The notes beneath the pieces were generated by a model that saw only the letters and a list, made by a program, of their open reading frames with translations, ran no database searches and was not told where the DNA came from. A stretch of 44,811 nt of DNA from a bacterium (GTDB lineage Bacteria > Desulfobacterota > Deferrisomatia > Deferrisomatales > Deferrisomataceae). This document shows, one piece after another, positions 1-44,811 of the stretch. The stretch spans positions 1 to 44,811 of the forward strand of contig JALUTY010000044.1 of assembly GCA_027021615.1 (NCBI GenBank), in the 5' to 3' direction. The position numbers and the translations under genes are program-made. The first letter of the stretch is position 1. Each line of letters begins with the position of its first letter.

Positions 1-3000
1 CGAGCCCGGGGGTGTCCACCCCGGGGGTTCGGGCTATCACCTGGTACCGGGTGCCCGCGAACCGTCCTCCCGAGGCGCCGCCCTGCTGATACAGAAGGCC
101 GCTGTCGAGCATCGTGTCGGGCGGAGCCGGAAAGAACGACAGCAGCTCGGTCCCGTTGGGCGACTTCCTCCCGTACGTCCAAGGGTCGAAGCACACCCCA
201 CCCAACGTGAGCCCAAAGGGCGTGAGCCGGGTGGACCCGGTCACAATCGTCTCGGTAACCGGATCCGGGGCGAACGGCTCCGGCTCACCGATGAAGTCCG
301 TCCACCGGCCGTCGTCCGGGGTGCCGGGGAAGAACGGCATGTCCAGGACTCCGAGCCCCTTCTCCGGGTCGTGGTCGATCCCGATCCAGACCTCGCGCCC
401 GGCGCTCGGGTCCGGAGGCGAAGGCTCCCCGCTCGTCTCGTCCGGCACGAAGGAGAGCGCTGCGTAGGCTTGGTCCCGGGTGAGCCGGCCCTCTTCCACG
501 GCCAACGTCGGCGCCCGAAGCGTCTCGTGCCGGGGCACGAAGTTGAAGACGCTGAGGGTCTGCTCCAAGATCGTCTGCGCCAGACCCTGCTGGGTCACCT
601 CCACGGTGAGCGTGGTGTCCCCCGGGTTGGAGCTGACCCGATCGGGCAGCCCGTCGGGCAGATCCACGGTCTGGTCGCCCACTGTGGTGGTCTGGTCCGT
701 GAGGTCACCGTACAGGTCGAACCGCGCCGTCTGCCCGCCCGCAAGCCACCGCTGCAGCTTGGGCTGCAGGGTGTGCGTGGGCACGTACACCCCGGGGGTC
801 CGGGTGCGCGTGCGGGAGAACCCGGCAAGGGGAGTGGTCTGGCCCGCGGTCTCCACCCGGGCGGTCACGCGCACAGGAAGCGTGGTGCCCGTGACCTCCA
901 CCTCCACGGGCACCCGGGCCCGCTCCGCCACCCCGGGCCACTTGGCATTGAGCGGAAGCACCGTGGGAACGGCGCCCGTGGGCTTGACCTCGGCGATGTC
1001 CAGGGGGCCCGCCTTGTAGTGGGCCTCGCCCTGGCTCCCGAAAAACAGATGGAGCTCGAAGCTCCCCCGGCCGGAGGTGAAGTACTCGGCCGGCACCGTC
1101 ACGGTCACGTCCAGGGTGCTGGCGTCCACCGGCGTCACCGCGTCCACCGTGGGCTCGAGCGCCGCCTGCCCGTCGCGCCGCAGCTCCACTCGGGCGAGGG
1201 TGGGCGTGCCGGCGGCCAGGAGGTCGGCGAAACTCTTTCCTCCCTTCAGCCGCCAGGTCGCCTGGAACGCCCCGGAGTGCCCCGAGGGGGCGAGCTGCAC
1301 CGCCGGCGTGGCTACGAGGGAGGCGCCCCCGAACACGAGTTCGATCGTCCCGGCAGCCTGGTTGGGTAGTTCCGTGTAGAAGAACGAGCCCGCGATCACA
1401 TCCCCGGGCTCGGCAGCCACGGCGAGCTGGGGCTGGAGTTCGGCGCACCCGCCCTTTGCGACCTCGGTGGTCGAGGAGGTGGTATTCCTCCCCCCGCTCA
1501 ACACCGTAAAGGTGAGGGCGTTCGACTGCTGGCTGCCGTCCGGGCGGTACAGCGTGAAAGATCCGGAGGAGAAGTCTACCTCCACGCCGTTATCCGCGCT
1601 CGTGCACACCCGCACGGGCTGGAGCGCGCCTTCGGAGAAGTCCTGGACCGTTCGTTCCGCCCACGTCGACACGCTGCCGGTCACGACCTCGGCGGATTGC
1701 ACCGCGTAGCCGGTGTCGTCCGGGAACTCCAGGTACCGGATGCGGAACTCGTAGGTGCCGGCCTGGCTCGAGTCGAACGCGGCCACGAACCCGTCGGTGC
1801 CCTGGGAGGTCACGCCGGAGCCGCCGCCGATGCCCGAGCCGGGAAACGCTCTCGTGAGCAGGGGGGCGAGTTCCCACGCGCCGTTGCTCCCCTGGAGCCG
1901 GTACTCCACCACAGGGGTGAGGCCCACGATGCTCGGGAAGTAGTCCACCTTCACGTAGAACGGCGACCCCGTGGGCCCGATGTTCGTGGGGCCCACGTTC
2001 ACGGTGACCGGCGGGAAGGCCCCGGTCACCGCGAACTCCACCGGTGTTGCGATCCGCTGCCCCTGGTAAAGGAACACTGTGCCGGGTAGCGCGAGTTGCA
2101 CCGCGATGCTGCCCACCGCCCGGGGCACGAAGTCGGCGAGCACGTGGGCCTGACCGTACAACAAGGAGTTCGGGTTCGAGGTGTCCACGATGCCGCCCCG
2201 CTGGGGCGCGGGCCACAGCCCGGTGCCGGTCACCGTGCTTGCGGCGACGTCCACCTGGGCCACCCGGTCGGTGCCCTCCTGGTACACCACCGGGGGATCC
2301 GCCACGGTGACCCCCGAGGTCGGCCCGTTGTGCCACAGGGCATCGAGGCCCGTAGGGATGAAGTCGCCCTGGTCCGCCGCCACCCGGAACTCGGCCGGGG
2401 TGTCCGAAAGGAGGTCCACCAGCTGGTCCGCCGTGATCTCGGGGTGCCCCGAGGCGGAGAGCCCAAGCGCTAGAACCACCGTCTCGTTGAACCCGTTGGT
2501 GCCCTCCGGGGTGACGATCACGTCCCCGGTGGCCGTGGTTTCGTACTCGCCGGTGTCGGAAAGGATCACCACCGGCTTTACCTCCAGCCCCAGGAACTCG
2601 GCCGTGAACGTGGCGCTCTTCCCGGTCTGGCTCTCGGTGACCCGGAACTCGGCCACCCCCACCTTGCGGCCGAACACCACCCGGCCCGAGGCCGCGTCCA
2701 CATAGGCCACGTAGGTGGTGGGATCGGGCAGGGGGTCCACGGGGCTCTCCCGGGGCTGGACCCAGCCGTTCGAATCGAGGGCTTCGTAGGTCACCGCATC
2801 GGTGGGCGCCAGGTCGTAGGCCCCACCGGCGTGGGGCCCCCGCTGGGGTTCCAGGAGCACCTGGATGGGCTTCTGGTAGCCTTCCACCGCTCCGTAAACC
2901 GCGTCTGGGGTGACCTCCAGCACGTAGTCGGTGTCGGAGACCACGATCACCCCGGCCTGGGGGGAGCCGGGCGTCGTGGTGTCGGTGAACGTCACCGTGG

Positions 3001-5905
3001 TGCGGCCGAGCTCGCTGCCCACGGTGACCGTGGGGGGGGCGACCGATGCGGTGGCCACCGCCGTGTTGTCCGTGGACGCCTGGATGCCGGGGTCGTTGGT
3101 GAGATCCACCGAGGTCCCGTCCGACAGCTCGGCCGTGAGCGAGATCGCGTGGCTCGAACCCGCCTGGGTGGACCGCACGATCCCCGGGTCGGCCACGAGC
3201 TCCATGAGCGGGAACGACACCTCGTCGAAGGCGGTGGGGTCCTCCACGCTCTGGGCCCGGATCGTGATGGTGAGGGGCCTCGTGGGCATGAGAGGCGGCG
3301 CCTTGTACTCCCCGGCGTCGGTGATGGTCCCGGTGGCCGGATCGCCCCCCTCCACGTTGTTCACGAACCAGCGCACGTTCGTGTTCACCGCTCCCGTGAC
3401 CGTGGCCGTGAACGTCACCGTGGCCCCGAGCCCCACCCGCGGAGGTTGCGGATCGATCGCCACCTGGATGTCCGCCGGTTCGGCCACCAGGGTCACGGCG
3501 GCCGACGCGCTCGCCGTGGGATCGCCGGCAAGACGCGCCTCGATGGTGACCTGGTTTCCGGCCGTTGGCATAAGGATCGGCGCGTGGTAGGTGTACGTGC
3601 TGGGCGCGTCCGCGCTCTCCTCGATCGTGCCCACCTGGGTGTCCCCGCCCTCGACCCCGTTCACCAGGAGCACCACGGGCTGGCCGGTCGGTTCGGTGGT
3701 CACGGTGAAGGTCTCCCGGCCGTCCAGGGGCACGGTGGCCTCGGCCGGGGCGATGGAGACCGTCGTTGGGGCCGACACCGTGAAGGTGACCTCGGCGAAC
3801 CGCGTCGGATCCGACTCCGGTTCGGCCCGCACGGTGACCGCACCGGGCGGGGCGCCCGCCGGCGCGGTGTAGGTGCCGTCGGTCGAGATGGTGCCGTAGG
3901 TGGCGTCGCCTCCCTCCACCCCGTTCACGAGCCACCGGACCGGGTCGGTCGCGGGCTCGGCGCCCGAGAACAACACGAACCCCACGGTTTCTCCCACCGC
4001 CACCTGGGACACGGCCGGCGCCAGCGAGAGCGTTGTGCCTCCCCCGCTTCCCCCTGCTTGCTGCTGCCGGAAGGTCACCGTGGCCGAGGCCGAGACCTGG
4101 GGCAGGGCCTTGAGCCGTGCCGTGACGCCGACCTGCCCGGCCGGAGGCGGGGTAGCCGGCGCGGCGTACTGCCCGGAGTCCGAGATCGTGCCCACGGTGG
4201 CGTTGCCCCCGAGGATCCCCTCCACCAGGAACTCCACAGCTGTGTCCGAAAGGGCGCCCTCCGGGTTCACCGCGACCGCGGCGGTGAACACCGTGGTACC
4301 CCCCGGGTCCAGGACGGCGGTGGTCGGGTTGAGGGTGATCCCCACCGAGGCCACGGTGAACGTCGTCTCCGCCGCGGCCGTGGGGGCGGTCGCGCTTTCG
4401 GCTCGCACCGTGACCACCACCGGGGCCGAGGGGGCCGAGGGCGCGGTGTAGGTGCCGGCCGGGTCGATCGTGCCGGCGTCGGCGCCGCCGCCCTCCTCGC
4501 CGTTCACGAACCAGCGGGCGCCCGCCACCGGGGATCCGCCGGCGTCTACGAGCTGGAACGAAACGGCCTGCCCGGGAAGCACCGTACCCGGCGCGGGCAC
4601 CAGGGCGAAGTCCCCTGTGACCGGAGGCCAGGTCCGGAAGCTCCAGCTGTACGTCGTGCCGTCGGCCGTGACCGAAGCGGTGTAGGTCTGGCCGGGCTCC
4701 AGGGGGGCCCGGGGGACGATCACCACGGCGTCGCGGGTGTTGAGGGCCTGGCGGCCGGACTGCTGGGCCTCTTCGTCCGGGTTCGCGTAGGTGGCTTCGG
4801 AGAACCAGCACACCTCGAGAGGGGTGCCGTTCGCTGCCATGAGCGACGCGCCGGTGACGTCGGGCACCCGGGTACCGAACCGGTCCGAGCCGAGCTGGAC
4901 CACCAGCGGCAGCCCTGTGGGGGCCTCGAACCCTTCACAGCTCGTGAGAGGGTCGGGGCTTTCGAGACCCGGGTACTCCAGCAGGTGCACGACGGCGTCG
5001 GGCCCCGGGAAAAAGAGGGGAAACGAGACGCCCTCGGGCACCTCGTCCACAAGCCCCGAGAGCACGTCGAGCACGGCGGCCGACTGCCAGCCTTGCCCGT
5101 CGGCCTCGTTCCAGATGCCGTAGCCCACCCGCTCGAGCCGCGGGTCGAGGATGCCCAGGGCGTGGAACGGCCCGGTCATCCAGGCGTCGAACGCGCGGGC
5201 CGAGTCCATGGCCGGATCCTCGGACCGGACCACGTTGGATTTCTGGGCGGCCTCCTGTCCCTCGGTGGTGTAGCCCGGCTTCGTCGGATCCTCGTCGTGC
5301 ACGTTCCCCCCGGGGTCGATGTCGGGGTGGGACGTGTCGTTGGCCACCAGATATTTGGCGTGCTTGAGGGCTCCGTCGCCCAATTCCGGGGCCTCTGTGA
5401 CCGCCGGCAGAAATCCGCCCACCCGGGCGGCCCGCCGGGCCGCCGAAGCCCGAGTGCCCGAGCGGAAGAGGTTCAGATATGCGAGCCACTGCTCCCCCAC
5501 CTGCACCGTGACCTCGGCCTCGGCGCTCACCGAGGGGTCGGCCTTGGCGGTGGCCCGCACGTGGTATGTGCCGGGCACGAGGGGCGCGGTGTACCGGCCC
5601 GAGGCGTCGATCACGCCCCCGCCGGGCTCCACCACGAACCAATCGGCCTCGGCCGAGGCGCTGAACGGCACCGAGGTGGCGATGTCCACGGTCTGCTGGG
5701 CGGGCGTCACGGTCAGCTGGATGCCGCCGCCCCCCCCTCCTCCTCCGGTTCCGCCGGCTCCCCCCGTTCCCGTGCCCTCACCGCCGCCCCCGCCCCCCCC
5801 ACCGCAGGCCGCCAAGACCAGCGCGAGCACCATGCCGAGCCAGGGGGCAAAAAAGGGGGACCGCGGGATCGCCCCGACCGAGGAGGATCGAGGGCTGGTG
5901 GACAT
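1..5905 (-). CDS. Very long CAP-domain lipoprotein with Ig-like repeats (3' end off the window)
   Basis: The frame is open from about 5911 to the left edge, so at least 1,968 residues are present and the C-terminus is missing. The start at 5905 is preferred because AAAGGAG lies 7 bases upstream; an in-frame ATG at 5911 would sit almost on that site. The signal peptide ends in a clear lipobox, LVLAAC (Cys34), followed by a Gly-rich linker. Next come one Ig-like module, then a CAP/SCP-like domain (LNLFRS, HAKYLVAND, a WMTGPFHALG segment and VGYG). After that at least five Ig-like repeats share the pattern WxVNGVEGGD...GTI...GTYTAP, followed by a long beta-rich tail. CAP domains in secreted bacterial proteins have varied or unknown activities. 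It is presumably an outer-membrane-anchored surface protein. The gene lies 33 bases downstream of another lipoprotein gene on the same strand, which suggests co-transcription. Confidence 0.85.
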   Translation of the reverse strand, partial: MSTSPRSSSVGAIPRSPFFAPWLGMVLALVLAACGGGGGGGGEGTGTGGAGGTGGGGGGGGIQLTVTPAQQTVDIATSVPFSASAEADWFVVEPGGGVIDASGRYTAPLVPGTYHVRATAKADPSVSAEAEVTVQVGEQWLAYLNLFRSGTRASAARRAARVGGFLPAVTEAPELGDGALKHAKYLVANDTSHPDIDPGGNVHDEDPTKPGYTTEGQEAAQKSNVVRSEDPAMDSARAFDAWMTGPFHALGILDPRLERVGYGIWNEADGQGWQSAAVLDVLSGLVDEVPEGVSFPLFFPGPDAVVHLLEYPGLESPDPLTSCEGFEAPTGLPLVVQLGSDRFGTRVPDVTGASLMAANGTPLEVCWFSEATYANPDEEAQQSGRQALNTRDAVVIVPRAPLEPGQTYTASVTADGTTYSWSFRTWPPVTGDFALVPAPGTVLPGQAVSFQLVDAGGSPVAGARWFVNGEEGGGADAGTIDPAGTYTAPSAPSAPVVVTVRAESATAPTAAAETTFTVASVGITLNPTTAVLDPGGTTVFTAAVAVNPEGALSDTAVEFLVEGILGGNATVGTISDSGQYAAPATPPPAGQVGVTARLKALPQVSASATVTFRQQQAGGSGGGTTLSLAPAVSQVAVGETVGFVLFSGAEPATDPVRWLVNGVEGGDATYGTISTDGTYTAPAGAPPGAVTVRAEPESDPTRFAEVTFTVSAPTTVSIAPAEATVPLDGRETFTVTTEPTGQPVVLLVNGVEGGDTQVGTIEESADAPSTYTYHAPILMPTAGNQVTIEARLAGDPTASASAAVTLVAEPADIQVAIDPQPPRVGLGATVTFTATVTGAVNTNVRWFVNNVEGGDPATGTITDAGEYKAPPLMPTRPLTITIRAQSVEDPTAFDEVSFPLMELVADPGIVRSTQAGSSHAISLTAELSDGTSVDLTNDPGIQASTDNTAVATASVAPPTVTVGSELGRTTVTFTDTTTPGSPQAGVIVVSDTDYVLEVTPDAVYGAVEGYQKPIQVLLEPQRGPHAGGAYDLAPTDAVTYEALDSNGWVQPRESPVDPLPDPTTYVAYVDAASGRVVFGRKVGVAEFRVTESQTGKSATFTAEFLGLEVKPVVILSDTGEYETTATGDVIVTPEGTNGFNETVVLALGLSASGHPEITADQLVDLLSDTPAEFRVAADQGDFIPTGLDALWHNGPTSGVTVADPPVVYQEGTDRVAQVDVAASTVTGTGLWPAPQRGGIVDTSNPNSLLYGQAHVLADFVPRAVGSIAVQLALPGTVFLYQGQRIATPVEFAVTGAFPPVTVNVGPTNIGPTGSPFYVKVDYFPSIVGLTPVVEYRLQGSNGAWELAPLLTRAFPGSGIGGGSGVTSQGTDGFVAAFDSSQAGTYEFRIRYLEFPDDTGYAVQSAEVVTGSVSTWAERTVQDFSEGALQPVRVCTSADNGVEVDFSSGSFTLYRPDGSQQSNALTFTVLSGGRNTTSSTTEVAKGGCAELQPQLAVAAEPGDVIAGSFFYTELPNQAAGTIELVFGGASLVATPAVQLAPSGHSGAFQATWRLKGGKSFADLLAAGTPTLARVELRRDGQAALEPTVDAVTPVDASTLDVTVTVPAEYFTSGRGSFELHLFFGSQGEAHYKAGPLDIAEVKPTGAVPTVLPLNAKWPGVAERARVPVEVEVTGTTLPVRVTARVETAGQTTPLAGFSRTRTRTPGVYVPTHTLQPKLQRWLAGGQTARFDLYGDLTDQTTTVGDQTVDLPDGLPDRVSSNPGDTTLTVEVTQQGLAQTILEQTLSVFNFVPRHETLRAPTLAVEEGRLTRDQAYAALSFVPDETSGEPSPPDPSAGREVWIGIDHDPEKGLGVLDMPFFPGTPDDGRWTDFIGEPEPFAPDPVTETIVTGSTRLTPFGLTLGGVCFDPWTYGRKSPNGTELLSFFPAPPDTMLDSGLLYQQGGASGGRFAGTRYQVIARTPGVDTPGL

Positions 5906-5938
5906 TTTCATGCTCCTTTGCCCCGCCCGCGGAACGGA

Positions 5939-7168
5939 TCATTCGAACGTGGCGCAAGCCCCTTGGGAAAGGCTTGCCTTCGTCTGCCAATCGAGGTCTA
6001 TCTCTCCGGTCTCCAGCACCCGGAACCGATCCATCGGGATGTTGGGGAGCGGCACGAAGTCCCCGTCGGGCAACACCCCCTCATAGGGGTTCCCCTGGAC
6101 GCTGCGGGGATCGATGGCGTACAGCCCGATCCCCGAGCCTCCGCCCGTGTCCACGAGGAACATGCCGTACTTCTGAAGCGCCCGGGCGATGGTTCTCTCG
6201 TAGGAGGTAAGCCCGAGGGTATCGAGGTCCAGCTCCGGATCGAGCTGGAGGCGAGCGCCTTCGGGCATGGGCACGGCTCCCGGGCCGGCAAGGTCCCGGA
6301 TCTCCTCTTCCGTGCCGTCCCAGACCCCGTCGGTGGCCGTGGCCGGCGCCACGGGGCCGCCCGCGCGGGTGTAGGGGTAGTTGAACACCAGGGCATGCTC
6401 GATCCGGCCGTCCTGAAGCTCGTCGGGCCAGATCAGACCGCCCAAAAACGCGAACCCCGAGCCCCGGGTCGAAAGGCCTCCCGGGTAGATCCCGGTGCCA
6501 TCGAGGGAGACCGCCCCGCCCCAGCTCGCCACGGCCTGACCCCCCACCCACCGGAACTGCCAAAGGTCGTACTCGCACCGGGTCTCGAGGTCGAGCACGA
6601 TCAGGTTGTTGTCCTGGTCGGCGTTTTCGCCGCAGGTGGTGGTGTCCGGGGGGACCGGGTTGTCGGAGCCGTCCACGTCGAGGGTCGGCTCCGCGCCGTC
6701 GGGGATCGGGACACCGGTCATGCGCGAGGCGCCGAGCTCCCACCACGGGCCGCACGGCAGCTCCACGGTGCGCCGCGGGGTGGACGCGTCGGCGATGTAC
6801 ACGGGCGAGGAGTACTGCCGCACCTGGATCACGAGCTCCCCGCTCGCTTGGAGGAGCCGCACCATGGCGTCCGAGTCCGGATCGATGGCCGGGTCTTGAG
6901 AGATCGGCCGGTTCAGGGGGCTGTCGGCGGAGTAGAGGTTCACCTCGGAGAACGTTGGCAAGACCGAAGGCGCAGCCCCTTCCCCGCCCCCGGCCGAGGG
7001 CTCAAACGAGCTTCCATCGGGCCCGGTCTCGTCGGCAGCCTGGGGGCCAGCGGTTGGTTCAGAGCCTCCCCCGCCGCAGGAGGCACCTGCCAACAAGAGC
7101 ATCCCTGCGAGGGCGATCCGTGTCCAGACGCCCGGGGGCGGCCAACCGACTCGGGTCAGCACATGCAT
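5939..7168 (-). CDS. Secreted lipoprotein of unknown function
   Basis: A 409-residue protein. The start ATG at 7168 follows a GAGGAGG site; the frame stays open upstream to 7486 but that part is unlikely to be translated. The N-terminus is a signal peptide with a hydrophobic core and AGASC at the cleavage region, then a Gly/Ser/Glu-rich linker, consistent with a lipoprotein. The body contains a stretch near SPLNRPISQDPAIDPDSD that reminds me of a poorly described family of secreted bacterial proteins with an SPFNxPI-like motif, but I cannot name it. Several Cys residues (for example in ELPCGPWW and TTTCGEN) could form disulfides. It lies directly upstream of the CAP-domain lipoprotein and probably shares its transcript. 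No catalytic motif was recognised. Confidence 0.85.
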   Translation of the reverse strand: MHVLTRVGWPPPGVWTRIALAGMLLLAGASCGGGGSEPTAGPQAADETGPDGSSFEPSAGGGEGAAPSVLPTFSEVNLYSADSPLNRPISQDPAIDPDSDAMVRLLQASGELVIQVRQYSSPVYIADASTPRRTVELPCGPWWELGASRMTGVPIPDGAEPTLDVDGSDNPVPPDTTTCGENADQDNNLIVLDLETRCEYDLWQFRWVGGQAVASWGGAVSLDGTGIYPGGLSTRGSGFAFLGGLIWPDELQDGRIEHALVFNYPYTRAGGPVAPATATDGVWDGTEEEIRDLAGPGAVPMPEGARLQLDPELDLDTLGLTSYERTIARALQKYGMFLVDTGGGSGIGLYAIDPRSVQGNPYEGVLPDGDFVPLPNIPMDRFRVLETGEIDLDWQTKASLSQGACATFE

Positions 7169-7579
7169 GGGTCGTCCTCCTCGCCGTACCCCATGGGGGT
7201 GGTCTTCCGTCCCATAAACCCGGACAAAATAGGCTCCTCTCCTTGGAGGACGGGGCAAGGGGCCTGGTTCCGGCCGGGCGTGGCTCCAACCCGCCACTCG
7301 GCTCCGAGGGACGGGCAAAGAAAAACGAACAGACACCCTGTACCTGCCCGGATGTTGTTCCTCGTGTGTTTCACGGGCCCTGTAAAACTTGCAAGGCTCG
7401 TACCGGCTCGATAAGGTGCGAGGGTGGGGTGCGGGAGGGGAAAGGGTGAGTAATCTGGTTCCTTTTGGGGGAAATATTTTTCCCACCAGAGGGGTTGGGG
7501 GGGGGTGTATTGTCGGCGGCTCCGGACGTGCAAGACTCTGCCAAGGTGCAGACTCCGACCAGGAGGAGGGAGAAAGGAC
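7169..7579. other. Divergent intergenic region with a dispersed-repeat end and an AT-rich palindrome
   Basis: About 410 bases separate the minus-strand lipoprotein gene from the plus-strand kinase gene. Around 7250-7290 there is a GGGGCAAGGGGCCTGG segment followed by CCGGCCGGGCGTGGCTCC, which matches one end of the dispersed palindromic element found elsewhere in the window. At 7467-7483 an AT-rich inverted repeat (GGGGAAATATTTTTCCC) stands out from the GC-rich surroundings and may be a protein-binding site for either divergent gene. I see no gene here. Confidence 0.5.
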
Positions 7580-8929
7580 GTGAAGTGCGAAGGCCCCGGT
7601 TCACGAAGCGGCGCGAAGGTTGTCGAATCTCTCGAGGGAAGAGGGAGTGCTCCGGTGGATGACGACATCCGGATGCGCGTGGCTGCTTTGGAGGACGAGC
7701 TCCGGTCTCTCCGGGAGACGAACGAACTTCTGGGGAGGCAGGCCGAGGATCTCGGGTTTCTGGAGGCCCGGCTCCGGGAGCGCACGGGGGAGCTCCAGGA
7801 GAAGAACGCCCTGCTCCAGGCCATTTATGACGCGATGCCGGACATGGTCTTCCTGCACGGCGCCGACGGTATGGTGGAGGACGTCAACGAGAACGTGCTC
7901 CGGACGTTTGGATGGACCCGGGACGAGGCCCGGCGGATCGGTGTGGAGGAGGGGAGTGGGCCGGACATGTGCCCCCAGGAGGCGATGGAGCGGATCCGTC
8001 GGGCCAGGGCTGGGGAGCCCCAGGACTTCGAGTGGACCGCGCGCCGGAAGGACGGAACCACGTTCCCCGTAGAGGTGCGGCTTCGAAGATTGGAAGGGCT
8101 GCCCGGCGAACCGAAGATTCTGGCCCTGGTGCGGGACCTCACCGAGGAGAAACGGCGGGAACAGGAACTCCGGGCCCAGGAGCGGCTGGCTGCCCTCGGC
8201 CAGTTGGCCGCGGGGGTCGCCCACGATTTCAACAACCTCTTGACCCCGGTGTGCAGCTACCCGGAGATGCTCCGGGATCTGCCGGGGGTTCCCGATCGGG
8301 TGCGCAAGGCGTTGGAGGTGATCGGAGAGCAAGGCCAACGGGGAGCGAGGCTGGTGCACCAGCTCTTGGACTTCGGGCGGGGGTCCCCTCCGAACCGCCA
8401 GGTGATGGATCTTCGGTTCTTTGTCCCAGAGGTGGGGGAGATGATCCGGCGCACCTTTCCCGAGGCGGTGGAGGTCGAGGTGGCGATCGCTGAGGAGGTC
8501 GACCTCAGGGTTTGGGCCGATCCGGTCCAGGTCCAACAGGCCCTGGTGAACCTGGCTGTGAACGCCCGGGACGCCATGCCCGAGGGAGGGGTCTTGACGT
8601 TGGGGGTGGAGCGGGTACGACTGCCGGCCGGGATGGCCGAGCCCGGATGCCCTACCGAAGGAGAATGGGTGAGGCTCACCGTCCAGGACACAGGGGAGGG
8701 GATATCTCCCGAGGTGCTGCCCCGAATCTTCGAGCCGTTTTTTACCACCCGAGCCCCGGGGGAGGGAACGGGGCTCGGGCTCTCCCAGGTCCACGGTCTC
8801 GTGGCCGAGCACGGGGGCCGGATCACCGTGGAGACCGAGCCCGGCCGGGGCACGGTGTTTCGGGTATACCTGCCGCCAGCGCCCACTCCCCCGAGAGGGG
8901 CGGTCGGACAGCCGACACGGTGCCGGTAG
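7580..8929 (+). CDS. PAS-domain sensor histidine kinase
   Basis: A 449-residue protein from the GTG at 7580, which follows an AGGAGGAGGG/AAAGGA purine tract. A GTG at 7655 is a possible alternative. The N-terminus has a charged coiled-coil segment, then a PAS domain (AIYDAMPDMVFLHGADG... through VRDLTEEK). The dimerisation/H-box is AAGVAHDFNNLLTP with the phospho-acceptor His in HDFNN. The ATPase domain has the N-box VNLAVNARDAMPEGG, the G1 box DTGEGIS and the G2 box GEGTGLGLSQVHGL. There is no membrane segment, so it is cytoplasmic. The HDFNN form is typical of NtrB-like kinases. No response regulator is adjacent, so it is an orphan kinase here. It runs convergently into the DUF815 gene, 37 bases away. 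Confidence 0.9.
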   Translation: MKCEGPGSRSGAKVVESLEGRGSAPVDDDIRMRVAALEDELRSLRETNELLGRQAEDLGFLEARLRERTGELQEKNALLQAIYDAMPDMVFLHGADGMVEDVNENVLRTFGWTRDEARRIGVEEGSGPDMCPQEAMERIRRARAGEPQDFEWTARRKDGTTFPVEVRLRRLEGLPGEPKILALVRDLTEEKRREQELRAQERLAALGQLAAGVAHDFNNLLTPVCSYPEMLRDLPGVPDRVRKALEVIGEQGQRGARLVHQLLDFGRGSPPNRQVMDLRFFVPEVGEMIRRTFPEAVEVEVAIAEEVDLRVWADPVQVQQALVNLAVNARDAMPEGGVLTLGVERVRLPAGMAEPGCPTEGEWVRLTVQDTGEGISPEVLPRIFEPFFTTRAPGEGTGLGLSQVHGLVAEHGGRITVETEPGRGTVFRVYLPPAPTPPRGAVGQPTRCR

Positions 8930-8966
8930 AGCGATCTCTTGGGGATCGGGGTGGCGGGTCGTCGAC

Positions 8967-9794
8967 TCAACCGTCGTGCCCGGAGAACCAGGCCCCGGCG
9001 ATCTCCCGGGCCGCCTGTAGGGCCGTGCGGCCCGAGCGGATGCCCCGCTCCAGGGCCCAGCGCTCAGCCTCGGCCTCCCACCCCGGGGGCGGCTCGACCC
9101 CGAAGCCCCGCAGGTGCCGGGCCACGGCCTCACGGAACGTGGCCGGGGCGAAGGGATAAAACCCCAGCGAGAGCCCGAACCGGTCGGCCAGGCTCACGGT
9201 TTCGGCCACCGTCTCCTGGGGGTGGATCTCGCCGTCGTTGGGGAACCGCTCGGGCACGAGGTGCCGCCGGTTCGAGGTGGCGACGGCCAGGGTGTTCGCG
9301 GGCCGCGCCCGAAGCCCCCCTTCGAGGAGTACCTTGAGCTCTCGGTACCGGTCGTCGGGGCCGGAGAACGACAGGTCGTCCAGGTACACGATCCAGCGCC
9401 GGGGATCGCGGTCGAGGGCTTCGAGGAGCAGGGGTAGCTCCGGGATGCGTGGTTCGGGCACCTCCACCACGGCGAGGTCGGGAAATACGTGAAACACCGT
9501 GCGCACGAGCGAGGATTTCCCGGTGCCCCGGTCGCCCCACAGGAGCACGTCGTGGGCCGGTGTGCCGGCCAGGAACCGGCGGACGTTGGCGTAAAACGCC
9601 TCCTTCTGGCGGTCCATGCCGATGAGGGCGTCCGGGGCGACCGCGGCGATCCGCTCCACGGGCGCGAACCGGCCCTCCCACACGAAAGCCTGGCGGTCGG
9701 GCGCGGGGGCCGGGCCCGGGCCGGCCGGTCGGTCGACCAAAAGCGCGGCGATGCGGTCGAGTTTTACCAGGAGCGGTTGGAGCGTGTCGGTCAT
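8967..9794 (-). CDS. DUF815 family AAA+ ATP-binding protein
   Basis: A 275-residue protein. It has the hallmarks of the DUF815 family: a start region ending in FAPVERIAAVAPDALIGMDRQKEAF, a Walker A motif LLWGDRGTGKSS, a Walker B-like VYLDDLSF, and the conserved FPNDGEIHPQETVAETVSLADRFGL segment. The C-terminal lid carries RSGRTALQAAREIAGAW. The family is widespread in Proteobacteria and its substrate is unknown to me; its architecture suggests a remodelling or loader ATPase. The next gene upstream on the same strand, the M48 peptidase, ends 129 bases away, so the two may share a transcript. Confidence 0.9.
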   Translation of the reverse strand: MTDTLQPLLVKLDRIAALLVDRPAGPGPAPAPDRQAFVWEGRFAPVERIAAVAPDALIGMDRQKEAFYANVRRFLAGTPAHDVLLWGDRGTGKSSLVRTVFHVFPDLAVVEVPEPRIPELPLLLEALDRDPRRWIVYLDDLSFSGPDDRYRELKVLLEGGLRARPANTLAVATSNRRHLVPERFPNDGEIHPQETVAETVSLADRFGLSLGFYPFAPATFREAVARHLRGFGVEPPPGWEAEAERWALERGIRSGRTALQAAREIAGAWFSGHDG

Positions 9795-9923
9795 GGGTGG
9801 CCTCGTTCGGACGTGCGGATGTTGGGACGTTCTCGGATGCGCGGAGTTGCCCCGCTCTTGCGCCGGAACGCGGTGCGGAGCCAGTCCCCCATCCGCACCA
9901 TGGCAGACTCTCCGAAGTTCTTG

Positions 9924-11783
9924 CTACCCCGTCTCCTCGCCGGAAGACCTGGCCGCGCCCCGGGCCTCGGCCGCGGCCTTGAACTTCCGGAGTTGGGCCT
10001 CATAGTACGCCCGGTTCGTTCGCGCCCGGGCCAGGGCGGCCCGGGCTGCCTCCACCGCGCCGGCGAAATCGCGTACCCGAAACCGGGCCTCGGCCAGGGT
10101 GTCGAGGATGTGGGGGGCGGGCTTGAGCCGCACGGCCATCTCGGCCAAGGCCAGGGCGCGTTCGGGTTTGAAAAAGGCCGGCCCTTTGGAGGTCACGTAG
10201 AGCCACGCCAGGTTGTTCAGGGCCTCCGCGTTGTTGGGATCGAGCCGGATCACCTTGAGGTACGCCTCCTCAGCCTTTGCCTCGTCGCCGGCCTCATAGT
10301 ACAGGTTCCCTAGCACGAACCAAGCGCTGGCGTCCCGCGGGTTCCTCTCCACCCGATGCACCAGACCTTGCTCGGTCACGAACCGGTTCAGGGATCGGTC
10401 CAGGGGGCCGGTATGGAGCGCGACGGCGAGCCCGGCCATCAGCGTCACACCGGCTCCGACGAACCCGATGAGCCGCCGCACCCGGCGGTGGTGAGCCCGG
10501 CCGATCCGGGGGTCCCGGGCAGCCTCCCAAAGGAACGCCACCCGCTCCGCAATGGACCCGTGGTGCCAGCTGGGTAGATCGCGGATGTCGCCCGAGTACC
10601 GGGCGACCCGCTCCAGGGCCGCAACCACCGGCTCGGGCCGACCCAGCGCCTCCAGGGAGAACAGGTCGGCCTGGCGCTCGAAGGCCCGGCTCAAGCGGCC
10701 GAACAGGCCGCGGAAGTACCCCACCAGCAGCACGAGGAGACCGACGGTCGTGGAGGCCGACACCACCAGGTCCGCCCGAGGGTTGCGCAGAAACAGGGGG
10801 TCTGCGAGCCCCCAGCAAGCCAACGCGGCCTCCACGAGCCGGAAGAACACCCCCACGAGCCCCACGTACCCCACGAAGAAGAACAGGTAGTACCAGAGAT
10901 GGCGGTACCGCACGTGGCCGGCTTCGTGGGCAACCACCCCATCGATCTCATCGGGGGGGAGCAGCTCGGCCAGGGCAGGGGTGATCAGCAGATACCGGTA
11001 CCGGGGCACCAACCCCACGACCCCGGCGGTGAGGACCCGCCCCTCCAAGAGGGGCCAGTAGAGCATCTCGCGTACCCGGAGCCCCAGTTGGGTCGACAGC
11101 TGCTCGAGGCGGTCCCGTAGCGGACCCGGTGGGATCGGCTCGCATCCCCACATGGCCTTCACGAGGGCGGGAAGGAACACCCCGAGGAGCACGAGGAACG
11201 CCGGTGCGTACAGGAGCTGCAGAAGGGGGTTCGCCTCGAGGGCTGCGTAGCCGGCCGGCCACAGGGCGCGCAGAGCGTCCGACAGAGCCATGAGCACGAT
11301 CCACGGCGCCAGGATCGGTAGCTCCATGCGGGCGTGGCTCCACGCGAACCGGGCCCGGCTGCGCTCCCCCCCCAGGAGCACGCCTTGGAGAGGGTAGGCC
11401 TCCCACCACAGGACGGCCAGAAGCGCCACGAACGGTAGGATGCCGAGCACGCTCGCGAGCATCTCGGACCGCCCGGCCGCCGGCTCCACCACCAACCCCA
11501 CGTAGTCCGTGGCGTAGCACACGGCCGCGAACGGCACCAGCATGACGGCTTGGTAGGTCTGGAGGAGCCCGGGGAACAGGGTCCGGAGGTGCGCCGCCTC
11601 AGCCCCGTCGTGGAGCGCTTGGGCCATGAGCCGCCGGAACCGCCACCGCAACGCGGCCCAGGTGACCGCCGGGTACAGCACCATGTGCCCCGCTGCCGAC
11701 AGGGTCCAGGAGGGCTCCCCCCCACGGGGGGCCAGCGCCTGTATCGCGATCGCGATCAGAAATACGAGAACGTTTCCGTACAT
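9924..11783 (-). CDS. M48-family membrane metallopeptidase with C-terminal TPR repeats
   Basis: A 619-residue protein from ATG 11783. The N-terminal half has several hydrophobic membrane segments (beginning YGNVLVFLIAIAIQAL). The zinc site HEAGHVRYRH is followed by further membrane helices and the third-ligand region FERQADLFSLE, as in Ste24/HtpX-like M48 peptidases. After a further membrane segment (RRLIGFVGAGVTLMAGLAVAL) the C-terminus has at least two TPR units (DASAWFVLGNLYYEAGDEAKAEEAYLKV... and NAEALNNLAWLYV). The active site is probably near the membrane, and the TPRs likely bind a partner. No Shine-Dalgarno sequence precedes this start; a TACAAT hexamer lies 9 bases upstream, which raises the possibility of a leaderless message. 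The longer frame to 11867 lacks a better start. Confidence 0.9.
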   Translation of the reverse strand: MYGNVLVFLIAIAIQALAPRGGEPSWTLSAAGHMVLYPAVTWAALRWRFRRLMAQALHDGAEAAHLRTLFPGLLQTYQAVMLVPFAAVCYATDYVGLVVEPAAGRSEMLASVLGILPFVALLAVLWWEAYPLQGVLLGGERSRARFAWSHARMELPILAPWIVLMALSDALRALWPAGYAALEANPLLQLLYAPAFLVLLGVFLPALVKAMWGCEPIPPGPLRDRLEQLSTQLGLRVREMLYWPLLEGRVLTAGVVGLVPRYRYLLITPALAELLPPDEIDGVVAHEAGHVRYRHLWYYLFFFVGYVGLVGVFFRLVEAALACWGLADPLFLRNPRADLVVSASTTVGLLVLLVGYFRGLFGRLSRAFERQADLFSLEALGRPEPVVAALERVARYSGDIRDLPSWHHGSIAERVAFLWEAARDPRIGRAHHRRVRRLIGFVGAGVTLMAGLAVALHTGPLDRSLNRFVTEQGLVHRVERNPRDASAWFVLGNLYYEAGDEAKAEEAYLKVIRLDPNNAEALNNLAWLYVTSKGPAFFKPERALALAEMAVRLKPAPHILDTLAEARFRVRDFAGAVEAARAALARARTNRAYYEAQLRKFKAAAEARGAARSSGEETG

Positions 11784-11792
11784 GGCGGGCCC

Positions 11793-11821
11793 ATTGTACC
11801 CCCAACACGGCCCGCCGGCAC
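11793..11821 (-). promoter_or_regulatory. Possible promoter giving a leaderless M48 mRNA
   Basis: On the minus strand a good -10 hexamer TACAAT occupies 11798-11793. A start 6-7 bases downstream would be about 3 bases from the ATG at 11783. The -35 region at 17-base spacing (GTGCCG) is poor, so this is tentative. Confidence 0.25.
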
Positions 11822-11905
11822 CAGGGGATGGGGGGCGCTGGTAAACGGCCGGGAACGTGGTATGCATTGTCGTGTGGTATCCGTGGGGTGGGGAAAGGAT
11901 TCCTC

Positions 11906-13207
11906 ATGGGGTTTGGGGAACGGTCCTCTGCCGGGGCGGCGTGGGTGGCGGCCGGGGTGGTTGCCGCGCTCGGCACGGCGTGGCTCGTGGCCTCAGACCT
12001 TTGGGTAGATGGGTTGGGGCTCGGTCCGGAAGGGCTGCTGCGATTCCGACGGGTGGAGGGCGCGGTGTTGGTCGCCGTGGTCGCTGCCGGGGTGGGTTGG
12101 CTGGTGCGGTGTGGTGCTGCTGGGTGGGGTCGGCAGGAAGATCGATGGCTTGCGGCCCTGGCCGAGGAGAGCCCGGGCCCGGTGGTTTCGTTCGACGGCC
12201 AGGGGCGGTTCGTGTGGGCCAACGCGTCGGCCCGTGCTTTCGCGGCCGAGCAGGGGCTCTCGTCTCCGCTGGAGCTCCTGCCCCCGGGCCACGGGGAGGT
12301 GGTGATGAGGTGCCTGGCCACGGGACAGCCCGAACGGCGCCTGGAGGCTCGGTGCGGCGACCGGTGGTTTTCCTGGAACTTCCTGCCCGTCCTGTCGGGC
12401 GGGAGAGTGCACGCCTACGGTGGAGACATCACGGACCTCGTGATGGCACGTGTCGAACGGGAACGCCTGGAGGAGCGGCTGCGGCAGGCCGAGCGGCTGG
12501 AGGCTTTGGGCCGCTTCGCCGCCGGCATCGCCCACGACTTCAACAACCTCCACATGATCATCCAAGGAAACGCGGAGCTGGGTCTTCTCCAGACCACCCG
12601 CCCCGATGCGGTGAAGCGGTGTCTCGAACGGATCGCGGCGGCTTCCGGCCGGGCAGCGGATTTGGTGGCAAAACTGCTGGCCTATGCCGGTGCCGAGCCT
12701 GCCGCACCCGAGACCGTGGATCTGGCATCCGTAGCGCGGCAGGTGGCGGGCGACATGGCCGACCTGGTGCCGAAGGGGGTGAGGCTCCGGGTCGAGGCGG
12801 CCCCCCAGACCCCGACGGCCTGCGCCGATGTGGGGCAGATGCGAGTGGTCGTGCTCAACCTGATCACCAACGCCTTGGAGGCGGTGGCGGCCGGGGGTGC
12901 GGTGGCGGTCCGAGTGGGGCGCCTGGACGACGCCGAGACCTGGTTCGCCGGGGTCGAGCTCGCCGAGCCCGAAATGGGCCGGCCCTACGTGCTGCTGGAG
13001 GTGACAGACACGGGTCCAGGCATGGACGAGGAGACCCGGCGCCGTGCCTTCGACCCGTTTTTCACCACCAAGTTCCTAGGAAGGGGGTTGGGGCTCTCCG
13101 TGGTCTGGGGGGTGGCCCGCCGGTTTGGGGGAGGCGTGCGCATCGACTCCGCACCCGGCCGGGGTACGACGGTGGGGGTGGCCCTGCCGGCGTGCCCGGG
13201 TTCGTGA
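11906..13207 (+). CDS. Membrane sensor histidine kinase
   Basis: A 433-residue protein. ATG 11906 is chosen because AAAGGA precedes it by 6 bases; the frame is open further upstream. Two N-terminal membrane helices (AAWVAAGVVAALGTAWLVASDLW and a second from VEGAVLVAVVAAGVGWL) are separated by a short loop. A divergent PAS-like domain follows (AALAEESPGPVVSFDGQGRFVWAN...). The H-box is FAAGIAHDFNNLHMII, and the catalytic domain has the N-box LNLITNALEAVAAGG, G1 DTGPGMDEE and G2 GRGLGLSVVWGVARRFGG. The class resembles the soluble kinase at 7580. It is an orphan with no adjacent regulator. The convergent nuclease gene ends only 4 bases away. Confidence 0.9.
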   Translation: MGFGERSSAGAAWVAAGVVAALGTAWLVASDLWVDGLGLGPEGLLRFRRVEGAVLVAVVAAGVGWLVRCGAAGWGRQEDRWLAALAEESPGPVVSFDGQGRFVWANASARAFAAEQGLSSPLELLPPGHGEVVMRCLATGQPERRLEARCGDRWFSWNFLPVLSGGRVHAYGGDITDLVMARVERERLEERLRQAERLEALGRFAAGIAHDFNNLHMIIQGNAELGLLQTTRPDAVKRCLERIAAASGRAADLVAKLLAYAGAEPAAPETVDLASVARQVAGDMADLVPKGVRLRVEAAPQTPTACADVGQMRVVVLNLITNALEAVAAGGAVAVRVGRLDDAETWFAGVELAEPEMGRPYVLLEVTDTGPGMDEETRRRAFDPFFTTKFLGRGLGLSVVWGVARRFGGGVRIDSAPGRGTTVGVALPACPGS

Positions 13208-13211
13208 CCCC

Positions 13212-13739
13212 TCACCTCGTGCGGCGCCCCCGTCCGGTCCCCCAGATCCCTCTGTGGGCCCGTCGCGCCTCGGCCTCCAGGGCGAGGAACCGCTCCCTGC
13301 CCGGGTAGTCGAAGAACCGGATGGCCCGGCCGAGACCCGCCTTGAGGAGCTCTTCCGACAGGTTGATCGGCTCCTTCTTCCCCGGCACGTGGAGCCACAG
13401 AAACCCCAGGATTCGGCCGTGGACGTCCACCCGGTCGCCGGCCACCTCCAGATCCACCCGGTCGGCCCGGCCGAGCCACGCCCGGGTGAACTCGGTGGCC
13501 CGGCGGGAGAACGGCTCGGCTGGCCGGCCGTCCCGGGCTCTCTCCGGGGTGTCCACCCCCAGCAGCCGCACGTGCACCTTCCGCCCGGACCACCGGGCCA
13601 CCACCGTGTCCCCATCGATTACGCGCACCACACGGATCGGCACCCGGTCGGCCCGGGCGGGCGAGCACACCGAGGCCACCGCCCAAAAGACGAGGGCGAG
13701 AGTCCTTGAGACGCCGGCGAGCCGTGGGGGATAATGCAT
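13212..13739 (-). CDS. Secreted thermonuclease (SNase-like) family protein
   Basis: A 175-residue protein with a signal peptide (LALVFWAVASVCSPARA), so it is exported. The staphylococcal nuclease fold is recognised from VIDGDTVVARWSG, HVRLLGVDTPERARDG (the catalytic Arg and Glu of the family) and DVHGRILGFLWL. The C-terminal helix carries RRAHRGIWG, typical of the family. These enzymes hydrolyse DNA and RNA in a calcium-dependent way. The start ATG is at 13739; the longer frame to 14456 is a shadow of the MoxR gene. It is divergent from MoxR, with 51 bases between the starts. Confidence 0.9.
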   Translation of the reverse strand: MHYPPRLAGVSRTLALVFWAVASVCSPARADRVPIRVVRVIDGDTVVARWSGRKVHVRLLGVDTPERARDGRPAEPFSRRATEFTRAWLGRADRVDLEVAGDRVDVHGRILGFLWLHVPGKKEPINLSEELLKAGLGRAIRFFDYPGRERFLALEAEARRAHRGIWGTGRGRRTR

Positions 13740-13790
13740 CGGTGCCTGGCCCTCCGTTTCCGCCGATCCGTTTCCCGACGAGGAACCCCC

Positions 13791-14624
13791 ATGCGACAGG
13801 TTACCATCGACGGCGTGACCCTCCACCTGGCCCGGCCGGCCGATCTGGACCTGCCCTGGGTGGGGCGGGAGGATCTGGTGCGCCAGGTGCTCGCGGCCTG
13901 GATGGTCCTGGACGAGCGGGACCGCCCCATGACCCCCCGGCTCGTGGGCCGGCCCGGGGTCGGCAAGACCACCTTGGCGTTTGCCGCGGCCCGGCGGCTC
14001 GGGCGGGAGGTGTACCTGTTCCAGGCCACCATGGACACCCGCCCCGAGGACCTGGTGGTGAGCCCGGTGGTGGGGCCCGACGGGAAGATCCAGTACGTGG
14101 CGAGCGCCCTGGTGGCGGCCGCGATCCGGGGCGGGGTGTGCGTGCTGGACGAGGGCAACCGCATGAGCGAGAAGAGCTGGGCCTCGCTCGCTCCACTCCT
14201 GGACGACCGGCGGTACGTGGAGTCGGTGCTGACCGGTCTCCAGATCCGGGCCCACCCGGACTTCCGGCTGGCCGTCACCATGAACGAAGACGCCTCCACC
14301 TACGAGATCCCCGAGTACATCCACACCCGGCTCCAGCCCCAGATCCAGGTGGACTTTCCCGAGGCCGACGAGGAGCTGGCGATCCTGCGGGAGAACCTGC
14401 CCTTCGCCCCGGAGGACCTGCTGCGGTACGTGGTGGGGTTCCTGCAGGCGGCCCACGGGGCCGACGAGCCCTACGGCGTGCGCGACGGCATCAACGCGGC
14501 CCGCTACGCCCTGAAGCTCGCCCGGTCCTCCGGGGAGGACCCGGTGGCCTGGGTGCCCCGGGCCCTGGAGCAGGTGATCGGCGAGGAGGCGCTGGCCTAC
14601 CTCAAGTTCCCGAAGGGGTCTTGA
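13791..14624 (+). CDS. MoxR-type AAA+ ATPase
   Basis: A 277-residue protein from ATG 13791, preceded by GAGGAA. The nucleotide-binding motifs are Walker A LVGRPGVGKTT, Walker B GGVCVLDEGNRM and sensor 1 RLAVTMNED, with EIPEYIHTRLQPQIQVDFP behind it. This is the MoxR/AAA_5 arrangement. MoxR ATPases normally work with a von Willebrand A-domain partner to mature or remodel a target protein or to insert a metal. No vWA protein is seen here; the next gene downstream on the same strand, 404 bases away, is a large TraB-like protein, which may be its target or partner. Confidence 0.9.
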   Translation: MRQVTIDGVTLHLARPADLDLPWVGREDLVRQVLAAWMVLDERDRPMTPRLVGRPGVGKTTLAFAAARRLGREVYLFQATMDTRPEDLVVSPVVGPDGKIQYVASALVAAAIRGGVCVLDEGNRMSEKSWASLAPLLDDRRYVESVLTGLQIRAHPDFRLAVTMNEDASTYEIPEYIHTRLQPQIQVDFPEADEELAILRENLPFAPEDLLRYVVGFLQAAHGADEPYGVRDGINAARYALKLARSSGEDPVAWVPRALEQVIGEEALAYLKFPKGS

Positions 14625-14706
14625 CCGGATGAAGGCCGAGGAAGCCCCTGCGGGGCCCGGTAGTAGGGAGGGTAACTTTCATTGGCCGGGGGCTTTCACG
14701 CCGAAA

Positions 14707-14906
14707 GCAGGGGGCCTGTTTCCGGCCGTGCGTGAGTGCAGCATCCGACTTTCGCTGCATCCGGCGCCCAGCCCGGGTTGCAAAGATTCGGTGGCGGATC
14801 GATCGACGAGAATGGTTTTCAGGGGTCCTGGGGGAAGCGAGCATCGGCTGAGCACCGGATGCAGCGACTGTCGGAGCCACGCCCGGCGCTCCAACAGGCC
14901 CCCTGC
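14707..14906. repeat. Nested palindromic dispersed element (copy 2)
   Basis: Perfect 14-base inverted ends, GCAGGGGGCCTGTT at 14707-14720 and AACAGGCCCCCTGC at 14893-14906. Inside them is a second inverted repeat, TCGCTGCATCCGG at 14752-14764 against CCGGATGCAGCGA at 14855-14867, extendable to about 21 pairs with two mismatches. The whole 200 bases can fold as one long imperfect hairpin. The flanking text (CCGGCCGTGCG; CCCGGCGCTCC) is shared with the copies near 24073, 36917 and 39378. The rest of the 14625-15028 gap holds no gene. Confidence 0.75.
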
Positions 14907-14983
14907 CCCCCGAGGCCTTGGCGGCGCTTCAGGGAAGCGGCCCGGCCGCCTGGCTGCCTAGCCGCCCGGCGGGCCGAAGGCCC

Positions 14984-15013
14984 CGACCGACGACCAACGA
15001 CCGACGACCGAAG
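14984..15013 (+). repeat. Heptamer repeat array (CGACCAA/CGACCGA) before a gene
   Basis: Units of the type CGACCGA/CGACCAA run tandemly and end in CCGAAGT, 16 bases before the next start codon. The same text, including the preceding GGCCGAAGGCCCC, occurs in reverse orientation at 44674-44735 just upstream of another start codon, and a variant lies at 36797-36833. Confidence 0.7.
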
Positions 15014-15028
15014 TCATATGGAAGGGGG

Positions 15029-16993
15029 ATGAGGAGCGACGAGCTGTACCTGGCCCGTTGGGAGGCCCCCGGCGGCGGGGAGGTCGTGGCCGTGCCGGTT
15101 CTCCACGGCCGGGTGGAGTTCGCCGGGGCCGTGGCCCGGGCGTTCCGGCGGGTGCGGCCTACGGCCGTGGCGGTGGAGCTGCCGCCCACCCTGCGGGCCG
15201 CCGTGCTGCGCGCCGTGGACCGGCTGCCCCGGGTGTCGGTGGTGACCTACGAGACCGCGGACGGCGAAGCCGTCTACTGGCTGGTGGAGCCGGCCGACCC
15301 GTTCGTGGAGGCGCTGCGCCTGGGCCGCGAGGCCGAACTGCCGCTCCTTTTCGTGGACGCGGACATCGACCAGCCGCCCGAGCACGACGAGCCGTTCCCT
15401 GACCCCTACACCGTGGCCCGCATCGGCCACCGGGCCTATGTGGAGGCCTGCCTCCGGGAGCGCGCCTACCCCGCCACCCAGGCCGACCTGCGTCGGGAGC
15501 GGGCCATGGCGGCCGGCCTGGCCGGGGCCGCCGGGCCGGGCGAGCGGGTGCTGTTCGTGTGCGGGCTGGCGCACCTGGAGCGGGTGGGCCGCATGCTCCC
15601 CGGGCCCCACGCCCAGCCCCTGGCCCGGATCCGGCGCGAGGGGGTGCGGCTCTTTCACCTGGCCTCCGCGAGCCTCCCCGAGGTGTCGAGCGAGATCCCG
15701 TTCGTCCAGGCCGTGTACGAGATGCGGCGCGCCGGGCCCGTGGCCGAGCCGGACCTCGACGGCTCCACCGTGCGAAAGCGCGTCGGGGCACTGGAGATCC
15801 TCACCGGCCAGGCCCGGTGGGACGAGAAAAAGGCCCTGGACGACGCCGTGGCCTGGGCCGCGGCCCGCAACGGCCCGCCGGGCGCCCCCCTGGATCGGCA
15901 ACGGTGCCTGTACCACCTGGTGCGGCTGGCGGGCCGACACTACCGCCAGGAGACCGGGGAGGCCCTGGAGCCCTGGCAGGTGCGCACCCTGTTCCGGTAC
16001 CTGCGCAACTGGGCCCTGCTGGAGGGGCGGCTGCTGCCCGACCTGTACCAGCTCGTCGAGGGGGCGCGATCCGTGGCCGACGACAACTTCGCCTTCGCCG
16101 TGCTGCGGCTCGCCGGTCACATGCCCTGGCAGGCCGGGGCCGACGACCTGGCCGCGGTGGAGCTCTCGGCCGAGGAGCTCCGGATGGGCTCGCGCCGCAT
16201 CCGGATCCGGCGCCGGCTGGGCCGGACCAAGCGCCGGGTCCTCAAGGTGCCCCGCCGGCGCAAGGGCGAGAAGCACCCGGGGGAGTGGCTCGATGGGTTC
16301 GACCCCCAGGCCGTGTGCTCCTACCCGCCCGAGGACGAGGTGATCGAGGCGTTCGGCCGGTGGCTCCAACAGAAGGCCGGCCGGGTGCTCTCGGAGGAGG
16401 CGGCCCGGTCCGAGCCGTTCCGGGGCTCGATGCTCGACGGCATCGACATGCGCGAGACCCTGCGCCACCTGCCCGAGGGCGAGATCTACGTCAAGGAGTT
16501 CCGCAAGGTGCCGGGCGGGGTGGGAAGCGTGGTGGTGATCTTCGACGAGGACCCGGGGCTCGAGCGCCACCCCTTCACCATGACCTGGCTGGGCGAGCAC
16601 CAGCAGGAGTCGGACATGGCGTTCTACGCCACGGCGCCCCTGGACAACGTGGTGGGGCCCGGCATCTGCCGGTGCGAGTACGGGGGCTTCCTGCTGTCGT
16701 ACCCGCCGCTCAGGATGGCCGACGTGTGGACCGACCCGGACTACGCCTGGACCCGCACCCCGGCCGAGCGGCTCCTGGCCGCCGGCATCGACTACTCCGA
16801 GGACCGGTTCGTGGTGTACTGCGCCCCCCGGCCGCCCCGGGCGTTCCTCAAGCAGTACGCCGGGTGGCTCGACCGAAGGATCGTGTACATCCCCCTGGGC
16901 ACCCTGAGCCCCCAGCGGCTCAAGCGCCTCCGGGTGGTCCACATCCTCTGGGGCAAGGACAAGCGCGACATCGCGGCGGACTACATCTGGTAG
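15029..16993 (+). CDS. Large protein with a TraB-like N-terminal domain, MoxR-linked, function unknown
   Basis: A 654-residue protein. ATG 15029 lies immediately after a GGAAGGGGG tract. The first ~230 residues look like the TraB/PrgY type: VPVLHGRVEFAGAVARAF, RPTAVAVELPPTLR, and later VLFVCGLAHLERVGRML (a GxxH-like motif). The middle contains a very basic segment (RRIRIRRRLGRTKRRVLKVPRRRKGEKH, shown here only by position, about residues 390-420). The C-terminal third (IDMRETLRHLPEGEIYVKEF..., HPFTMTWLGEHQQESDMAFYA, CRCEYGG, FVVYCAPRPPRAFLKQYAGWLDRRIVYIPLG) matches no family I know. No signal peptide or membrane helix is seen, so it is probably cytoplasmic. It follows MoxR on the same strand. 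Confidence 0.75.
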   Translation: MRSDELYLARWEAPGGGEVVAVPVLHGRVEFAGAVARAFRRVRPTAVAVELPPTLRAAVLRAVDRLPRVSVVTYETADGEAVYWLVEPADPFVEALRLGREAELPLLFVDADIDQPPEHDEPFPDPYTVARIGHRAYVEACLRERAYPATQADLRRERAMAAGLAGAAGPGERVLFVCGLAHLERVGRMLPGPHAQPLARIRREGVRLFHLASASLPEVSSEIPFVQAVYEMRRAGPVAEPDLDGSTVRKRVGALEILTGQARWDEKKALDDAVAWAAARNGPPGAPLDRQRCLYHLVRLAGRHYRQETGEALEPWQVRTLFRYLRNWALLEGRLLPDLYQLVEGARSVADDNFAFAVLRLAGHMPWQAGADDLAAVELSAEELRMGSRRIRIRRRLGRTKRRVLKVPRRRKGEKHPGEWLDGFDPQAVCSYPPEDEVIEAFGRWLQQKAGRVLSEEAARSEPFRGSMLDGIDMRETLRHLPEGEIYVKEFRKVPGGVGSVVVIFDEDPGLERHPFTMTWLGEHQQESDMAFYATAPLDNVVGPGICRCEYGGFLLSYPPLRMADVWTDPDYAWTRTPAERLLAAGIDYSEDRFVVYCAPRPPRAFLKQYAGWLDRRIVYIPLGTLSPQRLKRLRVVHILWGKDKRDIAADYIW

Positions 16994-17070
16994 GCCGCTT
17001 CCGCCCCGCGTGGGGGCGTGGTACGGTGCCGGGAGATTCCCAGACCGGTTCGGGGCGCGAGACAAGAACG

Positions 17071-18745
17071 ATGGGCCTACACCTTGATTCATCCACCCGT
17101 AAGAGGCTTGGCGCGTTCTACACCGACGGGGCCGTGGTGGAGTTCCTCGTTGCTTGGGGGGCACGGAAAGCCGCGGCGCCGGGTTCTGGACCCATCCTGC
17201 GGAGACGGCCGGTTCCTGGAGGCCGCCGCCCGCAGGGGCGTACCGGAGCTGATCGGATGCGACCTGGACCCTGAAGCGCTCGCCATGGCGCAGCAGAGGC
17301 TGAACGGCGCGGACTCGGCAGCGCGCTGGATCCGAGGGGATTTTTTCGAGCTTTCCCCGGCAGACCTCGGGTCGGTGGATCTTGTGGTGGGAAACCCGCC
17401 TTACGTCCGGTACCAGAGTTTCCGGGGAGAAACGCGGCGCCGGGCCCTCACATCCGCCGCGGAGATGGGGGTGCGCCTGACGGGGCTCACCTCCTCTTGG
17501 GCCCCGTTTCTGCTCCATGCCATGCGATTCCTGGAGACGGGGGGAGACCTGGCGATGGTCGTGCCCGCAGAGCTCGTGCACGCCCAGTACGGGGTGGCGA
17601 CGTTGCGGGGCCTCCTGAAACACTTCGGGCGTCTCCGGCTCCTCGGGTTCGACCGGAACCTGTTCCCGGAGGCCCAGGAGGAGACGTTTCTTCTGTTGGC
17701 TGAGGAGCGTGGAAAGGCCTCGGACCGCATGGAGTGGGTGGATGTGGGCGATCCCGAGGGTTTGCTCCGGCTGTTGGACGTGGAGCCGCCCGGCGTACCG
17801 CTCGTCGTGGCGGGAACGGTTCGGTTCGGAGAGGCGCTGATCGGACCGGAGGCCCGGAAAGTGTGGCACCGGTGGAGGGGGTCTCGGTACGTACGCACGT
17901 TGGGGTCCATCGGACGGGTCGTGAACGGATATGTTTCGGGGGACAACGGCTTTTTCCACCGGACCCTCGACGACGGGGCGGAATTGGGCATGCCCAGCCG
18001 TTGGCTTGTTCCGGCGGCCCGAAGCGCGAAATCCCTGAGGGGGCTTTTCTTCTCCGAGGAGGACGTCCGAGCCTTGGAGGCCGGGGGGGTGGCCCATCAT
18101 CTGGTCGTGCCGGAGGATGGGTTGTTCGGCGCCGCCACTGCCGACGCTCTGGCCCGGTGGTGCAGGTTGGGGGAGCAGGAGGGGGTGCCTGACCGGTACA
18201 AATGCCGAACCCGGCGTCCCTGGTGGAGGGTCCCGGGGGTCCACACGGCGGACGTGTTCTGGTCCTACATGATCGGCGATCTGCCCCGGGTCAGCGTGAA
18301 CCGGGCCGGTGCCGTGTTCGCGAACAGCTTGCACGGGGTGCGGTTGCAAAAGGATCACGTCGATCCACGGCGGGTCGCGTTGGCCGCGTACACCTCCCTG
18401 GGATTGCTGGCCATGGAGTTGGAAGGCCGGGTGTACGGCGGGGGGGTGTTGAAGCTGGAACCCACAGAGTGTGCCGCCGTTCGGTTGCCCCTGCCTCCTG
18501 TGGAGACCTCGGAGCTGGAGCTGGTGGCGAGGGGCGTGGACGGCCGTCTGAGGGCCGGACGGGTCGAGGACGCGATCGCGGAGGCCGACGACGTTCTGCT
18601 GGTCCGCGGATTGGGGATGCCCGAGGCGGAGGTGCTCATTCTTCGTGACGCATGGCGGCGGTTAGTGGAACGGCGAACCCGTCGTGACCCGACCCGAGCT
18701 TCCACCCCGGCGGAAGGGAGACGGGGCCATGGAAAACCGGCTTGA
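17071..18745 (+). pseudogene. N6-adenine DNA methyltransferase, frameshifted at a G6 tract
   Basis: The N-terminal part reads well in one frame from ATG 17071 (LDSSTRKRLGAFYTDGAVVEFLVAWG), while the rest reads in another frame from about 17160 (RRVLDPSCGDGRFLEAAA, then VDLVVGNPPYVRYQSF). Removing one G from the run of six at 17156-17161 joins them into a continuous FLVAWGHGKPRRRVLDPSCGDG. SAM-binding motif I is DPSCGDG and the catalytic motif is NPPY, as in gamma-type N6-adenine methyltransferases such as M.TaqI. The C-terminal half would be target recognition. Intact length would be about 557 residues. The shift could be a real inactivation, a slippage-controlled switch or a sequencing error. 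The gene overlaps the next ORF by 17 bases, so the two were probably a restriction-modification-type pair. Confidence 0.75.
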
Positions 18746-19088
18746 GAAGTTCTTGCAGGACGCACTAGTACGGATTCCGGCGCCCGGGCCCGGTGCGACC
18801 CGAGCCGAGAAGAAGAACTACACGGAATCCCTCAGCCACGAGATCACGGCAGTCCTGGCCGCAGCGCTCGGGGAGGCCGCGGCATTGTTAGGCGGGATCT
18901 CCGGGCGCCGCCGGCCCGAAGACGCCCCGGAGCTTTACGAGGTGGTGGGCGTGGTGCTTTTCGATCCGGGGGAGCCGTCCTCGCTGGACCTTTTCCCCGA
19001 AGGAGTCCCGACCGAACTGCAGGGGGGGCATTACGTTCGGCAGATGGTGGAGAGATTCCGCCTGCGAAATCCATTCTACCGACTTTGA
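18729..19088 (+). CDS. Small protein paired with the DNA methyltransferase, unrecognised
   Basis: A 119-residue protein from ATG 18729, with GGAAGGGAG 8 bases upstream. A start at 18684 is also possible and would overlap the methyltransferase more. It has an N-terminal helical segment (ENRLEKFLQDALVRI), a polar stretch with KKNYTESLSHEITAVLAAAL, and a C-terminal section ELYEVVGVVLFDPGEPSSLDLF. I do not recognise a family or nuclease motif. Because it overlaps the methyltransferase end it may be a cognate or control protein, or the remnant of a restriction enzyme. radA begins 16 bases after it. Confidence 0.6.
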   Translation: MENRLEKFLQDALVRIPAPGPGATRAEKKNYTESLSHEITAVLAAALGEAAALLGGISGRRRPEDAPELYEVVGVVLFDPGEPSSLDLFPEGVPTELQGGHYVRQMVERFRLRNPFYRL

Positions 19089-19104
19089 GGCGAGACGGTC
19101 CCCC

Positions 19105-20466
19105 ATGGCCAAGACCCGGACCGTGTTCGAGTGTCAGCAGTGCGGGGCCCAGAGCCCCAAGTGGCTGGGCCGGTGCCCCGACTGCGGGGCGTGGGGCAGC
19201 CTGGCCGAGGTGCGGCAGGATGCCCCCCCCGCCAGGGGGGCCTACGCGGGGCTCGCCACCTCGGCCAAGGTGGCGCCGCTCGCCGAGGTGGAGGGGGGGA
19301 CGGAGAGCCGGTGGCCCTCGGGTCTGCCCGAGCTCGACCGGGTGCTGGGCGGGGGCATCGTGGCCGGGTCGGCCGTGCTGGTGGGGGGGGACCCGGGCAT
19401 CGGAAAGTCCACCCTGCTCCTCCAGCTGGTCCAGGCCCAGGCCCGGAGCGGCCGCAAGGCGCTCTACGTCACGGGCGAGGAGTCGGCCCGCCAGATCCGC
19501 ATGCGGGCCGACCGGCTGGGCGGCCCGCCGCCCGGCCTGTACGTGTTGAGCGAGACCGATCTGGGCCGGGTGCTGGAGGCCGTGGACCGGGTGGGGCCCG
19601 AGATCCTCGTGGCCGACAGCGTTCAGACCCTGTACTCCCCCGAGATCGGCAGCGCACCGGGCACGGTGAGCCAGGTGCGCGAGGTGTCGGGGCGCTTGGC
19701 TGTGCTGGCCAAGGGCCGGGGGGTGCCGGTGTTCCTGGTGGGCCACGTGACCAAGGAGGGAGCCCTGGCCGGGCCCCGATTGCTGGAGCACATGGTGGAC
19801 ACCGTGCTCTACTTCGAGGGCGACCGGGGCCACCCCTACCGGATCCTTCGGGCGGTCAAGAACCGGTTCGGATCCACCAACGAGGTGGGAGTGTTCGAGA
19901 TGGGGGACGCCGGGCTCCAGGGGGTGGCCAACCCCTCGGCCCTGTTCCTGGCGGAGCGGCCCCCGGGGGTGGCCGGGTCCGCCGTGGTGCCTTGCCTGGA
20001 GGGCACCCGCACCCTTCTGGTGGAGGTCCAGGCCCTGGTGGCGCCGGCCACCTTTGCCTCGCCCCAGCGCACCACCTCAGGGGTGGAGCGCAACCGGGTT
20101 CAGATCCTTGCCGCGTTGCTCGAACGGAGGCTGGGTCTGCCGCTCGTCACCCACGACATCTTCGTGAACGTGGCCGGGGGGCTCAGGGTGGCGGAGCCGG
20201 CCGTGGACCTGGCCGTGGTGGCCGCCCTGGTGAGCGCGTTTCGGGACCGGCCGCTGCCCCCGGACGCGGTGTTCTTCGGCGAGGTGGGCCTGGCCGGCGA
20301 AGTGCGGGGCGTGTCCCGGGCCGACGCCCGGCTGGCCGAGGCCCGGGAGCTGGGGTTCGGCCAGGCGTTCGTGCCGGTTCCGGCGGCAAGGCACTTGCAT
20401 GGAACCGTGGGCATCGATCTCATCGGGGTGCCTTCGGTGGCCGTTCTCCTCGATCGTCTGGGGTAG
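19105..20466 (+). CDS. radA: DNA repair protein RadA
   Basis: A 453-residue protein, the usual RadA length. The N-terminus has the four-Cys zinc finger (CQQCGAQSPKWLGRCPDCGAW). The RecA-like core has Walker A GGDPGIGKSTLL, the RadA-specific KNRFGS motif, and the C-terminal Lon-protease-like domain (FVNVAGGLRVAEPAVDLAVVAAL, FFGEVGLAGEVRGV). RadA is a hexameric helicase-like protein that drives branch migration during recombination. The catalytic Ser/Lys dyad of Lon is not expected in RadA. The sensor kinase gene starts 90 bases downstream, so it may or may not be co-transcribed. Confidence 0.97.
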   Translation: MAKTRTVFECQQCGAQSPKWLGRCPDCGAWGSLAEVRQDAPPARGAYAGLATSAKVAPLAEVEGGTESRWPSGLPELDRVLGGGIVAGSAVLVGGDPGIGKSTLLLQLVQAQARSGRKALYVTGEESARQIRMRADRLGGPPPGLYVLSETDLGRVLEAVDRVGPEILVADSVQTLYSPEIGSAPGTVSQVREVSGRLAVLAKGRGVPVFLVGHVTKEGALAGPRLLEHMVDTVLYFEGDRGHPYRILRAVKNRFGSTNEVGVFEMGDAGLQGVANPSALFLAERPPGVAGSAVVPCLEGTRTLLVEVQALVAPATFASPQRTTSGVERNRVQILAALLERRLGLPLVTHDIFVNVAGGLRVAEPAVDLAVVAALVSAFRDRPLPPDAVFFGEVGLAGEVRGVSRADARLAEARELGFGQAFVPVPAARHLHGTVGIDLIGVPSVAVLLDRLG

Positions 20467-20555
20467 CCCGGACGGTCCACGCGGTGCCTCGGCGCCTGGG
20501 GACGAACGGCGCTCCCCTGCGGCGAACGAGTCCGCGTCCGATTCCCAAGGGTGCC

Positions 20556-22583
20556 ATGGGTCTACCCTCCAAGCTGCTGCTGAGCTTCCTCGTCCTTTCT
20601 CTGGCCCCGATCGCCGTGATGACGGGGCTGTCCTTGAAGCACCTGGTCACCATCCAGGCCACGGCGGTGGACGAGACCCGTGCGCTCCTGATCTCGGCCC
20701 AGATCAATCGGATGACCGAGCGTCTGGGCCAGGAGTCCACCCGGTTGGCCAGCGTGTTCCGCCGGCTGCGCGACGAGATCCACGTGGTGCGGCGGTTCTC
20801 CGAGGAGCTGCTGTCCGAGCCGAAGGCGTTCTCCTACCGCAACGGCAGCCGGTACCGCTTGGCCCCGGACGGGAGCTACGGCAACGCCAGCGACGACGGG
20901 AACTCGGTGCTGTTCGTGCCCCGGTATCGGCCCGCACTGACCCCCTTGGCCCGGGCCACCGAGGCGTTCGACGTGGTGGCGAGGCCCCTGGTGGAACGGG
21001 AGGAACGGATCGTGCTCGCCTGGATCATCCTCAGGCAGGGGATGACCCGGGCCTACCCCTGGCGGGACTTCCGGGACATGCCTCGGGAGAAGGACTACAC
21101 GACCTGGCCCTTTTACTACCTGGCCGATCCTTCCCACAACCCGACCCGGGGAGAGGTGTTCACCGACCTCTACCTGGACCCCCTGAGCGGTGAGTGGATG
21201 ATCTCGTGTCTCTCCCCGGTCTATGTGGGGGGAGACCATGTGGCCACGGTGGGCATGGACGTAACCGTGGACAAGCTGCTCCGGGACATCGCGGCCATCC
21301 GGCTGTCGGCGGATTCCAGCTCGGCCTTGCTATCGGGGAGCAGAGTGCTTGCCGCCTCGGAGAACTTTCCTCTGGCCGCCCTCGGCCTTGACCCCTCTCG
21401 CCCGGCCCACGGTCAGGATCTGGGGGAGGCCGTGGAGCCTGAGGTGGCCGCCTTGTTCACCACCTTGCCCGCCACGGACGAGGGCGTCCGGTTCCTGAAG
21501 GGTGGGGGGCGGTGGTTCGTGGGGTCTGCAACGGTGGCCCCACCGGGGTGGCGTATCGCGATCCTGGTGCCCGAGGACGACGTGGTGGGCCCGGCTTACG
21601 AGAGTGCCGGCCGGATCCTGAGCGAGACCGACCGGATTCGGTCGAACTTCATCCACATCCTGGTGTTCGCCACCCTGGGGGTGCTGGGATTGACCTGGGT
21701 TGTGGCCGTTCACCAGTCCCGAGGGCTGCGCACCCTGCTTCGGGGTATCCGCCGAATCGGGGAGGGGGACCTCAAGCACCGGCTCCCGGAGGGGCGGGGG
21801 GACGCGGGACGGCTGGCGAGGGCCTTGAACTCCATGGCCGAGGGCCTCGAGCAGAAGAAACGGGAGCTGGAGCGGGTATACGCCGAGGTGGAGCAGGAAC
21901 GCAAGCTCTCGGCCGTAGGACGGCTGGCCGCGGGGGTGGCCCACGAGGTGAACAACCCCCTTGCCACCATCGCCACCTACGCCCAGCTGCTCCGGCGTCG
22001 GCCCGATCTGCCCTCTGAGGTGCAGGGTGACCTGAACGTGGTGCTCGGAGAGGTTCGCCGGATCCAGGACAAGGTGGGCGGGTTGCTCGACCTGGCGCGG
22101 ATCGAGACTCCGTGCCGGGTGTCCGCTGACCTCAACCGACTGGTCCGGGATGTGGTGGGGTTGGCCCGCCACGAGGCCGAGGCCAGGGGTTGCCTGCTGC
22201 GGACCGAGCTCGACCCGGCCCTGCCCGCCGTTCGAGTGGACCGCTCCGGCATGAAGCAGGTGCTGTGGAACCTGATCGGGAACGCCCTGGACGCCCAGGG
22301 AGCGGGGGGCTCCGTGTGGGTACGGACCTTGGGGCCGAACGGTCAGGGGCCGCGCCGGGTAGCTTTCGAGGTGGAGGACGAGGGGCCCGGCATCCCAGAG
22401 CACCTGCTGCCGAAGGTGTTCGAGCCGTTTTTTACCACCAAGGACGTGGGCCAGGGAACCGGCCTCGGGTTGCCGGTATCGTTTCGGATCGTGAGGAGCC
22501 ACGGTGGCCGAATGGAGGTCAAGAACCGTCGGCCTCGGGGCTGCGTGTTCCGGGTGGAGATTCCGGTGGAGGAGGACCCATGA
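20556..22583 (+). CDS. dCache/HAMP sensor histidine kinase
   Basis: A 675-residue protein from ATG 20556 (preceded by AAGGG). A membrane helix at residues ~5-27 and another near residue ~360 (FIHILVFATLGVLGLTWVVAV) bracket a large periplasmic region of about 330 residues. That region reads like a double Cache domain (PWRDFRDMPREKDYTTWPFYYLAD, SPVYVGGDHVATVGMDVTVDKLL). A HAMP domain (LRGIRRIGEGDLKHRLP) follows, then the H-box LAAGVAHEVNNPLATI and an ATPase domain with NLIGNALDAQGAGG, EDEGPGIP and GTGLGLPVSFRIV. dCache sensors bind small molecules such as amino acids, amines and organic acids. Its stop overlaps the start of the response regulator (ATGA), so the two are a translationally coupled pair. 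Confidence 0.95.
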   Translation: MGLPSKLLLSFLVLSLAPIAVMTGLSLKHLVTIQATAVDETRALLISAQINRMTERLGQESTRLASVFRRLRDEIHVVRRFSEELLSEPKAFSYRNGSRYRLAPDGSYGNASDDGNSVLFVPRYRPALTPLARATEAFDVVARPLVEREERIVLAWIILRQGMTRAYPWRDFRDMPREKDYTTWPFYYLADPSHNPTRGEVFTDLYLDPLSGEWMISCLSPVYVGGDHVATVGMDVTVDKLLRDIAAIRLSADSSSALLSGSRVLAASENFPLAALGLDPSRPAHGQDLGEAVEPEVAALFTTLPATDEGVRFLKGGGRWFVGSATVAPPGWRIAILVPEDDVVGPAYESAGRILSETDRIRSNFIHILVFATLGVLGLTWVVAVHQSRGLRTLLRGIRRIGEGDLKHRLPEGRGDAGRLARALNSMAEGLEQKKRELERVYAEVEQERKLSAVGRLAAGVAHEVNNPLATIATYAQLLRRRPDLPSEVQGDLNVVLGEVRRIQDKVGGLLDLARIETPCRVSADLNRLVRDVVGLARHEAEARGCLLRTELDPALPAVRVDRSGMKQVLWNLIGNALDAQGAGGSVWVRTLGPNGQGPRRVAFEVEDEGPGIPEHLLPKVFEPFFTTKDVGQGTGLGLPVSFRIVRSHGGRMEVKNRRPRGCVFRVEIPVEEDP

Positions 22584-23977
22584 GCCCTGGGGATGCCGCC
22601 CGGATCCTCCTGGTGGACGACGACGAGAGGCTGCTCCAGGCCCTGGAGAAGGCTCTCGTGTCCATGGGGTACGAGGTGTGCGCCGAGACACGGCCGGCCC
22701 GGGCCGTGGAGAAGGCGGCGGAGTGGGGTCCGGACGTGGCGGTGGTGGACCTCAGAATGCCCGGCATGGGGGGGCTGGAGTTGGGTAAGGCCTTGCTGGA
22801 GCGCATGCCGGGCCTCCCCATCGTGGTGCTCACGGGGTACGGTACGATCCGGGGGGCGGTGGAGGCCCTGCGAAAGGGCATGTTCGACTACCTGACCAAG
22901 CCCTTCGATCTGGACGAGGTGGACCTGACCCTGCGTCGGGCGGTGGAGCAGGGACGGCTTCGCCGGCAGAACCGGGGGCTCTCCGAGGCCCTGGCCCGGG
23001 CCGGGCCGTGGGGCGGACTGGTGGGCCGCAGCCAGGCGATGGAGGAGGTGATGCGCGCGGTGGAGATCGCCGCCTCCACCGACTCCACGGTGCTGGTGAC
23101 CGGGGAGACCGGCACGGGCAAGGAGCTGGTGGCCCGGGCCCTGCACCGAAGGGGAAGTCGGAGCGAGGAGCCGTTCGTGACCGTGGACTGCGCAGGGGTC
23201 CACGGTCCGCTTCTGGAGAGCGAGCTGTTCGGCCACACCCGGGGGGCGTTCACCGGGGCCCTTCGGGATCGGCCGGGGTACTTCGAGGTCGCTGCCCGGG
23301 GGACGGTGTTCCTCGACGAGATCGGCGAGCTGGAGCTGCCGCTGCAGAAGAAGCTGCTGCGGGTCCTGGAGGCCCGGACCTTCTCCCGGGTCGGGGAGAC
23401 CCGGGAGCGCCTCAGCCGCGCCCGGGTGGTGGCAGCCACCAACCGGGACCTGGAGGCGGAGGTGGGTGCCGGCCGGTTCCGCTCCGATCTGTACTACCGC
23501 CTCAGGGTGGTGCAGATCCGGATCCCGCCCCTGCGGGACAGGACGGAGGACGTGGCCCCCCTGGTGGAGCACCACCTGCCCCGCTTGGCCCGGAGGCTCG
23601 GCCGAAGGACCCAGGGGATCACGCCCCGGGCCCTGGCAGCCCTGGAGGGGTACGCTTGGCCCGGAAACGTCCGCGAGCTCGTGAACCTTTTGGAGCACGC
23701 CCTGGTGTTCCACGACCCGGCGGTCCTGGATCTCGAGCACCTGCCGCCGGGGCTCCACCAAAAGGGCGAAGCCATCGAGCCATCCCCCCTCACCTACACC
23801 GAGGTGAAGTCCCGGGCCGTGGAGGAGGCCACCCGCCGGTACCTGGTGGGGCTCCTGCGGCGGTACCGGGGGAACGTCTCCCGGGTGGCGGAGCACGCCG
23901 GCCTGAACCGGCGTCATGTCCACCGTCTTCTTCACTCCCTCGGACTGGACCTTTCCGATTACCGCCGGCCGGGGTAG
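22580..23977 (+). CDS. NtrC-family sigma-54-dependent response regulator
   Basis: A 465-residue protein. The receiver domain has ILLVDDDE, the phospho-acceptor Asp in VAVVDLRMPG, and LTGYG and KPFDL. The AAA+ domain has Walker A VTGETGTGKE, ESELFGHTRGAFTGA (the sigma-54 contact loop GAFTGA) and GTVFLDEIGEL. The C-terminal helix-turn-helix is of the Fis type (NVSRVAEHAGLNRRHVHRLLHSLGL). Start ATG 22580 overlaps the kinase stop. It probably activates sigma-54 promoters in response to the dCache kinase. The amine dehydrogenase operon begins 585 bases downstream on the same strand and is a plausible target, although I found no convincing -24/-12 promoter there. Confidence 0.95.
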   Translation: MSPGDAARILLVDDDERLLQALEKALVSMGYEVCAETRPARAVEKAAEWGPDVAVVDLRMPGMGGLELGKALLERMPGLPIVVLTGYGTIRGAVEALRKGMFDYLTKPFDLDEVDLTLRRAVEQGRLRRQNRGLSEALARAGPWGGLVGRSQAMEEVMRAVEIAASTDSTVLVTGETGTGKELVARALHRRGSRSEEPFVTVDCAGVHGPLLESELFGHTRGAFTGALRDRPGYFEVAARGTVFLDEIGELELPLQKKLLRVLEARTFSRVGETRERLSRARVVAATNRDLEAEVGAGRFRSDLYYRLRVVQIRIPPLRDRTEDVAPLVEHHLPRLARRLGRRTQGITPRALAALEGYAWPGNVRELVNLLEHALVFHDPAVLDLEHLPPGLHQKGEAIEPSPLTYTEVKSRAVEEATRRYLVGLLRRYRGNVSRVAEHAGLNRRHVHRLLHSLGLDLSDYRRPG

Positions 23978-24072
23978 CTCGCTGGCGCCACCGCCCCGCC
24001 TCTCTCCCCGATGCCTCCGAATCCCCCCAACCGAGACACGAGCGTCTCACTGCCGCGTTCGGGCCTCCCTTG

Positions 24073-24328
24073 ATACCAAGTTGCGTTCAAAGCGATTGGA
24101 CCCCTGAGCAGGGGGGCGAGGGGCCCGGCGGAGAGCCGGATGGGGCTCCTTGCCCACCGCCCCGCCGGCGTTTGGACCACGAAATGGCTTGCATTCTCCG
24201 GAGTTGGAGTGAAACCAACTCCCCCCTCCTCTGTCGGCGCGGCGGATCTCCCTGCCCGGCTTCGCGCCCGGCCGGAGGCAGGTCCCATGCCCCCTTCCGA
24301 GGCCCCGGGTTTGAACGCAACTCGGTAT
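24073..24328. repeat. Dispersed palindromic element with 19-base inverted ends (copy 3)
   Basis: ATACCAAGTTGCGTTCAAA at 24073-24091 is repeated inverted at 24310-24328 with one mismatch. Within it, read on the minus strand, lie GGGCATGGGACCTGCC, CCGGCCGGGCGCGAAGCC and GAGATCCGCCGCGC, which match 36917-36980. A third copy of the 19-base end (GTACCGAGTTGCGCTTAAA) lies at 42803-42821. No ORF inside looks real; nearly all of the 23978-24562 gap outside this element is leader or AT-rich sequence. Confidence 0.7.
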
Positions 24329-24379
24329 GAGCGGGACACGCGGGTCCCACTGGGCCGGACCGGTGGGACACGGACGTCC

Positions 24380-24540
24380 CGAGTTGAGAGAACGTTGCAA
24401 ACCAATGTTTGTCTGTTGGTTCATGCTGTATAGGTATATCATAACGAAATCATTGGGTATTATTTGTAATGTTGTGTATCTTCCTGGTTGTCGCGCCATC
24501 GGCATAGATGTTGAAAAAGTGTTTGCCTCGTGTGGCTCCC
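24380..24540 (+). promoter_or_regulatory. AT-rich control region upstream of the amine dehydrogenase operon
   Basis: About 150 bases are markedly AT-rich in an otherwise ~70% GC window. The inverted repeat AACCAA at 24400-24405 and TTGGTT at 24416-24421, ten bases apart, looks like an operator half-site pair. AT-rich hexamers such as TATAGG, TATCAT and TATTAT occur downstream, but none pairs with a clear -35 box. No sigma-54 consensus was found. A short hairpin (GTCCCAC...GTGGGAC, 24347-24369) lies just before. Confidence 0.5.
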
Positions 24541-24562
24541 CCGCGAGAAAGGAGGATGGCGA

Positions 24563-25408
24563 ATGGCGAGACGGACTCTGGCGGTACTCGTGCTGGCGTT
24601 GCTGTGGGCAACCGCCAGCCAGGCGATCCTGGTGGACCCCTACGACAACATCCTGGCGCCGGACGGCTACTACGGCCTCGTGTACCTGAACTACTACCAG
24701 GCGGATGAGCTTGTGGGGCCCGACGGCGACAAGGCTGCGGACATCGACCTGACCGCCAAGGTCGCGATCGTGCGGCCGTTGGCCTACTTCCACGTGGGCC
24801 CGGTGCCGGCTGCGTTCCAGGTGATCGTGCCGTTCGGGAAGGTGGAGGAGACCGACCTGCTCGACGAGAGCTCCTCGGGCCTCGGGGACATCATCTTCGG
24901 CCCGGGGATCTTCCTGTACACCAACCAAGACACGAACACCTACGTGTCGTACTGGTTCTACGTGTTCACCCCCACCGGCGAGTGGGACAAGGACCAGGCC
25001 ATCAATCTGGGCCAGAACCACTGGTACTTCGAGCACCAGCTCGCGTTCAACCAGATCCTCGGCAAGTGGGTGCTCGACATGAATCTGAACTACTACCACC
25101 ACCTCGAGGAGCCCGACAACGACTGGAAGGCCCCCCCGCGGTTCGAGCTGGAGCTGAGCCTCGCCTACCAGCTGACCGACCGGCTGATCCTCGGCCTCAA
25201 CGGCGGCGGGTACTGGGACCTGGACAACGCGGAGATGGACGGTCAGGAAGTTGACGACACCAAGGCGAAGCGGATCCAGTTCGGCCCCACCCTCGGGTAC
25301 CAGATCACCGATCGGTTCGGGGCGAACCTGCGTTGGACCCGGGACCTGTCGGCCGCCAACGACGTGAAGGGCGACGACGTGTGGCTGCGGTTCTCCTACG
25401 CGTTCTGA
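24563..25408 (+). CDS. Outer-membrane transporter-like protein (phenol/MetA-pathway family)
   Basis: A 281-residue protein. ATG 24563 has a perfect AAGGAGG site 7 bases upstream. A signal peptide (RRTLAVLVLALLWATASQA) precedes a beta-rich body with aromatic and Gly-rich strands. The opening (LAPDGYYGLVYLNYY), FQVIVPFGKVE and GLGDIIFGPGIFLY match the Phenol_MetA_deg/SphA-like outer-membrane protein family, and the C-terminus ends in Phe (WLRFSYAF) as in outer-membrane barrels. It is the first gene of the quinohemoprotein amine dehydrogenase operon, 19 bases before qhpA, so I infer that it lets the amine substrate, or a hydrophobic relative, cross the outer membrane. Confidence 0.8.
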   Translation: MARRTLAVLVLALLWATASQAILVDPYDNILAPDGYYGLVYLNYYQADELVGPDGDKAADIDLTAKVAIVRPLAYFHVGPVPAAFQVIVPFGKVEETDLLDESSSGLGDIIFGPGIFLYTNQDTNTYVSYWFYVFTPTGEWDKDQAINLGQNHWYFEHQLAFNQILGKWVLDMNLNYYHHLEEPDNDWKAPPRFELELSLAYQLTDRLILGLNGGGYWDLDNAEMDGQEVDDTKAKRIQFGPTLGYQITDRFGANLRWTRDLSAANDVKGDDVWLRFSYAF

Positions 25409-25427
25409 AGGAAAGGAGCAGAGACCC

Positions 25428-26984
25428 ATGAAGGTTCGAATCCCCTTGGTACTGGCCGTCTCGATGCTCTGCGCCGGGATCGCCGCAGCTGGTTCGTTTT
25501 CTCCGGACTCGCTGGTCTGGAAGAAGTGCACCGGCTGCCACGAGCCCGTCAATGGGGTGATCCCCCGGGTGGAGGAGGTGCGCACCACCCCGGAGGAGTG
25601 GGCCGTGGTGGTCGAGCGAATGGCCCGGCTGCACGGCATGTCGCTCTCGGCGGGTGAGATGGAGCAGCTGCTCAAGGAGCTGTGCGCCACCCAGATGCTC
25701 CGGCCCGACGAGGAGGAGGCGGTCGCCTACCTGCGGCTGTTCAACAACACCCAGCACCAGGAGGCGCCCCGTGACAAGGACGAGGAGCTGCTGTTCGCCA
25801 CCTGCGTGCGGTGCCACAGCTTCGGGAAGATCGCGTCGTACCGCATGACCCCCGAGAACTGGGCGAAGCTGCGGGACTTCCACCTCTACATGGACCCGGC
25901 GATCCTGTTCCAGATGCGCGAGATGCACTGGATCCAGGAGGCGGACGCCGTGCTGGCCTACCTGGCGAAGCGGTTCCCGTACCAGGAGGCGTGGAAGGCC
26001 CCGAAGGCGGACCTGTCCGGCGAGTGGGTGGTGCTGGGGTACGAGCCCGGCAAGGGCACGTACCGGGGCACGGCCCGGTGGAAGGACGCGGGCGGGGGCG
26101 AGGCCTCGGTGGCCGGCACCCTGTGGTTTTCCGACGGCACCACCGAGGCGTTCCGGGGCGCGGGCACGGTATACGGGGGCTACGCCCTGCGCACCCGTAC
26201 CCGGCACAACGGGTTCGAGACCCGCGGCGCGTTCACCATCGACGGGGACGTGATCCGGGGGCAGCACCACTTCCCCGCCCCGGACTTCCGGACCTCGGCG
26301 AGCACCTGGTACCGCAACGACGGCAAGTCCCGGGTGCTGCGGGTCACCCCCGGGTACCTGCTTCCCGGCGAGGAGACCCGGGTGGTGCTGGAGGGGATGA
26401 ACCTGCCCGAGGTGTCGGCCGAGGACGTGTCGTTCGGTGGCTTCGTGGAGGTGCTGGCGGCCCGCAGGCTGGACCCGGGCGCGATCGAGGCGGTCGTGGT
26501 GAGCCGTCAGCCGGTCCTGGGCTCGGCCGAGGTGCGGGTCAAGGGCCTGCCGGCCGGTGAGGTGACCCTGGCGCCCCGGGTGGACTACATCGTGGTCACC
26601 CCGGCGGTGGGCCGGGCCCGGCTGGAAGGCGGGGCCTACTACCCGCCCGAAGGGGTCCAGTTCGAGGCCGTGGCCTACTCCAACGGCCGCGACGTGTGGG
26701 ACGGGGCCGACGACGTGGCCCTGGGGCCGGTGCCGGCTCGGTTCCACCTGGAGGAGGAGGTGACCCGGCCCGGCGACGACGACCTGGTCTGGCTGGGGGC
26801 CATCGAGCCCGACGGCACCTACATTCCGGTGGGCGACTACCGGCCGATCGCGGCCCGGGAGTACTCGGGCGAGGGGTCCGGCTGGGTGAAGGTGGTGGCC
26901 GAGTACGATCGGGGCGGCCGCACCTACCGGGCAGAGGCCCGCTTGGCGGTTACCGTGCCCGACTTCATCCGGAGGATCAAGTGA
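25428..26984 (+). CDS. qhpA: Quinohemoprotein amine dehydrogenase alpha subunit (di-haem)
   Basis: A 518-residue protein with a signal peptide (VRIPLVLAVSMLCAGIAAA). The N-terminal cytochrome domain has two haem c motifs, CTGCH at residues 34-38 and CVRCH at 126-130, as in the known alpha subunit. Beta-sandwich-rich domains follow (YEPGKGTYRGTARWKD, the section from TPGYLLPGEETRVVLEG, and an Ig-like tail ending in LAVTVPDFIRRIK). The alpha subunit carries electrons from the CTQ cofactor of the gamma subunit to periplasmic acceptors. Identification is supported by the conserved downstream order qhpA-qhpD-qhpC-qhpB. Its stop overlaps the GTG start of qhpD (GTGA). Confidence 0.95.
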   Translation: MKVRIPLVLAVSMLCAGIAAAGSFSPDSLVWKKCTGCHEPVNGVIPRVEEVRTTPEEWAVVVERMARLHGMSLSAGEMEQLLKELCATQMLRPDEEEAVAYLRLFNNTQHQEAPRDKDEELLFATCVRCHSFGKIASYRMTPENWAKLRDFHLYMDPAILFQMREMHWIQEADAVLAYLAKRFPYQEAWKAPKADLSGEWVVLGYEPGKGTYRGTARWKDAGGGEASVAGTLWFSDGTTEAFRGAGTVYGGYALRTRTRHNGFETRGAFTIDGDVIRGQHHFPAPDFRTSASTWYRNDGKSRVLRVTPGYLLPGEETRVVLEGMNLPEVSAEDVSFGGFVEVLAARRLDPGAIEAVVVSRQPVLGSAEVRVKGLPAGEVTLAPRVDYIVVTPAVGRARLEGGAYYPPEGVQFEAVAYSNGRDVWDGADDVALGPVPARFHLEEEVTRPGDDDLVWLGAIEPDGTYIPVGDYRPIAAREYSGEGSGWVKVVAEYDRGGRTYRAEARLAVTVPDFIRRIK

Positions 26985-28369
26985 GCGCCACCTACGCCTG
27001 GGCGGACCATCGCCTGTTCCGCTGGGACGGCGAACCCGTGCTCTACGGGGTGGACGACGTGAGCCTGTTTCACCTGGATCGCGAGGCGGCCGAGGTCCTG
27101 GCCCGGTGGCGGCCGGCCGAGCCCCTGGTGCTGGATCAAACCCCGCCCCAGGACCGCCCGGTGCTGGAAGCGTTTCGCCGGGCCCGGCTCCTGGTGCCGG
27201 CCCGGGCCCGGCGCCCCAGGCCCCGGCCTCCGGCGGGGACCCCCCTTTCCACCCTGGTGCTGGAGGTGGCCCAGGACTGCAACCTCGCCTGCCGGTACTG
27301 CTACGCAGACGGCGGCACCTACCACGGCGCCCCCCGGCTCCTCCCCCCCGCCGTGGCCCGGCGGGCCGCCCGGTACCTGGTGGACCGGTCCGGGTCCCAC
27401 GGGGAGGTGACCCTGGTCCTGTTCGGTGGGGAGCCCCTCTTGAACCTCCCCGCGGTGCGGGCCGCGGTGGACGAGGCCGAGACGGCCGCCCGGGCCGCGG
27501 GCAAACGGGTCCGGTTCAGCCTGACCACCAATGGCACCCTGGTCACCGAGGAGGTCTGCGAGTTCCTCCACCGGCACCGGGTGAGCGTGTCCGTGAGCCT
27601 GGACGGGCCGCCCGAGGTCCACGACGCCAACCGCCCCACCCGGGGGGGCTCGGGGTCGTACCGGGCCGCCCGCCGGGGGTTGGCCCTCCTCCTCGGGTCC
27701 CCCCGGGCGCCGGTGGCGGCCCGGGTCACCCTGCCGCCGGCCCAGTGGGATCGCATCCCCGAGGTGTTCGACCACCTGATCGGGCTCGGGGTCCACGAGG
27801 TGGGCATCGCGCCCGCAAGCCCGGTCACCCGGGATCTGCTCCCCACGGCCGAGCAGGAGGAGGCCCTGTTCGCGGGGTTCTCAGGGTTGGCGAACCGGTT
27901 CCTGGCGGCGGTGGGGAAGGGGGAGGTCCTTCCCTTCTCGAACCTGCTGGACCTCCTGGCCCGGATCCACCTGGGCGCCTCCCGTTCGGCGCCCTGCGGC
28001 GCCGGGCTCGGATACCTGGCCGTGGACACCGAGGGCCGCTTCTTTCTGTGCCATCGGCTGGTCGGAGAGGAGCCGTTCCGGGTGGGGGACCTGGACTCCG
28101 GTCCCCGGCCCGAGGCCATCCGGGGGTGCTTGGAGGCCTTGGCCGCGCCCCGGGAGGAGCCGTGCTCCCGGTGCTGGGCCCGGGCCCTGTGCCGGGGCGG
28201 CTGCCACTACGAGAACCATCTGCGGGAAACCGTGCTGGGGTTGCCGTTCGGGGGGACCTGCGGGTTCGTGCGCCGGTGGATCGAGCTGGGCATCCGGGTG
28301 TACGCCCGGTTGTGCGCCTCGGGTCACGAGGAGCTGCTCGGCCGGATCGGGGCCCGGGCCCGCTGCTGA
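26981..28369 (+). CDS. qhpD: Radical SAM/SPASM enzyme that crosslinks the gamma subunit
   Basis: A 462-residue protein from GTG 26981, with GGAGG 5 bases upstream and a 4-base overlap with qhpA. The longer frame from 26696 lies inside qhpA and is not used. The radical SAM cluster is CNLACRYCY (Cys100, 104, 107). The C-terminal SPASM-type region contains CGAGLGYLAVDTEGRFFLC and then CSRCWARALCRGGCHYEN, giving ligands for auxiliary iron-sulfur clusters. In the Paracoccus system QhpD forms the three Cys-to-Asp/Glu thioether bonds of QhpC before the Cys-Trp bond is made. A short N-terminal extension of about 90 residues probably binds the precursor. Confidence 0.95.
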   Translation: MSATYAWADHRLFRWDGEPVLYGVDDVSLFHLDREAAEVLARWRPAEPLVLDQTPPQDRPVLEAFRRARLLVPARARRPRPRPPAGTPLSTLVLEVAQDCNLACRYCYADGGTYHGAPRLLPPAVARRAARYLVDRSGSHGEVTLVLFGGEPLLNLPAVRAAVDEAETAARAAGKRVRFSLTTNGTLVTEEVCEFLHRHRVSVSVSLDGPPEVHDANRPTRGGSGSYRAARRGLALLLGSPRAPVAARVTLPPAQWDRIPEVFDHLIGLGVHEVGIAPASPVTRDLLPTAEQEEALFAGFSGLANRFLAAVGKGEVLPFSNLLDLLARIHLGASRSAPCGAGLGYLAVDTEGRFFLCHRLVGEEPFRVGDLDSGPRPEAIRGCLEALAAPREEPCSRCWARALCRGGCHYENHLRETVLGLPFGGTCGFVRRWIELGIRVYARLCASGHEELLGRIGARARC

Positions 28370-28381
28370 GATTACGCCCAC

Positions 28382-28399
28382 ACCGCCCTCCCGGGCGGT
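28382..28399 (+). other. Intercistronic hairpin between qhpD and qhpC
   Basis: ACCGCCC, a TCCC loop and GGGCGGT form a perfect 7-pair stem, 25 bases before the qhpC start. There is no T-run, so it is not a typical terminator. It may stabilise the 5' end of the qhpC message and raise gamma-subunit dosage. A second imperfect stem (GAACCGG at 28764-28770 with CCGGTTC at 28794-28800) lies between qhpC and qhpB. Confidence 0.45.
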
Positions 28400-28424
28400 C
28401 CAGAAAAACCGGAAGGAGCGAGAG

Positions 28425-28760
28425 ATGAGCGACAAGAAGGCGGTCTTGAAAGCCCTCAACGAGAAGGCCCGGGCCATCGAGACGTTGGCCGAGGGGGAGG
28501 AGGAGAGCGCGAGGGCGCTGCAGGAAGGCCCTCCCGGCATGCCCGCCGGCTGCACCACGGTGTTCGACACCGGATGGGAGACCAACCCCCGGCCCACGTA
28601 CCCCGTGGGCAACTGCCAGGCCTCGGCCCGGGACTTCCACGGATGCGCCGGGGACTGCTGGTGGCCGGCCCAGGTCCCGGACGGCCTCACCAACCACCCC
28701 GACGTGGACAAGCAGTGCCCCAACGTGGCCCGGGACTGGCGGAAACTCCAATACGATTGA
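28425..28760 (+). CDS. qhpC: Quinohemoprotein amine dehydrogenase gamma subunit precursor (CTQ)
   Basis: A 111-residue precursor. The crosslinking residues all lie at the known spacings: Cys43 with Glu52 (9 apart, GCTTVFDTGWE), Cys64 with Asp70 (6 apart), Cys78 with Asp86 (8 apart), and Cys74 with Trp80 in CAGDCWWPAQVPD (6 apart), the future cysteine tryptophylquinone. These match the known pairs 7-16, 27-33, 41-49 and 37-43. Residues 1 to about 36 form a charged helical leader that QhpE would remove. An extra Cys98 (VDKQCPNV) has no partner in the known scheme. The start ATG 28425 has GGAAGGAG 6 bases upstream. It has no signal peptide, so export needs the ABC transporter. Confidence 0.97.
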   Translation: MSDKKAVLKALNEKARAIETLAEGEEESARALQEGPPGMPAGCTTVFDTGWETNPRPTYPVGNCQASARDFHGCAGDCWWPAQVPDGLTNHPDVDKQCPNVARDWRKLQYD

Positions 28761-28821
28761 CCGGAACCGGCCAGACCATGCCCGGGGTTCTCACCGGTTC
28801 GGACTGCGGAAAGGAGCAGCC

Positions 28822-29832
28822 ATGAGAAGAACTTCCCTGATCGGAGTCGTCACGGCCCTCGCCGTGGGCCTGGTTTCGTTCCAGGCCTCGGCGAAGGATC
28901 TCTTCTACTACATCGGCAACGGGGTGATCCAGGTGATCGACGGCGACACCGACGACATCGTCGCCGACATCCCGGCCGAGGGGTGGCTGCGGGAGTCGGC
29001 GCTGTCGCCGGACAAGCGCTACCTGTACGTCACGGCGAGGCGTCACCTCATCCACAAGGTGGACCTGAAGGCGAACAAGGTGGTCCAGACCCTCGACGTG
29101 AGCGGCGGGGGGTGGGATCGGTTCATCTACGGGTTCGACGTGGCCCCGGACGGCAAGACCGCGTACGCGTCCATCCGGGCCCGCACGACCGAAGGAGGAG
29201 AGGTGGTCGTGAAGCCGCCCCGGCTCTCCCAACTCGACCTGGCCACGGGCAAGGTGCTGCGGACCCTGGAGCTGCCTTGGGACGCCGCCACCCTGACCAC
29301 GGTGCGCGACGGCCGCATGGTCTACGTGATCGGGAAGGACCTCTACAAGATCGACGTCTCCGACGACCAGATGCGCCTGGTGGAGACGTACCCCATGTAC
29401 GAGAAGCAGATGAACTTCCTGCCCTTCTGGAACTACGCCTGGGAGAACGGCGGGGTGTTCATGGCCAACTACTACACCCCCGAGCTCATGGGGCTCCTGG
29501 CGATCGACAAGAAGACCGGAGAGATCCGGGACACGCCGCTCAACGGCATCCCGGTGTTCGCATACTCGGTGATCTACTCCCCCGACAAGAAGAAGGCCTA
29601 CGGCGTGATGGACGAGCTCAACGTGATCGACCTGGAGACGAAGACCTACGAGTCGATCACGGTGAACCACCAGGGCACCTGCTACGGGATCAACGTGTCG
29701 AGCGACGGCTCCAAGGTCTACGTGGGCGGGGGGGGATCCACGGTGACGGTGTTCGACGCCCGGACCCTGCGGCCGCTCAAGGTGCTCCAGATGGCCACCG
29801 ACGGCATGGATCTGCGGCGGGTGACATTCTGA
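28822..29832 (+). CDS. qhpB: Quinohemoprotein amine dehydrogenase beta subunit (beta-propeller)
   Basis: A 336-residue protein with a signal peptide (LIGVVTALAVGLVSFQASA). The body is made of repeated beta-strand units (VIDGDTDDIVADI, YLYVTARRHLIHKVDL, VYVIGKDLYKIDV, VYVGGGGSTVTVFDA), as expected for the seven-bladed propeller that packs against the gamma subunit in the periplasm. AAGGAG lies 7 bases before ATG 28822. Its place directly after qhpC follows the known qhp gene order. Confidence 0.95.
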   Translation: MRRTSLIGVVTALAVGLVSFQASAKDLFYYIGNGVIQVIDGDTDDIVADIPAEGWLRESALSPDKRYLYVTARRHLIHKVDLKANKVVQTLDVSGGGWDRFIYGFDVAPDGKTAYASIRARTTEGGEVVVKPPRLSQLDLATGKVLRTLELPWDAATLTTVRDGRMVYVIGKDLYKIDVSDDQMRLVETYPMYEKQMNFLPFWNYAWENGGVFMANYYTPELMGLLAIDKKTGEIRDTPLNGIPVFAYSVIYSPDKKKAYGVMDELNVIDLETKTYESITVNHQGTCYGINVSSDGSKVYVGGGGSTVTVFDARTLRPLKVLQMATDGMDLRRVTF

Positions 29833-29906
29833 CCCCTCCCGCACGCCGGGCGGGGGCTTCCTCTCCGGCCCCCGGCCGGCGCGCGATTTTCCGCACCCCA
29901 AGGCAG

Positions 29907-30725
29907 ATGGCCATGGAATACGGTTGGAGGGCGAGGGAACCCGGAGCGGTGCCGCAAGACCCGTGGGCGTGGTGCCCCCGCGGTTGGGAAAGGGCCCTTC
30001 CGCCGGGGCGGGTCACTGCGCTCTATTTCGGCTCGGAGTTCTGCCAGGACGCGCTACCCCTGCCGGAACGGGTCGGCGATTGGGTGGAGTCGGCGCGGGA
30101 TCAGGATCTGGTCCCCGTTCTCCTCACCCCCCTCGTCACCTCGCGCGGCGTGCCCCGGGTGGTCAGGCTTCTGGAGGCCTTGGCCGGTGCTGCCCCCCGG
30201 GCAGAGGTGGTGTGCAACGACGTGGGCGTGTTGCGGGTCGTCCGCTCGAGGTTCTCCGGGCTTCGGCCGCGGGCCGGACGCGTGTGGAACCGGGCGCTGC
30301 GGGATCCCCGACCGGGCGCCAGGCCCCCAAACGGGGAAGCCGACAGGGCCCGGCGTCTTCGCCGGTTCCTTGCCGACATGGGGGTTCGGGCCATCGAGAC
30401 CGACCCGGATCTCGTCGGCGGGTTCCTAGGCGCCGGTGGGGAGGGGCTCGAGCGGACCCTCCATCTCCCCTTCGCGTTTGTCGCGAGCGGCCGGAACTGC
30501 CTGGTGCGGGCCGACGAGGGCGGAGGCCCCCCGGATGACTGGGTTTCCGGAGGTCCGTGCGGGGCTGCCTGCTGCAAAGGGGCCCGGCGGATCCTTCGCA
30601 GCGACGTGCCGGGCCCGTTGTGGCGGGCCGGGAACACGCTGTTCCGGGAGGCGGCGGAAGAGGACGTTCGCCGCGATGTCGTCCGCGCCGACCGGGTGGT
30701 GTTGCACGAGGAGCCCCTGCCGTGA
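29907..30725 (+). CDS. U32-family protein, UbiV-like; proposed oxygen-independent hydroxylase subunit
   Basis: A 272-residue protein from ATG 29907 (AAGG just upstream; ATG 29913 is also possible). The frame in which it lies extends upstream through qhpB, but that is a shadow. The fold is recognised from YFGSEFCQDALPLPERVGDWVE near the start and FVASGRNCLVRAD followed by GPCGAACCKGARR. The Cys positions (46, 198, 218, 222) correspond to the four [4Fe-4S] ligands of E. coli UbiV (39, 180, 193, 197), with the last two exactly four apart. UbiV acts with UbiU as an oxygen-independent ring hydroxylase. The next gene overlaps by 4 bases (GTGA) and is the UbiU-like partner. The function here is inferred from context. 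Confidence 0.8.
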   Translation: MAMEYGWRAREPGAVPQDPWAWCPRGWERALPPGRVTALYFGSEFCQDALPLPERVGDWVESARDQDLVPVLLTPLVTSRGVPRVVRLLEALAGAAPRAEVVCNDVGVLRVVRSRFSGLRPRAGRVWNRALRDPRPGARPPNGEADRARRLRRFLADMGVRAIETDPDLVGGFLGAGGEGLERTLHLPFAFVASGRNCLVRADEGGGPPDDWVSGGPCGAACCKGARRILRSDVPGPLWRAGNTLFREAAEEDVRRDVVRADRVVLHEEPLP

Positions 30726-31690
30726 CGGCCATCCTCGCCCCCGTGCGGCATCCGGACGAGGTGGCCCCGCTGCTCTCGGCAGGGGCCCGGGAGTTCTACT
30801 GCGGGATCACCCCGCCGTTCTGGTCCCTCGAAGGGCGGGAATGGGCCAACCGCCGCGACCCGAGGAGCGCCGGGGTCGGAGGGGAGGGGGCCCTCCGCCG
30901 GGTGGTCGAGGAGGCACGGGGTTCTCCCGTATACGTGACCCTGAACGCCCCCTGGTACCCTGGGGACGCGGTCGAGGCCCTGGCCGCTTACGGCTCCCAT
31001 CTCCTCGAGGAAGTCGGTGCGGCGGCGTTGATTGTGTCCGATCTGGAACTCCTGTTGGCGTTGGCGGAGTGGGGGTTGGCCCACCGGGTTCATCTGTCCA
31101 GCGTGGCCGCCTGCACCAACTCGGAAGCCGTTCGGTTTTTCCGGGACCTGGGGGTCCGAAGGGTCATCCTTCCCCGGCATCTGGCGCTCGACGAGATCGG
31201 GGCGGCGCGGGTGCCGGGTGTGGAGCTCGAGGTCTTCCTTTTGAACGACGGCTGCGTGTTCGAGGAGGGGCTGTGCGCCACGACCCACCGGCTCGGCCCG
31301 TTTTGCCTGGGGGACGGACCCGGGACGGAAGGGGTGGGAGCCGAGGCGGTGGACCGGTACGAGTTCTGGAAGTGGACCCGGAACAACTGCGGATGCCGCA
31401 CGAACCGAGGGATCCCCCTGGGACCCTGCGGTCTGTGCGCCCTGCCGCGGTTTCTGGGGTGGGGCATCGAGAGCCTGAAGGTGGTGGGCCGGGAGGCGTC
31501 GCTGCCCCGGAAGGTGGGCTCGGTCCGTCTGGCCGCCCGGGGGATGGAGATCGCCCGGTCCGGCGGGGGGCCGGAGGAGATCCGGGAGGCCGTGATCGGG
31601 ATGCGGGGGGCGGCTGGGCTGTGCGAGGGGGGGCGCTTGTGTTACTACCCCGAGGTGTGGCGGGGAGAACCCAGGAGGGCGGCGTGTTGA
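30722..31690 (+). CDS. U32-family protein, UbiU-like; proposed oxygen-independent hydroxylase subunit
   Basis: A 322-residue protein from GTG 30722, overlapping the previous stop. The TIM-barrel-like U32 body is plain: APVRHPDEVAPLLSAGAREFYCG, VYVTLNAPWYPGDAVEAL, ALIVSDLELLLAL and VHLSSVAACTNSEAVRFF. The family signature follows: LEVFLLNDGCVFEEGLC, giving Cys178 and Cys185 at the standard C-x6-C spacing. Further Cys residues (195, 223, 225, 236, 239) could complete one or two iron-sulfur clusters. U32 proteins were named peptidases, but UbiU, RlhA and TrhP hydroxylate substrates without O2. Being in a qhp operon that lacks qhpG, it is proposed to help hydroxylate the CTQ Trp. A peptidase role is possible but unlikely. 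Confidence 0.85.
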   Translation: MTAILAPVRHPDEVAPLLSAGAREFYCGITPPFWSLEGREWANRRDPRSAGVGGEGALRRVVEEARGSPVYVTLNAPWYPGDAVEALAAYGSHLLEEVGAAALIVSDLELLLALAEWGLAHRVHLSSVAACTNSEAVRFFRDLGVRRVILPRHLALDEIGAARVPGVELEVFLLNDGCVFEEGLCATTHRLGPFCLGDGPGTEGVGAEAVDRYEFWKWTRNNCGCRTNRGIPLGPCGLCALPRFLGWGIESLKVVGREASLPRKVGSVRLAARGMEIARSGGGPEEIREAVIGMRGAAGLCEGGRLCYYPEVWRGEPRRAAC

Positions 31691-33372
31691 GGGACCTGCA
31701 CGAGTTCGCCCGACACCTGCGGGGCAAGGGGCCCACGCTCTTCCTGCTCCTGGGCCTGGGGTTTGCCGGGGCCGGGGTGTCGCTCTCGAGCCCCCTTCTG
31801 GCGAAGGCCTTCGTGGACGCCGTGGCGACCCGGGGGGACTACACCGTGGTGCCGTGGATCGCCGGGGGGCTGGTCGGCGTGGCCCTGCTGGACCTGGGCC
31901 TGGGCGTCGTGATCCGGCTGGTGCATACGCGGCTCTCGGCCGCGCTCCTCACGGAACTGCGGCAACGGCTCCTGGAGCACTGCCTGTGCGCCCGGCTGGA
32001 CGAGCTGGAGGGGTACCGGCACGGGGACCTCCTCAGCCGGTTCGGCACGGATATCCCCCAGGTCCAAGGGCTCCTGGTGGACGGCGTGCTGGGGGGGCTG
32101 CGCAATCTCCTGACGCTCGGGGTGGCGGCGGTGATCCTGGTCCGGATGCACCCGGGCCTTGCCGCGTGGAGCTTCCTGGGGGTGGCCGCGGCATTGACCG
32201 CCGCCGTCTGGTTCCGCCGACCGGTGGAGGCCCACGCCCGGCGAACCCGTCTCGCCATGGTGGATCTCTCCCATTTCCTGGCGGAACGCCTGGCCGCGCT
32301 CCGGCCGATTCGGATCCACGGGGCCGTCGGGGAGGAGCTGGGGCGGTTCCTCGGGGTGCAGCGGACCCTGGTTCGGCGGGTGGTGGCCTTTCAGGGGGTG
32401 GACGCCGCGGCCGGAGGGGTTCCCGGGCTTCTCCTGACGTGCAGCCTGGCGTGGATCTACTGGATGGGCGGAGGGCTCCTGGAGTCCGGGAGCCTGACCC
32501 TGGGCACGTTCGTGGCGTTCGTTCTGTATCAGGGACGCCTGTTCGGGCCGGCCCAGGGCCTGCTGGGACTGGTCCGAGGGCTCCAGGAGGCAAAGGTGAG
32601 CGTTTCGAGGGTTGCGGAGCTGCTCCGGCTGGCCCGGGAGCCCACGGCGCCTCCGACGCGTCGGCCCGAACCGGAGAGGCTCGTGCGCTTTTCGCGCGTC
32701 TCGTTCTCCTACCCGGGAAGAGAGCGGCTCCTCGAAGGGGTCGACCTCGACCTGGGGCCCGGCGAACGGGTGGTGCTGATCGGGGCGTCGGGCGCCGGGA
32801 AGTCGACCCTGGTGCAGCTCCTGTTCGGGCTTCGGTCTCCCGGGGTGGGCACCGTGCGCCTCGGGGGGGAGGATCCCAGGGCCATGCCCCCGCCCGAGCT
32901 GCGCCGGTGGATCGGGTACGCCGGCGCCGAACCGTTTCTCCTCCACGCAACGGTGGAGGAGAACCTCTGCTACGCCCGGCCCGACGCCACGGAGGCCGAG
33001 ATGCTGGAGGCGGCCCGGATCGCCTGCGCGCACGGCTTCATCCTTTCGCTTCCCCAGGGCTACCGGACCGTGATCGGGGGGCGCGGGCTGACCCTGTCGG
33101 ACGGCCAGCGCCAGCGCCTGGGGTTGGCCCGCCTCGTTCTCCAGGCGCCCCGGGTGTTCGTCCTGGACGAGGCCCTGAGCGGGCTCGATCCGGAAACCGA
33201 GCGGCGGGTGTGGGAAAACCTCACGGGGGCCTTTCCCGACCGGTCGTTCCTGGTGATCACCCACCGGCCGGAGCGGCTTTCCGGGGTGGGGAGAGTCCTT
33301 CGACTGGAGCACGCACGCCTTGTCCCGGCATCCATCCCGGATGAACCGAACCTGCGTACCCACTCCCCTTGA
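31684..33372 (+). CDS. qhpF: ABC exporter for the gamma subunit, QhpF-like
   Basis: A 562-residue half-transporter with transmembrane and ATPase domains in one chain. GTG 31684 follows AGGAGG by 5 bases; TTG 31687 would also fit. About six membrane helices lie in the first 300 residues. The ATPase has Walker A GASGAGKST at about residue 367, signature LSDGQRQ near 471, Walker B VFVLDEALSGLD and the H-loop ITHR. In the Paracoccus system QhpF carries the crosslinked gamma subunit to the periplasm. Assignment is by position, since the sequence is a general peptide-exporter type. The start lies inside the end of the previous gene, suggesting coupled translation. Confidence 0.85.
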   Translation: MLRDLHEFARHLRGKGPTLFLLLGLGFAGAGVSLSSPLLAKAFVDAVATRGDYTVVPWIAGGLVGVALLDLGLGVVIRLVHTRLSAALLTELRQRLLEHCLCARLDELEGYRHGDLLSRFGTDIPQVQGLLVDGVLGGLRNLLTLGVAAVILVRMHPGLAAWSFLGVAAALTAAVWFRRPVEAHARRTRLAMVDLSHFLAERLAALRPIRIHGAVGEELGRFLGVQRTLVRRVVAFQGVDAAAGGVPGLLLTCSLAWIYWMGGGLLESGSLTLGTFVAFVLYQGRLFGPAQGLLGLVRGLQEAKVSVSRVAELLRLAREPTAPPTRRPEPERLVRFSRVSFSYPGRERLLEGVDLDLGPGERVVLIGASGAGKSTLVQLLFGLRSPGVGTVRLGGEDPRAMPPPELRRWIGYAGAEPFLLHATVEENLCYARPDATEAEMLEAARIACAHGFILSLPQGYRTVIGGRGLTLSDGQRQRLGLARLVLQAPRVFVLDEALSGLDPETERRVWENLTGAFPDRSFLVITHRPERLSGVGRVLRLEHARLVPASIPDEPNLRTHSP

Positions 33373-33389
33373 GACCCGGAGGGACCCTC

Positions 33390-35099
33390 ATGGCGCGGAT
33401 TCTTCGCATCGACCTTTCCCAGAAGCGGTTTTCGTTTGAGGACCTGCCCGATGCCTGGCAGGGGCTGGGGGGCCGGGGGCTCACCTCGGCCGTGGTGGCG
33501 GAGGAGGTGCCGCCCGATGCCGACCCCCTGGGGCCCGAGAACCGGCTGGTGCTGGCGCCGGGCCTGCTGGCCGGGACGGCGGCGCCCAACAACGGGCGCC
33601 TGTCGGTAGGGGCCAAGAGCCCGCTCACCGGAACCATCAAGGAGTCCAACGCCGGCGGCTCCTTCGCCCAGAAGCTCGCCCGTCTCGGCGTGGCCGCGGT
33701 GGTGCTCGAGGGGAGCGCTCCGGACCCGGTGACGGTGACGATCCGGGCCGCAGGGGTGGAGCTCGAGCCCGCCGGCGACCTGTGGGGGAAGGGCGCGTAC
33801 CAAGCGGCCGACGCCCTGGGCGCCCGCTGCCCCGGCTGCGGCATCGCCCTGGTGGGGCCCGCCGGGGAGAGGGGGTGCCGGGCGGCGGCGGTCTGCGTGA
33901 CCACGCCCGACGGGTTCCTGCGCACGGCCGCCCGGGGCGGGTTGGGGGCGGTCATGGGCTCCAAGGGGGTCAAGGCCGTGGTGGTGGACGACGCGGGCGG
34001 GCCGGGCGCCTCGGTGGCCGATCCGGACCGGTTCCGGGCGGCTGCAAAGACCCTGTCGGAGGGCATCGCGGCCCACCCCATCGTGGGCGGGTTCCAGGCC
34101 CTGGGCACCTCGATGCTGGTGGGGCTGATCAACGAGCTGGGGGGGCTGCCCACTCGCAACTACTCGGCGGGCCGGTTCGAGGGCGCCCCCCGGATCGCAG
34201 GGGAGGCCTTGGCCGAGATCATGGCGGCCCGGCCCAACGCGAGCCCCCGCCACCGGTGCATGGCCGGGTGCCTGATCCACTGCTCCCAGGTGTACACGGC
34301 CGAGGACGGCGAGGTGATCACCTCGGGGTTCGAGTACGAGACCCTCGGGATGGTGGGGAGCAACTGCGCCATCGACGACCCGGACGCCATCGCCCGGATC
34401 GACCGGCTGTGCGACGACCTGGGGCTCGACACCATGGAGGTCGGGGCCGCGGCCGCGGTGGCCATGGAGGCGGGCGCCCTTCCCTGGGGCGACGGGGCGG
34501 CCCTGCTGGAGGCCCTGGCCTCGGTGCCCTCGGGCGGAAGGCTGGGGCTCCTCCTGGCCGGGGGCTCGGTGGCCACGGGCCGGGAGCTCGGCGTGGCCCG
34601 GGTGCCGGCGGTCAAGGGCCAGGCCATGGCCGCCTACGACCCCCGGTGTCTCAAGGGCACGGGGGTGACCTACGCCACGAGCCCCATGGGCGCGGACCAC
34701 ACCGCGGGCAACGTGCTGCCGAGCCCGGCCAACCCCGACTACGACCCGACCAAGCCGGAGGGGCAGCACCAGGTCTCCGAGTTCGTGCAGTGCTACTTCG
34801 CGGCCGTGGACACCCTGGGCCTGTGCCTGTTCGCCTCGCTCCCTGTGGTGGAGAGCGAGGAACTCCAGGCCGCCCTGGCCGAGGCCGTGGCCGCCAAGCT
34901 AGGCCACGAGATGCCCGGGGGCTCGTTGATCGGGCTCGGCCGGCGGGTGTGCCTGACCGAGAAGGGGTTCAACCGGCGGGCCGGGTTCGGGCCGAGGCAC
35001 GACCGGCTGCCCGGCTTCTTCGCCCGGGAGCCGCTGCCGCCCCACGGCCACGTGTGGGACGTGCCGGACGCGGACCTGGACCGGGTGTTTGCAGAGTGA
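33390..35099 (+). CDS. Aldehyde:ferredoxin oxidoreductase family (tungsten/molybdenum)
   Basis: A 569-residue protein from ATG 33390, with GGAGGG 6 bases upstream; the TTG at 33369 overlapping the ABC stop is less likely. The N-terminal domain has LRIDLSQ, GGRGLTS and APNNGRLSVGAKSPLTG, typical of AOR. The cluster ligands are Cys290, Cys294, Cys298 (spacing C-x3-C-x3-C; many AORs have C-x2-C-x3-C) and Cys479. AOR enzymes oxidise aldehydes to acids and reduce ferredoxin, with a tungsten-pterin cofactor. There is no signal peptide, so it is cytoplasmic. It lies between the ABC exporter and the QhpE-like protease, so I infer that it oxidises the aldehyde made from amines by the dehydrogenase. 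Its stop overlaps the protease start. Confidence 0.93.
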   Translation: MARILRIDLSQKRFSFEDLPDAWQGLGGRGLTSAVVAEEVPPDADPLGPENRLVLAPGLLAGTAAPNNGRLSVGAKSPLTGTIKESNAGGSFAQKLARLGVAAVVLEGSAPDPVTVTIRAAGVELEPAGDLWGKGAYQAADALGARCPGCGIALVGPAGERGCRAAAVCVTTPDGFLRTAARGGLGAVMGSKGVKAVVVDDAGGPGASVADPDRFRAAAKTLSEGIAAHPIVGGFQALGTSMLVGLINELGGLPTRNYSAGRFEGAPRIAGEALAEIMAARPNASPRHRCMAGCLIHCSQVYTAEDGEVITSGFEYETLGMVGSNCAIDDPDAIARIDRLCDDLGLDTMEVGAAAAVAMEAGALPWGDGAALLEALASVPSGGRLGLLLAGGSVATGRELGVARVPAVKGQAMAAYDPRCLKGTGVTYATSPMGADHTAGNVLPSPANPDYDPTKPEGQHQVSEFVQCYFAAVDTLGLCLFASLPVVESEELQAALAEAVAAKLGHEMPGGSLIGLGRRVCLTEKGFNRRAGFGPRHDRLPGFFAREPLPPHGHVWDVPDADLDRVFAE

Positions 35100-35794
35100 G
35101 CCCGGCGGTGCCGGTTCGGCTGCGGGTGGGGGTGGTGGACACCGGCGTGAACCCCTGGCACTCCCACGTGCGGGGGGCCGTGGCCGGGTGCCGGGTGTTC
35201 CTGGACGCCCGGGGCCGCATCCGGGAGGACGGGGAGTTCTTTGACCCGGTGGGCCACGGCACCGCGGTGGCCGGCGTGCTGCGCCAGGAGCTCCCCAGAG
35301 CCGAGATCTACGCCGTGCGCGTGTTCGGGGCCGGGCTCACCACCTACCCCTCCCTGGTGGCCCGGGGGATGCTCCGGGCGGCGGCCGAGGGCTGCGCGGT
35401 GATCAACCTGAGCCTGGCCGTGCCCCCGGGCCCCGGGGCCGCCCTGATCGCGGAGGCGTGCGGCCTGGTGCGCCGGGCCGGATGCCGGGTGGTGGCCGCA
35501 GGGGATGCCGGCGGTCGGGTCGTTCTGCCCGCCGCCCTGCCCGGGGTGCTGGGGGTGGTGGCGGACGATGCGCTGGCCGACGGCGAGGTGGGGGTCGGGG
35601 GCGGGCCCTACCCGTTTCGGGCCCCGGGCCGGCCCCGGGACCTGGCCGGGCTCCCCCGGGGGGCCAACCTGCTGGGGGGATCGTTCGCCTGCGCCCGGGT
35701 CGCGGCCCGGGCGGCCCGGGATCCGGCATGGGCCGAAAAGGCCCTTGACCGGACCGGCCGATCTGAGTATAAAGGCCGCCTTACGGGCGATTAG
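35096..35794 (+). CDS. qhpE: Subtilisin-like protease, QhpE-like, processes the gamma-subunit leader
   Basis: A 232-residue S8-family protease from GTG 35096. The catalytic triad is Asp15 (VGVVDTGVN), His54 (VGHGTAVAG) and Ser196 (LGGSFACARVA). The residue normally providing the oxyanion Asn is Asp137 (VVAAGDAGG). It has no signal peptide and no prodomain, so it is cytoplasmic, as expected for leader removal before export. Its size and place in the qhp operon match QhpE. The last 17 codons contain a tRNA promoter, and the stop codon TAG uses bases 8-10 of tRNA-Val, so the C-terminus SEYKGRLTGD is set by the tRNA sequence. Confidence 0.9.
   Translation: MSPAVPVRLRVGVVDTGVNPWHSHVRGAVAGCRVFLDARGRIREDGEFFDPVGHGTAVAGVLRQELPRAEIYAVRVFGAGLTTYPSLVARGMLRAAAEGCAVINLSLAVPPGPGAALIAEACGLVRRAGCRVVAAGDAGGRVVLPAALPGVLGVVADDALADGEVGVGGGPYPFRAPGRPRDLAGLPRGANLLGGSFACARVAARAARDPAWAEKALDRTGRSEYKGRLTGD
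35745..35773 (+). promoter_or_regulatory. Sigma-70-type promoter for tRNA-Val, inside the qhpE end
   Basis: TTGACC at 35745-35750 and TATAAA at 35768-35773 with a 17-base spacer, near consensus. The tRNA begins 12 bases after the -10 box. Confidence 0.8.
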
Positions 35795-35859
35795 CTCAGC
35801 GGGAGAGCACTGGCCTCACATGCCAGGGGTCGCAGGTTCAATCCCTGCATCGCCCACCA
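35785..35859 (+). tRNA. tRNA-Val, anticodon CAC
   Basis: The acceptor stem pairs GGGCGAT with ATCGCCC. The D-arm begins TAGCTCAGC. The anticodon stem CTGGC/GCCAG holds the loop CTCACAT with CAC at 34-36, reading GTG codons. The T-arm contains GGTTCAATCC. The CCA end is encoded (35857-35859). The 5' end overlaps the qhpE reading frame by 10 bases. Confidence 0.97.
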
Positions 35860-35870
35860 TGCCATGGCAA

Positions 35871-35900
35871 GGGACTCGGAAGCGTTTCCGGGTCCCTTTT
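35871..35900 (+). terminator. Rho-independent terminator after tRNA-Val
   Basis: GGGAC and the following bases pair with GTCCC through an 11-pair stem containing one G-T pair, with a short loop, ending in TTTT and more T downstream. It ends the tRNA transcript and probably also qhp readthrough. Confidence 0.85.
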
Positions 35901-35987
35901 CTTTTGAAGGCGGTTCATCGGTCATCAGTCGTCGGTGTGGGGCGTCACCGGGCCCGCTCAAGTCGAGCGGAGCCGCGTTGTTCCTCC

Positions 35988-36632
35988 TCACCCCCTGCCG
36001 CGCACCAGCCGCCGGCCGAACCGCAGGCTCTTGGGCAGCCACTGCCCGAGCACCTCGCGTCGCTCCTCTGCGGTGAGAAGCCCCCCGTCGGGCCGCTGCC
36101 GGACCCTCTGGGTCACGCTGTACAGGCTCACGGCCACGGCCACCGACACGTTGAAGCTCTGCACGAACCCGTACATGGGGATCGTGTAGGCCCCGTCGCA
36201 CCAGGCCCGGGCCTCCGGGCTGACCCCATCCCTCTCGTTCCCGAACAGCAGGGCCACCGGCGCGTCCACCGGGATCTCCTCCAGGGCCACGGCCCCCGGG
36301 TCGAGCATGGCCGCGTAGAGCCGGAACCCCCGGGTCTTCAGGTCCCGGCCGCACTCCTCGAACCGATCGTGGCGGTGGATGGCCAGCCACTTGTGCGCCC
36401 CCAGGGTGATGCGCCGGCTGGGTACGGTGTTCTCCCGGGTGTCCACCACGTGGAGGTGCTGCACGCCCAGGCCCTCGCAGGTGCGCATCACGGCGCTCAG
36501 GTTGTGGGGGTGGTGGAGGTTCTCGATCACCACCCGCACGGCGCCGAGTCGGTGGTTGAGGGCTCGCTCCATCTTGGCCCACCGCTCGGGCCGCAGGGCC
36601 TGCCGAATGATGTCCAACGGGTCGTCTGCCAC
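35988..36632 (-). CDS. trmH: TrmH/SpoU-family RNA 2'-O-methyltransferase
   Basis: About 214 residues from GTG 36632; the frame extends to ATG 36707, but the added 25 residues look unlike the family. The SPOUT motifs are clear: motif 1 ENLHHPHNLSAVMRTCEGLG, motif 2 VALLFGNERDGVSPEA and motif 3 IPMYGFVQSFNVSVAVAVSLY. The N-terminal helix LDIIRQALRPERWAKMERAL is typical of TrmH, which methylates G18 of tRNA. The enzyme is a homodimer with a knotted SAM site. It faces the tRNA gene convergently. Confidence 0.92.
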   Translation of the reverse strand: MADDPLDIIRQALRPERWAKMERALNHRLGAVRVVIENLHHPHNLSAVMRTCEGLGVQHLHVVDTRENTVPSRRITLGAHKWLAIHRHDRFEECGRDLKTRGFRLYAAMLDPGAVALEEIPVDAPVALLFGNERDGVSPEARAWCDGAYTIPMYGFVQSFNVSVAVAVSLYSVTQRVRQRPDGGLLTAEERREVLGQWLPKSLRFGRRLVRGRG

Positions 36633-36796
36633 GTCTTCGTCTCCGTGGTTCGGTTCGGACGGGCGGCCGAGAATAGCAGACCGACGTGGGCCGTGCACCC
36701 AGCGCATCCGTGCCTGGCCGAGCCACCGGGCTTGTGTTACTTATGAAATATCCCATGCTTCCCGTCTCGGCGTTTGCCCAGGGTCCACGGTTTTTC

Positions 36797-36833
36797 GACC
36801 GGCGACCAACGACTGACGACCAGCGACCGAAGT
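36797..36833 (+). repeat. Heptamer array, variant
   Basis: CGACCGG, CGACCAA, CGACTGA, CGACCAG and CGACCGA in tandem, ending in AGTT. Same family as 14984-15013 and 44674-44735, with more divergence. It lies in the 36708-37215 gap. Confidence 0.65.
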
Positions 36834-36916
36834 TGTTCGGAAGCCCCCTTCGGCCGCTGCGCGACCCTACACCGGAGAAGGGTAACGTGCGTTGGTCCGG
36901 GGCCGTTGCCGGCGGC

Positions 36917-37101
36917 GGGCATGGGGCCTGCTTTCGGCCGAGCGCGAAGCCGGGCATGGAGATTCGCCGCGCAGGCACGGGGCACCGGCGGTGGCTTCAT
37001 GACCGTTCGGCGGGGCACGAACGAATTCACGGTGCGAACGTTGGAGGCGCTGCGCGGCGAGCCAAGGAGCCGCGCGCGGCGCTCCAGCAGACCCCATGCC
37101 C
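36917..37101. repeat. Dispersed palindromic element (copy 4)
   Basis: Ends GGGCATGGGGCCTGCT (36917-36932) and AGCAGACCCCATGCCC (37086-37101) are inverted repeats with one mismatch. The left interior (CGGCCGAGCGCGAAGCC, GAGATTCGCCGCGC) matches the minus strand of copy 3 near 24240-24300. No gene lies inside. Confidence 0.7.
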
Positions 37102-37145
37102 CCGAGATCATGAGGTGACGCCAAAGAGACGTGGTGATGCTTAGA

Positions 37146-37207
37146 ACGCTGGGAGATCATGGAGGTTTTCAAGCCTCCCAGCGTCCCAGCCTCCTAGCGT
37201 CCTAGCG
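37146..37207 (+). repeat. Octamer array with a hairpin before the hybrid kinase gene
   Basis: Four tandem octamers (TCCCAGCG, TCCCAGCC, TCCTAGCG, TCCTAGCG) at 37176-37207. ACGCTGGGAG at 37146-37155 is an exact inverted copy of CTCCCAGCGT at 37175-37184, giving a 10-pair stem. The array ends 9 bases before a start codon. Confidence 0.7.
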
Positions 37208-37215
37208 GAAGTTAC

Positions 37216-38814
37216 ATGGAAGGTATGCCCATGGGGCCCCATGCGGAGCTGATCTGTCCGGAGGCCTGCGAGATCCTGCGGGCGTCGCGGGCCGCGATCG
37301 AGGAGGAGTACGCCCAGAGGCTCAAGGGGGTAGGGCCGGGGTACGCGGCGCGTCCCCTGGAGGAGCTCCGGGAGACCACGGCCCAGGCGGTGGCCGCGTA
37401 CCTGGCGGTCCTGTGTGCCGGCGACTGGGGACCGATGGAGAGCTTCGTCCGGGAGATCACCGAGCGGCGGTTCGCTCTGCGGTTCCCCATGTCGGAGGTT
37501 CAGCGAGCGTTCGCCCTGTTCCGGGAGCTGTGCCATCCCCTCCTCATCGGCCGGATCGAAGGCGAGACCCTGGACCGGGCGCTCCGGTGCGTGGACCGGG
37601 TCGTGGACGAGGCGATCCATCGGTTCAGCGACGCGTACCAGAAGCTTCATCTGGACGAGATCCGGATCAAGTCCCGGGAGCTGGCCGACGCTCACCGCCG
37701 GCTGCAGGAGCAGTACCACGACGTGGCCGAGGCGGCCCGGATCAAGAGCCAGTTCTTTGCCAACATGAGCCACGAGCTCCGCAGCCCTCTCAACTCGGTG
37801 ATCGGGTACACTGAGCTCCTCCTGGACGGCATCGACGGCCCCCTGACCCGGGAGCAGCGGCAGGATCTGCAGAAAATCCTCGCCGGCGCCCGGTACCTGC
37901 TCAAGCTCATCAACAACATCCTCGACATGACCCGGATCGAGGCCGGTCGCATGGAGACTGACATCCAGCCGTTCGACCTACCCCGGGTCCTCCAGGAGGC
38001 CTCCGACACGGTGGCGCCCCTGGCTTACCGGAAGAATCTGAAGATCGTGGTGGATGTGCCCCGTGATCTGGGCACGGTGCGGTCCGATGCGGGCAAGGTG
38101 AAGCAGGTGGCGATCAACCTGCTGGCCAACGCGGTGAAGTTCACCGAGAAGGGTCGGGTGGTGTGCCGGGCCCGGCGAGAGGACGGCGGGGTTCGGATCG
38201 AGGTGGAGGACACCGGTTCGGGCATCGCGCCCGAGGAGCGGGAGCGGATCTTCACCAAGTTCTACCAGGTGAACGCGATCCACGGCCGGGAGCATCGGGG
38301 CACCGGTCTGGGTCTGCCCCTGAGCCGGATGCTGGTGGAGCTTCTGGGCGGCCGGATGGGGCTCGAGAGCGAGGTAGGCCGGGGCAGCCGGTTCTGGTTC
38401 TGGATCCCGGACGCCGGGGCGGAGGGCGAGCCCGCCGGTCGGCGGCGTCGGCCGCTGGTGCTGGTGGTGGAGGACGACCCGGCCGCCCAGGAGCTACTGA
38501 AGAAGTTTCTGGAGACCGGGGAGTACGACGTGATCACCGCCTCGGACGGGGCCGAGGGAATGGACCTGGCAAGGCTCCGCCGGCCCGACGTGATCACCCT
38601 GGATCTGCTCATGCCCCGGGTGGACGGGTGGCAGCTGCTGCGCCGCCTCAAGGCAGACCCGGACACCCGGACGATCCCGGTGGTGGTGGTGACCTGTGTG
38701 GATCGCCAGGATCAGGCGGTGCGGGACGGCGCGGCCGCCCACCTGGCCAAGCCCGTGGACCGGGCCGAGCTGCTCCGGGCCGTGGACCGGGCGCTGGAGC
38801 CCCAAAGGGGGTAG
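37216..38814 (+). CDS. Hybrid sensor histidine kinase with RsbR-like N-terminus and receiver
   Basis: A 532-residue protein from ATG 37216; further ATG codons at 37225 and 37231 are in frame. Residues ~15-150 resemble the RsbRD N-terminal sensor domain (EEYAQRL..., ELRETTAQAVAAYLAVL, RFPMSEVQRAFALFRELC). The H-box is FFANMSHELRSPLNSVIGYTE. The ATPase has QVAINLLANAVKFTEKG, DTGSGIAPEE and GTGLGLPLSRMLVELLGG. A C-terminal receiver (LVVEDDPAAQELL, phospho-Asp in VITLDLLMPRVDGW, HLAKPVDRAEL) completes the hybrid. No membrane segments, so it is cytoplasmic. The HExxH gene starts 2 bases after its stop and is likely co-expressed. Confidence 0.93.
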   Translation: MEGMPMGPHAELICPEACEILRASRAAIEEEYAQRLKGVGPGYAARPLEELRETTAQAVAAYLAVLCAGDWGPMESFVREITERRFALRFPMSEVQRAFALFRELCHPLLIGRIEGETLDRALRCVDRVVDEAIHRFSDAYQKLHLDEIRIKSRELADAHRRLQEQYHDVAEAARIKSQFFANMSHELRSPLNSVIGYTELLLDGIDGPLTREQRQDLQKILAGARYLLKLINNILDMTRIEAGRMETDIQPFDLPRVLQEASDTVAPLAYRKNLKIVVDVPRDLGTVRSDAGKVKQVAINLLANAVKFTEKGRVVCRARREDGGVRIEVEDTGSGIAPEERERIFTKFYQVNAIHGREHRGTGLGLPLSRMLVELLGGRMGLESEVGRGSRFWFWIPDAGAEGEPAGRRRRPLVLVVEDDPAAQELLKKFLETGEYDVITASDGAEGMDLARLRRPDVITLDLLMPRVDGWQLLRRLKADPDTRTIPVVVVTCVDRQDQAVRDGAAAHLAKPVDRAELLRAVDRALEPQRG

Positions 38815-38816
38815 CT

Positions 38817-39341
38817 ATGGGGTCTCGAAGGTTCGGTCCGGGGGAGATCGCGGCCGTATACGGGGCGGTTCCCCTGGCCCAGGAGCTGACCGGTCAGCAC
38901 TACGGGCTGCCCGACGACTGGTTCCGGCGCACCAGCCACGAGATCTGCACGGGCAGGGACCTGCGGCCGTTCGAGGTGCTGGGCCCGGGGGTGCTGGCCC
39001 ACATCCGCAGGGTCCATCGCGTGGAGGGCGCTCCCTGGAGGCCCTGCCGGAGGCTGTGCCCCCACTACCGGATCTGCCTCCAGGACCACAACCTCCTGGC
39101 CCGGCTTCACGAGGAGCGTTGGATCCGCCTGGCGGACCTCCTTGTGACCGTGCTCATCCACGAGTACGTTCACCTCGTGCGGTTCTGCCGGTACGAGTGC
39201 CCCTACCGGCCCCTTCGTGAGGACGCGTCGCGGCAGGAGGAGGACGAGGTGAACCGGGTCACCCGCCGGATCCTCCGGGTCGGCCCGGCCTCCCTCCGGG
39301 CAACCGGCGAGCACCTTCTGCCCCCCGAACCGACTTGCTGA
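38817..39341 (+). CDS. Small HExxH protein with a Cys cluster, function unknown
   Basis: A 174-residue protein. ATG 38817 follows AGGGGG and starts 2 bases after the kinase stop. It contains LLVTVLIHEYVHLVRFCRYECPY, a zinc-metallopeptidase-like HExxH helix, followed after about 26 residues by RQEEDEVNRVTRRI, which could supply a third Glu ligand. Upstream lie Cys residues in CRRLCPHYRICL (C-x3-C-x5-C). I do not recognise a named family. It may be a small metalloprotease or a metal-binding effector of the kinase. No signal peptide is seen. Confidence 0.8.
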   Translation: MGSRRFGPGEIAAVYGAVPLAQELTGQHYGLPDDWFRRTSHEICTGRDLRPFEVLGPGVLAHIRRVHRVEGAPWRPCRRLCPHYRICLQDHNLLARLHEERWIRLADLLVTVLIHEYVHLVRFCRYECPYRPLREDASRQEEDEVNRVTRRILRVGPASLRATGEHLLPPEPTC

Positions 39342-39377
39342 CCCGGCCACAGGCCGGGCACGTTTCTCCTGGAGCGC

Positions 39378-39420
39378 GGGGCAAGGGACCTGCCTCCGGC
39401 CAGGCACGAAGCCCGGCCGA
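39378..39420. repeat. Fragment of the dispersed palindromic element
   Basis: GGGGCAAGGGACCTGCCTCC followed by GGCCAGGCACGAAGCCCGG matches one end of the elements at 24073-24328 (minus strand) and 36917. The other end is absent; the HD-GYP stop codon follows at 39424. Confidence 0.6.
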
Positions 39421-39423
39421 TTC

Positions 39424-40647
39424 CTACCAGGGCTGGATCTCGGCGTGAATCCGCCGGAACTCCTCGTGGATGTCCCGGAAGACGCGCAAGAGCTCGGGGT
39501 CGAAGTGCTGCCGGGGGCGGGTTCGGTGGTCCCCCACCGTGAACACCTCCAGGGCCTGCTCGTGGGAGAGGGCGGGCTTGTAGGGCCGGGGCGAGCGAAG
39601 GGCGTCGTACACGTCCACGATCTTCACCAGCCGGGCCTCCCGGGGGATCGCCTCGCCCCGGAGCCCGCGGGGGTAGCCCGAGCCGTCCCAGTTCTCGTGG
39701 TGGGCCCCGGCGATCCGGCGGGCCATGGCGAGCCGGGGCGAGCTTCCGATGATCTTCTCGCCCTGGAGGGTGTGCTCCTGCATCAGGGCGAGCTCCGCCG
39801 CCGTGAGCGGGCCGGGCTTGCGCAGCAGCTCCCGGGGCGTGTGGATCTTGCCCACGTCATGGAGCTGGGACGAGTAGGCCAGCACCCGGGCCTCGCCCTC
39901 GGGGTAACCGGCGGCCCGGGCCAGGACCTCGCAGTACCGGCTCACCCGTACGATGTGGTCGCCGGTGACCTCATCGTTGACCTCGCTGGCCCTCGCCAGG
40001 GCCCCGATCAGGTACACGAACGCCTCCTCCACCTGGGCCACCCGGGAGCCCAGGGTCCACACGGTGCCCAGGGTCACGGCCAGGGCGGCCAGCACCTGGG
40101 CCTCGTACCGGGTGGCCCGGTCGGGGTAGTTGAAGGCGATGATGGCCCCCGGCCGGTCGCCGGCCACCCGGTAGCTCACGTAGTTGCGGATCGGCTCGCC
40201 CACCGACCGGCGCACCTCGGGGTGGAACCGGGCCTGGTACGCCTCCAGGTCCGCCCCCTCGTCCCGGTAGTTCGACACGGTCACGTCCCCCGCGTCCACC
40301 GAGAACGCATGGGTCTCGTCGGCCGTAAGGCGGATCGGGGAGCCCACCGGACGAAAGCCCTGGGGGGTGGCCCGGTAGAGGATCCCCTCGAAGTCGGCCT
40401 GCCGGGCGTGTACCAGGAACACGTGGGTGGGCGATCGGGTCCGCCCCTGGGGCTCGCCGAGGGTCATTTCGTCGAGAGCCTTCAGCACCAGGGAGTCCAG
40501 GGCCGGCAGGTGGGGGCACTCGCAGCACAGGTCCTCTAAGGCTTCGTCCGTGATCCGGAGCACATCCAGCGTTTGCCGGAACGCCTGATGACACAGGTCT
40601 TTCCCCCTTCGGGGGGGCAAGTGGACAAGGCGGGCGCGGTGGGGCAT
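39424..40647 (-). CDS. HD-GYP domain protein, probable c-di-GMP phosphodiesterase
   Basis: A 407-residue protein from ATG 40647, preceded by a GAGGG tract. The longer frame to 41112 is a shadow of queH. The N-terminal ~200 residues include a GAF-like sensory region (VHARQADFEGILYRAT, RRSVGEPIRNYVSYRVAG, GAIIAFNYPDRATRYEAQVLAALA). The HD-GYP domain has DHIVRVSRYCEVLA, SQLHDVGKIHTPRELL, HTLQGEKII, AHHENWDGSGYPRGLRG and DVYDALRSPRPYK. HD-GYP proteins hydrolyse c-di-GMP to GMP. The GYP motif is intact. An N-terminal CCECPH segment might bind metal. Confidence 0.9.
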   Translation of the reverse strand: MPHRARLVHLPPRRGKDLCHQAFRQTLDVLRITDEALEDLCCECPHLPALDSLVLKALDEMTLGEPQGRTRSPTHVFLVHARQADFEGILYRATPQGFRPVGSPIRLTADETHAFSVDAGDVTVSNYRDEGADLEAYQARFHPEVRRSVGEPIRNYVSYRVAGDRPGAIIAFNYPDRATRYEAQVLAALAVTLGTVWTLGSRVAQVEEAFVYLIGALARASEVNDEVTGDHIVRVSRYCEVLARAAGYPEGEARVLAYSSQLHDVGKIHTPRELLRKPGPLTAAELALMQEHTLQGEKIIGSSPRLAMARRIAGAHHENWDGSGYPRGLRGEAIPREARLVKIVDVYDALRSPRPYKPALSHEQALEVFTVGDHRTRPRQHFDPELLRVFRDIHEEFRRIHAEIQPW

Positions 40648-40758
40648 GGGAGGGACCCTCCAAAAGGCCAGAGCCGTTGCGGGCCGGGGCCGATCGGGGA
40701 CCCTTGACCCGTGCACGATCCCGCCCCATCCTAGCGTTTCTCTCTGGGAGTGCAACCG

Positions 40759-41307
40759 ATGCGGATCCTTCTCCACACCTGCTGCGGCCCCTGCGCCATC
40801 GTGCCCCTCCGGAGGCTCCGGGCCGAAGGGGCCGAGGTCATGGGGGTATACGCGAACCCGAACATCCACCCGTTCGTCGAGTGGGAGCGGCGCAAAGGGA
40901 CTCTGGAGAGGCTCGCCGAAGCGGAGGGGGTACGGCTGCTGCCGCCAGGCGAGTACGACATCACGGCCTGGCTCAGGCAGGTGGTGTTCCGGGAGGCCGA
41001 GCGGTGCCGCATCTGCTACCACCTGCGGCTCCGGCACACGGCACATCTCGCGAAGCGCGGGCGGTTCGACGGGTTTTCGACCACGCTCCTCTACAGCAAG
41101 TTCCAGAGGCACGACCTGATCGCCGAGGTGGCCGGGGTCGTCGCGAGCGAAACCGGGGTGCGGTTCGTGTACCGGGACTGGCGCGAGGGTTGGTCCGAGG
41201 GGGTGGAGGCGTCGAAGGCCATGGGGCTGTACCGCCAGCCCTACTGCGGCTGCATCTACAGCGAGCAGGATCGCTACCGGCCGCGTCGGCAGGGAGGAGA
41301 GCCATGA
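40759..41307 (+). CDS. queH: Epoxyqueuosine reductase QueH
   Basis: A 182-residue protein from ATG 40759; an upstream ATG at 40750 is also in frame. Hallmarks of QueH (formerly DUF208) are the N-terminal LLHTCCGPCAIVPL, ANPNIHPFVEWERR, ERCRICYHLRL, FSTTLLYSKFQRHDLI and the C-terminal YCGCIYSEQDRY. These Cys residues bind the iron-sulfur cluster. QueH reduces epoxyqueuosine to queuosine in tRNA without cobalamin and is the usual alternative to QueG. Its stop overlaps the start of the next gene (ATGA). Confidence 0.95.
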   Translation: MRILLHTCCGPCAIVPLRRLRAEGAEVMGVYANPNIHPFVEWERRKGTLERLAEAEGVRLLPPGEYDITAWLRQVVFREAERCRICYHLRLRHTAHLAKRGRFDGFSTTLLYSKFQRHDLIAEVAGVVASETGVRFVYRDWREGWSEGVEASKAMGLYRQPYCGCIYSEQDRYRPRRQGGEP

Positions 41308-41519
41308 CCGACCTGGCGAAGCTGCTCATCGGGCTGGGGGCGCTGTTGATCCTGGCGGGCGCGCTGCTCCTGGTCGTCGGCAAGGTGCCCTGGCTGGGGC
41401 GCCTTCCCGGCGACATCGTGGTGGAGCGGCCCGGGTTCCGGTTCTACTTTCCGCTGGGCACCTCGATCCTCCTGTCGGTGGTCTTGAGCCTGGTGCTGTG
41501 GCTCCTGGGCCGCAGGTGA
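41304..41519 (+). CDS. DUF2905 family small membrane protein
   Basis: A 71-residue protein translationally coupled to queH (ATGA). Two hydrophobic helices flank a loop: LAKLLIGLGALLILAGALLLV, then GRLPGDIVVERPGFRFYFPLGTS, and ILLSVVLSLVLWLLG. The loop motif GRLPGDIxxE is typical of DUF2905. Function is unknown. Confidence 0.93.
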   Translation: MTDLAKLLIGLGALLILAGALLLVVGKVPWLGRLPGDIVVERPGFRFYFPLGTSILLSVVLSLVLWLLGRR

Positions 41520-41524
41520 GGGTC

Positions 41525-41552
41525 TTGACACCTCCGGCGGGATGATTATTCA
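41525..41552 (+). promoter_or_regulatory. Probable promoter of hsp20
   Basis: TTGACA at 41525-41530 is a perfect -35 box; TATTCA at 41547-41552 is a -10 candidate after 16 bases. The transcript would start about 50 bases before the ATG. No clear CIRCE element is seen. Confidence 0.55.
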
Positions 41553-41607
41553 AAAAAACGCCGAGGGGGGGCGAGGAAGACCATCCCAGGAACGAGGAGG
41601 TGCAGCC

Positions 41608-42084
41608 ATGCGTGGGACGAGCCTGATTCCGAGGGAAGAGGTGTTCGAACCCATCCGCGCGCTCACCCGGGAGGTGGACCGCATGTTCCACGACGTCCTG
41701 GGAGACTGGACGGAGCGGATGCCTGCCCGGTTCCGGTTCGACTGGGGTGAGTGGCAGTTCTCGCCCCGGATCGACGTGATGGACCGGGGCAACGCCTACG
41801 AGCTTCGGGCCGAGGTGCCCGGGTTCCGGCGCGAGGACCTCCAGGTGGACGTCACCGAGAACGCGGTCACCCTGAAGGGCGAGCGCAAGGAGGAGCAGCT
41901 GCAGGAGGGCGAGAGCTTCCTGTACCGCGAGACCCGGGCCGGCACGTTCGAGCGGGTCATCCGTCTGCCGGAGGAGATCCGGGTGGACGGGGTGACCGCC
42001 AAGCTCAAGGACGGCGTGCTGACCATGACCCTGCCGAAGGTGCACGAGGAGCAGCGGCGCAAAGTGGAGGTGATCACCGAGTAA
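41608..42084 (+). CDS. Small heat-shock protein, Hsp20/alpha-crystallin family
   Basis: A 158-residue protein from ATG 41608, preceded by GAGGAGG. The alpha-crystallin domain is recognised from PRIDVMDRGNAYELRAEVPGF, REDLQVDVTENAVTLKGER and the C-terminal KLKDGVLTMTLPKV. It is an ATP-independent holdase that binds unfolding proteins. The frame extends to 41542 but that start has no ribosome binding site. It ends in two hairpins: an 8-pair stem at 42110-42129 and another 8-pair stem at 42131-42154. Confidence 0.95.
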   Translation: MRGTSLIPREEVFEPIRALTREVDRMFHDVLGDWTERMPARFRFDWGEWQFSPRIDVMDRGNAYELRAEVPGFRREDLQVDVTENAVTLKGERKEEQLQEGESFLYRETRAGTFERVIRLPEEIRVDGVTAKLKDGVLTMTLPKVHEEQRRKVEVITE

Positions 42085-42170
42085 GCCGGCCGCGGTGCTC
42101 GCGGGAAAAGGGGACCTTCGTAGGTCCCCCGTCGCCCCGGATGGGTGGGGCGACCCGAGGGTGAACACGA

Positions 42171-42205
42171 AAAAACGGGGTTCCCGCTTCGGGAACCCCG
42201 TTTTT
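42171..42205. terminator. Bidirectional terminator between hsp20 and cspA
   Basis: A perfect 16-pair stem: AAAAACGGGGTTCCCG, a CTT loop and its inverse ending in TTTTT. Being flanked by A and T runs, it can stop transcription from both sides. Confidence 0.95.
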
Positions 42206-42223
42206 GGTCGATGGGGTCGGCCG

Positions 42224-42427
42224 TTACACGGCGCGGACGTTCGCGGCCTGGGGGCCCTTGGGGCCCTGGGCCACGTCGAACTCGACCTCCTGGCCCTCGG
42301 TCAGGGTCTTGAACCCCTGGCCCTGGATGGCGCTGAAATGCACGAACACATCCGGGCCGCCGCCGGCCTGGGAGATGAATCCGTACCCCTTCTGGTCGTT
42401 GAACCACTTCACGGTTCCCTTTGCCAT
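42224..42427 (-). CDS. cspA: Cold-shock protein, CspA family
   Basis: A 67-residue protein with the RNA-binding motifs KGYGFI and VFVHFSAI (RNP1/RNP2). It starts [17 protein letters not shown] and ends [16 protein letters not shown] lies 8 bases before ATG 42427. It is an RNA chaperone. It has a long upstream gap that holds a candidate leader with a terminator. Confidence 0.96.
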
Positions 42428-42570
42428 GGTGCTACTCCTTCGTTGGGTATGGGCGTTCGGCCCAGGGTAATGCACATGCGACGGGTCGAAGCGCCCGGGC
42501 AGGAACCGTTCCGGTCCGGGATCGAGCTGGATCCATCGATGTGACACGGTGCGTGTGCGCGGTCGGGACG

Positions 42571-42652
42571 AAAAAGCGGGAGCGGCCACCTCGTTGGCCG
42601 CTCCCGCTTCCGAAAGTCCGCCACTCGGTAAAGCTCGCCGCCGTCGCGACGT
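42571..42652 (-). ncRNA. Candidate small RNA or attenuated cspA leader
   Basis: A minus-strand promoter-like sequence at 42687-42659 would start transcription near 42652. About 45 bases later begins a strong terminator: AAGCGGGAGCGGCCA at 42574-42588 pairs with TGGCCGCTCCCGCTT at 42595-42609 (15 pairs), followed by T's. The RNA would be ~80 bases. cspA starts 144 bases beyond, so this could instead be an attenuator in the cspA leader. No ORF is present. Confidence 0.45.
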
Positions 42653-42658
42653 GGTGCC

Positions 42659-42687
42659 ACCCTACCCCCCGCCGAACGGGGTGTCAA
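42659..42687 (-). promoter_or_regulatory. Promoter upstream of the candidate small RNA/cspA leader
   Basis: Minus strand: TTGACA (42687-42682), 17-base spacer, TAGGGT (42664-42659). The -35 is perfect; the -10 matches at three of six positions including both key T's and the second A. Confidence 0.5.
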
Positions 42688-42702
42688 GGGAAAAACTCAG
42701 TT

Positions 42703-42821
42703 TCGGTCTCCGGTCTGCGGTCTCCGGTCGGGCCCTCGGTCCGCGCGGGCGCTCCTCCGGCCCGCCTCCGCAAGGGGGGCGCGGCCCCTTGCCCCTCTGC
42801 CCGTACCGAGTTGCGCTTAAA
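42703..42821. repeat. CGGTC-unit repeats plus dispersed-element end
   Basis: 42703-42746 has tandem CGGTCTC/CGGTCTG units and then GGGCCCTCGGTCCGC, matching the heptamer array at 44674-44735. GCAAGGGG and CCCCTTGC near 42770-42793 form an inverted pair. GTACCGAGTTGCGCTTAAA at 42803-42821 is a diverged copy of the 19-base end at 24310-24328 (reverse complement). The remainder of the 42428-43057 gap shows no gene. Confidence 0.6.
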
Positions 42822-43057
42822 CCGAGAGCCCTCGGCGGAGGGACAAGGGATTCAGAGGACAGATTTCAGCGGACAGAAGACAGGAGATCCCAGGAGCGCT
42901 CCACCTGCTTGCCCGCGGTATAGTGCTTCGCCCCGTCTATTGTCATCTGAATTCTGGCCCCTGATTCGGCCGCACCCGGCGCTCCACCAGACCCCCACCC
43001 CGTACTCCTCAAGGGAAAGGGAGGACGGGCCCGGCAACACTTTCGTTGGAATTAGTA

Positions 43058-43966
43058 TCACACTACCGAGAGGAGGAATGTCAGGGTCGGCAGGCTCAGC
43101 AGGGTGGACAGGAACACCGTGGTGGTGGCCAGGGTGGGGGCCACTTCGTACTCCATGGCGATGATCGACACCAGCACCGCCGCGGGCATGCCCGCCTGCA
43201 GGATGCCGGCCGCCTGCTCCACCGGGCCCAGGCCGAAGGGGGCGGCCAGCGCTACGGCCAGGGCCGGGGCGGCCAGCAGCCGGAAGGCCGACGCAATCCA
43301 GGCGTCGGCCGAGGGCTTCAGATCCCGGGCGCCGGCCAGCTGCATGCCCAGGGCGAACAGCATCGTGGGGATCATGGCGTCGGCCAGCAGGGCCGTGGTA
43401 CGGGCGAGCCACAGGGGCGGGGTCAGCCCCCCGGCCGACACGGCCAGGGCGGGGGGCACGGCCCACAGGGCCGGGGTCTTGAGCACCGAGACGAGGGCCG
43501 TCATGCCCCCGCCCTTGGCCCAGCCGGCCGCGGCCACGCATACCACGAACGCCGCGGTCATGATGGCGATAAAGTAGATTGTGGCCGGGGCCAGGGCCTC
43601 CTCGCCCAGGCGGAACCGGATCAGGGCCAGGCCGAAGTTGCCCACGTTTCCGAACACGGCCACCATCACGTACACGGCGGTGACCTCCCGGCTGCGCCGG
43701 AGGGCCCGGGCCAGCACGAACCCGCAGGCCGCGAACACCAGATGGGCCACAACGATGTACCCGGTCATCCGCACCACCGCGGCCAGCTCGACCCGGGAGG
43801 TGCTGATCACGTGGAACGCGAACGCCGGCACGAACACGTAGTAGGCCACCCTTGCTAGTGTGCGGCCGTCCAGGCCGAGCCTCGGGCCCACGGCGTAGCC
43901 CAGCCCCACGATGGCGAACACCGGCAGGACCACATCGAGGAATACGCCGAGGACGTGGGCGAGCAC
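43058..43966 (-). CDS. AEC-family membrane permease
   Basis: A 302-residue protein with about ten hydrophobic helices. Start GTG 43966 is the only reasonable start in frame. The N-terminal VFLDVVLPVFAIVGLGYAVG and the helix VYVMVAVFGNVGNFGLALIRF are typical of the auxin-efflux-carrier family. Members export or import organic acids or other small solutes; the substrate is unknown here. It follows the LOG gene by 13 bases and is likely co-transcribed with it. Confidence 0.92.
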   Translation of the reverse strand: MLAHVLGVFLDVVLPVFAIVGLGYAVGPRLGLDGRTLARVAYYVFVPAFAFHVISTSRVELAAVVRMTGYIVVAHLVFAACGFVLARALRRSREVTAVYVMVAVFGNVGNFGLALIRFRLGEEALAPATIYFIAIMTAAFVVCVAAAGWAKGGGMTALVSVLKTPALWAVPPALAVSAGGLTPPLWLARTTALLADAMIPTMLFALGMQLAGARDLKPSADAWIASAFRLLAAPALAVALAAPFGLGPVEQAAGILQAGMPAAVLVSIIAMEYEVAPTLATTTVFLSTLLSLPTLTFLLSVV

Positions 43967-43979
43967 GACCCAGAACCCA

Positions 43980-44654
43980 TCACCCGCGGGAGCGGCGGCG
44001 TTCTTCGGGGAACTCCTTCGAGATGGCCACGTAGTGGGTGGTGATGAGCCGCACCACCTCGTCCGGGTCGTCCGTGAGGTCGAACAGGTCCAGGTCCTCG
44101 GGCTCGACGCAGCCGAGCGCCGCCACCCGGCCCCGCATCCAGTCCACCAGCCCCTGCCAGTAGTCCTTTCCGAACAGGATCACCGGGAACCGGCGGATCT
44201 TCCGGGTCTGGATCAGGGTGAGCGCCTCGAACAGCTCGTCGAAGGTGCCGTACCCGCCCGGGCAGATCACGAATGCCACCGAGTACTTCACGAACATGAG
44301 CTTGCGCACGAAGAAGTACCGGAACGTGAGCCCCAGGTCCTGGTACCCGTTGGGCTTCTGCTCGTGGGGCAGGTGGATGTTGAGCCCTACGGACTCGCCG
44401 TCGCCTTCGTAGGCCCCCCGGTTCGCGGCCTCCATGATGCCGGGCCCCCCGCCCGTGATCACCGCAAACCCTGCGTCGGAGAGCCTGCGGCAGAACGCCT
44501 GGGTCGCCTCGTAGTAGGGGGAGTCGGGCCGGATGCGTGATCCGCCGAACACGCTCACGGCCGGCCCCAGGTCGTTGAGGGTCTCGATCCCGTCGATCAG
44601 CTCTGCCTGGATCCGGAAGATGCGCCAGGTCTCCGAGGTGCGAAGGTCTTCCAT
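43980..44654 (-). CDS. LOG-family protein (TIGR00730-type nucleotide hydrolase)
   Basis: A 224-residue protein with the family signature GGGPGIMEAANRGAYEG and PGGYGTFDELFEALTLIQ. The N-terminus contains VSVFGGSRI. LOG-type proteins hydrolyse nucleoside 5'-monophosphates to the free base and ribose phosphate; in bacteria they may be cytokinin-activating or general nucleotide hydrolases. ATG 44654 is preceded by GAGGG. It lies directly before the AEC permease, so the two may be functionally linked. Confidence 0.94.
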   Translation of the reverse strand: MEDLRTSETWRIFRIQAELIDGIETLNDLGPAVSVFGGSRIRPDSPYYEATQAFCRRLSDAGFAVITGGGPGIMEAANRGAYEGDGESVGLNIHLPHEQKPNGYQDLGLTFRYFFVRKLMFVKYSVAFVICPGGYGTFDELFEALTLIQTRKIRRFPVILFGKDYWQGLVDWMRGRVAALGCVEPEDLDLFDLTDDPDEVVRLITTHYVAISKEFPEERRRSRG

Positions 44655-44673
44655 GGGAGGGTCCTCTTTGTAA

Positions 44674-44735
44674 CTTCGGTCGTTGGTCGTTGGTCGTTGG
44701 TCGTCGGTCGGGGGCCTTCGGTCCGCTGGGCGGAT
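44674..44735 (-). repeat. Heptamer repeat array upstream of the LOG gene
   Basis: On the minus strand the text is a GAAGGCCCC-like lead-in, then CGACCGACGACCAA-type heptamers and CCGAAGT, ending 20 bases before the LOG start codon. It is the inverse-orientation partner of 14960-15013. Confidence 0.7.
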
Positions 44736-44811
44736 AGTGTCATGGAACTCAGGAAAACATATCCCTTGCGACGGTGGGGCTGGGGGCTCCGACGAAGCGC
44801 GACGGCCGAGC

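What the first reader, a model, noticed from the sequence alone, without database searches (positions are those of the whole stretch)
24563..35794. An anaerobic-type CTQ amine dehydrogenase operon in which a UbiU/UbiV-like U32 pair replaces QhpG
Seen: qhpA, D, C and B in the standard order, with an ABC exporter and a subtilase, but no flavin monooxygenase anywhere in the operon; at the equivalent place are two coupled U32 genes (29907-30725, 30722-31690). Known: in Paracoccus, QhpG is the FAD monooxygenase that hydroxylates the CTQ-precursor Trp with O2, while UbiU/UbiV and RlhA are U32 hydroxylases that work without O2 (RlhA depends on prephenate). Inference: the pair hydroxylates the Trp of QhpC without O2, allowing CTQ to be made anaerobically. 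I am not aware of a description of this arrangement.
Basis: partly seen in the sequence, partly recalled or inferred. Interest (0 to 1): 0.95.

Follow-up and report, generated by a model that had tools for sequence, protein, structure and literature searches.

The report
Oxygen-free maturase for a quinone enzyme
In Deferrisoma, Geobacter relatives and some Pseudomonadota, the genes for an amine dehydrogenase predicted to carry a quinone made from its own tryptophan lack the usual oxygen-using maturation gene and hold in its place a gene pair, one clearly and the other probably related to oxygen-independent hydroxylases, that likely builds this cofactor without oxygen.

Summary
U2 is a clear UbiU-like U32 protein. 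U1 matches no family model; its four invariant cysteines resemble UbiV's and its model's top fold hit is a solved U32 structure. No QhpG reaches the family cut-off in the genome. Among 33 qhpC-bearing genomes, 22 have U2 and no QhpG, 11 have QhpG and no QHNDH-type U2, none has both or neither. In one class, strong U1 matches occur in 14 of 14 qhpC genomes and 0 of 230 others. In a distant genome (G086), qhpD-U1-U2-qhpF-qhpE form a maturation cluster apart from two qhpA-C-B sets. All CTQ and thioether residues of QhpC are invariant. Best reading: an O2-independent U32 pair replaces QhpG and hydroxylates the CTQ-precursor Trp80. No chemistry was tested. The two operon types are one bipartition on QhpD and QhpA trees, so the exclusion rests on few evolutionary events. 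Nine searches of an open-licence library showed no description.

The parts
20556..22583 (+). Sensor histidine kinase upstream, likely regulator (association inferred)
   Evidence: ORF; a homologue of 380 bits or more lies upstream of the operon in L013, L014, L015, L051, L058, L129, L132, and a partial one (110 bits) at the edge of L107
22580..23977 (+). NtrC-type response regulator (named by sight of the sequence)
   Evidence: ORF; one sigma-54-type pattern (recalled consensus) searched in the window, 0 matches
24563..25408 (+). Outer-membrane porin-like protein, first gene of the operon
   Evidence: PF13557 139.9 bits; homologue at the same place in L012-L015, L051, L058, L107
25428..26984 (+). 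qhpA, alpha subunit (haem-binding)
   Evidence: TIGR03908 297.4 bits over cut-off; PF09098, PF14930, PF09100 over cut-off
26981..28369 (+). qhpD, radical SAM maturase (thioether cross-links)
   Evidence: TIGR03906 best hit, 315.4 bits, below cut-off 453; one clade with other U32-type QhpD
28425..28760 (+). qhpC, gamma-subunit precursor; predicted CTQ from Cys74 + Trp80
   Evidence: NF037958 120.4 bits; C43, E52, C64, D70, C74, C78, W79, W80, D86 invariant in 20 of 20 aligned QhpC including a Paracoccus one
28822..29832 (+). qhpB, beta subunit
   Evidence: TIGR03907 best NCBIfam hit, 125.4 bits, below cut-off 223.2
29907..30725 (+). U1 (working name QhpV): UbiV-like half of the proposed Trp hydroxylase
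   Evidence: Only four Cys (46, 198, 218, 222) reach 95% conservation in 138 aligned rows and are in all of them; UbiV invariant Cys are C39, C180, C193, C197 in 8 of 8; AF2 model pLDDT 84.1, top Foldseek hit U32 structure 5d88, E 1e-5; no family-model hit
30722..31690 (+). U2 (working name QhpU): UbiU-like U32 half of the proposed Trp hydroxylase
   Evidence: PF01136 90.9 bits; hhalign to an 8-row UbiU alignment 99.6%, P 7e-25, C178/C185 aligned to C169/C176; Cys131, 178, 185, 195, 236, 239 in 28 of 28 sequences
31687..33372 (+). qhpF, ABC exporter (TTG start overlapping the U2 stop)
   Evidence: PF00664, PF00005; overlap
33390..35099 (+). Aldehyde:ferredoxin oxidoreductase (AOR); likely takes the aldehyde product
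   Evidence: PF02730 225.4 and PF01314 235.7 bits
35096..35794 (+). qhpE, subtilisin-like leader protease
   Evidence: NF049966 best hit, 122.1 bits, below cut-off 165; PF00082 39.3 bits

Best explanation
This is a quinohemoprotein amine dehydrogenase operon whose Trp-hydroxylation step is likely carried out by a UbiU/UbiV-like U32 pair (U2/U1), without O2, in place of the flavin monooxygenase QhpG. Shown by the calls: the gene order, the absence of QhpG over cut-off, the co-occurrence and mutual exclusion in the panel, the invariant CTQ and thioether residues of QhpC, the UbiU relationship of U2, and the cysteine pattern and predicted fold of U1. Inferred steps: U1 and U2 form a heterodimer, each with a [4Fe-4S] cluster; it acts in the cytoplasm on QhpC that QhpD has cross-linked and still holds by its leader; it takes oxygen from an organic donor, probably prephenate, and puts two hydroxyls on Trp80 (C7 then C6, as proposed for QhpG); QhpE removes the leader, QhpF exports the subunit, and oxidation to CTQ with the Cys74-Trp80 bond is completed in the periplasm by the QhpA haems. 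The mature enzyme would oxidise amines to aldehydes anaerobically; in Deferrisoma and most Geobacter-type loci the AOR would take the aldehyde.
For: (a) Whole-genome absence of QhpG: own genome best 78.8 bits, cut-off 240; 0 of 14 U2-bearing genomes over cut-off. (b) Exclusion over 33 qhpC genomes: 22 with U2 at 297-588 bits and no QhpG; 11 with QhpG at 407-588 bits and best U2-model match 59.9 bits; 0 both, 0 neither (18, 36, 44, 111). One order holds both types: G161 and G1081 U2; G431, G1064 and G1148 QhpG. (c) U1 at 384-453 bits in the 14 qhpC genomes and in 0 of the 230 genomes without qhpC in the same draw. (d) Of 14 loci fetched by U2, 13 have the pair between qhpB and qhpF; the 14th is cut by the contig end. 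(e) G086: qhpD-U1-U2-qhpF-qhpE cluster apart from two qhpA-C-B sets on other contigs. (f) QhpC residues. (g) U2-UbiU; U1 cysteines and fold. (h) Literature: QhpG uses O2 and dihydroxylates Trp43 (PMC7876137, Introduction and Discussion read, passages of the rest); UbiUV hydroxylates aromatic rings without O2 and can stand in for the flavin monooxygenases UbiI/H/F (PMC10470549, passages); prephenate as oxygen source (PMC11574389, passages).
Against: No biochemistry. U1 has no family-model match, and hhalign against an 8-sequence UbiV alignment is weak (P 0.002-0.003, probability 10-13%). U2 is far below the UbiU equivalog cut-off (62.4 against 440 bits) and carries more conserved cysteines than UbiU's four. 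Both operon types are single sides of one branch on QhpD and QhpA trees, so the 33-genome exclusion is close to one evolutionary split; formal odds such as 5e-9 overstate it. Nine of the 33 were not drawn blind to U2. The genome has 47 weak flavoprotein matches to the QhpG model; one could in principle do the job. In G086 only 89 of 179 first-look QhpG candidates were scored. The U2 copy in G003 has an in-frame TAG. Dihydroxylation of one ring by one U32 pair is extrapolated.
Confidence: 0.78

Rival explanations
1. The U32 pair adds only one hydroxyl to the Trp (like GoxA/LodA/MADH precursors), and the second oxygen comes later, from water or by oxidation through the QhpA haems.
For: Other tryptophylquinone systems split the two oxygen insertions (PMC7876137 Discussion). 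No second candidate oxygenase is among the operon's family matches.
Against: QhpG, the enzyme apparently replaced, adds both; the UbiUV pair substitutes for UbiI, UbiH and UbiF, i.e. at more than one ring position (passages; ring positions recalled).
Confidence: 0.2
2. The pair is a UbiUV- or RlhA/TrhP-like enzyme for a lipid quinone or RNA and sits in the operon by chance or for co-regulation.
For: The review names ubiquinone precursors and RNA bases as the substrates of characterised U32 oxidases (PMC11574389 passages).
Against: Strong U1 matches track qhpC: 14 of 14 against 0 of 230; the pair stays between qhpD and qhpF even where the structural genes lie elsewhere (G086); no UbiT-like (SCP2) domain among the operon's family matches.
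Confidence: 0.05
3. The pair acts on QhpC but not by Trp hydroxylation: as a peptidase, a cross-linking helper of QhpD, or a modifier of another residue such as the extra Cys98.
For: U32 proteins are named as peptidases; the 19 other aligned QhpC have Cys98, which the Paracoccus one lacks.
Against: The leader protease QhpE is present as well; the pair stands in for the hydroxylase gene in the 22 U2-type of 33 genomes; UbiU relatives are hydroxylases.
Confidence: 0.1
4. Hydroxylation is done by an unrecognised flavoprotein coded elsewhere, and the U32 pair has an accessory role.
For: Own genome has 47 weak matches to the QhpG model, best 78.8 bits.
Against: Weak matches also occur in all 14 control genomes and as second copies in four QhpG-type genomes or more (115-181 bits). 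An O2-using flavoprotein would not serve an anaerobe (anaerobic life of Deferrisoma and Geobacter recalled, not tested).
Confidence: 0.05

Closest known systems
Paracoccus/Pseudomonas qhp operon (qhpABCDEFGR) with QhpG
   Same: QhpA, B, C, D, E, F all present; same CTQ and thioether residues in QhpC
   Different: No QhpG; a U32 pair between qhpB and qhpF; AOR rather than the aldehyde dehydrogenase family gene seen near the Paracoccus kondratievae operon; QhpD, QhpB and QhpE below curated cut-offs
UbiU/UbiV (anaerobic ubiquinone hydroxylase pair)
   Same: Two coupled genes; U2 homologous to UbiU over 277 columns; U1 keeps a UbiV-like four-cysteine pattern
   Different: No UbiT-like gene in the operon; predicted substrate is a protein Trp; far below the UbiU equivalog cut-off; extra conserved cysteines in U2; U1 undetected by family models
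RlhA and TrhP (RNA hydroxylases of the U32 family)
   Same: U32 domain; TrhP is U2's second NCBIfam hit (53.4 bits)
   Different: Act on RNA (passages); U2 is paired with U1; RlhA and TrhP as single longer proteins is recalled
GoxB/LodB and MauG (other tryptophylquinone maturases)
   Same: Complete a Trp-derived quinone in a partner protein
   Different: Flavin or di-haem proteins, not U32 proteins, and they act on a mono-hydroxylated Trp (PMC7876137 Discussion)

Membership tests
Quinohemoprotein amine dehydrogenase (QHNDH) operon | alpha and gamma subunits over curated cut-offs | tested here: met
   QhpA 297.4 against 274.35; QhpC 120.4 against 50
Quinohemoprotein amine dehydrogenase (QHNDH) operon | CTQ and three-thioether residues in QhpC | tested here: met
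   Nine residues invariant in 20 of 20 aligned sequences; their pairing is from the Paracoccus/Pseudomonas numbering, partly recalled
Quinohemoprotein amine dehydrogenase (QHNDH) operon | QhpD, QhpB, QhpE over curated cut-offs | tested here: not met
   Best hits are the right families but 315.4/453, 125.4/223.2, 122.1/165; the genes are divergent, not absent
Quinohemoprotein amine dehydrogenase (QHNDH) operon | QhpG flavin monooxygenase | tested here: not met
   No match over 240 bits in the whole genome
U32 (PF01136) | family model over cut-off, U2 | tested here: met
   90.9 against 22.4 bits
U32 (PF01136) | family model over cut-off, U1 | tested here: not met
   0 of 17 U1 proteins match PF01136 at E 10
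U32 (PF01136) | U32 fold, U1 | tested here: inconclusive
UbiU equivalog (NF047963) | score over curated cut-off, U2 | tested here: not met
   62.4 against 440 bits
UbiU equivalog (NF047963) | four cluster cysteines, U2 | tested here: inconclusive
   C178 and C185 align with C169 and C176; partners of C193 and C232 not resolved, residues 178-189 have pLDDT under 50
UbiV | four cluster cysteines, U1 | tested here: inconclusive
   Four and only four Cys kept in all of 138 U1 rows, as in 8 of 8 UbiV; hhalign places only C46 on C39; the other three are matched by eye from sequence context
UbiV | sequence homology, U1 | tested here: inconclusive
   hhalign P 0.0021 and 0.0032, aligned region ends at residue 129
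U32 oxidases | O2-independent, prephenate-dependent hydroxylation | not testable with these tools
   Needs labelling experiments

The most novel reading that the evidence does not exclude
A U32 pair is an O2-independent peptidyl-tryptophan dihydroxylase: the first U32 oxidase acting on a protein, and the anaerobic counterpart of QhpG. It defines an ancient second branch of CTQ amine dehydrogenases that assemble a protein-derived quinone with no oxygen at any step.
Probability: 0.72. Interest if true: 0.93.

Novelty: new variant of a known kind. Interest (0 to 1): 0.88.

Why it matters
The described routes to tryptophyl- or topa-type quinone cofactors that I know of use O2 or peroxide at some step (recall; QhpG shown in PMC7876137). 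If a U32 pair makes CTQ, protein-derived quinones need not depend on oxygen, anaerobes could use primary amines through a periplasmic, haem-linked dehydrogenase, and the U32 oxidases gain a third substrate class besides lipid quinone precursors and RNA. It also gives a small, genetically encoded, single-protein substrate on which the unsolved U32 chemistry (oxygen donor, role of the clusters) can be followed by mass spectrometry.

Tried and rejected

Results against or dropped. Weak U1-like matches are common in Desulfuromonadia without qhpC (43 of 244 genomes, 62-129 bits); they score well under half of the qhpC-linked set and are treated as a separate family. In one search at most 10 first-look candidates were scored per genome. 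G1110 was dropped from the 33-genome count: its qhpC match is 23.2 bits, below the cut-off of 50, with a stop inside. The centre genomes G154 and G161, and six others of the class draw (G148-G151, G156, G159), had been found through U2 before they turned up in the draws; without these eight and the own genome the split is 13 U2-only and 11 QhpG-only of 24. The G003 U2 was left out of alignments A1 and A3 because of its stop, and L054 was left out of A3. For the trees, frames under 430 aa (QhpD) or 470 aa (QhpA) were dropped: 33 of 39 and 34 of 39 possible rows remained; G003 and G004 are missing from the QhpD tree and G086 from the QhpA tree. L054, titled a beta proteobacterium, groups with Geobacter on both trees and may be a misassigned bin.
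Full report
What is there. The window is contig C44 of a 4.25 Mb, 97.8% complete genome. The closest named relative of its U1 protein is from Deferrisoma camini (63%), and same-genus relative G002 is a single contig of 4,236,551 bases, the length listed for that D. camini contig; so the organism is a Deferrisoma. The operon runs porin (24563), qhpA, qhpD, qhpC, qhpB, U1, U2, qhpF, AOR, qhpE (to 35794), with overlapping stop and start codons at four junctions.

No QhpG. A Paracoccus qhp locus gave the QhpG yardstick, recognised by NCBIfam NF049967 at 417.7 bits. With that model the window's genome has no match over the cut-off of 240; the best of 47 is 78.8 bits, on another contig. The five qhpC-bearing relatives in the same search also have none (best 104.9 bits, in G086, where 89 of 179 candidates were scored).

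Panel. QhpC (NF037958) was searched in four draws: 148 relatives (6 positive), 397 genomes of the phylum of G161, a genome titled Burkholderiales (10 positive, completeness 90 asked for), 244 of the class of Geobacter argillaceus (14 positive), and 399 of the order of G161 (6 at E 0.001, 5 over cut-off, of which 2 already known and 3 new). That makes 33 distinct genomes over cut-off. U2 was searched in all 33 with a 16-row alignment and QhpG in all 33. Result: 22 with U2 (297-588 bits) and no QhpG; 11 with QhpG (407-588 bits) and no U2-model match above 60 bits; 0 both; 0 neither. Within the order of G161, two genomes are of the U2 type and three of the QhpG type. Nine of the 33 are not a draw blind to U2: the own genome, and eight (G148-G151, G154, G156, G159, G161) that had first been found through U2; without them the split is 13 to 11 of 24.

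Reverse direction. Searching U1 in the same class draw gave strong matches (384-453 bits) in exactly the 14 genomes with QhpC and in none of the other 230 (at most 10 candidates scored per genome). A weaker family (62-129 bits) occurs alone in 43 genomes and as a second match in five of the 14.

Context. One pattern scan of genome contigs with the U2 alignment returned 14 loci, titled Geobacter, other Desulfuromonadales or Deltaproteobacteria, and beta/gammaproteobacterial or Pseudomonadota bins. All 14 carry U1 just before U2 and qhpF after it; qhpC and qhpB precede in 13, and the 14th contig ends inside U1. The other U32-type loci fetched show the same order as far as their contigs reach. 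In G086, a remote member of the phylum, qhpD-U1-U2-qhpF-qhpE stand together on one contig while two qhpA-C-B sets lie on two other contigs. This links the pair to maturation. AOR occurs in 15 U32-type loci counting the window, two of these cut by a contig end or by the fetched stretch; it was not found in L051, L055, L057, L059, L061, L062, L063, L147 or in the G086 stretch L106, and could not be judged in L012, L054, L058, L060 and L133, which end too early. So it is a lineage feature, not part of the core.

Substrate. In 20 aligned QhpC proteins, including Paracoccus, the residues equivalent to the three thioether pairs and the CTQ pair (C43/E52, C64/D70, C78/D86, C74/W80) and W79 are invariant. 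The pairing is taken from the Paracoccus/Pseudomonas numbering (partly recall).

The pair. U2 aligns with eight UbiU over 277 columns at 99.6% probability, P 7e-25, with C178 and C185 on UbiU C169 and C176. Six cysteines are kept in 28 of 28 U2 proteins and four more (C27, C223, C301, C307) in 27 of 28; the G003 copy ends at its stop, which would account for C301 and C307. That is more than UbiU's four; a second cluster is possible but untested. U1 has no family match. In 138 aligned U1 rows (17 from loci, 120 listed of 462 database hits, one from G086; some rows repeat each other), C46, C198, C218 and C222 are the only cysteines kept in at least 95%, and they are in all. UbiV's invariant cysteines are C39, C180, C193, C197 in 8 of 8. 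hhalign supports only the first part, weakly, and places C46 on C39; the other three are matched by eye (SGRNC with SARC; CxxxC with CxxxC). The AF2 model of U1 (pLDDT 84.1) has the U32 structure 5d88 as top Foldseek hit (E 1e-5 against 3.6e-4 for the next) and as top VIA row, tied with CutC. I regard U1 as a probable, very divergent UbiV relative.

Trees. QhpD (33 of 39 possible rows) and QhpA (34 of 39; short frames dropped) each split U32-type from QhpG-type on one branch, 100/100. So the hydroxylase type is inherited with the rest of the operon, and Pseudomonadota U32-type operons group with those of Desulfuromonadia and Deferrisoma. This explains the clean exclusion and also limits its weight: it is close to one old event plus, perhaps, transfer of whole operons. 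What the trees do show is that the pair has been kept over all that divergence. One 'beta proteobacterium' bin (L054) groups with Geobacter and may be misassigned.

Mechanism. QhpG adds two oxygen atoms from O2 to Trp43 of cross-linked QhpC, in a complex with QhpD, in the cytoplasm (PMC7876137, Introduction and Discussion read, other sections as passages). UbiUV hydroxylates aromatic rings without O2, substitutes for the flavin monooxygenases UbiI/H/F, and each half has a [4Fe-4S] cluster (PMC10470549, passages). The oxygen donor in anaerobic ubiquinone synthesis is reported as prephenate (PMC11574389, passages). The substitution UbiI/H/F to UbiUV is thus mirrored by QhpG to U1-U2. Dihydroxylation, donor, cluster content and partner contacts remain inference.

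Novelty. Searches for QHNDH with QhpG, with U32 and with Geobacter, for CTQ with anaerobic, U32 with tryptophan hydroxylase, tryptophylquinone with UbiU, Deferrisoma with amine dehydrogenase, QHNDH alone, and U32 peptidase with amine dehydrogenase showed no description. I saw their listings; of the listed papers I opened only PMC7876137 and passages of PMC3023750. The library holds open-licence papers only, so a description elsewhere cannot be excluded. The system is filed as a new variant of the QHNDH operon; the pair works like UbiUV, but U2 is not a member of the UbiU equivalog family by its cut-off, and U1's place in UbiV is unproved.

Noticed in passing
window 33390-35099: Aldehyde:ferredoxin oxidoreductase gene inside the operon, where a Paracoccus kondratievae locus has an aldehyde dehydrogenase family gene nearby; suggests ferredoxin-linked disposal of the aldehyde product.
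   Followed up: partly
window 20556-23977: Histidine kinase and NtrC-type response regulator directly upstream; kinase homologues lie upstream of the operon in several Deferrisoma-order and Geobacter-type loci.
   Followed up: partly
L106, L016, L017 (G086): One maturation cluster (qhpD-U1-U2-qhpF-qhpE) for two separate qhpA-C-B sets with no qhpD match beside them; multihaem cytochrome-like genes (by sight) follow qhpB in both.
   Followed up: partly
L137 5513-6277; L135; L136: A second, shorter U1-like family (open frames 224-281 aa; the one read shows similar cysteine motifs) in 43 of 244 Desulfuromonadia genomes without qhpC; the one scanned has no Pfam match; function unknown.
   Followed up: partly
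L109 6516-7499 (own genome, C122) and L108: A second UbiU-like U32 protein (about 127-186 bits to the U2 model) in Deferrisoma-order and some Geobacter-type genomes; no qhp or U1-like gene in the two stretches read.
   Followed up: partly
L014 near 5986: The G003 copy of U2 carries an in-frame TAG about four fifths along; intact copies exist in the other genomes. Assembly error, real mutation or readthrough not distinguished.
   Followed up: no
window 28425-28760: The 19 other aligned QhpC have a Cys at position 98 that the Paracoccus QhpC lacks.
   Followed up: no
window 35785-35859: tRNA-Val(cac) overlaps the last codons of qhpE; a 13-pair terminator-like stem follows at 35869-35898.
   Followed up: no
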